Source: a virus
IMG/VR virus record: IMGVR_UViG_3300042301_004612
Coordinates: 1-45,985 of that record
Strand: one strand, 5' to 3'
Length of the DNA: 45,985 nt
Part shown: one piece after another, positions 1-45,985 of the stretch
Layout: every line of letters starts with the position of its first letter
Position numbering within the stretch: the stretch's first letter is position 1
The notes under the pieces: model-generated
What the model was told of the DNA's origin: nothing
What the model saw: the letters and a program-made list of their open reading frames with translations, nothing else
The model's database searches: none
Program-made: the position numbers and the translations under genes

Positions 1-75
1 AGGACGATTAAGAAATACAAGGTTTTGATTGAACAGAAGACTCGGGCGATCCTGAAAGAGCATGACTTATTTTAA
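1..75 (+). CDS. 3' end of an upstream gene (partial)
   Basis: Frame 1 is open from the window edge to a TAA at 73-75 and gives the last 24 residues of a protein, starting RTIKKYKVLI and ending LKEHDLF. The piece is basic and probably helical. It is followed by a 61-nt gap and the next gene on the same strand, so it is probably the end of the preceding gene in the packaging operon. The fragment is too short to assign a function. Confidence 0.5.
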   Translation, partial: RTIKKYKVLIEQKTRAILKEHDLF

Positions 76-125
76 AGCGCCAAATTTGATATGCTAATCT
101 AGTTTTTCTCACTTAAAATACCAAA

Positions 126-131
126 TATAAT
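126..131 (+). promoter_or_regulatory. Candidate -10 box TATAAT close to the ATG at 137
   Basis: A perfect TATAAT lies 5 nt before the ATG. A transcript started at the normal distance from this box would begin at or next to the start codon, giving a leaderless mRNA. There is no Shine-Dalgarno sequence. No clear -35 box was recognised. The promoter role is inferred from sequence alone. Confidence 0.4.
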
Positions 132-136
132 CACTT

Positions 137-1282
137 ATGGCGCGCAATTATAAGAAAAAAGTCGATCAATTACAACTGACAGAAGAGCAAGTTCAGTTCA
201 TCGAGGAAAACTGGGATAAGAAGAGCGTGATCGAGGTCGCGCAAGTTGTCTTTGCCGACCCGACCATTGATGGGCATCGGGCGGAGGCGCGGAAGATTAA
301 GGAATACATTTTGAAGAGGTTTGGTCAGGAGGTAAGCGCGAAAGCAAATCCCCCGCCTAAGACTGCGCAGATTGGACTCAGTAAAGAACAAGAGGAGTTA
401 ATTCGTAACAATATCGACCAATTCAATAATCCGGAGGAGGCGGCACAACTCTGCTTTCCGGAGAAATACAAAGGAAATGCAAAGGTTTTGCCGACAGATA
501 GGGAATTTTTATGGGTTTATGCTTTTATGCAGTCGGTCAATCCGAGTGTAATTTCTCGGGAAGATCAGTTGGCCGATGAGGTTGAGTATCGTCCGCCGGG
601 TAGTATAGCGAGAATGGTTCCCAGAGTTAATCTCTATGTAACGAAAGGATCAACTGAAGATAATAAGAAATTTCTTGACCCGATGAATCTAAAACCGCAA
701 GAGCGTCGTTTTGTCGAGGCTCTAATTGGTTACATGAAAACCCACCGCTTTGTCATGGTGATGAATGAATACAAAATGAAGATTGATAGGGAGCTGGCCG
801 AGTCCTCTTTTGTTCGTTGGTGCTATGGCAAGGACGATCTTCTTGAAGAAGAGGTTGATCGCTATATTTCCCTCGTGGAAGAGGTTGTAGATTCTGCAAA
901 AATTCGCCGACAGATTGAAGATCTTGACCGTGAGGCGAATAGATTAAGAAAGGGAGAAGATCCAGAGGGAAAAAAAATGAGCATGACCCTTGTGGAATTA
1001 ATGAATAGCCAGAGAGACAAACTCAAGATGTCAAAAGACCGTGGTGAAAAACTATTGTCAAACCTTATTGACTCGCGCGCTGAAAGATTGAAAAAGAGGG
1101 TGCAAGAAAATTCATCAATCATTAATTTAGTCGAAGCATGGAAGAACGAAGAAAAAAGACTGGAATTGTTGGAATTGGCCGAACTTGAAGCTCAGGCCGA
1201 CGAACACGAAATAGACAAACTTTCTTCAATGGACGCCGTTGTGGCGCTTATTGCGGGTATTCAAAAACAAGAACTTAGATAA
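137..1282 (+). CDS. Candidate small terminase subunit / DNA-binding packaging protein
   Basis: A 381-residue protein that I do not recognise by family signature. The N-terminus holds two related helical modules, around residues 13-40 (LTEEQVQFIEENWD) and 80-108 (LSKEQEELIRNNID), which look like a duplicated helix-turn-helix unit. A long charged helical region follows (about 230-370), rich in Glu, Lys and Arg and likely to form coiled coil. DNA binding at the N-terminus plus a helical oligomerisation region, two genes upstream of a large terminase, is the usual picture for TerS, which recognises phage DNA and forms a ring. The length is greater than most TerS proteins. The two genes between it and the large terminase look like later arrivals, so the two may once have been adjacent. 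The function is inferred from position and architecture only. Confidence 0.4.
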   Translation: MARNYKKKVDQLQLTEEQVQFIEENWDKKSVIEVAQVVFADPTIDGHRAEARKIKEYILKRFGQEVSAKANPPPKTAQIGLSKEQEELIRNNIDQFNNPEEAAQLCFPEKYKGNAKVLPTDREFLWVYAFMQSVNPSVISREDQLADEVEYRPPGSIARMVPRVNLYVTKGSTEDNKKFLDPMNLKPQERRFVEALIGYMKTHRFVMVMNEYKMKIDRELAESSFVRWCYGKDDLLEEEVDRYISLVEEVVDSAKIRRQIEDLDREANRLRKGEDPEGKKMSMTLVELMNSQRDKLKMSKDRGEKLLSNLIDSRAERLKKRVQENSSIINLVEAWKNEEKRLELLELAELEAQADEHEIDKLSSMDAVVALIAGIQKQELR

Positions 1283-1305
1283 CAAAAACAAACAAAATAA
1301 ATATT

Positions 1306-2646
1306 ATGGGTCGCAAAACCAAAACATTTACGGAAGAACAGGAAAATGAAATTATTAAGGATTACCTCGGGGGTATGTTCCACAAGGAGCTACTAAAAAA
1401 GTGGGCTCTGGCCCATTATAAGTGGCGCGAAATCAAAGACCGGCGTGGCGTCGGTGATAGACGACCTGATTACTCCCATTTACCCAAAGATGAGGTTGCC
1501 GCTGATTACTCCGCTGGCATGCGGATTCCGGCCCTGATGGAAAAGTATAAATGCACGAAAGACGCGATTTATGACATTACCAAACCTCTTAAGGTGGAAA
1601 GTCCGTTCTGGGTGCGGAGGGGATCTTCTGTGGAGAAGAGAATTTTAGAGCTACATGCCCTTGGTTGGCCCGCTCTTCCGATTGGGCGAGAGGTAGGAAA
1701 GAGCCAGTGCTGTGTTATTGGATGCTTGGAGAGGAATGGACTGAAGGCAGATAATCATTTGGCGGTTCCATTAGACGAGCACGATGTTGTTTGCGCTAGA
1801 TATTTAGCGGGGGAAAGTTCGGAAGATATTGCTAAAACTTACCAAACCGCCGGATGTGTTATCCGTAATGTTTTAGAAAAAAATGGAATTGCTCGCCGTG
1901 GGATGAGTGAAGCTAGGCAAATTTATTCTATTAATCAAGATTATTTTGACGTAATTGACTCGGTAGAAAAGGCTTATATTATCGGTTACTTTTATGCGGA
2001 TGCATGCAACAAAACCTACGACAGAACGGTTTCGATGGGCCTTTCCATTGTTGACGAAGAAATTCTGCATAAAATCAAAAAATGGATGGGAACAGAAGAT
2101 AGACCCCTTCGCTATTTTCAACACGAGACAAAAAGCGGAGAAATAAAAGATTACGTTGAGCTAAATATTTATAACAAAAAAATTAGCGAAAAACTAGAAG
2201 AGATAGGTATTGTTCGCGCGAAAAGCTATGTTGAAATTCTTGATCTACCCAAGGGGATTCCCTACTCCCTGATACGCCACTTTCTTCGCGGGTTGATTGA
2301 CGGTGATGGATGTATTTTCACGGCTAACACGGCAGAGTTTAACTTGGATTGCAGCGTCATGGGTAATCCCGTATTGCTCGGAAAGTTGGCCGACCATATT
2401 CATAAAGAAATTGGTTATCTCCCAACTATTCGTGAAGCTAATTTGATAGAAAATACGAAATGTCGTAGCCGAAACATGTATGTCGCCGGGAATCGGAATT
2501 GCGTTAAATTCCTGCAATGGCTCTATAAAGACCATAATGGCGCTCGGCTTGAAAGAAAATATCAGAAGTATAAGAGTGTAATTTCTGATTATTTTTCGCG
2601 AATTAAGGGTTCGGAAGATTTAGCGGAGTATAACTATGTTCATTAA
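1306..2646 (+). CDS. LAGLIDADG homing endonuclease with four N-terminal HTH modules
   Basis: A 446-residue protein. Residues 223-234 (AYIIGYFYADAC) and 327-335 (LRGLIDGDG) are the paired LAGLIDADG helices whose acidic residues bind the catalytic metals of this family. The end (FLQWLYKDHNGARLERKYQK) is the typical C-terminal signature of these enzymes. The first 200 residues carry four helix-turn-helix-like repeats (about 8-35, 62-92, 109-142, 156-195), probably for site recognition. Known members cut a specific site in an allele lacking the gene and are copied in by repair. The free-standing gene lies between the small-terminase candidate and the ERCC4 nuclease. Its last 11 nt overlap the start of the ERCC4 gene, so the two are probably translationally coupled. 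No intron or intein boundary is visible. Confidence 0.85.
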   Translation: MGRKTKTFTEEQENEIIKDYLGGMFHKELLKKWALAHYKWREIKDRRGVGDRRPDYSHLPKDEVAADYSAGMRIPALMEKYKCTKDAIYDITKPLKVESPFWVRRGSSVEKRILELHALGWPALPIGREVGKSQCCVIGCLERNGLKADNHLAVPLDEHDVVCARYLAGESSEDIAKTYQTAGCVIRNVLEKNGIARRGMSEARQIYSINQDYFDVIDSVEKAYIIGYFYADACNKTYDRTVSMGLSIVDEEILHKIKKWMGTEDRPLRYFQHETKSGEIKDYVELNIYNKKISEKLEEIGIVRAKSYVEILDLPKGIPYSLIRHFLRGLIDGDGCIFTANTAEFNLDCSVMGNPVLLGKLADHIHKEIGYLPTIREANLIENTKCRSRNMYVAGNRNCVKFLQWLYKDHNGARLERKYQKYKSVISDYFSRIKGSEDLAEYNYVH

Positions 2647-3547
2647 GTCAAAGATTGACGGGAAGGAATTTGGTTCAATAAAAGACTTCAATGTTTATTT
2701 GCGGTCAGTTAAACTTACGCAAAAACAGTATTTTACTCAGCATGACCCTAAGTTTTGCAAAAGTTCTGGCAAGCCAATTGAGTTTAAGACTATTGAGCAA
2801 TACCTTTTAACTGATTTTTTTGATAAGAATGAAATCAAGAAGTGGTATAAGGCCAATCCCACGGAGGCCAAGCAATACACGATAGACGTTCTTCAAAAGA
2901 GAAAAGAAATAAAGGGTTTATCCTACCAGATGGGCGAAACTGAATTGCGCAGTCTCGGATTACCTAGTCCGAAGTATTTTTTGCAAACCTTTGAGGATTA
3001 TGGATTCTTCTGCGCTGAATTAGGCATCAAGGAAAGGTATAATTACTCTCTCAACATTTCTTGTCGGCTAGTTCCAGAATCATCCATTATTATTGATACG
3101 AGAGAACAATCAAACATATCATTCGCGGGGGCGAAAACCGAGAAGATTGAATATGGCGACTATTGTTTGGCGTCAAACCCGAAATTATCAATTGAGAGGA
3201 AGTCGTTACCCGATCTGATCTCTACATTAGTTACGAATTTTGATAGGTTTGAGCGGGAGGTAATTAGATGTAGAGAAGATGGCGGCTATCTGGTTGTTTT
3301 ATGCGAGTCTACCCTGAAGGACGCCCTATCTTTTGACTATTTACCCCATATAAAACGATACACTAAAATAAAACCACAGGTCGTCTTTCACAACATCCGA
3401 GATTTGTGCCAGAGATATGAAAATATCCAATTTGCCTTTTGCGACGGGCGAAAACACATGAAGGATTGCATAAAGAAAATTCTGACCTGCATCAATGATG
3501 TATCCAAGATGGATTTACAGTATTTAATTAAGGAGAAAAAACTTTAA
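2636..3547 (+). CDS. ERCC4-type (XPF/MUS81-like) nuclease
   Basis: A 303-residue protein. The C-terminal half carries the ERCC4 nuclease signature: IIIDTREQ at 151-158, then GD at 174-175, ERK at 187-189 and Asp193, matching the GD-Xn-ERK-X3-D metal-binding motif that cuts branched or flapped DNA in XPF and MUS81. No helicase domain and no helix-hairpin-helix tail are evident. Residues 1-150 are an unrecognised, mostly helical domain with many aromatic and Lys residues. The start overlaps the upstream homing endonuclease by 11 nt, and the stop lies 1 nt before the terminase start. The position suggests trimming or resolving branched DNA before packaging, or a selfish role with its neighbour; both are inference. 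Confidence 0.75.
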   Translation: MFIKSKIDGKEFGSIKDFNVYLRSVKLTQKQYFTQHDPKFCKSSGKPIEFKTIEQYLLTDFFDKNEIKKWYKANPTEAKQYTIDVLQKRKEIKGLSYQMGETELRSLGLPSPKYFLQTFEDYGFFCAELGIKERYNYSLNISCRLVPESSIIIDTREQSNISFAGAKTEKIEYGDYCLASNPKLSIERKSLPDLISTLVTNFDRFEREVIRCREDGGYLVVLCESTLKDALSFDYLPHIKRYTKIKPQVVFHNIRDLCQRYENIQFAFCDGRKHMKDCIKKILTCINDVSKMDLQYLIKEKKL

Positions 3548-3548
3548 T

Positions 3549-5420
3549 ATGTGGATAGAATCTAAAAAGGTCGGACGAGACAATAAAGACTGGAATGCGG
3601 AGCTACGCAACATAAAAGGCTCTCTGACAGACGAGGAGGCCCGCGTTTCTTTGTGTCAATTTTTGAGACACAATCTCAAATTTACCACATTCATTCTTAC
3701 GGGCATTCGTCTCGCCCCGTATCAATCTCTTCTCGTTAAGGCGTGGTTCAAAAAAAACTTCTGTCTCAATGTCCTTGGGCGCGGATGCGGTAAAACCTTC
3801 AGCGCGGGTATCTTTGCTTTGCTGTATGCAATTTTCTTCCCGAATGAGCATATCCTAGTAGTTTCCGCAACCTTTCGTTCAAGCCGTCGTATTTTGGAAG
3901 CTATTGACAAGTTGGCTAGAGGTCGTGGCGGCGCTCTGTTAATGCAGGCATTCGGGACACAGATGAAAAAGGGCAATGACATGTATACTATATCATTTAA
4001 GAATGGGTCTAGTATTAGTGCGGTTCCATTAGGTAATTCTGACAAGCTAAGAGGTCTTCGTTGTTCCGTGCTAATCCTCGACGAGCTATTACTAATTCCG
4101 AAAATCGTTGTGGAGACGATACTTATGCCGTTCCTAAGTGCTTCCGCGAACATCCCCGAGAAGATGCGTATTCGCTCTATTGAGGATAGGCTTATTAAAA
4201 AGGGGGTGATGAAAGAAGAGGACCGACGAAAGTTTGAGTCTACGGCCAAACTAATCGGGTTATCTTCCGCATCTTTCACTTTCGATTATCTGTATGAGAT
4301 GTATCAGTCTTATTTGGATAAAATCAATAAGGGTGAGTGTGATGGCCGTTATTTCGTCTCTCAGTTAAGTTACGAAGTGGTTCCGAAAGACCTTCTAGAC
4401 CCGAGCATTATTGACGAAATGGTTAATGGTAGTATGTCAAAGGCTGTCGTTGATCGAGAGATGCGCGCTATGTTTACGTCAGGTAGCGAAGGGTATTTCT
4501 CAGCGGTTAAAATGAAGGCGTGCTCAATTCCTGATGGAGAAAAACCCTCCGTGGAATTGGTGGGCAAGCCAGAAGATCAATATGTCTTGGCAATCGACCC
4601 CTCTTTCTCAAGTGCGGAACACAGCGATAATTTTGCGATGTGTCTAATGAAAATCGTAGAAAAGAAGGATGGCCGCAAAATTGGCATGGTTGTCCATCAA
4701 TACGGGGTGGCTGGTGGCGACCTAAAGAGTCATATTTGTTACCTGCATTATATCCTAACCTGCTTTAATGTTGTTTATATTGCCATTGACTCCAGCGGCG
4801 GTGATTCCAACGAGTTTATTTCTAGTGCAAATAATTCCAAGGTTTTTAAAGACTCGAAAATTGAAATTCTTGATATTGAGGCTGACTTCAATAAGGATGA
4901 TTATGTTAATCTACCTACGCAAATAAAGCGGAGCTACAATAAGGGCGCGGGTCGCATAGTTCAGAAACAGGGTTTCAACGCCGTCTTTCAAAGAGCCGCT
5001 AACGAACATTTACAAGCATGCTTGGATTTCAAACAAATTCTTTTTGCGAGTAAGGCCGCTTCTCTGACAGACGCTGGTTCATTAGTAGAGGGCGTAGAGC
5101 ACCTTTTAACCCCGCTGAAAAATCATGAAAGTTTTAATAATCCAGAAGAGAACAGCCCTCTAACTTTCCTAGAAGAGCAAGACCGACTTTTGGATCAGGT
5201 TAAAAAAGAATGCGCGCTGATTGAGCCTCGCCTGAGCGCGCTTGGAACGATGACCTTTGATTTGCCCACATCATTAAAGCGTAGTCGTAGCCCGAATCGC
5301 CCGAGAAAGGATAATTATTCCGCCCTCTTTCTTTGCAATTTCGCGCTCAAACTATATTTGGAATCTCAATCGGTTGAAGTTGAAGAAATCCCCGAGACTT
5401 TTACTCCCTTTGCCGTCTAG
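3549..5420 (+). CDS. terL: Terminase large subunit (packaging ATPase/nuclease)
   Basis: A 623-residue protein that drives DNA into the prohead with ATP and cuts the concatemer. The ATPase domain has a Walker A loop (LGRGCGKT, about 76-83), a Walker B strand (VLILDE, 174-179, with Asp178 and Glu179) and the motif SATFRSSRR near 106-114. The RNase H-like nuclease domain begins near YVLAIDPS (Asp350) and has a second acidic strand, IAIDSSGGD (Asp414). The length and order fit complete large terminases. An AGGAG sequence lies at 3531-3535, 13 nt before the ATG, which is longer spacing than usual. The gene follows the ERCC4 nuclease by 1 nt and precedes the portal by 79 nt. Confidence 0.93.
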   Translation: MWIESKKVGRDNKDWNAELRNIKGSLTDEEARVSLCQFLRHNLKFTTFILTGIRLAPYQSLLVKAWFKKNFCLNVLGRGCGKTFSAGIFALLYAIFFPNEHILVVSATFRSSRRILEAIDKLARGRGGALLMQAFGTQMKKGNDMYTISFKNGSSISAVPLGNSDKLRGLRCSVLILDELLLIPKIVVETILMPFLSASANIPEKMRIRSIEDRLIKKGVMKEEDRRKFESTAKLIGLSSASFTFDYLYEMYQSYLDKINKGECDGRYFVSQLSYEVVPKDLLDPSIIDEMVNGSMSKAVVDREMRAMFTSGSEGYFSAVKMKACSIPDGEKPSVELVGKPEDQYVLAIDPSFSSAEHSDNFAMCLMKIVEKKDGRKIGMVVHQYGVAGGDLKSHICYLHYILTCFNVVYIAIDSSGGDSNEFISSANNSKVFKDSKIEILDIEADFNKDDYVNLPTQIKRSYNKGAGRIVQKQGFNAVFQRAANEHLQACLDFKQILFASKAASLTDAGSLVEGVEHLLTPLKNHESFNNPEENSPLTFLEEQDRLLDQVKKECALIEPRLSALGTMTFDLPTSLKRSRSPNRPRKDNYSALFLCNFALKLYLESQSVEVEEIPETFTPFAV

Positions 5421-5484
5421 CTTTTAATTGTCGCAAAAGTAGATTCAATTCTACAATTTCTACTTTCTCATTCCGTCTTCCGGC

Positions 5485-5493
5485 GTGTAAACC
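5485..5493 (+). promoter_or_regulatory. GTGTAAACC motif 6 nt before the portal ATG
   Basis: GTGTAAACC reads as an extended -10 element (TG then TAAACC). It ends 6 nt before the ATG at 5500, so a transcript would start at the ATG. The same motif with the same spacing precedes genes at 8929, 29285 and 31306 and, on the other strand, tnpB. No Shine-Dalgarno sequence is present here. The role is inferred. Confidence 0.4.
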
Positions 5494-5499
5494 TCTTTC

Positions 5500-7443
5500 A
5501 TGCCTCGGAAATACACTAAAAAGTCGGAGTTTTGGAATCTTAAATCTGCCGCCGCTGGCAATTCTACTTCGGCCCCGCTCGCCGAACAAATCGCGGAGTC
5601 CCGCCTATCCGAACCCAGCATTCCAAATATTACGTATGATGATATTGCCTTGGCCGACTGCCGAACAGAGGGGCGTTCAAGCTATCGGAATCTAGAAGGG
5701 CCGGGCACACAGGGCATTTTCGCGCAGACTTCATTTCCAAACATCTCCTCTGGAGTTCTTCCTTATTGCAACAAAAACGGGTCAATCAACGTTAGGGAGT
5801 CCATTGAACTTTGTCAGCGTGCTTATGCTAACGTCTCTATCTTCCGCTCGACTATTGACATCATGACGGAGTTTTCCAACTCCAAACTCCAACTCAGAGG
5901 CGGTTCGGCGGCTTCCCGCTCCTTCTTCTCTAAATGGTTCGAGAAGATTAATATACATAATCTGAAAGAAGAGTTCTTCCGGGAATACTACCGGTCAGGT
6001 AATGTTTTTATTTACAAGATTGATGGAAAGTTCAAGTCGGATGATTTCGTTCAACTGATGGGAGTTCGGAATAAGATCCCCTTGAAGTATCTTCTTTTGA
6101 ATCCCGCTACGATTGCGGCGACCGGCGGCATTGGGTATGATTATGCCTACATGAAGTTAATGTCAAAGTATGAGATTGAGAAATATAAGAATCCCAAGAC
6201 TGATGAGGATCGAGCTGTCTTTAATGCTCTTCCCGAAAATGTAAAAAAGCAGATCAGAGCGTATACTACCAGTTATTCCGAATTGTATATGAATATTGAG
6301 CCGGAAAAGCTCTTTTATGTCTTCTATAAGAAACAAGGATATGAGCCATTTGCGGTTCCAATGGGGTTTCCCGTTCTGAATGACATCGAATGGAAACTGT
6401 CCCTGAAAAAGATGGATATGGCGCTAGCTCGCACGGTTGATAATATCATCCTGCTTGTGACCATGGGTGCTAAGAAGGACGATGGCGGTATTAATTATAA
6501 GAATATTGAGGCAATGCAAAAACTACTTGCCAATCAGTCGGCGGGGCGGACAATCGTATCGGATTATACTACCAAGGCTGAGTTTGTCATTCCAAAATTG
6601 GAAGACATTCTTGGAAAAGAGAAATACGAGGTTGTTAACAAGGACATTGAAGACGGCTTGCAGAACATCCTTCTAGGCGACTCAAAGTTCGCCAATCAGA
6701 TGATTAAGACAAAGGTGTTCCTTGAACGTCTGAATGAGGGTCGCGATGCCTTTATTGACTTCATCTATCCGGAAATGAAAAAAATCGCTGAAGATTTGGG
6801 TTTCCGTTATTGCCCCAAACCGGTCTTCGAAAAAATCAATCTGAAAGACGAGGCTCAATTTGCCCGTGTTGTTACTCGTATGGCCGAACTCGGTATTTTG
6901 ACGCCTGAACAGGCTTTTGAGACTCTTGAGAGCGGACTGTATCCCGATAATGAATCTCTGGTTCCCGCGCAAGAAAAATATAAACAAGAGAGAGATAAGG
7001 GCCTTTGGACTCCGCTGCTTGGCGGGTCAAACCAAGGGGAAGGCAAAGATGGGCGACCAACCGGGACAGGAACCCCGAAAAAGAGTAATCCAATTGGAGC
7101 AAAGGGCAAGGGTCTGGCTTCGGAAGAGTATTCTGCCAAGAAAATTGCCTCCGTTTTTGAATTAGCTACAAGCTTAGAGGGTCGGGCGGTTGCCGAGCTG
7201 AAGAAAAAGCATGGGGTTAAGAAACTTAATAAGGCTCAGACGGCGGTTGCCGAGCAAATTACCAAAACAATCGTGGAGTCTAATAAAGTCAAAGACTGGG
7301 ATTTGGCCTTGGATGGATTTATTGAAAAAGGACAGCTCTTGGAGGACAAAGAATTTATTTCTGCCGCCATGGATTTAGCTGCCGAGAAAGAATTGGATCT
7401 TTATCAGGCTTCTGTCATGCTGAACTCAAAGGAAATTGAATAG
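5500..7443 (+). CDS. Portal protein
   Basis: A 647-residue protein directly after the large terminase. The portal dodecamer forms the capsid vertex through which DNA passes and docks the terminase and connector. Visible hallmarks are the N-terminal helical region with IFRSTIDIMTEF, the wing segment FFREYYRSGNVFIYK, a beta-rich section containing LLLNPATIAA, and a long helical stem and C-terminus. Residues from about 500 on are low-complexity (Gly, Pro, Lys) and then helical and charged. The stop TAG at 7441-7443 lies at the very edge of an inserted IS200/IS605-type element whose tnpB faces the portal, so the last codons may have been changed by the insertion. Family assignment rests on position, length and these motifs. 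Confidence 0.85.
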   Translation: MPRKYTKKSEFWNLKSAAAGNSTSAPLAEQIAESRLSEPSIPNITYDDIALADCRTEGRSSYRNLEGPGTQGIFAQTSFPNISSGVLPYCNKNGSINVRESIELCQRAYANVSIFRSTIDIMTEFSNSKLQLRGGSAASRSFFSKWFEKINIHNLKEEFFREYYRSGNVFIYKIDGKFKSDDFVQLMGVRNKIPLKYLLLNPATIAATGGIGYDYAYMKLMSKYEIEKYKNPKTDEDRAVFNALPENVKKQIRAYTTSYSELYMNIEPEKLFYVFYKKQGYEPFAVPMGFPVLNDIEWKLSLKKMDMALARTVDNIILLVTMGAKKDDGGINYKNIEAMQKLLANQSAGRTIVSDYTTKAEFVIPKLEDILGKEKYEVVNKDIEDGLQNILLGDSKFANQMIKTKVFLERLNEGRDAFIDFIYPEMKKIAEDLGFRYCPKPVFEKINLKDEAQFARVVTRMAELGILTPEQAFETLESGLYPDNESLVPAQEKYKQERDKGLWTPLLGGSNQGEGKDGRPTGTGTPKKSNPIGAKGKGLASEEYSAKKIASVFELATSLEGRAVAELKKKHGVKKLNKAQTAVAEQITKTIVESNKVKDWDLALDGFIEKGQLLEDKEFISAAMDLAAEKELDLYQASVMLNSKEIE

Positions 7444-7600
7444 TCAACTACCCATGAATAAATTCACGGGCTTGTGAGTTACGAACACCCACGTTTGGCA
7501 GGTTGACAATTCTGCCTGCCCCATCAAGTATGTTGCCATACGAGAGGGGAAGTTTGGATTTATTTCCAATATTTACAGATGCATTCAGATCCGCATCGTA
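7444..7600 (-). ncRNA. Predicted omega RNA (guide RNA of TnpB)
   Basis: TnpB nucleases are known to use an omega RNA that overlaps the 3' end of tnpB and ends at the RE, followed by a guide copied from flanking DNA. This element keeps that layout: the end of tnpB folds into the RE hairpin and the strand then runs into the 3' end of the portal gene. The guide would therefore be antisense to the last portal codons (below 7444). The extent is approximate and no consensus was checked. Confidence 0.4.
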
Positions 7601-8596
7601 AATTAAACCCGATTTAGCATAAAACCTACGACCACGACGTTCACCTTCGCGTTTTCCAGTTACGGAATCCGTTTGGGAGGTATACATCGGGCAAACACAG
7701 ATTACTTGCTTTCCAAGTATTCTTGCCTTATAAGTTAATATTTCTCTGAGTTTAAAAAATGGAACTTGGGCAATCGCCCGCTTGTTCTGATACTTGTTTT
7801 TCTTTTTCTTAATTCCAGCCAGATCCTCCAATACAATCGTCCCAGCTTTTGTTTTCAATATTTCATTTGCAATCAAATAGGATTGATTTTTGGATTTATT
7901 CTTCTCTTTGTGCTTGAGTTTTTTCAGGTGTCTTTTCGCCGACCGAGTTTTGTTGGATTGCAGACTTCTTTTCAGAAAACGTAATTTTCGCTTCTCTTTG
8001 TTGTATTTCCGATCAATAATCAAACGGCCATCCGAACAAGCGGCGGTGACTCTCATTCCTAAATCAACCCCAAGGGCAATATTTTCAGATTTAAGTTCTT
8101 TGCTGCCGGTCTCGAATGTCAGACCAATCCAGATTTCTCCGTTTCGTTTAAAAACCAATGGGTCTCGGTATGGATATCTCTCCAGCAACTCTTTTAATTT
8201 CGGATAAACTAAAAATTTGAACTGTTTCCGCCCGCTCATCGTTGTTATTTTTAGTCCTTCTTTTGTGGGACAAGAATACAGCCTTTTATCCAGACGAATA
8301 CTCAGACTCTTTTTCTCAATCGCCTTTTCAATTTTATGTTTGTTTGAATTGACGGTTTTATATGCCGACAAACATGCTTGCTCTGCCTTAATAACGACTT
8401 GCGATGGAATATCCGGTCTGATTTTCCGAGTTTTTCCGTAAACTTTGGAGTGCAGAATCATTAAGGAATTTTTCTTGGCCCCAAAATGCTCTTGACTCGC
8501 AAGATTGAACACAAAACGCTCCGCTTCAAGAATCTTCTCTAAATCGGAGAAATCCTCTTGACAGGAAGAGATAAGTTTTGTATTGTAGCTAATCAT
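7448..8596 (-). CDS. tnpB: TnpB RNA-guided nuclease (IS200/IS605 family)
   Basis: A 382-residue protein of normal TnpB length. RuvC-I is ALGVDLGMR (Asp178), RuvC-II is TIVLEDLAGI (Glu257), and RuvC-III is YDADLNAS (Asp336), so the catalytic triad is intact. The conserved PMYTSQT block precedes the zinc-ribbon position, but the expected CxxC pairs are missing: the first is DSVTG and the second AKSG. Related Cys-free TnpB variants exist, so this need not mean a dead protein. TnpB cuts DNA guided by its omega RNA and helps retain the element at empty donor sites. The gene faces the portal, ends 4 nt from its stop, and has its own GTGTAATCT motif just upstream. Confidence 0.9.
   Translation of the reverse strand: MISYNTKLISSCQEDFSDLEKILEAERFVFNLASQEHFGAKKNSLMILHSKVYGKTRKIRPDIPSQVVIKAEQACLSAYKTVNSNKHKIEKAIEKKSLSIRLDKRLYSCPTKEGLKITTMSGRKQFKFLVYPKLKELLERYPYRDPLVFKRNGEIWIGLTFETGSKELKSENIALGVDLGMRVTAACSDGRLIIDRKYNKEKRKLRFLKRSLQSNKTRSAKRHLKKLKHKEKNKSKNQSYLIANEILKTKAGTIVLEDLAGIKKKKNKYQNKRAIAQVPFFKLREILTYKARILGKQVICVCPMYTSQTDSVTGKREGERRGRRFYAKSGLIYDADLNASVNIGNKSKLPLSYGNILDGAGRIVNLPNVGVRNSQAREFIHG
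7451..7470 (-). repeat. Subterminal hairpin at the RE of the tnpB element
   Basis: On the tnpB strand the arms CCCGTGAAT and ATTCATGGG pair over 9 bp with one G-T pair and a 2-nt loop. The hairpin overlaps the last codons of tnpB (REFIHG), a common layout in this IS family, and is very close to the portal stop codon. Confidence 0.7.
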
Positions 8597-8604
8597 CCAA
8601 CATA

Positions 8605-8613
8605 AGATTACAC
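8605..8613 (-). promoter_or_regulatory. GTGTAATCT motif 8 nt before the tnpB ATG (minus strand)
   Basis: Read on the minus strand, GTGTAATCT ends 8 nt before the ATG at 8596, matching the extended -10-like boxes of the plus-strand phage genes. It would give tnpB its own short-leader or leaderless transcript. Its presence inside the element suggests a box used by the host polymerase rather than only by a phage factor. This is inferred. Confidence 0.35.
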
Positions 8614-8692
8614 TAGATTTTCATTTTTTAGAGCTAAAATCTTAATTTTATAAGTTTTAATGAAAAATCCAACAATTTACCGCGCAATTCCT

Positions 8693-8712
8693 CTCACGAA
8701 TAAATTCGGGAG
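8693..8712 (-). repeat. Subterminal hairpin at the LE of the tnpB element
   Basis: On the plus strand the arms CTCACGAAT and ATTCGGGAG pair with one mismatch around a 2-nt loop. The inner GAAT/ATTC core equals that of the RE hairpin at 7451-7470. The target-adjacent motif should lie just to the right (about 8713-8720) but could not be identified. Confidence 0.6.
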
Positions 8713-8730
8713 TCTCCTTGCGTCATTCTT

Positions 8731-8919
8731 ATGAAATCTATTTTAAATGGCCTACTGTTGCTATTGATTATTCTGTTGGATTTCGTTTTGTTTTTCGGTG
8801 CGGTTGTGTTCGGAATCATCTTTACGCTCACATTTCTAGTTTTATATTTCCCAATAAGCTTTCTTATTGCCTTTGGAAGCCTTGGCCGAGATATTCTATT
8901 TTGTAAAAAAGTAGTGTAA
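8731..8919 (+). CDS. Small membrane protein, function unknown
   Basis: A 62-residue protein made almost wholly of hydrophobic residues, with two likely membrane segments (about 5-30 and 31-50) and a short basic C-terminus ending CKKVV. It starts 19 nt after the LE hairpin of the tnpB element, and its stop codon lies inside the GTGTAA motif of the next gene. Size and topology resemble small phage holins, but its place between portal and protease is unusual for one, so a lysis role is not claimed. An overlapping 62-residue frame at 8718-8906 is less membrane-like and was not preferred. Confidence 0.45.
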   Translation: MKSILNGLLLLLIILLDFVLFFGAVVFGIIFTLTFLVLYFPISFLIAFGSLGRDILFCKKVV

Positions 8920-8922
8920 TCC
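8914..8922 (+). promoter_or_regulatory. GTGTAATCC motif 6 nt before the ATG at 8929
   Basis: The extended -10-like GTGTAATCC ends 6 nt before the ATG of the protease/scaffold gene, the same spacing as at 5485 and 29270. It overlaps the stop codon of the small membrane gene. No Shine-Dalgarno sequence is present. The role is inferred. Confidence 0.4.
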
Positions 8923-8928
8923 TATTTG

Positions 8929-10572
8929 ATGCAAGTTGACGACTCTTTAAAGGATTACCCATACTCAGCCTGCTTCCTGAGTGTCGCCAGCGTTATTAAA
9001 CCAACGGATGAGGATCATGAGGTTGCCAAGGCGTCTCTACAATCCCTTTCCGGCCTTCTCCCTCCCGACGTTACCCCGGAAGAGAATCCTGATTTAATTT
9101 ATTTTGCGGCAAATGGAGCCGTGGCAGGTATTTGTAATGAGAATGATGACTGCCTAGACCCTGCTACGGCATTAGAGATTTACCCGCAATCTAAACACAA
9201 ATATATCAATGTCGATCACAAACGGGATATTGTAGTCGGCAGCGTTCTGTATCCCGGGCTGTCTAAATATGGCGAGAACACTCTAATTGATCGTGAAGCG
9301 GCGGCGGGCGAAAAGTTTTTCAATCTGTCCGTCGTCGCCATAATGTGGAAGGCAATCAACAAAAAACTTGCCGAAATTCTATCTATTGCGGGTGACGAGT
9401 CCTCCTCTGAGTTCGGCAAAGTCTCTCTGTCGTGGGAGGTCTTTTTTAAGGGTTTCGACATTGCTATTGGCTCGCCGATCCTAGCCGAGGCCCGAATCGT
9501 AACTGATCCCGCTGAATACGAAAAACTCCTGCCCTATCTTAAACACAACAAAGGTCGAGGTGAATACGAGGGGCAAAAAGTCTATCGTGTCATTCGAAAT
9601 ACTGCCGACTCAAAAAATGTAATCATCGGCGGCTACTCATTAGTAACAAATCCGGCGGCTCAGGTTGAAGGTATTCTAAGTATTCTTAGTAACCCTCAGT
9701 ATGATGTCTCGGATGAACGAGTCGCCGAGATAATTCCGGAGGATAATAAACAAAAAGAAAAAAATCTTTCAATTTCCGATAATTCTTTTTCCCAAACTCC
9801 GAAAACCTTTGTAAACCCCAATATAGCACACTCTGAGACTGTGACTCAAACTCACTCAACCCTTACAATCAAAAAGTTCATGGACATTCAAAAAGTAGAA
9901 GATATTACCTCCAACTGGAACGAGTTTTCCAAGTTGGAAGAGTCTGTCGCCTCAACCAAGATTTCCGAAATCTGGAAGACCGGGCTGAAAGAAGCCTCTG
10001 ATAAGTTCGTTGCCGAGATTTCCGCCAAGGATGCCGCACTTGCCAAAACTCAGGAAGAGGCCGCGAAGGCTGTCGCTGAAGTCGAGGTTGTCAAAGCGTC
10101 TTACAATAAGGTGATGGCCGAACTTGATGCTATTAAACAGGGCATTAAGGCCCAGATGGATCAGGAAGCTTATTCCGCCCGCATGTGCGAGATGGAAGAT
10201 GAGTATGATTTGGATGATGAAGACCGTAAGGTTGTCGCTTCTGAAATTATGGGCATGGATGACGAGACCTATGCTGGTTATAAGAACAAGTTCGCTTCTT
10301 TCGCCAAGTTCAAGTCCAAGAAATTCAAAGCTCAGATGGAAGAGGAGATGCGCGCCAAGTGCATGAAAGAGATTCAGGAAAAGGCCGCTGCCGCGACTTC
10401 TACCGCTTCCACTAAAACCAAAGAGGAGATCGCCGAAGAGGCTCTAGCTTCCGCCAAAGCAAATCCCGGTTTCGTTCCCGCTCCCCATACCGACACCCAA
10501 GTCAGTCTTCTTGACAAGTATTCCGCTGCTTTCGGTAAAGACGCCGTGAAGGTTTCTTACAAGACTCGTTAA
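8929..10572 (+). CDS. Prohead protease fused to scaffold
   Basis: A 547-residue protein. Residues 1-250 resemble a phage prohead protease: NVDHKRDIVVG carries a candidate catalytic His97, KVSLSWEVFF (164-173) the candidate Ser strand, and GGYSLVTNPA (234-243) the SxVtxPA segment common in these enzymes. From about 330 to 500 it is Ala, Glu and Lys-rich coiled coil (AKTQEEAAKAVAEVEVVKA), typical of scaffold that fills the prohead and is cleaved out. Protease and scaffold in one chain is known in some phages. It lies between the portal and capsid genes as expected. The alternative TTG start one codon upstream (8926) is less likely than ATG at 8929. Confidence 0.7.
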   Translation: MQVDDSLKDYPYSACFLSVASVIKPTDEDHEVAKASLQSLSGLLPPDVTPEENPDLIYFAANGAVAGICNENDDCLDPATALEIYPQSKHKYINVDHKRDIVVGSVLYPGLSKYGENTLIDREAAAGEKFFNLSVVAIMWKAINKKLAEILSIAGDESSSEFGKVSLSWEVFFKGFDIAIGSPILAEARIVTDPAEYEKLLPYLKHNKGRGEYEGQKVYRVIRNTADSKNVIIGGYSLVTNPAAQVEGILSILSNPQYDVSDERVAEIIPEDNKQKEKNLSISDNSFSQTPKTFVNPNIAHSETVTQTHSTLTIKKFMDIQKVEDITSNWNEFSKLEESVASTKISEIWKTGLKEASDKFVAEISAKDAALAKTQEEAAKAVAEVEVVKASYNKVMAELDAIKQGIKAQMDQEAYSARMCEMEDEYDLDDEDRKVVASEIMGMDDETYAGYKNKFASFAKFKSKKFKAQMEEEMRAKCMKEIQEKAAAATSTASTKTKEEIAEEALASAKANPGFVPAPHTDTQVSLLDKYSAAFGKDAVKVSYKTR

Positions 10573-10666
10573 TTTCTCCCTATAATCAATCAACCAATTC
10601 AGACAGACAATCAGTTCAAACCTAGTTTACTTTAAGCTCTAAAACCCTTTCAACCTATAAAACAAT

Positions 10667-11260
10667 ATGGCTACTATCAATACCCGTCTCCTCCCCTTTC
10701 GTGACTATGATGAGCACGAAGTTCTTGGCTTTTTCGCGCTGAATCAAACCGGCGTTGCTGGCCAATTCGTTTCGTTCAGCACTTTCGACCCCGACAATCA
10801 AAAGGGCTTTAGCTCTGTTTCTCCGGGCGCTGATTATGATAACGTTTACTCCAAGCGTTATGAAGTTAAAGCCAAAGTCGCCCCTGCCGCTTCTGGCACC
10901 AAGGCTTCTCAAGTCGCTGGCATCACTCTTTATAGCACTCTCGAATTTGACGAGAATGGCGAAAAGCTGATTTTCCATCCCGAGAAGAAAGACAAGCTCA
11001 AAGCCGTGACCTCCGGCGAGGGTGTTCCTATCCTCAAGCGTGGTCTCGTTACCCTTACTCAGGGCGCTTATCTCGGCACTCCCGCCCCCGGCTCTTACGG
11101 TGTTATCAGTCCTTCTGGTGATGGCAAGATTCTCGCCGTTTCTGCCACTGGTCTCGTTACTACCGGCGTTGGTTACAAACTTGATGATGTTGTCGGTCGC
11201 TTCATCAGCTCCGCTGGCACCAAGCAGGGCGGCTATGCTCTATTCGAGGTTTCCGTCTAA
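10667..11260 (+). CDS. Candidate head decoration / capsid accessory protein
   Basis: A 197-residue, Gly, Ala, Ser and Val-rich, probably beta-rich protein just upstream of the major capsid gene. Codons are strongly biased to C-ending forms (for example CTC, GGC, GTC, GCC), as in the capsid and tail tube genes, which suggests abundant expression. There is no signal peptide or membrane segment. Position and composition fit a capsid decoration or cement protein, but I do not recognise a family. TATAAA lies 5 nt before the ATG, a candidate -10 box with a leaderless start. Confidence 0.5.
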   Translation: MATINTRLLPFRDYDEHEVLGFFALNQTGVAGQFVSFSTFDPDNQKGFSSVSPGADYDNVYSKRYEVKAKVAPAASGTKASQVAGITLYSTLEFDENGEKLIFHPEKKDKLKAVTSGEGVPILKRGLVTLTQGAYLGTPAPGSYGVISPSGDGKILAVSATGLVTTGVGYKLDDVVGRFISSAGTKQGGYALFEVSV

Positions 11261-11307
11261 TCACTATCGGTCATTTTAACCAACCTCAATTTTAATTTAC
11301 TAAAATC

Positions 11308-12432
11308 ATGAATTATATCACTCTCAAAAACGACGGCGAGCAGATTGAACTTATCAAGGCTCTCGCGTCCAAAGACCCCGCCAAAGCTATGCAAGCCCGC
11401 ATGGCCTTCGCCGCCGCTGTTGGCCCGCTCATTCAGCAGGTCATCAACTTTGCTCCCGGTTTCGCCAATATGTATACTCGTCTGGAGTTGAACGAGAACC
11501 AGAACCACGAGATCGACCTTGCTCAGTATTACGACATCAAGCAGATGGAGTTCCTGAAGATCTGGTCCCAGCGCATTGCTGGCGGTCTCCCTTCTAACGA
11601 GCTGCCCGGTAGCGAAGTTCTGAAATTCACCACCTACCGCCTTGAGTCCGCTCTTTCGGTTCTCGTGAAATTCGCTAAACAGGGTCGTATTGACTCCGTT
11701 CAGCAGGGTCTTAACTTCCTTGCTCAGAACTTCCTCGTTCAGAAGGATCAGGATGCGGCTTTCGTAGCTCTTACCGCCCTTGCTCAGGCCGAAACCAATG
11801 ACGGTCTCGTTGATAAGAAGCATATCATCCGCACTAAAACCGCTGGTAATATTGTTCTCGCAGATTTCTTGGCTCTCGGAACCCTGTCTTCGCGTATTCT
11901 CTCTTCGTGGAATGGTGGCTCTGCCGTTGGGACCATGGGTAATGGCATTACCGATATGGTGTTTTCTGCCGAGGGTATTGAAAAGCTGAAGAGCATTTCC
12001 TTTAATCCTGTTAACACTGTTGGAACTCTTACCAACATCCCCGCCCATGAAGATCTTCGTAAGAAGTTGTTTGAAGGCGGTGGCGCTCTCAGCTTCTATA
12101 ATGTCGCCATTCAGCAGAATAACCTCCTCGGTGTTGGTCGCGAGTATAATACTCTCTTCGACACCGCCGCTGGCTCAATCGCTTATCCCGGCTATAACGC
12201 TTCTGGCACTGCCGTCTTCGACGGCTCCACTGAAGAGGTTGCGTTCGGTGCTAATCTTGCGGCTCCCGGAATGTTTCAACCTGTTGTGCTGGACGGTGAT
12301 ACGGGCTCGGAAGTTACAATGTCACCCGACGATCAATACGTTGGGAGACAAAAAAAGATCGGCTTCACTGCCGAAGTTGAGCAGGGCTTTATTCAGACTG
12401 ACTCGCGCACGACTATTGGATTGGTCTTCTGA
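11308..12432 (+). CDS. Major capsid protein
   Basis: A 374-residue protein whose strong codon bias marks it as highly expressed. It follows the protease/scaffold and decoration candidates and is followed by a strong terminator, the usual setting of a capsid gene. The N-terminus is helical (KALASKDPAKAMQARMAFAA) with a possible cleavage region near VINFAPGFANM; the rest mixes helices and beta segments as in HK97-fold proteins. Residues 300-374 are Gly-rich and acidic. A tail-tube identity is unlikely because a better candidate lies at 16610. The fold itself was not verified. Confidence 0.72.
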   Translation: MNYITLKNDGEQIELIKALASKDPAKAMQARMAFAAAVGPLIQQVINFAPGFANMYTRLELNENQNHEIDLAQYYDIKQMEFLKIWSQRIAGGLPSNELPGSEVLKFTTYRLESALSVLVKFAKQGRIDSVQQGLNFLAQNFLVQKDQDAAFVALTALAQAETNDGLVDKKHIIRTKTAGNIVLADFLALGTLSSRILSSWNGGSAVGTMGNGITDMVFSAEGIEKLKSISFNPVNTVGTLTNIPAHEDLRKKLFEGGGALSFYNVAIQQNNLLGVGREYNTLFDTAAGSIAYPGYNASGTAVFDGSTEEVAFGANLAAPGMFQPVVLDGDTGSEVTMSPDDQYVGRQKKIGFTAEVEQGFIQTDSRTTIGLVF

Positions 12433-12452
12433 TTTGATTAAGAAAATCTCAC

Positions 12453-12484
12453 AAAAGAACCTGTTAATTCAGGTTCTTTTTTTA
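12453..12484 (+). terminator. Rho-independent terminator after the capsid gene
   Basis: A perfect 11-bp stem (arms AAAAGAACCTG and CAGGTTCTTTT) with a 6-nt loop runs into an uninterrupted T tract. It ends the transcript of the capsid gene and insulates it from the homing endonuclease that follows. Confidence 0.9.
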
Positions 12485-12527
12485 TTGCCTTTTTAACGGA
12501 TCATCAATAAAATATAAGAACTAACAC

Positions 12528-13412
12528 ATGAGAACGCACAAAAAATTCTGGACACAGGAAGAAAAAGATTTGCTTGGCAAAGTATGCAATGGAACGGAAA
12601 GTTTCAAAACTATTGCGAAAAAATATTTTCCTAATAGAACGCATATGGCGGTTGAGTCAGCATGTAGTGTTTTTGGGTTTAAAAACGATTTCGATCATCG
12701 GACTTATCCGCCTGATGACAATTTTTGGTCTGTTCCAAATGAAAATAATTCATATTGGGCTGGGGTGATGGCGGCAGACGGATGTATTTATAAAGATAAA
12801 GGCTTAAAATGTCGATCTTTTCATTGGGCTATTTCAGAGGTTGATTTGCCGTTGATGAATATTTTTTATAAAGATGCCAAGTTGACATGTCCCATTATTA
12901 GATTTCAAAACACAAGAGATACTGGATACGTTAGTAAATTTATCAGGGTCAGCGTCTTTTCAAAACAATGGATGGAGGATTTTGAAAAAAATTTTAATCT
13001 AGTCCCTCTTAAAACACAAAGGCTCGCGCCCCCGGAACATCTTGAAGAAAAGCTACTGTGGTCTTATTTGAAAGGCTACACCGATGGTGACGGATGCGTA
13101 AGAATAAGTAGAGGAAAAGAACACAAGACACTGGTTATAGAATATGCTTCTAGTAGCATAGAAATATTGCACTGGATAAAAAGGATGACTGATTTAAAAT
13201 TTACATCAAGAAGGAATTACGGAAGAGAGGTTCACTCTAGCGGAAATAAACATACTTTTTCTATTGGGGGACAAGCCGCAATTCAAATGTTCTTGTTTTT
13301 GTCAAAACTTCCCGTCCCTTGCCTTGACCGAAAATGGAAAAATCCAGAAGTCTTAGAGCTTGTCGCCAAAGAAGTCGCCGCCCGACCCGAAGCCTACAAA
13401 GACTTCGTTTAA
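12528..13412 (+). CDS. LAGLIDADG homing endonuclease behind the capsid gene
   Basis: A 294-residue protein. Residues 75-86 (YWAGVMAADGCI) and 180-190 (LKGYTDGDGC) are the two LAGLIDADG helices with their acidic residues. An N-terminal Myb/SANT-like helix-turn-helix lies at about 6-50 (FWTQEEKDLL). Known family members are site-specific DNA cutters that spread to alleles lacking them. It sits between the capsid terminator and the next small gene and is more AT-rich than its neighbours. Its last ~20 codons (VAKEVAARPEAYKDFV) are rich in GCC and GTC codons like the structural genes, which may mean the 3' end was captured from a disrupted phage gene. Confidence 0.85.
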   Translation: MRTHKKFWTQEEKDLLGKVCNGTESFKTIAKKYFPNRTHMAVESACSVFGFKNDFDHRTYPPDDNFWSVPNENNSYWAGVMAADGCIYKDKGLKCRSFHWAISEVDLPLMNIFYKDAKLTCPIIRFQNTRDTGYVSKFIRVSVFSKQWMEDFEKNFNLVPLKTQRLAPPEHLEEKLLWSYLKGYTDGDGCVRISRGKEHKTLVIEYASSSIEILHWIKRMTDLKFTSRRNYGREVHSSGNKHTFSIGGQAAIQMFLFLSKLPVPCLDRKWKNPEVLELVAKEVAARPEAYKDFV

Positions 13413-13487
13413 TTCTTTCCCGCCCCAAAATTCTTTTTCCCATCCTTCCATCTTCTGTGTAGTCTTCATTTATAACCACACTAATTT

Positions 13488-13889
13488 ATGCCCAAAGCTA
13501 AAACCAAAATTAAACCGACTGAAAAATTCGAATCTCTGGAGGTCGCCGATGGCCAAAAAGAGGTTCCTGTCGCCGCGCTCAAAAAACCTAAAAACATTGA
13601 AGAAATTCTTCGCGCGAGCAAGAAGCTCCGTATGGAACAAACGCAGGAAGAGTATGAAGATCATATCTCGGCTCTGTCTATGGCCGAATTGCAAGACCAC
13701 GCCTATCAAAAACGCCTTCTCCCTATTGCGAATCGGAAGAAGCTCGAAAGTTTGCTTGTTCAAGAATTTATTCGTGAGCGAATTTACGCGAAGTCTGCCC
13801 GACCGCTGACCGACCCGTTTGCTGACATTCGGAAAAATCCCGATAAGTATAAGGCTCTGCAAGATATTCTGAATAAGCATAAGAAGTAA
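13488..13889 (+). CDS. Small charged protein, function unknown
   Basis: A 133-residue, Lys and Glu-rich, mostly helical protein with no recognised domain. The N-terminal 35 residues are basic and probably disordered (MPKAKTKIKPTEK); the remainder looks like a helical bundle (LRASKKLRMEQTQEEYEDH). It lies between the endonuclease and the connector genes and is closed by a terminator. It could be a head-assembly or head-completion protein judging only by position. Confidence 0.55.
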   Translation: MPKAKTKIKPTEKFESLEVADGQKEVPVAALKKPKNIEEILRASKKLRMEQTQEEYEDHISALSMAELQDHAYQKRLLPIANRKKLESLLVQEFIRERIYAKSARPLTDPFADIRKNPDKYKALQDILNKHKK

Positions 13890-13912
13890 CTCGGTCTTTC
13901 TAATCCAAAACC

Positions 13913-13950
13913 AAAAAGTGTAACCTCTAAAGCGGGTTACGCTTTTTTAT
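13913..13950 (+). terminator. Rho-independent terminator
   Basis: Arms AGTGTAACC (13917-13925) and GGTTACGCT (13935-13943) form 9 bp with one G-T pair, extended by flanking A and T runs, with a 9-nt loop, followed by a T-rich tail. It ends transcription 28-60 nt after the stop of the small gene. The GTGTAA here is part of the stem and is not counted as a promoter. Confidence 0.85.
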
Positions 13951-13977
13951 TTTTTAATACCAACCATCCTATCCCTC

Positions 13978-14499
13978 ATGTCTTGCAACTATATATATAA
14001 TCTAGCTTCTGGTATCTGGGAAGACATTGGGCAACCCACAGCGACTTCCATACAATATATCTCCGGCTGGCTGGTCGCGGATTCAAACTTAGGTAAGCTG
14101 AATAATGCTGTCAATACCTGCTATTCCGGTGTCTCTGGATGTGTCGATCCGGTCATTAGCGGGGATGAGCAAGCCATTTACAAAGACCTGTATTTAATTT
14201 CTTATTATGGTCGTCAAGCCACCGCCTTTCTTGGAGCCGCCGGGATCGACCAGTGGTTGGAAATCAAAGACGATGTTAGTTCAATCAAAAGGCAGAATAA
14301 GAATGAGCTAAGTAAATCATTTATAGCCCTACAAAAACAGACGCAAGAAGATCTCCGTGATAAGATCTTCGCTTATGAGCGCAATCGAGCCCAACCCGCC
14401 GTTATTGATATGGGTAGCGGTGATGAAATTGTCTATCAAGATTACGTCAATGAGAGAAATACTCGGGCGAATGGTCCGGGCGGAACCTGTGGCTGTTAA
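13978..14499 (+). CDS. Candidate head-tail connector protein
   Basis: A 173-residue protein with no recognised motif. The C-terminus is Cys and Gly-rich (GPGGTCGC), and several Cys are scattered through it (SCNYIYN, NTCYSGVSGC). The middle is helical. Small proteins between the capsid and tail tube genes are usually connectors, head-closure or tail-completion proteins, and this is the first of four in a row. The exact role cannot be chosen from sequence. Confidence 0.5.
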   Translation: MSCNYIYNLASGIWEDIGQPTATSIQYISGWLVADSNLGKLNNAVNTCYSGVSGCVDPVISGDEQAIYKDLYLISYYGRQATAFLGAAGIDQWLEIKDDVSSIKRQNKNELSKSFIALQKQTQEDLRDKIFAYERNRAQPAVIDMGSGDEIVYQDYVNERNTRANGPGGTCGC

Positions 14500-14525
14500 G
14501 ACAAACTTCTGACTGAACCTATCTC

Positions 14526-14987
14526 ATGCCCTCTTTAATTTCTCCGACTGAAGATGCCTCATACAGAGCAGCAATAACTGACTTGCACGATACTTGGGCC
14601 AAGCCGATTGTTATTTTTTCTACTCGGAAGAGGGTGGTTATCTCAACTAATCCGAATCACAATTTCCTGTATGCTACGGGACCAAATCAAACTCAAACTG
14701 CTGACGAAGTAGTTAAAACAGAGGGAGCGGCCCGCATACATTACAAGAGGGAACTTCAAACTGCCGACTTGGCAAAAAATACTTCCGGCACGGCCTCCGA
14801 TCAATTTAATACATCCCGGAAGGATTGGGACGTTAAGTTGATTGTCACAAAAGACATCAAAACCCTGATTGAAAAAGCGGAACGGATAGAGTTCAACGAT
14901 CAGATTTTCCAAGTTCATACTGACCCGCGTCCACACGGAGTTGTTTCATACCAGTTTTACAACTTCTATCTCAAAGCCCTGAATTAA
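14526..14987 (+). CDS. Candidate neck / head-closure protein
   Basis: A 153-residue beta-rich protein with no recognised motif. It contains segments such as KPIVIFSTRKRVVIS and ends YQFYNFYLKALN. Its size, beta content and position, second in the series between capsid and tail tube, fit a head-closure (stopper) protein. It follows the previous gene by 26 nt and precedes the next by 48 nt. Confidence 0.5.
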   Translation: MPSLISPTEDASYRAAITDLHDTWAKPIVIFSTRKRVVISTNPNHNFLYATGPNQTQTADEVVKTEGAARIHYKRELQTADLAKNTSGTASDQFNTSRKDWDVKLIVTKDIKTLIEKAERIEFNDQIFQVHTDPRPHGVVSYQFYNFYLKALN

Positions 14988-15035
14988 ACAAAAAAGTTTT
15001 CTTAATACAGCCCCCTTTGATTTCCAGTCTCCTTC

Positions 15036-15650
15036 ATGGCCTCCTTTAACCGCATTAACTTCCAAAGAGAAGTCTCAGCTCAAATCCGAAATAAGGCATT
15101 TCCGGTTATGGCAGCGCGCACGCGGGGCTTCTTCGAGCGGGAAAAAGACCGAATGCTTTCTGAATTTGAATCCCATCCGGTCACGAAAGAACTGCAATCA
15201 CCTTCTGATTCCTCTCAATTTCTGTCCCAAGGCAATCTCGTTGGTTTATTCGGTTATGAAGATGCGACAGGCGAAGTTGATAAAGTCCGTGAGAATTTAG
15301 AGCAAACCAGTATTGTTTTCTTGGATCGTGGTCGCGTTGATAAGGATGGCAGGTATGTAATTAGAGTCAAAGCGGAAACCCCTTCGGTTGCCCTGTTGAA
15401 TGAGGAAACGGAATTACCTTGGCAGAGCAAGGGGCTTGTTGATGCGGTCGAATTGGGCGTTAGTGGATTCTTCCGGACCTTGTTTGGTGGCGGGTTTGAA
15501 GGTTCGCGCTCGGGCGAAGGCATTCAGGTTAAAAACAAAGTCAGGGATGAGTCATTTAGTGGTATCGGTCGCGGTGGTTATCTCCGTGGCATTCTCCGGC
15601 GTTTCGCCCAAAGGGTTCGTAGCGGGCCTATAACCAGAGGACAATCATAA
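15036..15650 (+). CDS. Candidate tail-completion / neck protein
   Basis: A 204-residue basic protein: a helical N-terminus (REVSAQIRNKAFPVMAARTR), a beta-rich centre and a Gly and Arg-rich C-terminus (GRGGYLRGILRRFAQR). The pattern loosely resembles HK97 gp10-like tail-completion proteins, and the position agrees. The stop shares one base with the start of the next gene (TAATG), indicating translational coupling. Confidence 0.45.
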   Translation: MASFNRINFQREVSAQIRNKAFPVMAARTRGFFEREKDRMLSEFESHPVTKELQSPSDSSQFLSQGNLVGLFGYEDATGEVDKVRENLEQTSIVFLDRGRVDKDGRYVIRVKAETPSVALLNEETELPWQSKGLVDAVELGVSGFFRTLFGGGFEGSRSGEGIQVKNKVRDESFSGIGRGGYLRGILRRFAQRVRSGPITRGQS

Positions 15651-16495
15651 TGAAAGAAACTTTTAATCATAAGGCAACCTCTTCTTTCTATCTCTGGTTT
15701 GATAATTATCTACTAGACAAAGGAGAAGCCTTTATAAATGAAACCGGTATTTTCTATCCAACCGTAGATGAACAAATTCCGGGCTTTAACGTCCTTTCCT
15801 CTTCTTATAAACAATTCGTTTGGGACGATAGCGTTTCCGGCTCTACAGTTATTTCCGGTGTATATCCAAGCGGAAATCAGACCTTGATTCAAAGGGGGCA
15901 GGATGGCCTCAAAGTTGATTATCAGAATGGTCGGATTTTAAGCACGGGCAATCTCTCCTCTCCGTTATATTCGGGTGTTTTTTCACGAAAAGAATTTAAT
16001 ACCTATCTCACCAATGAGAGGGATCTGCCTTTGGTTTTCGAGAAAGTCATGGGCAACAACCCGAATCTTGACGCCCCCGCAACGGGCATAGAACCGAATA
16101 CCTATGCGGCTCCCTGCTGCATCATATCAATGTCGTCCTCTCAGAACGCCCCTTTTGCTTTCGGTGGAATGGACCAAACAGATGTTACGGCTAGAGTTTT
16201 GATTGTATCAAAGGATATGTGGCAAATGGACGGGATACTTTCGATCTTCCGTGATTCAAATAACTTAAAAATTCCATTAATTCCAGCCTCTGGTCTTCCG
16301 TTGGATTTTTATGGAGACCTCAAGTTTAACTATAACTATCGGGAATTATTCAATCAATTTTGCGGAAATGGCTTTTATGTTGATAAAGTTATAGCCTCAA
16401 AAGTCTCCGAACGGACAAATAAAAATTCAACCTACTTCGTCTCCTCTTTGGAGTTTCAATTAGCATCTTTCCGCTACCCCCGCTCAGACCTATAA
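15650..16495 (+). CDS. Candidate tail-terminator or neck structural protein
   Basis: A 281-residue protein, beta-rich with repeated Ser-Gly turns (VSGSTVISGVYPSGN) and a Cys pair (PCCIIS). It is translationally coupled to the upstream gene through the TAATG overlap. As the last gene before the tail tube it may be the tail terminator that caps the tube. It is longer than typical terminators and no family was recognised. Confidence 0.45.
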   Translation: MKETFNHKATSSFYLWFDNYLLDKGEAFINETGIFYPTVDEQIPGFNVLSSSYKQFVWDDSVSGSTVISGVYPSGNQTLIQRGQDGLKVDYQNGRILSTGNLSSPLYSGVFSRKEFNTYLTNERDLPLVFEKVMGNNPNLDAPATGIEPNTYAAPCCIISMSSSQNAPFAFGGMDQTDVTARVLIVSKDMWQMDGILSIFRDSNNLKIPLIPASGLPLDFYGDLKFNYNYRELFNQFCGNGFYVDKVIASKVSERTNKNSTYFVSSLEFQLASFRYPRSDL

Positions 16496-16521
16496 TTATT
16501 TTTCTCTTTCGTTCTGAGAAA

Positions 16522-16530
16522 GTGTAAACC
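16522..16530 (+). promoter_or_regulatory. GTGTAAACC motif upstream of the tail tube gene
   Basis: GTGTAAACC, identical to the box at 5485, lies 79 nt before the ATG at 16610. A transcript from it would carry a leader of about 75 nt, unlike the leaderless cases. The role is inferred. Confidence 0.3.
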
Positions 16531-16609
16531 CTCACTAGGCAATTAGTTTTTATTCTGTCTGTTTCCCCATTTTTTAAACTCCGTCCAACAATAAGCCCAA
16601 TCCAATCTT

Positions 16610-17674
16610 ATGTCATTCAATCGTAGAATTTCCCAAACTCAGGGTCTTTTCGTTTCCCCCACTGGCGTTGCCGGTGTCACTGGTGTTGCCCAAATCTCCC
16701 GCGTTCAGTCCGTGAATGATGGTTGGGAACTTAATCGTCAGAATGTTAATCAGTTCGGTCAACTTGCCGCTCTTTCCCGCGAGATTGTTGATGCCCCCAC
16801 CGTCAATCTCTCCTTCTCTTATTATGTTACCGATGGTGCCGATGAAGAGCGTCTTGGTTTTGATATTGATGGCGTGAATGGCGCACTTACCAATATTCTT
16901 GATAAGACCCAATCTGAGAAAAATTATTACATTCCCACCGTCCCCGAGGGCGAAGATCTTGCTGGTGAAGCTGTTGCGAATATTGTTGATACCCGCGCTA
17001 TCGGTAACGGCTTCGTCTCCTCTTACTCTGTGGAAGGCTCTGTTGGTGGTTTCCTGACCGCAAACGTTTCTGTTGAAGCCTCTAATGCGGCCTATCACCT
17101 TGGCGGCTCTGGCAACCCCAATCCTGCGATTGATCCCCTTGATGGCGATGCACTTCCCGGCACTTATACCCTACCCGTTGGCGTTACCGGTGACGCGGGC
17201 CAGCCAATTGTTCTTAAACAAGGCGATCTCAGCCTGAATTTCGGCTCTATTGATACTATCGGTGCAATGCTGACTGGTGTCGGTGCTGCCCACATTCAGT
17301 CATTCAATCTCAACATCCCGATGGGCCGTGAACAGCTTCAGCGCCTCGGCAACCGTTATGCTTATGACCGTCCGCTGACCTTCCCGATTGACGTTACCCT
17401 GTCCGTCTCGGCCTTCGTAAATCAGTTGAATACCGGCTCCCTCGCCGAACTGTATTGCGGTGACAGTAAACATGACATTTCAATCGTTGCTAACAACTCC
17501 TGTATTGGTGGCGGGACCGCCGAGATGGTTTATACTCTGAAGGGCGCGACTCTGGACGCCGAATCTTTCACTTCCTCCATTGGCCCGGCCCAGACCGTTG
17601 ATCTGACCTTTACGGCTTCGGTTGGTGGTCCGAATGATGCAATTAATAACATTCTGTTCTCCGGATCGGCTTGA
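16610..17674 (+). CDS. Major tail tube protein
   Basis: A 354-residue, Gly, Ala, Val, Asn and Thr-rich, beta-rich protein with codon bias as strong as the capsid gene, which indicates a very abundant virion protein. It follows the neck genes and lies upstream of the chaperone candidates and tape measure, the canonical place of the tube gene. It ends with its own terminator, as expected for an over-expressed structural gene. It has a duplicated look, with two halves each containing NLSFSYYVTDG-like and DVTLSVSAFV-like strands, but this was not tested by alignment. A sheath is not present nearby, so the tail is probably non-contractile. Confidence 0.72.
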   Translation: MSFNRRISQTQGLFVSPTGVAGVTGVAQISRVQSVNDGWELNRQNVNQFGQLAALSREIVDAPTVNLSFSYYVTDGADEERLGFDIDGVNGALTNILDKTQSEKNYYIPTVPEGEDLAGEAVANIVDTRAIGNGFVSSYSVEGSVGGFLTANVSVEASNAAYHLGGSGNPNPAIDPLDGDALPGTYTLPVGVTGDAGQPIVLKQGDLSLNFGSIDTIGAMLTGVGAAHIQSFNLNIPMGREQLQRLGNRYAYDRPLTFPIDVTLSVSAFVNQLNTGSLAELYCGDSKHDISIVANNSCIGGGTAEMVYTLKGATLDAESFTSSIGPAQTVDLTFTASVGGPNDAINNILFSGSA

Positions 17675-17697
17675 TGATTAAAGAATAAAGTTGGGGC

Positions 17698-17727
17698 AAA
17701 CTTGGGGCTAAAAACCTCAAGTTTTTT
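17698..17727 (+). terminator. Rho-independent terminator after the tail tube gene
   Basis: Arms AAACTTGGGG and CCTCAAGTTT form 10 bp with one G-T pair around a 7-nt loop and run into a T tract. It closes the tail tube transcript. Confidence 0.85.
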
Positions 17728-17765
17728 CTTGACTATTTTTGAAGAAAAACACTAAATATCTTGAA

Positions 17766-18011
17766 ATGGAAAAGCAAAAAATCACAAAATTCTCTGCCGA
17801 CGCTTCAAAAGATCTAATGGAGGCAACATTGGAATCCGGTGAGGTTGTATCTGGCTGGGAAGCAATTCGTGATATTCGTTGCACAACCAAATCCGTTTTT
17901 GACCCGCGCCTTTGCTGGGTTAAGGTGGAAGACGAAATTTGGTATGAGGAAAATTTTTCTGAAAATAACAGAAAGCGCAAAATGATGGAGAAGGGTTTAA
18001 TTGATTTTTAA
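17766..18011 (+). CDS. Small hypothetical protein
   Basis: An 81-residue protein starting at ATG 17766 (MEKQKITKF); a longer form from TTG at 17739 is possible but less likely. It contains ESGEVVSGWEAIRDIRC and ends with a basic segment NRKRKMMEKG. No family is recognised. It sits between the tail tube terminator and the long non-coding region, and may be expressed with that region. Confidence 0.5.
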   Translation: MEKQKITKFSADASKDLMEATLESGEVVSGWEAIRDIRCTTKSVFDPRLCWVKVEDEIWYEENFSENNRKRKMMEKGLIDF

Positions 18012-18824
18012 CAGGAGTAATTACCCAGTATTTAATGCTTTACGGGGAGAAAGCCCCCTATGGAGATGCCCGAGATGCAGGGCGAAAATAATGCAGTCTG
18101 GTCCCTAGAATAGCCGAGCACGCAATGTGGAGGAGAAACCGTTGATATAGTATTCGACGGATAGAAGCCAAGCGCAACGTGGATAAGTCGGGGTTGAACG
18201 CCCGATGGAGGAAAATAGTGCGGGAAATATTGGTAGGATATGGAGCTTTCCCCTCCTTGTCCTTTTGAATTAAAAAAATTCAAGAAATAACGCACATAGA
18301 GTAAAAATCGGCGAAAAGAGCAGAAGCCGGAAACGGATTTACACAAGATACGTCATCTTTCTGGGTTTAGATAATGCCAAAGTCAACTTGTCGGAAAAGA
18401 CAAGTATAGCTTCTGCTTTGTTTTGATGTTTTCTCAATTAAACGAAAGTAAAATGTATTCCAAAAATTGAGGAACGAAATTTTATTTTGGGCTTTGTGAG
18501 GCACGAACAAAACCAAAAGAGATCTTATTAATGTTTTTCCTATTGGGCTATTCCCGCAATAGGTATTAACTTCTGCCAAGTTTGGCGCGGATTGTGCCCA
18601 TTAAAAAGGGCGCGGCCAAGATTGTTTGACCCGCTATAAAGGTTATATAAATCTAGAATTTTTCTAAAACCGGCGAAACACAAAACGGCAAGCCAATTCT
18701 AACGTTTAATCTTACTAAATTCGGTAACTTTACTTATCAATAAGAAGACTATTGTCGTTAAGAACTAATCCAAATCCTTTGATAGTTTCTGCCGACCTAT
18801 CGGTGTGTTTGTCTATCATTTTTC
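18012..18824 (+). ncRNA. Candidate large structured RNA (unassigned)
   Basis: There is no convincing gene on either strand from 18012 to 18974, in a phage locus where other gaps are under 100 nt. The plus strand holds many hairpins. CCGTTGA (18139-18145) pairs with TCGACGG (18154-18160). TCGGG pairs with CCCGA (18188-18205). TTGAATT pairs with AATTCAA near 18264-18282. ACTTGTC pairs perfectly with GACAAGT (18386-18405). CTCAATT pairs with AATTGAG (18433-18471). CCTATTG pairs with CAATAGG (18539-18563). GTGCCC pairs with GGGCGC inside TTGGC/GCCAA (18582-18619). The block ends in a terminator-like hairpin, for a length of about 800 nt. Size, phage setting and structure resemble GOLLD and ROOL RNAs, but no consensus was matched. 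Strand is inferred from the terminator. Confidence 0.5.
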
Positions 18825-18825
18825 A
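18780..18825 (+). terminator. Terminator-like compound hairpin ending the non-coding region
   Basis: An outer stem of TGATAG (18780-18785) with CTATCA (18813-18818) encloses a CCGA/TCGG stem (18792-18803) and is followed by a short T run. It is weaker than the other terminators here, but its position fits the 3' end of the candidate RNA. Confidence 0.4.
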
Positions 18826-18844
18826 ACGATTGTATTTATAAGAA

Positions 18845-18866
18845 CCCCTCCCCCTACCCCCTCCCC
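18845..18866 (-). other. G-quadruplex motif (minus strand) / C-tract
   Basis: The plus strand has four C runs of 4, 5, 5 and 4 bases separated by T, TA and T. The minus strand is therefore a near-ideal G-quadruplex sequence with 1-2 nt loops, and the C-strand could form an i-motif. It lies 20 nt after the terminator-like hairpin. Its role is unknown. Confidence 0.6.
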
Positions 18867-18881
18867 ATGTTTTTGGCCCGC

Positions 18882-18916
18882 CGCGCCCGCCCGCTTTCCC
18901 ATTTCGCGCCCGCCCG
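18882..18916 (+). repeat. 12-bp direct repeat in a GC-rich spacer
   Basis: CGCGCCCGCCCG occurs at 18882-18893 and again at 18905-18916. The spacer is far more GC-rich than its surroundings. A GTGTAACCC motif follows directly (18916-18924), 51 nt before the next ATG. It might be a protein-binding site. Confidence 0.45.
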
Positions 18917-18974
18917 TGTAACCCATTATCGGCACACGGTTCGGTCGGTTTGATTTTGGTTCACGGTTAAAAAT

Positions 18975-19259
18975 ATGAAAGCACAAGACTACTTAGCCTT
19001 TTCGGCGACAAAGGAAGTTAAATACTTATACAAGAGTTTCATCGAGTCTCTGGAAGAGATCGCTCGGCAACACGACTCCGCAATGTTCAAGCTAATGGAG
19101 AATCTACCGGAGGAGCATAAAGGGAAGATTATTCAGGCGTCCTTCTTTGACGAAGAAGCCTATCAGCATTTCCGAAAGTTGGCACTCGATCACGGCAATG
19201 ATTGCGCTCGGGCGATTCTGGACGAGATTCAAAAATATGAAATTGACTTTAAGCGTTAA
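18975..19259 (+). CDS. Small helical protein, function unknown
   Basis: A 94-residue acidic protein, predicted almost entirely helical (SFIESLEEIARQHDSAMFKLMENL). No family is recognised. It is the first gene after the non-coding region and precedes the tail-chaperone candidates, so it is probably an assembly or regulatory protein of the tail module. It follows an A and T-rich stretch (GGTTAAAAAT), with no Shine-Dalgarno sequence. Confidence 0.55.
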   Translation: MKAQDYLAFSATKEVKYLYKSFIESLEEIARQHDSAMFKLMENLPEEHKGKIIQASFFDEEAYQHFRKLALDHGNDCARAILDEIQKYEIDFKR

Positions 19260-19303
19260 AACAGGTAAAATATAAACCATAAACAATTTAAATTATCACG
19301 AGT

Positions 19304-20083
19304 ATGTCCACCGATTTCATCAAAAATAAGAAACCCGAGTATTCCTTTACTTCCTATATTACAGGGAAAGTTACGAAAGAGGAGGTCCGACAAGAAAATG
19401 GCTCGGAGGTCATTGTCAAGAAAGAGGTTGAAGAGAAAATTCCGGTCTCGATCTATTTCTACAAACCAACCCGTCGCCAACGCGAGGAGGCAGATCTTGT
19501 TTACTCTAAAAAGATGTTCTCTCTAATGGAAGAGGGCATTATGACCAAGCAGCAGATTGCGAAAGTCTATAATAATGGTGGCGGCGATCTAAGTAAACCC
19601 GAGGTTGATCTTTATGTCAAGCTCACCACGGAACTTTCGACTAAACTTCGCGATGCCGAATATCTCAATCGGAAAGACCCCTCAACTTGGACCGAAGAGG
19701 AAAAACTTAAGAACGTCTCCGTCATTACTGACATCTCTTTGATTAAACGCGAGCTGATTGAATTTGAGACGCAGCGCGCCGCCATCTTTGAACATTGCGC
19801 CGACCAGAAAGCCTTCTACCATGTCTTGTCTTGGTATGTCGTGAATCTCACCTTCAAACAGATTGGCGATAAGATCGAACCGCTGTTTGTCGGGAAGACT
19901 TTTGAAGAGAAACTGGATAACTATGATGAACTGATTGAAAAGGACGACGAGTTGATTTCGAACATCCGACATAAACTCAATTCTCTGGTCGCCTATTGGT
20001 ATTCTGCCGGGCCGAAGGAAAAGAAAGATTGGTTGCCGATTGAGGAGGAGTTGGGGATTACCCCAGAGGCGGAAAAATCTTAA
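19304..20083 (+). CDS. Candidate tail assembly chaperone
   Basis: A 259-residue, Lys and Glu-rich protein. The first 60 residues look beta-rich (YSFTSYITGKVTKEEV) and the rest helical. It lies upstream of the tape measure, where chaperones that coat the tape measure during tail assembly are normally encoded. Its central part (WTEEEKLKNVSVITDISLI) resembles the layout WTTQDEVWLSQKELEINQLV in the protein at 20324, suggesting distant paralogy. No slippery frameshift site joining these genes was seen. Confidence 0.5.
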   Translation: MSTDFIKNKKPEYSFTSYITGKVTKEEVRQENGSEVIVKKEVEEKIPVSIYFYKPTRRQREEADLVYSKKMFSLMEEGIMTKQQIAKVYNNGGGDLSKPEVDLYVKLTTELSTKLRDAEYLNRKDPSTWTEEEKLKNVSVITDISLIKRELIEFETQRAAIFEHCADQKAFYHVLSWYVVNLTFKQIGDKIEPLFVGKTFEEKLDNYDELIEKDDELISNIRHKLNSLVAYWYSAGPKEKKDWLPIEEELGITPEAEKS

Positions 20084-20100
20084 TTTAATTTATTATATTT

Positions 20101-20286
20101 ATGTCAAACACAATCCAACTAGAGGTCAAGCATCAAATTCGCGAACAGATCGCTAAATTATCAAAACAAATTCTTGAATATAAGCGCCTTGAAAGTTCGC
20201 TTATCCAAGAAGCTCATAAGACATATATTAAGGAAATTGAGCTTCTGGCAGCAGATGCCAAAAAAGATTTAGAGTCTTTGTCTTAA
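20101..20286 (+). CDS. Small coiled-coil protein
   Basis: A 61-residue protein, continuously helical with a heptad-like pattern (REQIAKLSKQILEYKRLESS). It sits 17 nt after one chaperone candidate and 37 nt before the next and so is probably co-expressed. The function is unknown; a small tail-assembly helper is plausible. Confidence 0.5.
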   Translation: MSNTIQLEVKHQIREQIAKLSKQILEYKRLESSLIQEAHKTYIKEIELLAADAKKDLESLS

Positions 20287-20323
20287 TTATAAACCCGGGC
20301 CCGAACGCGGCGATCCGTCTTAT

Positions 20324-21322
20324 ATGTCTAAATTTGACGACCGCGAACTGAAACGCCTCTTTGTTGAGATTACCAAGGGTTACACTGAGGTTCGTCGCGG
20401 CAAAGAGGTCTTCTACATTAAGCATTTTAATCAGGAAGACCAGTTTGAAATTGATGATTTTTATTTTCAAAAGCTAGAAAGCCTAAAAGATTCTGGTATT
20501 CCCACCGAAGAACAGGTCTTGGAACAGTTGGCGAAGAAAAAGATTTGGACAACTCAGGATGAGGTTTGGTTAAGCCAGAAAGAGTTGGAGATTAACCAGT
20601 TGGTTAAAACACGGGATAAGCAAAGCCTGCCTTCTCAAATTGAGTATTTTGATGGACTGATTCAGACCGAAAGGACAGAGTTATTCCGAAAGAAAGCGCA
20701 GCGAGCGGGCCTAATCGGGGACACGAGAGAGCGATTCGCCAATCAATCTGTGAACTCCTATTTCATCCTACAATCATTCTACAAAGATAAGGAATGCCAG
20801 AATTTATTGGTCTCCCCGGAAGAATTTGAAGAGATGGAGGACGACACTCTTCTTGATTTTAGTTTACTGTATAGCAAATCCATGAAGATGTATAATGATG
20901 AGTCGATTAAAAAAGTCGCCGTCTGCTCATTTTTTCAAAATTTATTCTATCTGGCCGAAAATATCCAGCAATTTTGGGGAAAGCCAATAAAGGATCTGAC
21001 TATCTATCAGACGGAATTATCGTCTTATGGTCGGTATTTCAAGTCTGTTCTGCAAAATTCCGAACATGAGATACCGGAGGAGATTCGTTCGGACCCGGAC
21101 AAACTTCTTGGATTCGCCAAAATGGACAACAAGATGAAAGAAAATCTCAGCAAAGGCAGCGGGCAGAATGCGTCGTTTACCGGCACGAAGGAGGATGCAA
21201 AGAAGCTCGGCATAAAATTGACTAATGAATATAGTAAACATGCCAAGAGATTAGGTCGAAATCTGACTCGGGATGATATGCTTATGATTGATAAGGGCGA
21301 GGGGCATAAAATCAAGGTCTGA
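20324..21322 (+). CDS. Candidate tail assembly chaperone or tail structural protein
   Basis: A 332-residue charged, mostly helical protein just before the tape measure. The N-terminus (RGKEVFYIKHFNQEDQFEID) looks like the beta-rich start of the protein at 19304, and the middle has the same W-acidic-helix layout. The last 70 residues are basic (KDAKKLGIKLTNEYSKHAKR). Length and position suggest a chaperone, but a structural role is possible. Confidence 0.45.
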   Translation: MSKFDDRELKRLFVEITKGYTEVRRGKEVFYIKHFNQEDQFEIDDFYFQKLESLKDSGIPTEEQVLEQLAKKKIWTTQDEVWLSQKELEINQLVKTRDKQSLPSQIEYFDGLIQTERTELFRKKAQRAGLIGDTRERFANQSVNSYFILQSFYKDKECQNLLVSPEEFEEMEDDTLLDFSLLYSKSMKMYNDESIKKVAVCSFFQNLFYLAENIQQFWGKPIKDLTIYQTELSSYGRYFKSVLQNSEHEIPEEIRSDPDKLLGFAKMDNKMKENLSKGSGQNASFTGTKEDAKKLGIKLTNEYSKHAKRLGRNLTRDDMLMIDKGEGHKIKV

Positions 21323-21346
21323 GACTTTCTATTTCAGTCGGTTTGA

Positions 21347-21384
21347 GTGTAATCCTTTAGATAGGTTTAAGGATTTGATTTTTC
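21347..21384 (+). promoter_or_regulatory. GTGTAATCC motif with a hairpin before the tape measure gene
   Basis: GTGTAATCC (21347-21355) lies 32 nt before the ATG at 21388. AATCCTT (21351-21357) pairs with AAGGATT (21369-21375), and a T-rich run follows. It could be a weak attenuator, a translation-control hairpin or a promoter. These readings cannot be separated from sequence alone. Confidence 0.35.
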
Positions 21385-21387
21385 ACT

Positions 21388-24300
21388 ATGGCCGACGCTC
21401 CCTTTGTTTTCTCCTCAAGGCTCAGCACCCGTTCTTGGGAGCGGGATGTCAATGCTGGCTTCCGTCGTGCTCAGGCCGGTATCAATCGGCAGAAGATTGG
21501 TTTTAATGTCGATCCCTCTGGTCTAAATAAACTTTCGGCTCCCCTTGGTAAACTCACGACTCAGGCTGGTGAGTTCAATCGCTCACTTGAAGCATCCAAC
21601 GCCCGCGTCTTGGCCTTCGGTGCCTCCGTGGGCATTATCGCGGCGCTTGGCCGTGGTTTTTCAGCCCTTGTTCGTGACGCCGTTGAGGTTCAAGCCGTCT
21701 TAGCCGATATTAACACAATTCTAAAGCAGAGCGCGGATGGATTGTCCCAGTATGAGGCGCAGATTTTCAGCGTTGCGAGAAATACAGGGCGATCATTCAA
21801 AGAAACCGCGACCGCCGCTTTGGAGTTATCCCGTCAAGGTCTATCAGCGGAAGAATCGCTTGAACGACTGAATAACGCACTTATTCTGACTCGTCTCAGC
21901 GGTCTATCTGCTGAGGATTCCGTTCAGAGCGTTACAGCAGCGATTAATTCTTTCTCGAAAGAGGTCTTGGACTCCTCCATTGTTGTTAATAAATTCTCAA
22001 CTGTCGCCGCGAAATTCTTCGTTTCAGAAAAAGACTTGGCGGAGGCCGTCCGTCGCGTGGGTTCCTCCGCTCAGGATGCCAATGTCAGCTTTGACGAACT
22101 GATCGCTGTCGTTACTGCCGCTCAACAGACTACGGCCCGTGGCGGCGCGGTTATCGGTAATTCATTTAAAACAATTTTCACTCGTCTTCAACGTTCGAGC
22201 ACTCTGACAGAACTAGAGAATTTGGGTGTTGCCGTAAGAGATTTAGAGGGTAATGTTCTCCCCGCTGTTGAAATTCTGAAATCTCTCGCTAGTCAGATTG
22301 ACGGGTTAAGTCAGCCGCAACAGGCTTATATTTCCGAATTGACCGCTGGTGTTTTCCAGATCAACCAGTTAAAGGCTATTCTCGGTGACTTATCCGGAGA
22401 GTATTCTTTTTATAAAGCGGCCTTGGAATCCTCGGTCGGCGCGACAAATGAGGCGATCAAACGTAACGAAGAGCTGAATAAAACTTACGCCGCTCAATTT
22501 AATGCGATTAAGCAGACTATAACTCAGATTTCTTCTGTTTTGGGTCGCGACTTGCTCGGCCCCCTAACTCAATCCTTAACTGCATTTTTTGAGTCTGCTC
22601 AAGACACTTTTGGAATTAAGGAAGGCGAAAAAGTCGGTAGTGAATTTGCCTCTGGCATCGTAAAAGGCATTGGTGGGGTAATCGGCGGACCGGGCTTATT
22701 GGTCGCTACTGCGGTTGTCCTTGGTCTGTTTGTTAAACTTGGAAAATTTGCTCTTGGCGCGCTTAAAACCGTCTCCGACTTAGCTGGTGTTATCGGAAAG
22801 AGAAAAGAAATTCAGGCGGAGGTTAATCGTTTGGTCGCCGAAGAGCCGAAACTTCTCAGTCAGATTCTAACCGGGGCAAAATCCGTGGAAGAGGTCGAAA
22901 AGAGAATTCTCGCTTTAATCAGGCAGAAGATTGTAGCGCAGGAACAATTTAATGCCGTTACTTTAGGCGTTGCGACTAGGGCTACCCCGAGGGTAGGTCA
23001 AGGCACTAATTTGGCTCAGGCGGGCTTAGGTTTTAGTGGGGGAACTTTTACTAGTCGCCCGCCCGCTGGTGGAATAAGTCGCGCTCCTAATTTCGCCGAC
23101 CCTATCAAAGCAGCTTTTGACCGTGAGCGTGCGGCGGGCATCCCAGCCAATCAGATTTATGTGGATTCCGACCCAAGAATAAAGGGGCCGGGTAATCCCC
23201 TTGGTCTTCTTATTGCGAATCGTCGGGATGAACCATTAGGTGGTTTCCAAGGGGTGAATCGAGCAATTGCATTAGGTCAAGATCCAAAACGATCAGGAAT
23301 GGGTGGGTCGGGCATTCCGAATTTCGCATTGTTTGATAGAGTCAAAGATTCTAGTCTGGCCGACCCATCTGGAGTTTTACTATCTCCGAAAGAGATTGAT
23401 TTTGTAAACCGTCAAATTATTGAATATGGGGCGGCTTTACAAGAAGGAAGTAAAATTCTTCAAAAGCAGGCAAGGGAAAATATCAAGCTACTTCCTCTGA
23501 ATAGAGAATCCAGAATTCTTGTTGAAAAATCTTTAGAACAAGAAAGACAATCTTTTCGTGAAATCACCAAAAACGACAAAGAAAGAATTAGAGCTTCAAG
23601 AACGATTGCGGAGCAGGAAAAAAGAATTCAAATAGCCAGAAGAAGGGAGGCTATAGAGTCAATTACGGCCCCTTCTGGTAATTTAATTAACCGTGAAAAT
23701 ACTCTTCTTGGTTCTGTAACAGACTTTAGTGGCGTTAGAATTATTGGAAGCGGTGGAGGAAGAAAATCCACTCCGGAAGAGTTTGAGGCGACAAGGCAGC
23801 AATTTAGGGGCACCTCAAGATTAGCCGGACCCTCGCTTATAGAGGGGGTTATTAATCAAGGTAGAAACAAGGAAATCACAAAAGCCTTTGTCTCTAGGTC
23901 TATTCAGGAACGGCGCGGAATTAATCTTCGGGCGGCTTCCGAAAGAGTCCAAGGCGGAAGAAATCTAACATCCTCCCAGTTAAAAGCTATAAGCACCGAA
24001 TCTTTTGTTCAGGCTTTGCAAAGTCCCTCTCTCGCAGGTCTTTCAAAAAGAGAAATTGCAGTAAACCCAGAAGCCCGGAGAGAATTGCGTCGTTTAGCGA
24101 AGGCGTATCGCGATGAATTCGGCAAGGCTTTGGATTCGGCCCAAATTAGTTCCGCCGCTGACCGCGCTTTTACATTCTCTAATTTTAGTCTCGGTTCTGT
24201 CTTCGGAACGGAAAAGGGTGATGAGAAAAGATTCCGCCGTGAATTGGGGGTCAAGCCGGGACAGAAATTATCCCAAGAGCAACAAAATACATTCTTTAAC

Positions 24301-27300
24301 CGCAGAATGCAGACCCAGCAACAAAGAAACTCGAATGTAACAAATCGAGCTTTCCTTGGTTCAATCGCGGCGTCATTTATAGCTCCTCAGTTCGCCGATA
24401 GTAGTCCGATTACAAGTGGGATCATTGCCGGTGCGGGAACGGGGTTGGCGGCAGGTGCTTTGGCTGGTGGCGGAAATCCATTTATCGCTGCCGGTGCGGG
24501 TCTTGCTGGCGCGGGCATAGGCGCAACCAAAGCCATTAGCGGGGCGGATGAAAGAGGCTTTAACAAAGCAGCCTCTGATTTCCAAAATTTAACCGCGAAA
24601 ATTAACGAGAATAGAAATGGCGTTCAGCAATATATTGAGGCGCAGGCGAAACTTAATGACACTCTGAAGGAGGGTAAGGCTTCAACCGAAGATATCGGAA
24701 AGCTGAATCAAAATCTCACCAGCATTTTCCGAACGATTGAGGATCAGGGTCTTCGCCGTGGTATTATTGCCGCCGCCGGAAATCTTGAACAGCTACAAAA
24801 AGTTTTCGCCGAGTTCGAAAAGAATTCAATTTTCAAGGAAGCCGCCGAGTCAATCACCCTGCTTTCTGCCTCTGCGAAAAATAACAAAACGGGGAGGAAC
24901 GCTTTTGGTTTCGGTGGTGACTTCCTTACCCGCGATCTCACTAAAATTGGAGAAAATCTTCTTACGGCAAATTCCGGCGATGAAAAAACTCGCTCTGGCT
25001 TTCTAAGTCTAATCCGAGAGATTGATGAATTGGCCGCATCTGGGAAAACCGAACAGGCGGCGAAAAAGCTGGCTAGAATTAATCCTGCCCTCGAAGGAAT
25101 TAATAATTCTTTTGATATTCGGACGATTACCGGCGCGGCACTAGCATTCAATGATGTTTCTAAAGCTCTTAAGTCCACACAAGAAGTTAATACTGAATAC
25201 CTTGCCCAACTCGGGAAATATCAAAGAGAATTCCTAAAACTGTCTTCTGAATTAATTGAACAGCAACGTGTAATCCAGCTTGAAGGCGAATTACAAACCC
25301 GTCTGACCTTGGCCCGTGTGGGAGCAAATTTGGAGGATTCAACTTTTGGGACGACGGAACGCTCAGCAATCGGCGCGCGATCTTCTTTCAGACAAGCCGA
25401 ACTTGTGGGCCGTTTTAACGAACAGAGGTCGGAACTTGATTCTGGTCTGCGTTCCGATTTGCGGTCTTTCTTATCTGAGGTTCCGCAAACACTCTCTCGG
25501 CAATTCGCCAACCGCATTCAAAGTGGAAACCCCAGACAGATCTTGGATGAGATTCTTCAAGCTACAACTGGCTCGACCAGCGAACTCGGGAAGAAGCCGC
25601 AGGAACAGATTGATAAATTAGAGCAATTACAAAAGACTTTCGACGGCCAACTGACCGAACTTAATAAATCCACCCGCGAATCCCTTGAATTAGAAAGAAT
25701 TTCAGCGGAAGCGGAAAAGCGTCGGGTTGATCGTCAAAATAGAATTGGTCTGCTTGGCGGGGCGAGTTTTGACCCATTGGACTTTTCCGCGATTCAGGCG
25801 GGGCGGGGGGCGGCTACAACCCGATTCCGTGGGGAGCAAATTCTTCGTGGGAATACCGCTGGACTGGATACCAACGCTATCCGTAACACAACACAGTCTG
25901 CTCGTATTTTAGAAACGCAGGGCATTCTTTCTCGCTCCCAACTCTTACCCGGTCTTCCGACGAGTGATCGTGATATTGACACTGCCAGCAAGGCATTTGA
26001 ACAGAATCTTACCGATAATCTCAACCAGCTTGTCGCATCCTCTCTTCGCGGCCTTCTTTCGGACGAGTCTCTTGGGCAGACTGGTTTGGTTTCCGGTCAG
26101 GATTTACGCGGGGGTCTGACTTCTCTGCTTAGTCGTTCGGCACGCGGCGGTCAAACTGATTTCTCCGGTGCTGCTAATTTTGTTCGCGCACGTCTCCCCG
26201 ATTTTGGCTCTGGCGGGGAACTCAAACGTCAGTTGATTGAATTGTTTGAGGAAGCCGCAAGAGATCAAGGAACATTGGGCGAGGCTGGACGGGATCAGGC
26301 CAGAAGTCTTCTTCAGACGGATCAACAAAAAGAGGACTCTTTTATCCAGAGACTTGTTTCTGGTTTTAAGGGCGAGGATATCGCTCGGAACACTTTTGAC
26401 ACGCAAGTTAGAATTGAAGAGCTGAAGAAAGTTTTTGAGGCTCAGACAGCACTAACTGTTAAGTCGGAAGCTGTGTCAGAAAAACAAAGAGAATTGAATG
26501 AGATTCAAGTTAAAAAGTCAGAAGCGGAACGTGAAGTTCAAAGGGTTGTTTTGGGCGCTGAGTTTCAGACAAACCTAAAGGAAAAAGATTTCGTTTCTTC
26601 TATTGGCGGCTCTTTACTTAATCCTATTGTTAATCCATCCGAAAGGTTCGCCGAAACCACTCGGAGGGTATCTGGTAAAGTTTCCCTCTCAGAAGACGAA
26701 AGTGCCCTTGTGGGGAGGGCCGCTTTTGATATTAGAAAAATAATCAATAATTCTGCGACCGTCCAACAAGCGTCTCAGAAGATACTTGGAGAAGATAAGT
26801 TACAGCCGTTTGTCCGTGCTATTTCGGGTGGCGGTGCGGGCGACCCCCAAAAAAGAGAAGAAGCTTTGAACAAATTCCTTTTAGAGTTTTCTACCGCTGA
26901 TGAAACCGTAAAAAATGCAAATTCTAGTCTCAATCAGTTTAATACGCAAATTGGGGCCGTCACCACAGAGCTAAACAAATTGCGCGCAAGATTGGATATT
27001 GATACAAAAACATTTCAGGGGCAATTCGCCTCCCAACCACCTAATATTGTCAGTAATCGCCTATCTAACAGCGGCACCCTATCTGATACACAAAAAAGCG
27101 ATTCCCGTAGGATTATTGGTGGATTTTCCGAAAATCTTCGCGGCGGAACAAATGCGATTTCGGCTTTGCAATCTAATCGGGAGCAGCTTGGGAAGGTTAA
27201 CGAAAGAATTCAAGGTGTGGTTCAGAGAACGATTCAGTCTGGGACCATTTCTCGTTCTGACGAAGCTCTTCTTGACGCCTTGAAACAGAGCCGGAATGAA

Positions 27301-27624
27301 TTAGCGGCGGTGATTAATGCCCAAGAGGAATCTATAAAGAAGGGCGTTACTGAAATCGCGAATAAAACCGCCGAAGCAATGAAAGAAGCGTTTGTTGATT
27401 TACCAGACGCTTTGAATGCAACACTGACACAGAATTTGACTCTGGCTGGTCAGGTAATCCTCAGAGATGGAAAAGTAACAGCGGAAGAGGTTCAGGGCTT
27501 GAATGAGGCTTTCTTAAAATTCATTGAAGAGTATTACAGCAAAAAACTAAAAGAAAAAGCTGATGCTCAAACGAAAGAAAACGGCGGAATACCCACCCCT
27601 CCAACTCAGCGCCCAAAAGCCTAA
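21388..27624 (+). CDS. Tail tape measure protein
   Basis: A 2078-residue protein that sets tail length and is ejected with the DNA. Residues about 70-330 match the TP901/PhageMin_Tail type of tape measure domain (ARVLAFGASVGIIAAL, then FKETATAALELSRQGLSAEES and SVTAAINSFS). Two hydrophobic Gly-rich stretches, about 420-460 and 1005-1050, may insert into the host membrane. The rest is long helical, Gln, Ala, Glu and Arg-rich repeat. By the usual rule it implies a tail of about 310 nm. It follows the chaperone candidates, and the paralogous tail proteins follow it. Confidence 0.93.
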   Translation: MADAPFVFSSRLSTRSWERDVNAGFRRAQAGINRQKIGFNVDPSGLNKLSAPLGKLTTQAGEFNRSLEASNARVLAFGASVGIIAALGRGFSALVRDAVEVQAVLADINTILKQSADGLSQYEAQIFSVARNTGRSFKETATAALELSRQGLSAEESLERLNNALILTRLSGLSAEDSVQSVTAAINSFSKEVLDSSIVVNKFSTVAAKFFVSEKDLAEAVRRVGSSAQDANVSFDELIAVVTAAQQTTARGGAVIGNSFKTIFTRLQRSSTLTELENLGVAVRDLEGNVLPAVEILKSLASQIDGLSQPQQAYISELTAGVFQINQLKAILGDLSGEYSFYKAALESSVGATNEAIKRNEELNKTYAAQFNAIKQTITQISSVLGRDLLGPLTQSLTAFFESAQDTFGIKEGEKVGSEFASGIVKGIGGVIGGPGLLVATAVVLGLFVKLGKFALGALKTVSDLAGVIGKRKEIQAEVNRLVAEEPKLLSQILTGAKSVEEVEKRILALIRQKIVAQEQFNAVTLGVATRATPRVGQGTNLAQAGLGFSGGTFTSRPPAGGISRAPNFADPIKAAFDRERAAGIPANQIYVDSDPRIKGPGNPLGLLIANRRDEPLGGFQGVNRAIALGQDPKRSGMGGSGIPNFALFDRVKDSSLADPSGVLLSPKEIDFVNRQIIEYGAALQEGSKILQKQARENIKLLPLNRESRILVEKSLEQERQSFREITKNDKERIRASRTIAEQEKRIQIARRREAIESITAPSGNLINRENTLLGSVTDFSGVRIIGSGGGRKSTPEEFEATRQQFRGTSRLAGPSLIEGVINQGRNKEITKAFVSRSIQERRGINLRAASERVQGGRNLTSSQLKAISTESFVQALQSPSLAGLSKREIAVNPEARRELRRLAKAYRDEFGKALDSAQISSAADRAFTFSNFSLGSVFGTEKGDEKRFRRELGVKPGQKLSQEQQNTFFNRRMQTQQQRNSNVTNRAFLGSIAASFIAPQFADSSPITSGIIAGAGTGLAAGALAGGGNPFIAAGAGLAGAGIGATKAISGADERGFNKAASDFQNLTAKINENRNGVQQYIEAQAKLNDTLKEGKASTEDIGKLNQNLTSIFRTIEDQGLRRGIIAAAGNLEQLQKVFAEFEKNSIFKEAAESITLLSASAKNNKTGRNAFGFGGDFLTRDLTKIGENLLTANSGDEKTRSGFLSLIREIDELAASGKTEQAAKKLARINPALEGINNSFDIRTITGAALAFNDVSKALKSTQEVNTEYLAQLGKYQREFLKLSSELIEQQRVIQLEGELQTRLTLARVGANLEDSTFGTTERSAIGARSSFRQAELVGRFNEQRSELDSGLRSDLRSFLSEVPQTLSRQFANRIQSGNPRQILDEILQATTGSTSELGKKPQEQIDKLEQLQKTFDGQLTELNKSTRESLELERISAEAEKRRVDRQNRIGLLGGASFDPLDFSAIQAGRGAATTRFRGEQILRGNTAGLDTNAIRNTTQSARILETQGILSRSQLLPGLPTSDRDIDTASKAFEQNLTDNLNQLVASSLRGLLSDESLGQTGLVSGQDLRGGLTSLLSRSARGGQTDFSGAANFVRARLPDFGSGGELKRQLIELFEEAARDQGTLGEAGRDQARSLLQTDQQKEDSFIQRLVSGFKGEDIARNTFDTQVRIEELKKVFEAQTALTVKSEAVSEKQRELNEIQVKKSEAEREVQRVVLGAEFQTNLKEKDFVSSIGGSLLNPIVNPSERFAETTRRVSGKVSLSEDESALVGRAAFDIRKIINNSATVQQASQKILGEDKLQPFVRAISGGGAGDPQKREEALNKFLLEFSTADETVKNANSSLNQFNTQIGAVTTELNKLRARLDIDTKTFQGQFASQPPNIVSNRLSNSGTLSDTQKSDSRRIIGGFSENLRGGTNAISALQSNREQLGKVNERIQGVVQRTIQSGTISRSDEALLDALKQSRNELAAVINAQEESIKKGVTEIANKTAEAMKEAFVDLPDALNATLTQNLTLAGQVILRDGKVTAEEVQGLNEAFLKFIEEYYSKKLKEKADAQTKENGGIPTPPTQRPKA

Positions 27625-27665
27625 CTTAGACTGAATCCGCTCTAATTCCGAAATAGTCCTCATCC

Positions 27666-29267
27666 ATGCTAAATTTTCAAAACGCCCAAGTCCTCGCCCT
27701 CTCTCAGGAATCACAATTCTTGGGCTCGGTCTTCCGTTATTCAGTTCGGAGGGATCTAACGGTTGAGGGCACGCTGAACAATCTGACAAACTTTAGTGGT
27801 GTTTCTGATATTCAATCGGAGATTTCCGGTTTCTTTAATTCCGATGAAGATTACCAAGAAATTCTGATTAACGGGCATTCGTTTGGCCGGGGCCGAATCA
27901 ATTCTATAAGCACGCCGGAGGGAAATGACGTTCAGATCAAACCTTATACGGTCAACCTGACTTGCTGGCTATCTGGTGATTATACAACCCTGTTCGGCCC
28001 ATACTACTCTGGTCTGGCAATTTCTGGTATTCCGCCCGCCGATTTCTCCCGGCTGCAATCAATTTCGGAGAATTTCGACTATACCCGTTCGGATAGCGCT
28101 TTTGGGTATGAACACTCGGTTGATCTCCAATTTGTCTCCGGTTTCAATGTTCAATCCCCGATCCAATCTGCAAAGGCATTGGCGCGAGTTCTGATTGATT
28201 CGAACACCCCTTTTGGTTTTCTGGTTACAGGGGATACCGAAATTGGAAGGAAGTTATACAGAGAATCCTACGATCTGATTTCAAACCAATGCTCTTTCAC
28301 GGAGTCATACACTCGGCCAATCAACGATTCTGGTATTATCTTTACCGCAACAACCTCCTTTAATCGGGACGAGGCCGGAATTTCAACCATAACAGAAGAT
28401 GGGTCTTTTGAATTGGCGACCCCGATTGATAACTATATTGAATTCAATCTTCCCGCTCAGGAATTAAATACCTTCCTTCTGTCCGCCTATGATCGAGCGG
28501 AGGAAATGTTTCAGAAGTATTCCGGGGAGAACACTTATCCTCTGTATACTGGCTACACCTCCTTGTCTCGAACTCTGATCCCCCACGAATCGGCGGGGTC
28601 TTACAATATAAGTTTTACTAATAGTCCGACTCAGATTTCCGGCGTTTCTTGGGAATACACGACCGAGATTAATAAGAACGGTCGATTCTACAATGTTGGG
28701 GAGAACGGGTCGATTGTTGGCCACGGCAATCCCAAACAGGGCTACCCGAAGGCTCTGAATTTTTACGCCGGAGTTAAAGCGAATGCGCCCGACAGAGTTG
28801 AAAGTTTTTATACCGGGGAGGCTCAGACCGCATACCCGCTTTATCGTTTTTCTGAACAGAAGACCCTATCTGAGTTCAACGGGCAAGTCAATTACTCACT
28901 GGCATTCACAGACGATCCCTCCTATGGGGCGACTAATCCCGTAATTAAGACAGAAGAAATTTCAATTGAGGACAGTTTACCGGTTCGAAAAATTAATACT
29001 TTCAACATCTTTAATGCAAAAGAGATTGTTCAACCTCTGAATAATTCAACAATCGGAAATCGCGCGGTTTCAATCAATCTTGTCGGGCAACTCGGGACGA
29101 ATCTAGATCAATTTAAGGAATATGCCAAAGATAAGGCAAATGAGTTTATTCCCTCTGGCGACGATACATTTCTGAATGCCTTATCTTATTCCTACAATCC
29201 AAACGAGAAGAATTTTAGCCTGTCTGCCGGTTGGACTTTCTTTCGAGATGCTCGGCAAGCCCCTTAA
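27666..29267 (+). CDS. Distal tail structural protein, paralogue 1
   Basis: A 533-residue beta-rich protein directly after the tape measure, where distal-tail proteins lie. The segment IKPYTVNLTCWLSGDYT aligns with ILPYTINLSCYPSGYFT in the next gene, followed in both by an FG turn and later by a TESY segment, so the two are tandem paralogues. The C-terminus (VSINLVGQLGTNLDQF) also resembles that of the protein at 39433 (IAIDIIGSLGLNLITY). No catalytic motif was seen. It is probably a tail-tip ring or baseplate-like component. Confidence 0.6.
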   Translation: MLNFQNAQVLALSQESQFLGSVFRYSVRRDLTVEGTLNNLTNFSGVSDIQSEISGFFNSDEDYQEILINGHSFGRGRINSISTPEGNDVQIKPYTVNLTCWLSGDYTTLFGPYYSGLAISGIPPADFSRLQSISENFDYTRSDSAFGYEHSVDLQFVSGFNVQSPIQSAKALARVLIDSNTPFGFLVTGDTEIGRKLYRESYDLISNQCSFTESYTRPINDSGIIFTATTSFNRDEAGISTITEDGSFELATPIDNYIEFNLPAQELNTFLLSAYDRAEEMFQKYSGENTYPLYTGYTSLSRTLIPHESAGSYNISFTNSPTQISGVSWEYTTEINKNGRFYNVGENGSIVGHGNPKQGYPKALNFYAGVKANAPDRVESFYTGEAQTAYPLYRFSEQKTLSEFNGQVNYSLAFTDDPSYGATNPVIKTEEISIEDSLPVRKINTFNIFNAKEIVQPLNNSTIGNRAVSINLVGQLGTNLDQFKEYAKDKANEFIPSGDDTFLNALSYSYNPNEKNFSLSAGWTFFRDARQAP

Positions 29268-29269
29268 TA

Positions 29270-29278
29270 GTGTAACTT
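29270..29278 (+). promoter_or_regulatory. GTGTAACTT motif 6 nt before the ATG at 29285
   Basis: The extended -10-like box ends 6 nt before the ATG and overlaps the stop region of the upstream gene. Spacing equals that at 5485 and 8914. No Shine-Dalgarno sequence is present. The role is inferred. Confidence 0.4.
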
Positions 29279-29284
29279 CCGTAT

Positions 29285-31240
29285 ATGGCCCGCACCGAGA
29301 TAAAATACAATAATTCCTTTCCTTTCTCCGGCCAGCCTACGCCTTTCGTGGGTCGGGTTAAGAATAATATTGTCGCGGGCGAACGTTGGGGGGCGGAAGA
29401 GAGCTGGACTTTGGCAGGTCAGTTGACCGGGTGTGATTTCGAAGATCTGACCACCGCCCAGCTCAACCTAATAAACTCATTCGCTCAAGACTATAAAGAG
29501 TTAAAAATAGTCGAATATGAAGAATTTGAAAGTATAACCGTTGGAGAAACCGGCACACTGGGGTTTGAGGGTGTTTATAAAAAAATATCTGCCACAAGAT
29601 ACGAAAAAGTAGATAGCGACACAACTATTTTGTATAGAAGGATATCGGATGGAAAGTGGGTTTTTGCTTTTGAAGTTTTTTCTTTCCCTTTTATTAGTCT
29701 TGATGAAAAATATATTTCTACAACTTCATCATCTTCTCCGACTGGATTAACATATACTTCCACAGGGGTTCCTAGTGGTGACCCTCCTTTCCCTACCGTT
29801 TCAGACTCAGGAATAATAAACCAAGAAATAGAAATTCAGAAATTAAATTTTGTTGAAATTGATTCTATACAGTTCCAATCCAATAAATACGTTAAGATTC
29901 TGCCTTATACAATCAATCTGTCTTGCTACCCATCGGGCTACTTCACAGGGAGTTTTGGCGTGCTTGACCCGACAAACCGTTGGGAATTAGTAGAGAGCCG
30001 CGACCGCTCGATCAATCTGACTCATACTCTGAGCGCGCGAGGCTTTAATACTTCGGACAGTCAGACGGATGCCTTGGAGAACGCCAAGGATTGGGTTTTA
30101 GCGCGAACCGGTTTTTCAGATTTTCCGACCCCCGAGTTCATAACAAAATATTCGGCAAGCGGGGTCTTATTGTCGCAAAATGAGACAATCAATCGACTGG
30201 AAGGTATTTACGGAGTAACCGAGAGCTATGTTTTGGACGGCCTGAACTCTTGTGATTATGGCTTTTTGCGCTTTACGGTGGAAAATTCCGCCCCACAAGC
30301 GGGTTTCCAAACCGTTTCAATTAATGGATCAATTCAGGGTGGTCTGCATGATGATTTCAGTCTTCTGAGAAACCGCCTACAAGAATTTGATTTTTATTCG
30401 CAAGCCTTACACACTCTGGACAGTGGTATTAATCTCAACCCGACACCAATTAACAAACAAGTTGTCGAGAACGAGTCGGCCCGCACTATTAATTTTTCTT
30501 ATGCCTATGATGACAATCAGCGGGCGGAAATTAATTATGATTATACTCTGGCGATCAACTCTGGCGAATCCAATATTACGGTCGCCTTAAACGGGAATGT
30601 GAACGGACGGGGCGAACTCAAAAATCGGTATGAAAAGGCGGATTTGTATTTTAACACCTATCTCAAACCATCGATTTTCGGTCTGGCTTACTCTGGTTAC
30701 TCTGGCTATCTGGCGGAAAACGGCTATACGGGCACCCCCGTCTTGGACCACAATGAATTATCCTCTTCCGTCAGCAAGGACAAGTTCAATGGGGTCATCT
30801 CTTTTAATTATGAATATTCGGACAAACCTACTCCGCCAAATACTGGTTTAGAATCATTTGATTTCTCTCTATCTTGGACCCCGCCAATTCGCCGCGTCTT
30901 AGCCGAGGAGTTAATCCATCAAAGCGGGTCGATCCTAAGTCCGAAATATGAGGTGACGGATTTAGGTTTTGTCAGCCGGGGTATTTTCAGCCTGAATGGT
31001 TCCGCCGTTCCGACTCGTGATTTTGCTATTACAAGCGGGGATGCCCTTCGGAGTGGGGTTGAAAATTCAATCCGGGCGATCTATTTCGGATATTTCACGG
31101 GCTTTTCTGGAGAATATCTGACGGAGTTCAGTATGGGGCAGACCAACCAAGGGTTGTATAACTTTAATATTGGGGCGACCTATGAGGGATTAGATGTGCT
31201 GAATGACACAGGGAATTATACGGAGATTGTAAATTTATGA
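29285..31240 (+). CDS. Distal tail structural protein, paralogue 2
   Basis: A 651-residue beta-rich protein paralogous to the one at 27666 (see ILPYTINLSCYPSGYFT and the shared TESY segment). It has an extra N-terminal section, about residues 75-175, with AT-rich codons and Ser and Thr stretches (ISTTSSSSPTGLTYTSTG). This looks like an inserted domain absent from its paralogue. Tyr-Ser-Gly repeats appear near 470 (AYSGYSGYLAENGYTG). It is probably part of the tail tip. The duplication may allow a hetero-oligomeric ring. Confidence 0.6.
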   Translation: MARTEIKYNNSFPFSGQPTPFVGRVKNNIVAGERWGAEESWTLAGQLTGCDFEDLTTAQLNLINSFAQDYKELKIVEYEEFESITVGETGTLGFEGVYKKISATRYEKVDSDTTILYRRISDGKWVFAFEVFSFPFISLDEKYISTTSSSSPTGLTYTSTGVPSGDPPFPTVSDSGIINQEIEIQKLNFVEIDSIQFQSNKYVKILPYTINLSCYPSGYFTGSFGVLDPTNRWELVESRDRSINLTHTLSARGFNTSDSQTDALENAKDWVLARTGFSDFPTPEFITKYSASGVLLSQNETINRLEGIYGVTESYVLDGLNSCDYGFLRFTVENSAPQAGFQTVSINGSIQGGLHDDFSLLRNRLQEFDFYSQALHTLDSGINLNPTPINKQVVENESARTINFSYAYDDNQRAEINYDYTLAINSGESNITVALNGNVNGRGELKNRYEKADLYFNTYLKPSIFGLAYSGYSGYLAENGYTGTPVLDHNELSSSVSKDKFNGVISFNYEYSDKPTPPNTGLESFDFSLSWTPPIRRVLAEELIHQSGSILSPKYEVTDLGFVSRGIFSLNGSAVPTRDFAITSGDALRSGVENSIRAIYFGYFTGFSGEYLTEFSMGQTNQGLYNFNIGATYEGLDVLNDTGNYTEIVNL

Positions 31241-31289
31241 GGCTATTAAGTTTCAGGTGTTTCCTGAGATTCTAAGGCTGACCGTTTTA

Positions 31290-31298
31290 GTGTAAACT
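31290..31298 (+). promoter_or_regulatory. GTGTAAACT motif 7 nt before the ATG at 31306
   Basis: An extended -10-like box ends 7 nt before the ATG of the glycine-rich protein. It probably drives the two-gene GC-rich cassette. The role is inferred. Confidence 0.4.
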
Positions 31299-31305
31299 TG
31301 TTTTT

Positions 31306-32421
31306 ATGGCAAATATTGTTTTCGCACCTCTTAATATTGGTGGGGCTGGTGGAATAGCGGGACCATTAGATGATAACGCTCAACTACCTTCCGAACAACT
31401 CCCTGACGAAATCGACGCCCGTATCCAAGTCCTGAGCGGCACCGACGCCGCACTTGCCACAGAGCTTCTGGCCTTGGGCGAACTCGCCGCGCCTACAGAT
31501 GGCGCATGGATTCGCAAGGGCGATGGGGTGACGCCGGGCGGGGCTTTAGTGGGAAGGCCGGACCCGTCTTTTGCTTTTGATTACGCATACCGACGCGATG
31601 AGGCAACGGCCGGTGATAATCTAGGCGGATCAGGCACGCCCGGATCAATTGGCAGCCTGCTACGTCCACAGCTTCGGATTGAGCGTGGCTCTGGTGGCGA
31701 CAATTCGACTTCAGGAACGGGCAACGGTGGAAACCCCGGGACTATTTTGGCCGGGGTTAACCCCCTCGCGGTAATTGGTGGCAGCGGTGGCAATGCTTCC
31801 GGTAATTTTAGCGGCGGAAACGGCGGCAACCTAACTACCAGCTCGGCCAATTTGGGGTATGTTCGAATTGTCACTGGCAACGGAGGAAACGCCGGAACTG
31901 GAGGCAATGGCGGTAACGGCGGAGGCGGTGGGACCACAGTGGTCCCAATTAGCATTCGCGGGGGCAATGGCGGTAACGGCGGGACGGGAAGCGCTGGAGG
32001 CACGGGCGGTGCTATGAGAACCGCGTTAAGCTCAAATGGCGGTAACGGCGGTAATGGCGGTGCATCCGGTGAAACGGGCGGAGCCGGGGGTCTTGGCGGT
32101 TTCCTTTCGTTTAATGGAGGCAACGGAGCCACTGGGGCGGGCGGGGTGGCTGGCGGAAATGGCGGCGCGGCAGGGTCCATAAATTTGTCAGGCGCGAACG
32201 CTTCTGGCACGACGGCGGGGATGGATGGTGGTAGCATAGACCTAAGCGCCGGCCAGAACATCCTGACCATTCGCGGCACCGCCGGTCAGTTTGGCCACCG
32301 CGTCGCCGTGCCAGCTAACTCGGCGGCAGCGGGACTCGTCGGGCAGTGGGCGAGTGATGATAACTACATCTATTTCTACGGCGCAACCGGCTGGCGTCGA
32401 GTGGCGGGGGCGACCTTCTAA
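31306..32421 (+). CDS. Glycine-repeat tail adhesin candidate
   Basis: A 371-residue protein. Residues 1-95 form a head that probably attaches to the tail. Residues about 105-310 are dominated by GGNGGNGG-type repeats, expected to fold as packed polyglycine-II helices like those in the gp38 adhesins of some T-even phages. The end (VGQWASDDNYIYFYGATGWRRV) resembles a common C-terminal module of phage tail proteins. It is far more GC-rich than its flanks. The stop is 2 nt before the next ATG, so the two genes are co-expressed. Receptor binding is inferred from the repeat and position. Confidence 0.65.
   Translation: MANIVFAPLNIGGAGGIAGPLDDNAQLPSEQLPDEIDARIQVLSGTDAALATELLALGELAAPTDGAWIRKGDGVTPGGALVGRPDPSFAFDYAYRRDEATAGDNLGGSGTPGSIGSLLRPQLRIERGSGGDNSTSGTGNGGNPGTILAGVNPLAVIGGSGGNASGNFSGGNGGNLTTSSANLGYVRIVTGNGGNAGTGGNGGNGGGGGTTVVPISIRGGNGGNGGTGSAGGTGGAMRTALSSNGGNGGNGGASGETGGAGGLGGFLSFNGGNGATGAGGVAGGNGGAAGSINLSGANASGTTAGMDGGSIDLSAGQNILTIRGTAGQFGHRVAVPANSAAAGLVGQWASDDNYIYFYGATGWRRVAGATF
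31903..31982 (+). repeat. Direct DNA repeats within the glycine-repeat gene
   Basis: GGCAATGGCGGTAACGGCGG is present exactly at 31903-31922 and 31963-31982, with related copies near 32037-32060. Between them lies a near-perfect palindrome: GGGACCAC and GTGGTCCC separated by one base (31930-31946). Such repeats favour slippage or recombination that changes repeat number. Confidence 0.7.
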
Positions 32422-32423
32422 CC

Positions 32424-33617
32424 ATGCGCTTTAACGCAGGCACAGTCGCAGACCCGGCCACGCGCCGAATCCGGTTCACCCAGCCGCTTTCGCTGACGAG
32501 CCTAACCGCCGTTTTGGTTAACCGCGCAACGGGCGGGACGACGGAGAATGTTACTGATCGCGACGCGAATCTCCTTCGCACTACCGGCGGACGTGTGACG
32601 GATTATCAGATGCGCCTTGAGTCATTTGGCGGCGTCGTGACCACGCCGGAGTGGGCAAGCAGCAACACCGACATAGCGACCGTCGATTCTGATGGCTACG
32701 TTTCCCATGTTTCAAATGGCGACGTAACCATAACGGCATCGGCAGCAGGCCAGTCGGTGTCTGCCAGTTTAACTCTCAGCAGCACGACCGGCGCAACCAC
32801 CGACGACCTTATAAGCTATGTCTCCGGCTCTATGGCATTCAGCGTGTCGGACGCCGTTGACTCGCGCATCGCCGGAAGGTCGCCGAGCAACGCGCTGCGT
32901 ATCTTCACCACGCAGGACCACGTGGGCGGCGTCTATGTGCGCAATACGTCGTGTTGGGCGGCTGACTTGGACCTCACGCCGATTAGTCCTTGGAACAGTG
33001 TCGGAGCCAATACGCGGGCTGGAACACTCATCAGCCCGCGCCACGTCATTTTCGCCGCTCACTACCCGGCTGTTGCAGGCATGACGATTCGTTTCGTGCA
33101 GGCAGATAACACGGTCGTTACTCGCACGGTTACTGCGGTTCGCACGCACCCCGATTACGTCCCCTACTTCCCCGACATTCAGGTTGGGGTGCTTAACTCC
33201 GACGTCCCGGCGGGAATCACGTTTGCGAAGGTGCTGCCCGTGTCGTGGGAGGACAAGATCGCGGCGCTTGGGTTTTCGCGCTCGCTCCCTGCGCTATGCC
33301 TCGATCAGGAGGAAAAGGCGCTAATTTCTGATTGGGGATACGGCGTCAGTCTGGCGAACTTCACATCACGCGGCTCATTGAACACCGCACAGCGCGCCCT
33401 TTTCTACGAATCCAAGATCGGCGGCGACTCAGGCAACCCCGCGTTCCTGATCGTAAACGACCAACTGGTTTTGCTCACCGTCTGGACATACGGTGGCGCG
33501 GGCTCCGGCACGTTCACCACGCCGCAAATCGCCGCGATCAACGCCATGATGACCACTCTCGGCGGTGGATACCAACTCACCGAAATTGACTTATCTGGAT
33601 TCCCTACATACACCTAA
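32424..33617 (+). CDS. BIG2-domain protein with trypsin-like serine protease domain
   Basis: A 397-residue protein. Residues about 72-120 are a bacterial Ig-like (BIG2) domain with the signature WASSNTDIATVDSDGYVS and VTITASAAG. Residues about 155-385 have a chymotrypsin/trypsin-type triad: His213 in FAAHY, Asp251 in PDIQVGVL, Ser336 in GGDSGNP. The Asp is least certain. The first 60 residues probably attach to the tail. There is no signal peptide, so it is likely a virion protein placed with the adjacent adhesin. It could cut a host surface protein, process a neighbouring fibre, or be a self-cleaving module. It shares the high GC of its partner and was probably acquired with it. Confidence 0.8.
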   Translation: MRFNAGTVADPATRRIRFTQPLSLTSLTAVLVNRATGGTTENVTDRDANLLRTTGGRVTDYQMRLESFGGVVTTPEWASSNTDIATVDSDGYVSHVSNGDVTITASAAGQSVSASLTLSSTTGATTDDLISYVSGSMAFSVSDAVDSRIAGRSPSNALRIFTTQDHVGGVYVRNTSCWAADLDLTPISPWNSVGANTRAGTLISPRHVIFAAHYPAVAGMTIRFVQADNTVVTRTVTAVRTHPDYVPYFPDIQVGVLNSDVPAGITFAKVLPVSWEDKIAALGFSRSLPALCLDQEEKALISDWGYGVSLANFTSRGSLNTAQRALFYESKIGGDSGNPAFLIVNDQLVLLTVWTYGGAGSGTFTTPQIAAINAMMTTLGGGYQLTEIDLSGFPTYT

Positions 33618-33661
33618 AACGGATTTCCACTCGGTTCCGTATTCCATTAAAACCCAAAAAA

Positions 33662-33670
33662 GTGTAAACT
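33662..33670 (+). promoter_or_regulatory. GTGTAAACT motif upstream of 33699
   Basis: The box ends 28 nt before the ATG at 33699. A short TAAAC/GTTTA inverted pair overlaps it. It marks the return to the AT-richer tail genes after the GC-rich cassette. The role is inferred. Confidence 0.3.
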
Positions 33671-33698
33671 CCTAACTAAGGTTTAAGGGGTTTTACTA

Positions 33699-35663
33699 AT
33701 GGCTTTTAACAATTTCGGCTACTTCTACGATTTTTTAGGTTTATCCGACCTAAAGGTAGTCTATGATTTCTCAGGTTCGTCCGGCGGGTTCATCCCCAGC
33801 GTCAGCCCGGCCCTGCCGATACATTCCGGGCAGTTAAATTCAGTCAATCTCCTGAATGATTCCGGCATTTTTGAATCTAATTCCTCCATTAGAATCTCTA
33901 ATATTGACTCCTCATTTAACACTCTTGGCACTCACATATTCTCCTACGAACGAACAGGCTTGGCATCCCCCTCCGGCCTTCTATTCTCCTGTCTTCAAAC
34001 CGGCGCGCTGAACTCCGGCTATAACATCGGACTGACCGACTCAAACTTACTCTTTTTTGAATATATCGGGGCGAATGGTCCCACAGTAGTAAATTCCGAC
34101 CTGATTCTCGCGGAGAAAAATGCCATCGCTGTCTTAATTGGGAACAATTCTGTCTCATTCAATCTATACAACTTTAATACTCGGGCTTTTGAAACGAATA
34201 CAATATCCATCATATCCAATCAGCTATTATTTTCGGATCGCTGGGAAATCCGAGGGCTAGGAAATACACTAGGGAATTACTTGTATTTCAACAAGAATGT
34301 CACCACGAGCAATCTCACCCGTTTATTCTCCGGCTTGTATGCAACCCCGACAGGCTTTCCTGCGGTAAGTGGTTCAGAAATCTATACTGAGACTATCGGT
34401 TATACTCAGGTCGGCAGTTTCGGAGAAGACTCGTTCAATGTTCAATTCAGTGGCTTCGACTCCGAATTCTTCCAACTTCTCAACGGGCAATTTGGTGATC
34501 CGGTCATTTGGGGAGAGGCGTCCGATTTATTCCTGTTTAGCGGCGGGTCGCCCTCTGGTGTCGATTCCTTCCCCTCTGGCATTTACGGAGCCTTCATAAC
34601 GGGCGCAAGCGGCAATCTAACCGGCGATTTCGATCCCTTCTATTACGCAAGTTCTTTCAATTCATATATTTACTCGGGCGGGCAAAATTACCCATATAGC
34701 GGAGACATTTCGGGCATTTTCATAATGTTTGATTCTGAATTATCAACATGCCCCAAAAATCCGGTATTCGATCTCAATCTTCAGAATTTCACGGGTGACC
34801 CACTGACCCTCACCCCGATAGTCATAGAGAAGACCGGCTTCTTCCAGATTTCTGCCCCATACTCCGGTTACATTGAAGACTCGGGCGTTCTGTCGTCCTA
34901 TGGCATGAGTCAAGTTTCCTACTTGTGGAGTCGTGGCGATGACCAGATCGGTCAGGATTCAACCGAGATTCTGACTTTTACCGGTGGCATACAAACACAA
35001 ACACTTCGGAAGAATGCCGTCTTTGACCTTGTGAAAGGTGAATTTTCAGCGGGCGGATTCTACCCCTCGGGAAATTCAAATTTCTTTCTGAATGGTCTAT
35101 TCCAACTAGAGAGCGGGTATACAACCGGGGGCAATGTATTCGAACCGACTCAGACTAAGATTGCCGATTACTTCACTGATGGGCAATACTTTAATACGAA
35201 TCAGTTCGCCCAGTCCGATGACTTTTCCGTCTATGATTTCGCCCAACAGCAGAATCGAGTGGTCATTCCGAGCGTATATTCTGGACAAACCCTAATTTCC
35301 GGGAATACATATAATTTCTCAAACAAATCCGTCTTCCTGAATGGCCAAAGATTGATTTCCGGTTCGGATTATACACTGAGTGGATTGAATTTTATTGGAA
35401 ATTCTGGCATTACAGGTGTTGACGGTTTTCTGTATTTAGTTAATAATTATACCGGACAATACCAATACACGGGCGGATATAACTACACAGGATTGTCTTT
35501 ACCCAAATTCTCTCGCGGTTCCTCAATCTACTATCTGAACGGGGTCCGCATCAACCCAAGTCTCCGCATCGAACATTCCCGATATGATAAGATTGCCGGG
35601 GAATACATTTTTGATGACACCTCAGAATCTCTGTTAACCTCGTCCAGCTCCGTCCTATTATGA
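33699..35663 (+). CDS. Tail-tip structural protein with a LamG-like region
   Basis: A 654-residue beta-rich protein full of Ser-Gly and Tyr-Ser-Gly turns. Residues about 60-220 have the look of a laminin-G/concanavalin-like sandwich (THIFSYERTG, LLFSCLQTG, FEYIGANGP), possibly sugar-binding. The C-terminal part has LNGQRLISGSDYTLSG, a motif seen in phage tail proteins. Its stop overlaps the next start (ATGA), so it is coupled to the hub candidate. It is likely a tail-tip or fibre component. Confidence 0.55.
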   Translation: MAFNNFGYFYDFLGLSDLKVVYDFSGSSGGFIPSVSPALPIHSGQLNSVNLLNDSGIFESNSSIRISNIDSSFNTLGTHIFSYERTGLASPSGLLFSCLQTGALNSGYNIGLTDSNLLFFEYIGANGPTVVNSDLILAEKNAIAVLIGNNSVSFNLYNFNTRAFETNTISIISNQLLFSDRWEIRGLGNTLGNYLYFNKNVTTSNLTRLFSGLYATPTGFPAVSGSEIYTETIGYTQVGSFGEDSFNVQFSGFDSEFFQLLNGQFGDPVIWGEASDLFLFSGGSPSGVDSFPSGIYGAFITGASGNLTGDFDPFYYASSFNSYIYSGGQNYPYSGDISGIFIMFDSELSTCPKNPVFDLNLQNFTGDPLTLTPIVIEKTGFFQISAPYSGYIEDSGVLSSYGMSQVSYLWSRGDDQIGQDSTEILTFTGGIQTQTLRKNAVFDLVKGEFSAGGFYPSGNSNFFLNGLFQLESGYTTGGNVFEPTQTKIADYFTDGQYFNTNQFAQSDDFSVYDFAQQQNRVVIPSVYSGQTLISGNTYNFSNKSVFLNGQRLISGSDYTLSGLNFIGNSGITGVDGFLYLVNNYTGQYQYTGGYNYTGLSLPKFSRGSSIYYLNGVRINPSLRIEHSRYDKIAGEYIFDDTSESLLTSSSSVLL

Positions 35664-37858
35664 GTATCCGCCATATTGAAAATGTTACCATTGACGGGGC
35701 GAATCGCGCCTTCGGCGGTTATATCTATTCGGTTGATTACGAGGCAAACTTCGCCGAACAGCCCTCCGTTCTGAAAATCTATATTGTGAATGAAACCGGC
35801 TCATACAATATCTCAAAAGAAGACCTGACGACAATTGGTTCTCCTGTTCAAATCAAAATTGGAACAAAGATGACTCTTTTCATGTATCCCATGAGTTATT
35901 CTTATGAGGATTCGCCCGCCGGGAAACTTCTTCAAGTGGAATATCTGGATGAGTCAATCGTATTTCTAGACAAAGTAGTTGTGAAATTGTCCGAGCCTTC
36001 CCGATTGGTCGGCCAGAATATGGAGCCTTTAGTTGAATCCTATGAGAATACAATCGTTCTCGGCTCCGAAGATTATTCCGAGGTTGAATTGAGTGACACG
36101 GAGCGGGATTTGATTGCCCGTGGCTTCCCGTCTGCCAATCCAGATGTTTTCTTGGTCCACGCGCCAATCACCTATACATTCGGCGAACTGATTGCTCAAA
36201 TTTCCGACTTCATCAATGTCATACCGGTTTTGGATGGTCCGGGGGCAAAATACCGGAAAGATTTTACCGGAAGACTCCGAGAGGTTCTATCGGCATGGTG
36301 CAATGATCTCGGCTTAGGCTTCTATTGGGAAAATCGCAAGCTGAATTTCATTGACCTGAGAAACCCAGCCAATCTTTCGGCGGTTAAGAGCCTTTCGGAT
36401 TCGATCAAAGAACAGAATCGGGTTGTAAATTTTAATGAGTCCTTCTCTCTCCGAGATACTTTTACTCGGGCTATTCACGGAACTAATTATGAAAATGGTC
36501 GGACCGATTTCATGACCACGATTGGCACGGGGCCGGATACGAATTATTACCTTCGGAATATCCGTATAACCTCCATTCCTTGGGAATCCCCAATAAACGG
36601 TTATCTTTCTGATTCGGGCGGGCGGGCCGCAAAAAGAATTAAAGCGGCAAAATATGGGCTGCCCTTTTTTATCGCAACTCAATTCATCGCGACAGATTTT
36701 ATCGGAGAGGACATTCAAGATGTATTTGATGCCAGTAAGATTATCATGAAGAGGGTCGGGTCGGAAACTGACACCACTAAGCTCGCCGCTATCACGGAAA
36801 ATACTGGAATAACGCCGGGTGATTTTGATTGGTTTGCTTATTCATTTGTTGCGGAATCAAATCTTCAAGACACCTTCACTGCATATAAAGCTTTGGCGGA
36901 TTTTTATGGGCGTTTTTATACCATTGCAATTCCGTCCGAGGAGCGCGGGAAGAAGTTGTTTGGAGATGATGTTCGGTGGTATCCTCAAAGAAAAGCGGTG
37001 AAAGACATTGCTCAAATCATGGCTGTCTTAGAGCCGGTCGCCGAAAAAATTGCCAACCTGCAAACACTAAGCCTTCAACAATTTCTTAATAATGGATTTG
37101 GCAACCCCGCCTTGTCTGATTCTCAGATTAAGGAATTGACGGCGAATAATAATTTAGGATCGGATGGTTATATTATTAAAGAGGTCGATCCCGTTTGGAA
37201 TCCACCCAAGAGTGACGGAGTTGTGAATTTCGGTGATTATGTTATTATCGAGGGTGACTCTCAGCAGTCTGCTTTTTCCAAGGACAGTTTCACCGTATTT
37301 TATTTTGGACAAAGAAAAGGTGTGCCACAACCTCTTAACCCGGACAATATTCAAATTCCCTCGGTCGATCTCCTACTAATCACATCGACTAATCTCGATT
37401 TCATTCAGGCTGACAATCCTGACGTAACAGCCAAGTCATCAAAATTCCTATATCGTCCGCCGGAAACCGCAAATGTCAACTATTGTGACCTGAATCGCAT
37501 TGATATAACGGAGGAAATTATAGACCAGTTCGGTAGTTTTGATGAGGCCGTAACAAACGAAGCGGCGGGCATCCCCCAGCAGATCGAACCGTTCTTCTCC
37601 TCCGCTATTACGGTTCCGAATATTGATTTGGCCGGGTCAGTCACTCCGACTTTAGGGACTGGCCTGCAAGGTTTCTCCATTTCCTATTCCGACAACGGAG
37701 TGAAATCTACCTATACAATCGGAACGGAAAAAATGAGATTGAGAAATCCTGATGTTTTTTACAGATATGTCTATGACCCGAGAAAGAAAAAACAAGATAT
37801 TGTCGCCGTCCCGACTATCTCAATAAAGAGTCGCCGGACATATAATACCCTCCGATAA
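35660..37858 (+). CDS. Candidate tail hub (tail-tip) protein
   Basis: A 732-residue protein, the largest in this part of the tail module. It begins with a beta-rich segment (VTIDGANRAFGGYIYSVDYE) and contains FTGRLREVLSAWCNDLGLGF followed by WENRKLNFIDL, a layout found in hub proteins of the gpD/gp27 type that cap the tube. The C-terminal part is beta-rich and ends in a basic RKKKQDIVAVPTISIKSRR. It starts in the ATGA overlap with the gene before it. No peptidase or lysozyme motif was seen. The function is inferred from motif style and position. Confidence 0.55.
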   Translation: MSIRHIENVTIDGANRAFGGYIYSVDYEANFAEQPSVLKIYIVNETGSYNISKEDLTTIGSPVQIKIGTKMTLFMYPMSYSYEDSPAGKLLQVEYLDESIVFLDKVVVKLSEPSRLVGQNMEPLVESYENTIVLGSEDYSEVELSDTERDLIARGFPSANPDVFLVHAPITYTFGELIAQISDFINVIPVLDGPGAKYRKDFTGRLREVLSAWCNDLGLGFYWENRKLNFIDLRNPANLSAVKSLSDSIKEQNRVVNFNESFSLRDTFTRAIHGTNYENGRTDFMTTIGTGPDTNYYLRNIRITSIPWESPINGYLSDSGGRAAKRIKAAKYGLPFFIATQFIATDFIGEDIQDVFDASKIIMKRVGSETDTTKLAAITENTGITPGDFDWFAYSFVAESNLQDTFTAYKALADFYGRFYTIAIPSEERGKKLFGDDVRWYPQRKAVKDIAQIMAVLEPVAEKIANLQTLSLQQFLNNGFGNPALSDSQIKELTANNNLGSDGYIIKEVDPVWNPPKSDGVVNFGDYVIIEGDSQQSAFSKDSFTVFYFGQRKGVPQPLNPDNIQIPSVDLLLITSTNLDFIQADNPDVTAKSSKFLYRPPETANVNYCDLNRIDITEEIIDQFGSFDEAVTNEAAGIPQQIEPFFSSAITVPNIDLAGSVTPTLGTGLQGFSISYSDNGVKSTYTIGTEKMRLRNPDVFYRYVYDPRKKKQDIVAVPTISIKSRRTYNTLR

Positions 37859-37868
37859 AAGGTTTGTC

Positions 37869-38942
37869 ATGATTTTCAACGCCCCTCGCCGCATCTCAAT
37901 CAGCTCTCAACCGGAAAAATTTTCCTATGAGGTCGGCATTTCCGCGCTTAATCAGTCGGGCAGGCTCATTCTTGGGTTTTCCGGAGAGAGCGGAAATTTC
38001 CTGAACTACACCCTGCAATCAGGCCGCGTTTTTGACTTCGATGGGGATTTCGTTTATTCCTACGGGACAGCGAGTTCAATCGCAATTAGCGCGAATGTAG
38101 AAGACGATCAGCAATCATATTTCATCAACGGCTTGCCGATTAAACTCTCGCAAACCCTGAATACGGGTGCGGGTCAAATTGATGCATTTTATGTTCAACC
38201 TCTAAATATCAGTCCGAATATCACTTTTTCTTTCTTCGGGGAAAAGCCCGCATACAGTCTCGGTCAGATAAATTTCAGTGAATTAGACCCAACTGGCACC
38301 GGTTATATCATAAATACCGATCCGACCCGTTATTTCCAATTTGGTTCCGGTCTATCCGCGACTACCGACTTCTCTTATGTCTCCGGCTTTACTGGAGTAT
38401 TGAATCCCGGACAGTCTGGGGCCATACTTATCAAGAAGAATTTCATCCCGTCATCCTCCGAAGATTTCTCTGATTCGGCCTTTGCTATACCGGTCCAACT
38501 TTATACAAATTTTGGAGAATTTTCGGTCGATCTCTCCGGTCAGAACAATTTCTCCCCGTCTCAAAATCTGACCACGGATTTCTCTACCACTGTCTCCGGC
38601 TCGGGCAATTTCAATAATTTCTTCAATTGGCAAAATCTCAGAGGACTATCTAGTTTCACCGCTTCCGGACTGCCTTTGACTTTCACTCTTTCAAGAATTT
38701 CAGGCGCAGGAATTTTCACTGGTATTTGGAATTTGCAGACCGGAACGCAGACCTTTCCCTATGTCTACTCGGATGTTCCTTACAATGCGGGCATTCAGGC
38801 ATACTCGGGCGACTTGAATACATTCGGGGCGAGCGGCATCTCAGTGAATATCCAGAGATTAACACCCTCCGGGCAGCAGGTTTTGGAATTCGACATTTAC
38901 GGATATTCCCAAAATATAACTATTTCTTATACGGGTAACTAA
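37869..38942 (+). CDS. Tail structural protein, function unknown
   Basis: A 357-residue beta-rich protein with abundant Phe, Ser, Gly and Asn and repeats of the kind SGLPLTFTLSRISGAG. No motif is recognised. It follows the hub candidate by 10 nt and belongs to the same run of Ser-Gly-turn-rich tail proteins. It is probably a tail-tip or fibre part. Confidence 0.5.
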   Translation: MIFNAPRRISISSQPEKFSYEVGISALNQSGRLILGFSGESGNFLNYTLQSGRVFDFDGDFVYSYGTASSIAISANVEDDQQSYFINGLPIKLSQTLNTGAGQIDAFYVQPLNISPNITFSFFGEKPAYSLGQINFSELDPTGTGYIINTDPTRYFQFGSGLSATTDFSYVSGFTGVLNPGQSGAILIKKNFIPSSSEDFSDSAFAIPVQLYTNFGEFSVDLSGQNNFSPSQNLTTDFSTTVSGSGNFNNFFNWQNLRGLSSFTASGLPLTFTLSRISGAGIFTGIWNLQTGTQTFPYVYSDVPYNAGIQAYSGDLNTFGASGISVNIQRLTPSGQQVLEFDIYGYSQNITISYTGN

Positions 38943-38957
38943 AAACGGATTGACTTT

Positions 38958-39431
38958 ATGGCTATTCTATTTGGAAGTAAAGGTTTAGGTGACTTCCCAA
39001 CCTTCATTAAGGCGGGGGAAAGTCAGTCATGCCCATTCACCGTCTCCGTCAATTCAACCACGGGAGCAATAGTTATTGGATACGGCCTCGTCAACGGAGT
39101 GATTCCGTCCGGACTAACAGGCTTAAACGTTGCGGAAACCGGAACATTTTTTTTGGTTTTGACCGTAACTCTTGGGTCCGGAGCTGTAACCGGTGCCGTT
39201 TTCTCTGTTGAATCATCAATACCAAATGTTTATTCCGCAACACAGGGATCTCCCCCTTTGCAGGTCAAAATAACAACGCACGCCATTGTTGATAGGTCTG
39301 TTAAGAAAATTATAGGATGTAATAATATAAGCTTAAACGCTATTGAGTTATTCAGAACGGACAAACCCGATCCAACCGTGATTGGAATAACCCCTTATAA
39401 TTCTTGGTATGGATATGAAATAATTTCATGA
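38958..39431 (+). CDS. Small tail-associated protein, function unknown
   Basis: A 157-residue beta-rich protein (GTFFLVLTVTLGSGAVTGAVF). No motif is recognised. It lies 15 nt after its predecessor, and the next ATG follows its stop after one base, so it is probably co-translated with the large Ser/Thr-rich protein. Confidence 0.5.
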   Translation: MAILFGSKGLGDFPTFIKAGESQSCPFTVSVNSTTGAIVIGYGLVNGVIPSGLTGLNVAETGTFFLVLTVTLGSGAVTGAVFSVESSIPNVYSATQGSPPLQVKITTHAIVDRSVKKIIGCNNISLNAIELFRTDKPDPTVIGITPYNSWYGYEIIS

Positions 39432-39432
39432 A

Positions 39433-41280
39433 ATGATTTATTATTCAACAAGATCGCGACCAGTTGATACTTTTGGGGATGGGTTTACCTCTCAAGAAAC
39501 AAATCTTATATTGGGCGGAGCATTAACGGCGGAAACTACTTTTACTCCGTTTTCTGTTATTGCATCATCAACAGCCGATTTTGCTCCGGGGAATGAATGG
39601 TGGTCTTCTGATACAAGATCAACTCTTAAATTAAGTGACGGGGAGAATTCAACAAGATATTTTCTGATTAGAAATTCATCTTCAGCTACATCGCAGTATA
39701 CCTTTACAAATACTGCTGATTTTTTTTCGGCAAATGAGGAGAGTGGTAATAGTGCTTCATATACTTTGTCTCGGTTATTTTTTACCTCTTATACGATTAG
39801 AAGTTTTAGTAACGGACAAAGTTTTTCAAGTATAGGTGAAACCCAAAGTTTTTTTAGTAGCACTGGTTACACTAGTAGCTCTTTCTTTTTTTCGCAAACG
39901 GATACAGATGCATCTACTAGCACATCCGAATCTTCCTCCTTTTCCACGGGGATTTCTAATTCTAGTTCTAGTTCGTCGCAGCAAACAAACAGTGGCTTTA
40001 CTTCGGCAAATAATGTAATCACTTACGGCTCCTCTACTATTCTATCTACTGTTGATGTATATAACTATTGCTTGACGACGAGTGAAACCTACGCGACAAA
40101 TTACGTGGGCAATTCCACTACAACATTTTCAACGACGCTTACTAGAACAACTACTTACGAAACAGAATCCACTCAAAATATAAAAGGTTTGGCTACGGCA
40201 ACCGCATTAGGATTTGCTGTTATTTTAGAGCCTATTTATGAGGCGGAAAACTTTATAAATAAATATTACGGAGGAGGGCGGAATATAATAGGTTATTATA
40301 ATTATTCAATAAGCAAAACAGAAACAGTCACAAGCGGGCCTTTTCTTTTGACGGGAAGTTTATTTACAAAAAAGTCTTTTGAAGCAAGTCAATTCTTCCC
40401 TAGGATCACTGTTGAAGCGGTCCCGGCCAGCACATATACTTTAACGAGTTCATTTATTAATACCTCTAAAGTAACGGAAACCGCTACAAATAGCTCCGCT
40501 TCCTTTATTTTTAGTGAGGGTCTTTTGATTACAACTAGGACGCAGGCTTTTATTTACGATCAGACCTCTGAATCCACTTTTACGCTCACTAATCCAAATT
40601 CTGATTTTTCGACATATCAAGAGTGGATAAATTTTATACAAAAAACAACCAGAAGAATAATTTGTAAAACTACTGGCGATGTAACGGCAGAAAATATAAT
40701 ATCCCATCTTTTTACAAGTTATACGTCATATTCTAGGCGTAATTTAATCAATTTTACCAAACCCAGAGACACCACTTTCGTTGATGGGTTTGGGATTTCG
40801 ATTACTAGAAATTATTCTCGCAAATATGAGTTTGTAACCAGAACCGATATTAATTATTTTGCTGGACTAGGAAGTCAGTTATCAGGAACCTCTTTTTCTA
40901 TTTCTTACGGGAATACCTATACTTCTGATACCGGTGCGGGAGCCTTTACCTCTCAATTATCTACTAGAGTGCTTGATATTGATTTTGAATCAATTTTCTT
41001 TGGCGGGAAACTACCTACCTCAACCGATGGGCCGTCTAGCGTTTTTGGGGAAAATATGGCATGCCAGATAACTTATCTGGACGACAGTGGCGGCAGCACA
41101 TTGGTTCCGGCTGGATTTTATACAGAAATAAGCGAAAATATTTCGAACAAGCAAATTGCAATTGATATTATTGGCTCTCTTGGGCTGAATCTGATTACCT
41201 ATTTACAATCTACGGCTGGTTTACCCCCAATTATAGAAAGTTCTATTTTATACGACGGGGGAGAATCTTTTAGTCCTTAG
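39433..41280 (+). CDS. Ser/Thr-rich fibre-like protein
   Basis: A 615-residue protein extraordinarily rich in Ser and Thr, for example SSSFSTGISNSSSSSSQQ around residues 175-195. It has no repeats of fixed length and no recognised enzyme motif. The C-terminal section (IAIDIIGSLGLNLITY) resembles the end of the protein at 27666. Its codons are more AT-rich than the other tail genes. It is the last gene of the plus-strand module, and its stop overlaps that of a glycosyltransferase on the other strand. A fibre or decorated tail appendage is plausible, and O-glycosylation is an inference from composition and neighbours. Confidence 0.5.
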   Translation: MIYYSTRSRPVDTFGDGFTSQETNLILGGALTAETTFTPFSVIASSTADFAPGNEWWSSDTRSTLKLSDGENSTRYFLIRNSSSATSQYTFTNTADFFSANEESGNSASYTLSRLFFTSYTIRSFSNGQSFSSIGETQSFFSSTGYTSSSFFFSQTDTDASTSTSESSSFSTGISNSSSSSSQQTNSGFTSANNVITYGSSTILSTVDVYNYCLTTSETYATNYVGNSTTTFSTTLTRTTTYETESTQNIKGLATATALGFAVILEPIYEAENFINKYYGGGRNIIGYYNYSISKTETVTSGPFLLTGSLFTKKSFEASQFFPRITVEAVPASTYTLTSSFINTSKVTETATNSSASFIFSEGLLITTRTQAFIYDQTSESTFTLTNPNSDFSTYQEWINFIQKTTRRIICKTTGDVTAENIISHLFTSYTSYSRRNLINFTKPRDTTFVDGFGISITRNYSRKYEFVTRTDINYFAGLGSQLSGTSFSISYGNTYTSDTGAGAFTSQLSTRVLDIDFESIFFGGKLPTSTDGPSSVFGENMACQITYLDDSGGSTLVPAGFYTEISENISNKQIAIDIIGSLGLNLITYLQSTAGLPPIIESSILYDGGESFSP

Positions 41281-42314
41281 TTTCCAAGCCATTTTACCAC
41301 GCGAGTTCGTGGATGGCCCCTATATTCCCCTTCTTTTTCGTGATAGGAAATTATATGCTGATATTCATTTTTTTCAGCTCCCTTTTTCCGTGTGGCGATA
41401 ACATGGTCGCATAAACAATGGGGAACGGTGTTCATTTTTATTCCATTTGGATGAAAGTAATTCCACATCATGTATAAATCTTCTGTTCCCTTGCCTTCGT
41501 ATCCATCAAAAATAGCATAAGAAAGAGCGGTTCTTCCCATCAAAAGGCATCCACAACCATGCCAGTCAACAGGGACGCAGCTCGTGCCGAGCCCTATTGC
41601 TGGATATGCACTCGACATCCATCCTCTGCGTCTCCATCCGTATTTCGCAATAACCTCCCAAATATTACCGTCAGGAGGGCATTCTTTAATTTTTTTTCTA
41701 GTGTTTTCCCATTTATCCAACTGTTCCTTGGAAGGCTCTTTTTTTTCTTTACTTAGAGCCGCCATCTCTTCCTCGTCTTTTTTAATCTCCTCTTTTAGAT
41801 CTTCTGGTAACTTTCTTTCGCTGGGTAAAAAATCTTCCGCAATTTGATTTTGATAAGTTCCGAATCCGCCCAAAAACTCCGTATTCGGATATGGACAACT
41901 AGAAACCTGATAATACCCACCATCAAACTCCAACGTATTCAACATACAGCGAAGCGCGTTCGGGGGCGGTAGCGTATCGCTGTCCAAGCTCCAGCAAAAA
42001 TCCGCGTTCAGTCGTCTTGCTTCTGTAAAAGCCGCGTCTCTTAATTTAGAAATTGTTAATTGGGCCGTTTCCTTATAGTTTTTCGCTGTCTCGTCTTCAG
42101 TTAGAACATTTAGGTGGATAACTTCTGAAAAAAGGGTTTTCCAATAGGAGACAGCAGATAGGCATTCCGATGAGTTATCCCCCGAGATAACAACAAACTC
42201 CTCCACCATCCCCCTATCTTTTAAAAGACTTATATTGGAATGAACTCTTCTTGCCAGCGTTTTCATCGCGTAGCAATAGTTTTTTGTCGCGCAAACCGTA
42301 ATGACTAATTTCAA
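41277..42314 (-). CDS. GT-A-type glycosyltransferase
   Basis: A 345-residue protein. The N-terminus (LVITVCATKNYCYAMKTL) is the first strand of a GT-A nucleotide-sugar fold, and WSLDSDTLPPPNAL carries the DxD motif (Asp111, Asp113) that binds the metal and sugar nucleotide. GTEDLYMMW near 285 is a likely acceptor or catalytic segment. A charged helical insertion at about 165-215 is unusual. The start is TTG at 42314: the next internal ATG (residue 17) would remove the conserved first strand. It lies 9 nt after the annealing-protein gene. Targets may be virion proteins, phage DNA or host surface sugar. Confidence 0.75.
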   Translation of the reverse strand: MKLVITVCATKNYCYAMKTLARRVHSNISLLKDRGMVEEFVVISGDNSSECLSAVSYWKTLFSEVIHLNVLTEDETAKNYKETAQLTISKLRDAAFTEARRLNADFCWSLDSDTLPPPNALRCMLNTLEFDGGYYQVSSCPYPNTEFLGGFGTYQNQIAEDFLPSERKLPEDLKEEIKKDEEEMAALSKEKKEPSKEQLDKWENTRKKIKECPPDGNIWEVIAKYGWRRRGWMSSAYPAIGLGTSCVPVDWHGCGCLLMGRTALSYAIFDGYEGKGTEDLYMMWNYFHPNGIKMNTVPHCLCDHVIATRKKGAEKNEYQHIISYHEKEGEYRGHPRTRVVKWLGN

Positions 42315-42323
42315 AAGGATGAG

Positions 42324-43136
42324 TTAGAGGTTGTTAATCTTGCCAAGCAGGATGTAAATATCCTTTGCCGGGATATCTTTATAAGTCTTCCATTCGAGAT
42401 AATCCGAGGATAGACTTTCTTTACATTCCGAGGCAATTTCTGTCAGTTTGAGCCAAGTCAATCCCTTTTGCTTGGCTTTGGAAATCAGGGAGTCGATTGG
42501 TTTTGTGCCGAGAACCGCATTTGAATTTTCATCGGACTTTGGGGCAAAAGTCTTGACGCTTTGTAATTCGTCTTTTCCAAGAATGCCCTCCATCGAAAGA
42601 AAAATTCTTACATTTCTGATAAATGCGCGATTCTCAGCTATTGCAGTTAAATAATAAATACCATTAATAGGAACAGTATTATTCGTTGTCGCGTCACCAA
42701 GACCGGTGAATTTAATTGGCCTGTCGCCGGTTTCATAATTAGCGTTCCATGTAATTGTGCAAGCGACAGAAACTTCACCGTTGGGACCAATTGTTGGGCG
42801 ATCATAGGTAAGTTCGGAGAACCCTCTTAAATTAGCCAAATATCGGAACCCAGCCAAAAGGACTAGTAGGTTTTTTTCATCAACCTCATCAACGGTCACT
42901 TCTTCAATTGGCTTCCCAAGCTCTCTCTGAATCTCATCTTCTTTTTGTCGGTTGATGACAAAAAATTTCTTGGGAATCATTTTTTTCCAATCAACCCTGC
43001 CTTCTTCGTTGAAAATATACGAAACGCCCTCCATGAGGCCATATTTATTCAACGACTTTACCTTCGTGGGTATATTTGATACCGGAGGTGAGACTTCGGT
43101 AAACATTTCCATTTGATCTGCGCTTTTCTTTTTCAT
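42324..43136 (-). CDS. Rad52-like single-strand annealing protein candidate
   Basis: A 270-residue protein. The segment ACTITWNANYETGDRPIKFT, then GLGDATTNN and AENRAFIRNVRIFL, follows the order of conserved elements in Rad52/Sak-type annealing proteins (beta hairpin, GxGDA turn, AExRAxxR helix). The C-terminal 60 residues are a small helical domain (LTWLKLTEIASECK). Such proteins anneal complementary single strands for recombination. The start ATG lies 92 nt inside the upstream HNH gene, which reads on in another frame. Internal ATGs at 43112 and 43106 would still overlap it. Confidence 0.45.
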   Translation of the reverse strand: MKKKSADQMEMFTEVSPPVSNIPTKVKSLNKYGLMEGVSYIFNEEGRVDWKKMIPKKFFVINRQKEDEIQRELGKPIEEVTVDEVDEKNLLVLLAGFRYLANLRGFSELTYDRPTIGPNGEVSVACTITWNANYETGDRPIKFTGLGDATTNNTVPINGIYYLTAIAENRAFIRNVRIFLSMEGILGKDELQSVKTFAPKSDENSNAVLGTKPIDSLISKAKQKGLTWLKLTEIASECKESLSSDYLEWKTYKDIPAKDIYILLGKINNL

Positions 43137-44562
43137 TTTTTATAAGTATGGTTAGATGGTTTATGATTAACTTTTTCTCTTCTTTTGTCAAGACAATTTC
43201 TTCGGCTGGGTAAGAGTTTAGGTCTTCTGATTGGAGATCAAAAATAAATTCTTCGTATTGTTGCCTCGTATTGTCCCCAAGGCCATATCTTTTATGAAAC
43301 TCTATATGTAAAGATTTAAGTATTGTTATGCCATTATTTACATCATAACGCAACTCCTTATTTTTGTTCCAAGACTCAACGTGATGAGCGCATACACTGC
43401 CAGTTTTTCCGGTAATTTGGCACTTGTAATGGTCTCTCTTTTTGACTAATTTAATCCACTCTCTATTGAGAGGATCTAATACTCTTTTGGAAAATCGTTC
43501 TTCATCAGTAATACTTGGATCGTAATTTGGGTTTTTATCACCTCTTTTATCCCAACACCCATAGCATGATTTGCTTGCTAGTATTTTGGCTCCTTTTGGT
43601 CTAATAAAGGAAATTTTACCACACTCACATTCACATTTTAAGAAAGAGCGGTTTTCTCCATTATCATTTAGAATATTTACCAAATCTAAAATCTTATACT
43701 TTCCTATCTTTTGTCCAATTAGGTGTATATTTTTATTTTTAAAGAAAGACGCTCTACAGCCACAAGTTTTTACTTGCCCAAAAGTCAAATTTGCAGATTT
43801 AACCACCGCCTTGCCTCCGCAATCGCAAACACAATTCCAATAGGCCCCTTTATCAAAATGACTTAAAGAGACGGCGGTCAAATTATTAAATTTTTGACCC
43901 TTTATATCTTTAAAAACACCACTATTTTCCCCTTGCTTTTTCTTTAAAGCGCAGCTTTTGCATGTTTTACTTAAAAATATATTATTAATGTAAATTTCCT
44001 TGTTTTCTCCGCAATCACATTTACACAAACAGTATGTTTTCCTGTCTTTTTTATATATCTTTGTAATGGTAAGGTTGTTTATTTTTTGTCCAATCTTTAC
44101 GTCTTTCTTATATCTTGGGTTATTTTCGCCGGTAAATCTAGATTCAATATAACAATCTTGACAGCTCTTTTTTCCGCTCCTTTTTAGGGAGGCTAAAGAC
44201 AGAGTCTCCCTCTTTCCGCAGGAGCATTCGCAATTCCAATAAGTATGACCTCCTTCATTTTTAGAAAACGAAATAACCTTTAATTCGCCGAAGATATGTC
44301 CAACATAATCTTTCGGCTTTTTCCAGTAATTGTCCAATTTCGAAAAACATTTCCTGCAACCACCGTCCTTTTTCTTTTTTAAAGTGGATATAGAAGAAAC
44401 ACCTTCGTTACCGCAATCACATCTCCAATTCCACTGGTTTACGTTTGACTTATTATGAGAATAAGATAATACTGTCGCTCGACCTATTTTCTGACCCTTT
44501 CTCGGTCTCGGGTTTGACTTTGGCTCGGAGTCTTGATGTATGGTTATTTCTAAATCTTCCAT
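43045..44562 (-). CDS. HNH endonuclease with five tandem zinc-ribbon repeats
   Basis: A 505-residue protein from ATG 44562; an upstream start is possible but would run into the preceding gene. Five repeats (about 23-72, 87-137, 157-204, 221-269, 282-336) each have the pattern GxxxGxLxV, then CxCxCG or CDCG, then CxxC or CGC, as in zinc ribbons. They probably read a long DNA site. The nuclease core is RDHYKCQITG, AHHVESW (His393, His394), NNGITIL and HIEFHKRYG. The last ~30 residues overlap the annealing-protein gene. It is AT-rich and has the marks of a mobile homing endonuclease. Confidence 0.85.
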   Translation of the reverse strand: MEDLEITIHQDSEPKSNPRPRKGQKIGRATVLSYSHNKSNVNQWNWRCDCGNEGVSSISTLKKKKDGGCRKCFSKLDNYWKKPKDYVGHIFGELKVISFSKNEGGHTYWNCECSCGKRETLSLASLKRSGKKSCQDCYIESRFTGENNPRYKKDVKIGQKINNLTITKIYKKDRKTYCLCKCDCGENKEIYINNIFLSKTCKSCALKKKQGENSGVFKDIKGQKFNNLTAVSLSHFDKGAYWNCVCDCGGKAVVKSANLTFGQVKTCGCRASFFKNKNIHLIGQKIGKYKILDLVNILNDNGENRSFLKCECECGKISFIRPKGAKILASKSCYGCWDKRGDKNPNYDPSITDEERFSKRVLDPLNREWIKLVKKRDHYKCQITGKTGSVCAHHVESWNKNKELRYDVNNGITILKSLHIEFHKRYGLGDNTRQQYEEFIFDLQSEDLNSYPAEEIVLTKEEKKLIINHLTILIKNEKEKRRSNGNVYRSLTSGIKYTHEGKVVE

Positions 44563-44569
44563 TTTTAAA

Positions 44570-45739
44570 TCAAAACTTCCGTTCAAGAATACAAAAATAC
44601 CCGCTATCCTTCCAGAAGTCTTCTGAATCAATCACTGCGCCCTCATTCTGAATGAATGACTGAGTGGGTTGATTGGCTTTCCAGTGGGCATGAGAAAGGA
44701 AGATTTTTCCATCTGACAAGAGGTATTTATTTGTCTTGAACTTTAAACCGTCATAATTTGTCTTTTCTCCGGTCTTGTCAAGCGGATTTTCTGTAGGTTT
44801 GATAGATTCGACCAAGGCGACATCCAGCATACGGAAACGGATTTCGTCCAGTTCTGAACCATCTGCGCGGCAGAAGAAAATAGTTTTAACCCCGGAATGC
44901 TTGAGTTTTTTACAATAATCAATACTAGTCTGGCTCGTGACTTCAAAATTCAGAACCGGAATGCGGCCACGGGCTCGTTTTAGGAGATCAATGGAAATTT
45001 CTTGATTGGCTACAACCGTATATTTCCGCGTAGAAAGCAGTTGGGCCAAAGCATTCTCATCATGTAAGTAATCCATTCGAAGGCTGAAAACATGCTCGGG
45101 GAAGATTTGAGGATTAATGATTGAGTCCGGTATTACTTCGATTACCGAATTTTGAAACAATTCTCCCATATATTTTGTTTCAAAAGAGGCCCGGCGACTG
45201 ACAAGATTCAGTAAGACCGTATCAACAATCTCTTCTGGTTTGATCGTATTGATATTTTTATTTCGTTCAACCGCTTGGTAGGTCGGGTGGGGTGCCGTCC
45301 CACAAATATTGACCGAGAAATAATTCAGTCCATTGGTCTGACAACTGGTTGATCCATAAAGTGTTACCGCATCTTTTTTATATTTCCCGGCCAAGACAGC
45401 ATATAGATGATCTCCAGACAAAAGCATTCGACAATTTGAAATTAAATAAGAGGCTTGCCCCGGTTTCAGTCCAAGAAGATGAGCCGAACAAGCATTCAAT
45501 CGGGAGCAGGGCTTATCGGAGATTTGAACCAAAACGAAAGATTGGCCGAGTTCTTTTTTTAGTTCATCGACAACAATCGCCCAATAATCATAGGTCTTAC
45601 TCGGAGCCTTTTCATTCGGCGAGGTATTGATCAGGATGGTTTTTCCCAAGTCGAAGTCAACGGGGACGAAATCCTCCATGATGTAAGGTTCGGAATGCCG
45701 TAAGCCGGTGGAAAGAGAATACAGATCGGTAAGTTTCAT
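44570..45739 (-). CDS. GT9-like glycosyltransferase, C-terminal part
   Basis: A 389-residue protein. Residues about 30-160 (KTILINTSPNEKAPSKTYDYW, LISNCRMLLSGDHLY, VTLYGSTSCQTNG) match the C-terminal nucleotide-sugar lobe of GT9 (heptosyltransferase-type) enzymes. The last 200 residues are an unrelated, unrecognised extension. The missing N-terminal lobe seems to be the gene just upstream (45754-45985), separated by a stop and 14 nt. It lies 7 nt before the HNH gene. The split may be a frameshift or a functional two-chain enzyme. Confidence 0.5.
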   Translation of the reverse strand: MKLTDLYSLSTGLRHSEPYIMEDFVPVDFDLGKTILINTSPNEKAPSKTYDYWAIVVDELKKELGQSFVLVQISDKPCSRLNACSAHLLGLKPGQASYLISNCRMLLSGDHLYAVLAGKYKKDAVTLYGSTSCQTNGLNYFSVNICGTAPHPTYQAVERNKNINTIKPEEIVDTVLLNLVSRRASFETKYMGELFQNSVIEVIPDSIINPQIFPEHVFSLRMDYLHDENALAQLLSTRKYTVVANQEISIDLLKRARGRIPVLNFEVTSQTSIDYCKKLKHSGVKTIFFCRADGSELDEIRFRMLDVALVESIKPTENPLDKTGEKTNYDGLKFKTNKYLLSDGKIFLSHAHWKANQPTQSFIQNEGAVIDSEDFWKDSGYFCILERKF

Positions 45740-45753
45740 ACGGATTTTTGTTT

Positions 45754-45984
45754 TTAAAGTTTGGTTTGAAAGGCCACGACGCTTGATTCCGATTTAAATG
45801 TCTTTTTCGGTATGATTACTACGTCAACCACTCCATCAATCTCTCCGTGCCCGGTCATAACCGCTTCATTTTCAAAAATCGGGGCATAAGGAATAATGCA
45901 ATCAATATACGGATTGCCTTCTAGTATCTCGCTAAACTGAGGATTGGCCGCAAAGTAAATTTTATGGTCCGGGTAAGTCTGGCG
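45754..45984 (-). CDS. GT9-like glycosyltransferase, N-terminal part (partial)
   Basis: Open from the right window edge to a TAA at 45754-45756, giving 76 residues. The segment KIYFAANPQFSEILEGNPYI followed by DCIIPYAP resembles the N-terminal lobe of GT9 enzymes, which contains an FxxLLxxNPYID-type line. It ends VVAFQTKL, then the next ATG comes 14 nt later, so it is probably co-translated with, or a split piece of, the gene at 44570-45739. The true start is outside the window. Confidence 0.45.
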   Translation of the reverse strand, partial: RQTYPDHKIYFAANPQFSEILEGNPYIDCIIPYAPIFENEAVMTGHGEIDGVVDVVIIPKKTFKSESSVVAFQTKL

Positions 45985-45985
45985 G

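Follow-up and report, generated by a model that had tools for sequence, protein, structure and literature searches.

A Phage Tail-Operon Locus That Is Non-Coding and Bears a Constant 3′ Domain, Possibly Part of an Accessory Unit Combining a Small Protein with a Long RNA

Introduction

GOLLD RNAs assemble into an RNA cage, often adjoin tRNA genes, and are expressed at increased levels during lysis. In their architecture, a conserved 3′ part is joined to a variable 5′ part (PMC12286853). ROOL (RF03087) is a second kind of large non-coding phage RNA, phage morons are accessory inserts between structural genes, and phage-borne clusters of integron cassettes that lack an integrase have also been described (PMC9892861). 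The locus considered here, positions 18,012–18,974 of the viral record IMGVR_UViG_3300042301_004612, resembles each of these systems in part. The record was analysed over its full 45,985 nt, hereafter called the window; a second copy of the locus lies in the 191-kb IMG/VR record IMGVR_UViG_3300042868_010004, hereafter G001, of which L004 and L017 are pieces.

With GOLLD (RF01998), the locus shares a phage setting, a length of about 800 nt, a non-coding nature, and a plan of conserved 3′ and variable 5′ parts, seen here in two genomes only; it differs in having no covariance-model match and no adjoining tRNA, and in its weak fold energy. The likeness to ROOL lies, at the level of sequence, in a large non-coding phage stretch with no obvious protein partner; a covariance-model match is again missing. 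Like a moron, the locus follows a terminator, carries a promoter-like sequence, is absent from relatives, and includes a small, fast-evolving gene; unlike a moron, it consists mostly of non-coding DNA with an element at the 3′ end that stays constant. Integrase-less cassette clusters come into the comparison through G001, which has such an array at this locus, but the window locus has neither an attC site nor cassette genes.

The original prediction had suggested that the locus may be GOLLD, ROOL, or a new class. Searches with the Rfam covariance models found neither GOLLD nor ROOL, nor a group I or II intron or any other family, at the window or the G001 locus: cmscan of the window returned no match at the gathering score, positions 17,650–19,000 gave nothing related up to E = 10 with permissive filters, and the G001 locus gave no family up to E = 5 under the same permissive treatment. 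The hit that ranked first nominally, Vax2os1_2 on the minus strand (E 0.0016), was rejected as a human lncRNA segment falling on a low-complexity G-rich stretch.

Setting and Coding Capacity of the Locus

Tail genes flank the locus, the tape measure protein (TMP) being encoded at 21,388–27,624 and the terminase at 3549–5420 of the window. The features of the locus and its borders are as follows.

16,610–17,674, plus strand: conserved tail gene upstream of the locus, 354 aa, tail-tube-like in its position only
17,698–17,727, plus strand: intrinsic-terminator-like hairpin closing the 354-aa gene, a 10-pair stem followed by TTTTTT
17,727–17,757, plus strand: promoter-like TTGACT, then about 17–18 nt, then (C)TAAATA as a weak −10, read from the letters
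17,766–18,011, plus strand: small gene g90, encoding 81 aa when read from its ATG, with a coding-like codon score of 0.225
18,012–18,654, plus strand: 5′ body of the candidate RNA, non-coding and variable, 643 nt
18,025–18,234, plus strand: putative multibranch domain closed by the 9-bp helix CCAGTATTT/AAATATTGG, predicted by both MFE and centroid folds (z −1.59)
18,312–18,425, plus strand: predicted long-range stem AGAGCAGAAGC/GCTTCTGCTTT, stable and enclosing the perfect hairpin ACTTGTC/GACAAGT (z −3.0)
18,539–18,563, plus strand: perfect hairpin CCTATTGGGCTATTCCCGCAATAGG
18,684–18,833, plus strand: conserved 3′ domain with two predicted stem-loops (18,684–18,759 and about 18,764–18,833)
18,780–18,823, plus strand: 3′-most hairpin TGATAG...CTATCA followed by a T-run, holding the invariant 34-mer TTTGATAGTTTCTGCCGACCTATCGGTGTGTTTG
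18,845–18,866, plus strand: C-tract CCCCTCCCCCTACCCCCTCCCC, whose minus strand has a G-quadruplex motif
18,914–18,939, plus strand: start of g94's own 5′ region, CCGTGT...ACACGG; the same motif precedes g94 in G001
18,975–19,259, plus strand: downstream conserved tail gene g94

In most TMP relatives, a homologue of the 354-aa gene immediately precedes the tail block; Pfam and PHROG give the gene no name. The stretch 18,012–18,974 is non-coding on both strands. It holds no plus-strand ORF of at least 60 aa and is the sole stretch of at least 400 nt without one in the first 41 kb of the window. On the minus strand, two ORFs of 104 and 70 aa with TTG starts have no Pfam match and look spurious, their codon scores being −0.19 and −0.07 as compared with 0.22 ± 0.11 for genes and −0.12 ± 0.18 for spurious ORFs. 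The original description of a stretch with no plausible gene on either strand, within an otherwise tightly packed tail operon and with no adjoining tRNA, is thus borne out by the ORF list, the codon scores, and the tail-gene neighbours; no tRNA gene occurs anywhere in the window. To that description are now added the conserved 3′ domain, the C-tract, and g90 as a member of the unit.

A Second Copy beside a Cassette Array

Over most of its length G001 is 98–99% identical to the window, and 98–100% outside one diverged block; inside that block (16,690–29,800), which covers the tail genes from about 18,954 to 29,508, identity falls to 83–89%. The block is thus recombinant: tail genes passed from one lineage to another while their proteins stayed nearly unchanged. 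Two further differences between the records lie elsewhere: an insertion at 7443–8730 of the window, which carries the minus-strand gene for a 382-aa TnpB/Cas12f-like protein, is absent from G001, where the empty site is visible at 56,976/56,977, and 43,050–44,576 of the window, about 1.4 kb longer here and unaligned to G001, holds a 528-aa minus-strand ORF with no Pfam match.

The gap between the 354-aa gene and g94 measures 6272 nt in G001 vs 1301 nt in the window, and BLASTN between the two gaps aligns 18,660–18,891 only, at 84%. The order of elements is nevertheless common to both loci: a terminator, a promoter-like TTGACT, a small gene, some 600–650 nt of non-coding DNA, and the 3′ domain. 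G001 alone has one extra gene, of 89 aa, between the small gene and the non-coding DNA, and it places 4.6 kb of unrelated genes between the 3′ domain and g94. These genes include an array with integron-type attC sites (L004:7620–12,090, which is G001:67,619–72,089), marked by a canonical attC at L004:8564–8661, GTTAGGC ends at 7714 and 11,711, and GTTAGGT at about 12,081. The canonical attC (a RYYYAAC...GTTRRRY pair) present in G001 has no counterpart near the locus in the window. One gene of the array, on the minus strand at L004:9207–10,631, encodes a 474-aa protein that joins an FtsK gamma DNA-binding domain to a restriction-endonuclease domain of the Mrr type. The 191-kb record contains no tyrosine recombinase, reverse transcriptase, or TROVE/Ro protein, and its three tRNAs lie about 55 kb from the locus.

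Another GTTAGGC in G001 (L004:6313) is part of a hairpin that has GTTRRRY motifs in inverted orientation, much like the described boundary of a phage cassette cluster (PMC9892861); the G001 copy may therefore lie within the first cassette, and the left boundary of the array may include the non-coding stretch. The 3′ domain itself was considered as an attC site and rejected, its stems being only loosely R-box-like and canonical attC or attI boxes being absent. A second gene-poor stretch of more than 1.2 kb occurs elsewhere in G001 (G001:35,020–36,640, or L017:15,020–16,640); it contains the long inverted repeat GTAATTCTACGTATG/CATACGTAGAATTAC, matches nothing in Rfam, and may be an origin or a further RNA locus.

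The Conserved 3′ Domain and the C-Tract

Between the window and G001:67,338–67,487, the 3′ domain differs at 17 of 150 sites (0.113), a low divergence that might also arise if a short piece had been acquired separately from a more closely related donor; against such an exchange, the sequences on either side of the domain are completely different in the two phages. At fourfold-degenerate sites, the divergence between the same two phages is 0.43 in g259, 0.37 in g332, 0.35 in the TMP gene, and 0.36 in a 533-aa gene, and Fisher tests of the domain against fourfold sites give p = 1.5e-9 and 7e-10. The alignment contains no conserved protein frame, as none bearing a start codon is open in both copies, and the differences follow no clear codon periodicity. 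A divergence so far below that of the fourfold sites, without a shared open frame, indicates that the 3′ domain is a non-coding element under purifying selection.

As to its structure, the domain does not fold with unusual stability. The consensus fold of the two sequences consists of two stem-loops with 45 predicted pairs, with no compensatory change and one U-G to C-G change. Differences are rarer at positions paired in the window's own fold (4/82 vs 13/68, permutation p 0.0045), but no such avoidance is seen with G001's own fold (p 0.49). The second stem-loop, together with its outer AATC/GATT stem, is predicted in both phages, the two predictions agreeing only partially. Taken at the level of fold models, these results are suggestive of RNA structure in the 3′ domain and not proof of it. 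A terminator-like end near 18,818, part of the original prediction, survives in that the hairpin at 18,780–18,818 followed by ATTTTT is real, but the scan for terminators lends it no weight, as it finds 2 matches in the locus vs 2.0 expected by chance.

Directly 3′ of the conserved domain, in both genomes, lies the C-tract. Three runs of C4 or longer occur nowhere else in the 46-kb window, and the equivalent at G001:67,495 is the sole such tract in 191 kb. The highest C-minus-G excess of the window falls at 18,821–18,930; a plus-strand transcript of the C-tract would be C-rich and G-poor, the type of RNA that Rho utilises.

The 5′ Body and the Small Gene

In contrast with the 3′ domain, the 5′ body cannot be aligned to its G001 counterpart of about 594 nt (global z 1.7, reached by 4.5% of shuffles; local z 1.3). 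Either the 5′ bodies have thus been exchanged for other sequence, or their divergence has outpaced that of neutral sites in the genes nearby; the same holds for g90. The locus was originally called hairpin-rich, a description upheld modestly, and locally, not globally. It contains 13 perfect-stem hairpins of at least 5 bp vs 8.5 ± 2.1 in dinucleotide shuffles, of which 3% get to 13, and three stems of at least 7 bp vs 0.9, and the local excess recurs at the G001 locus; yet the whole-region fold is no better than that of shuffles (z −0.41), and unselected 120-nt windows average barely below coding DNA. A sub-domain at 18,308–18,425 is stable (z −3.0, 0/200 shuffles as good), and sub-domains across both loci score z −1.2 to −3.0, the borders behind the better scores having been picked after the folds were viewed. 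The alternative pairing partners GCCAA/TTGGC/GCCAA noted earlier at 18,576–18,619 are literally there in the letters. Overall, the energy-based evidence for a folded RNA is weak, and we infer the structure of the 5′ body from these fold models.

Upstream, G001 has an equivalent terminator hairpin in the same place (L004:5945–5972) and, at the matching promoter-like place, TTGACT-17-CATAAT (10/12); a consensus promoter scan did not pick 17,727–17,757 in the window. The g90 protein shares 40% amino acid identity with that of the same-place G001 gene and evolves fast. No homologue beyond G001 was found in 49 further relatives by profile search or in IMG/VR, and no family match in Pfam, PHROG, NCBIfam, or the PDB. 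Its structure, predicted from a two-sequence alignment with a pLDDT of 82 for a set of five models that disagree (82 to 37), yields zero fold matches at E 0.001 or better.

Distribution among Relatives

Seventy-six relatives with homologues of the 354-aa gene plus g94 or g259 were compared, g94 being matched at 27 loci. At these 27, the median distance from the 354-aa gene to the start of g94 is 153 nt, as compared with 1301 nt in the window, and the gap never exceeds 236 nt except in one open-frame case (L097). Among the loci scanned, ORF-free gaps of at least 350 nt at this junction are limited to G001 and that case. The 560-nt gap of L097 was rejected as a homologue, since it is occupied by an open frame that has no start codon; this frame of about 165 codons (L097:7262–7790) follows the stop of the tail-tube-like gene in another frame and is possibly a programmed frameshift extension. 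Judged by its distribution, the locus is a lineage-specific accessory insert in a conserved tail operon.

Wider searches lead to the same two phages. A covariance model of the 3′ domain run on 50 full relative records and a DNA search of the full relative records both recovered G001 only, as did exact-pattern scans of IMG/VR, while a 23-mer pattern found nothing in GTDB genomes and distant blastn found nothing in INPHARED phages and PLSDB plasmids. As the IMG/VR and GTDB scans register exact matches, the count of two copies holds for the collections searched at this sensitivity. Short DNA matches in relatives (E down to 7e-4) were rejected as AT-rich palindrome fragments of 14–38 nt, and three other 17-mer matches in IMG/VR as chance occurrences inside coding sequence. 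Host inference through TMP relatives in MAG contigs was dropped, these falling in three unrelated bins.

Possible Roles of the Locus

The account tentatively favoured here, at somewhat less than an even chance, is that of an accessory unit that encodes a small protein and, with it, a long RNA whose 5′ body varies while its 3′ domain stays constant. Such a moron-type unit would have been inserted between the 354-aa tail gene and g94. A promoter after the terminator of the 354-aa gene would produce a transcript of g90 and about 800 nt of non-coding RNA, consisting of a fast-changing, hairpin-bearing 5′ body and the constant 150-nt 3′ domain, and transcription would stop at or just past the C-tract. 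The constant domain might serve the 3′ end of the RNA, its stability, or the binding of a partner, and the variable body might confer a specific activity, possibly jointly with g90. This account draws on a non-coding, lineage-specific insert found in the same order in two genomes, with a selected 3′ domain and a shared, unique C-tract, and on the rapid divergence of g90 and the 5′ body; from these we infer transcription, function at the RNA level, and any activity in trans. Both phages are densely coded, and both keep about 600–650 nt of gene-free DNA before the 3′ domain despite divergence beyond alignment. Counting against the account are the shuffle-like fold energy of the whole region, the ordinary stability of the 3′ domain, the partial agreement of its fold predictions in the two phages, and the lack of compensatory changes between the two sequences. 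That the RNA represents an undescribed class of large phage RNA, with a hypervariable 5′ body, a two-stem 3′ domain, and a C-tract, exchangeable together with g90, is conceivable though doubtful. Even less can be said for a GOLLD, ROOL, OLE, or intron RNA overlooked by the scan: length, phage setting, and the GOLLD-like plan (PMC12286853) would fit, but the silence of the permissive Rfam searches at both loci leaves this a negligible prospect.

A rather unlikely, if substantial, competitor confines function to the 3′ domain and the C-tract and regards the 5′ body as exchangeable filler or decayed cargo. The hairpin, with a Rho-type C-rich stretch or a G-quadruplex in the template, would end the accessory transcript and shield the tail genes. 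The C-minus-G peak, the uniqueness of the tract in both genomes, the hairpin just upstream of it, and the weak fold evidence for the 5′ body would all accord with such an insulator; a terminator, however, needs neither 34 invariant nucleotides nor a conserved first stem-loop (18,684–18,759), about 600 nt of filler would not be expected to survive in both alleles of a dense phage, and the terminator scan stays at chance level. The wholly different cargo on the left side in the two phages raises another question, namely whether the 3′ domain acts at the DNA level, as an anchor for site-specific or homologous recombination in cargo swaps. This notion gains from the G001 cassette array on the right and from the GTTAGGC hairpin with inverted GTTRRRY motifs like those of PMC9892861, but it must contend with the absence of attC from the window, of canonical attC or attI boxes from the domain, and of a tyrosine recombinase from G001, and with a domain divergence of 11%, too high for a recently exchanged homology arm; it is improbable, though still to be taken seriously. 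Decayed genes without present function are a poorer candidate still. In G001, one plus-strand frame of the 3′ domain runs for 62 codons without a stop and is aligned by tblastx between both phages, yet in the window it has an internal stop and no ATG start, stops occur in all six frames, codon periodicity is not clear, and protein relatives are absent; selection contradicts decay in the 3′ domain, though not in the 5′ body. A cis-acting leader of the downstream tail genes, setting attenuation or stoichiometry, would suit the position directly before g94 in the window, but is very improbable because G001 puts 4.6 kb between the 3′ domain and g94, which keeps its own 5′ motif there, while relatives manage with about 150 nt.

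Implications

If the accessory unit does produce an RNA, it would be a large phage RNA that no Rfam family covers, built on a GOLLD-like plan of constant 3′ and variable 5′ parts, and this common plan could hint at a shared way of building such RNAs; the constant 3′ domain offers a short, testable handle. If it does not, the locus would still hold a strongly selected non-coding element at a spot for accessory cargo in a phage tail operon, the same spot at which the sister phage G001 collected integron-type cassettes.
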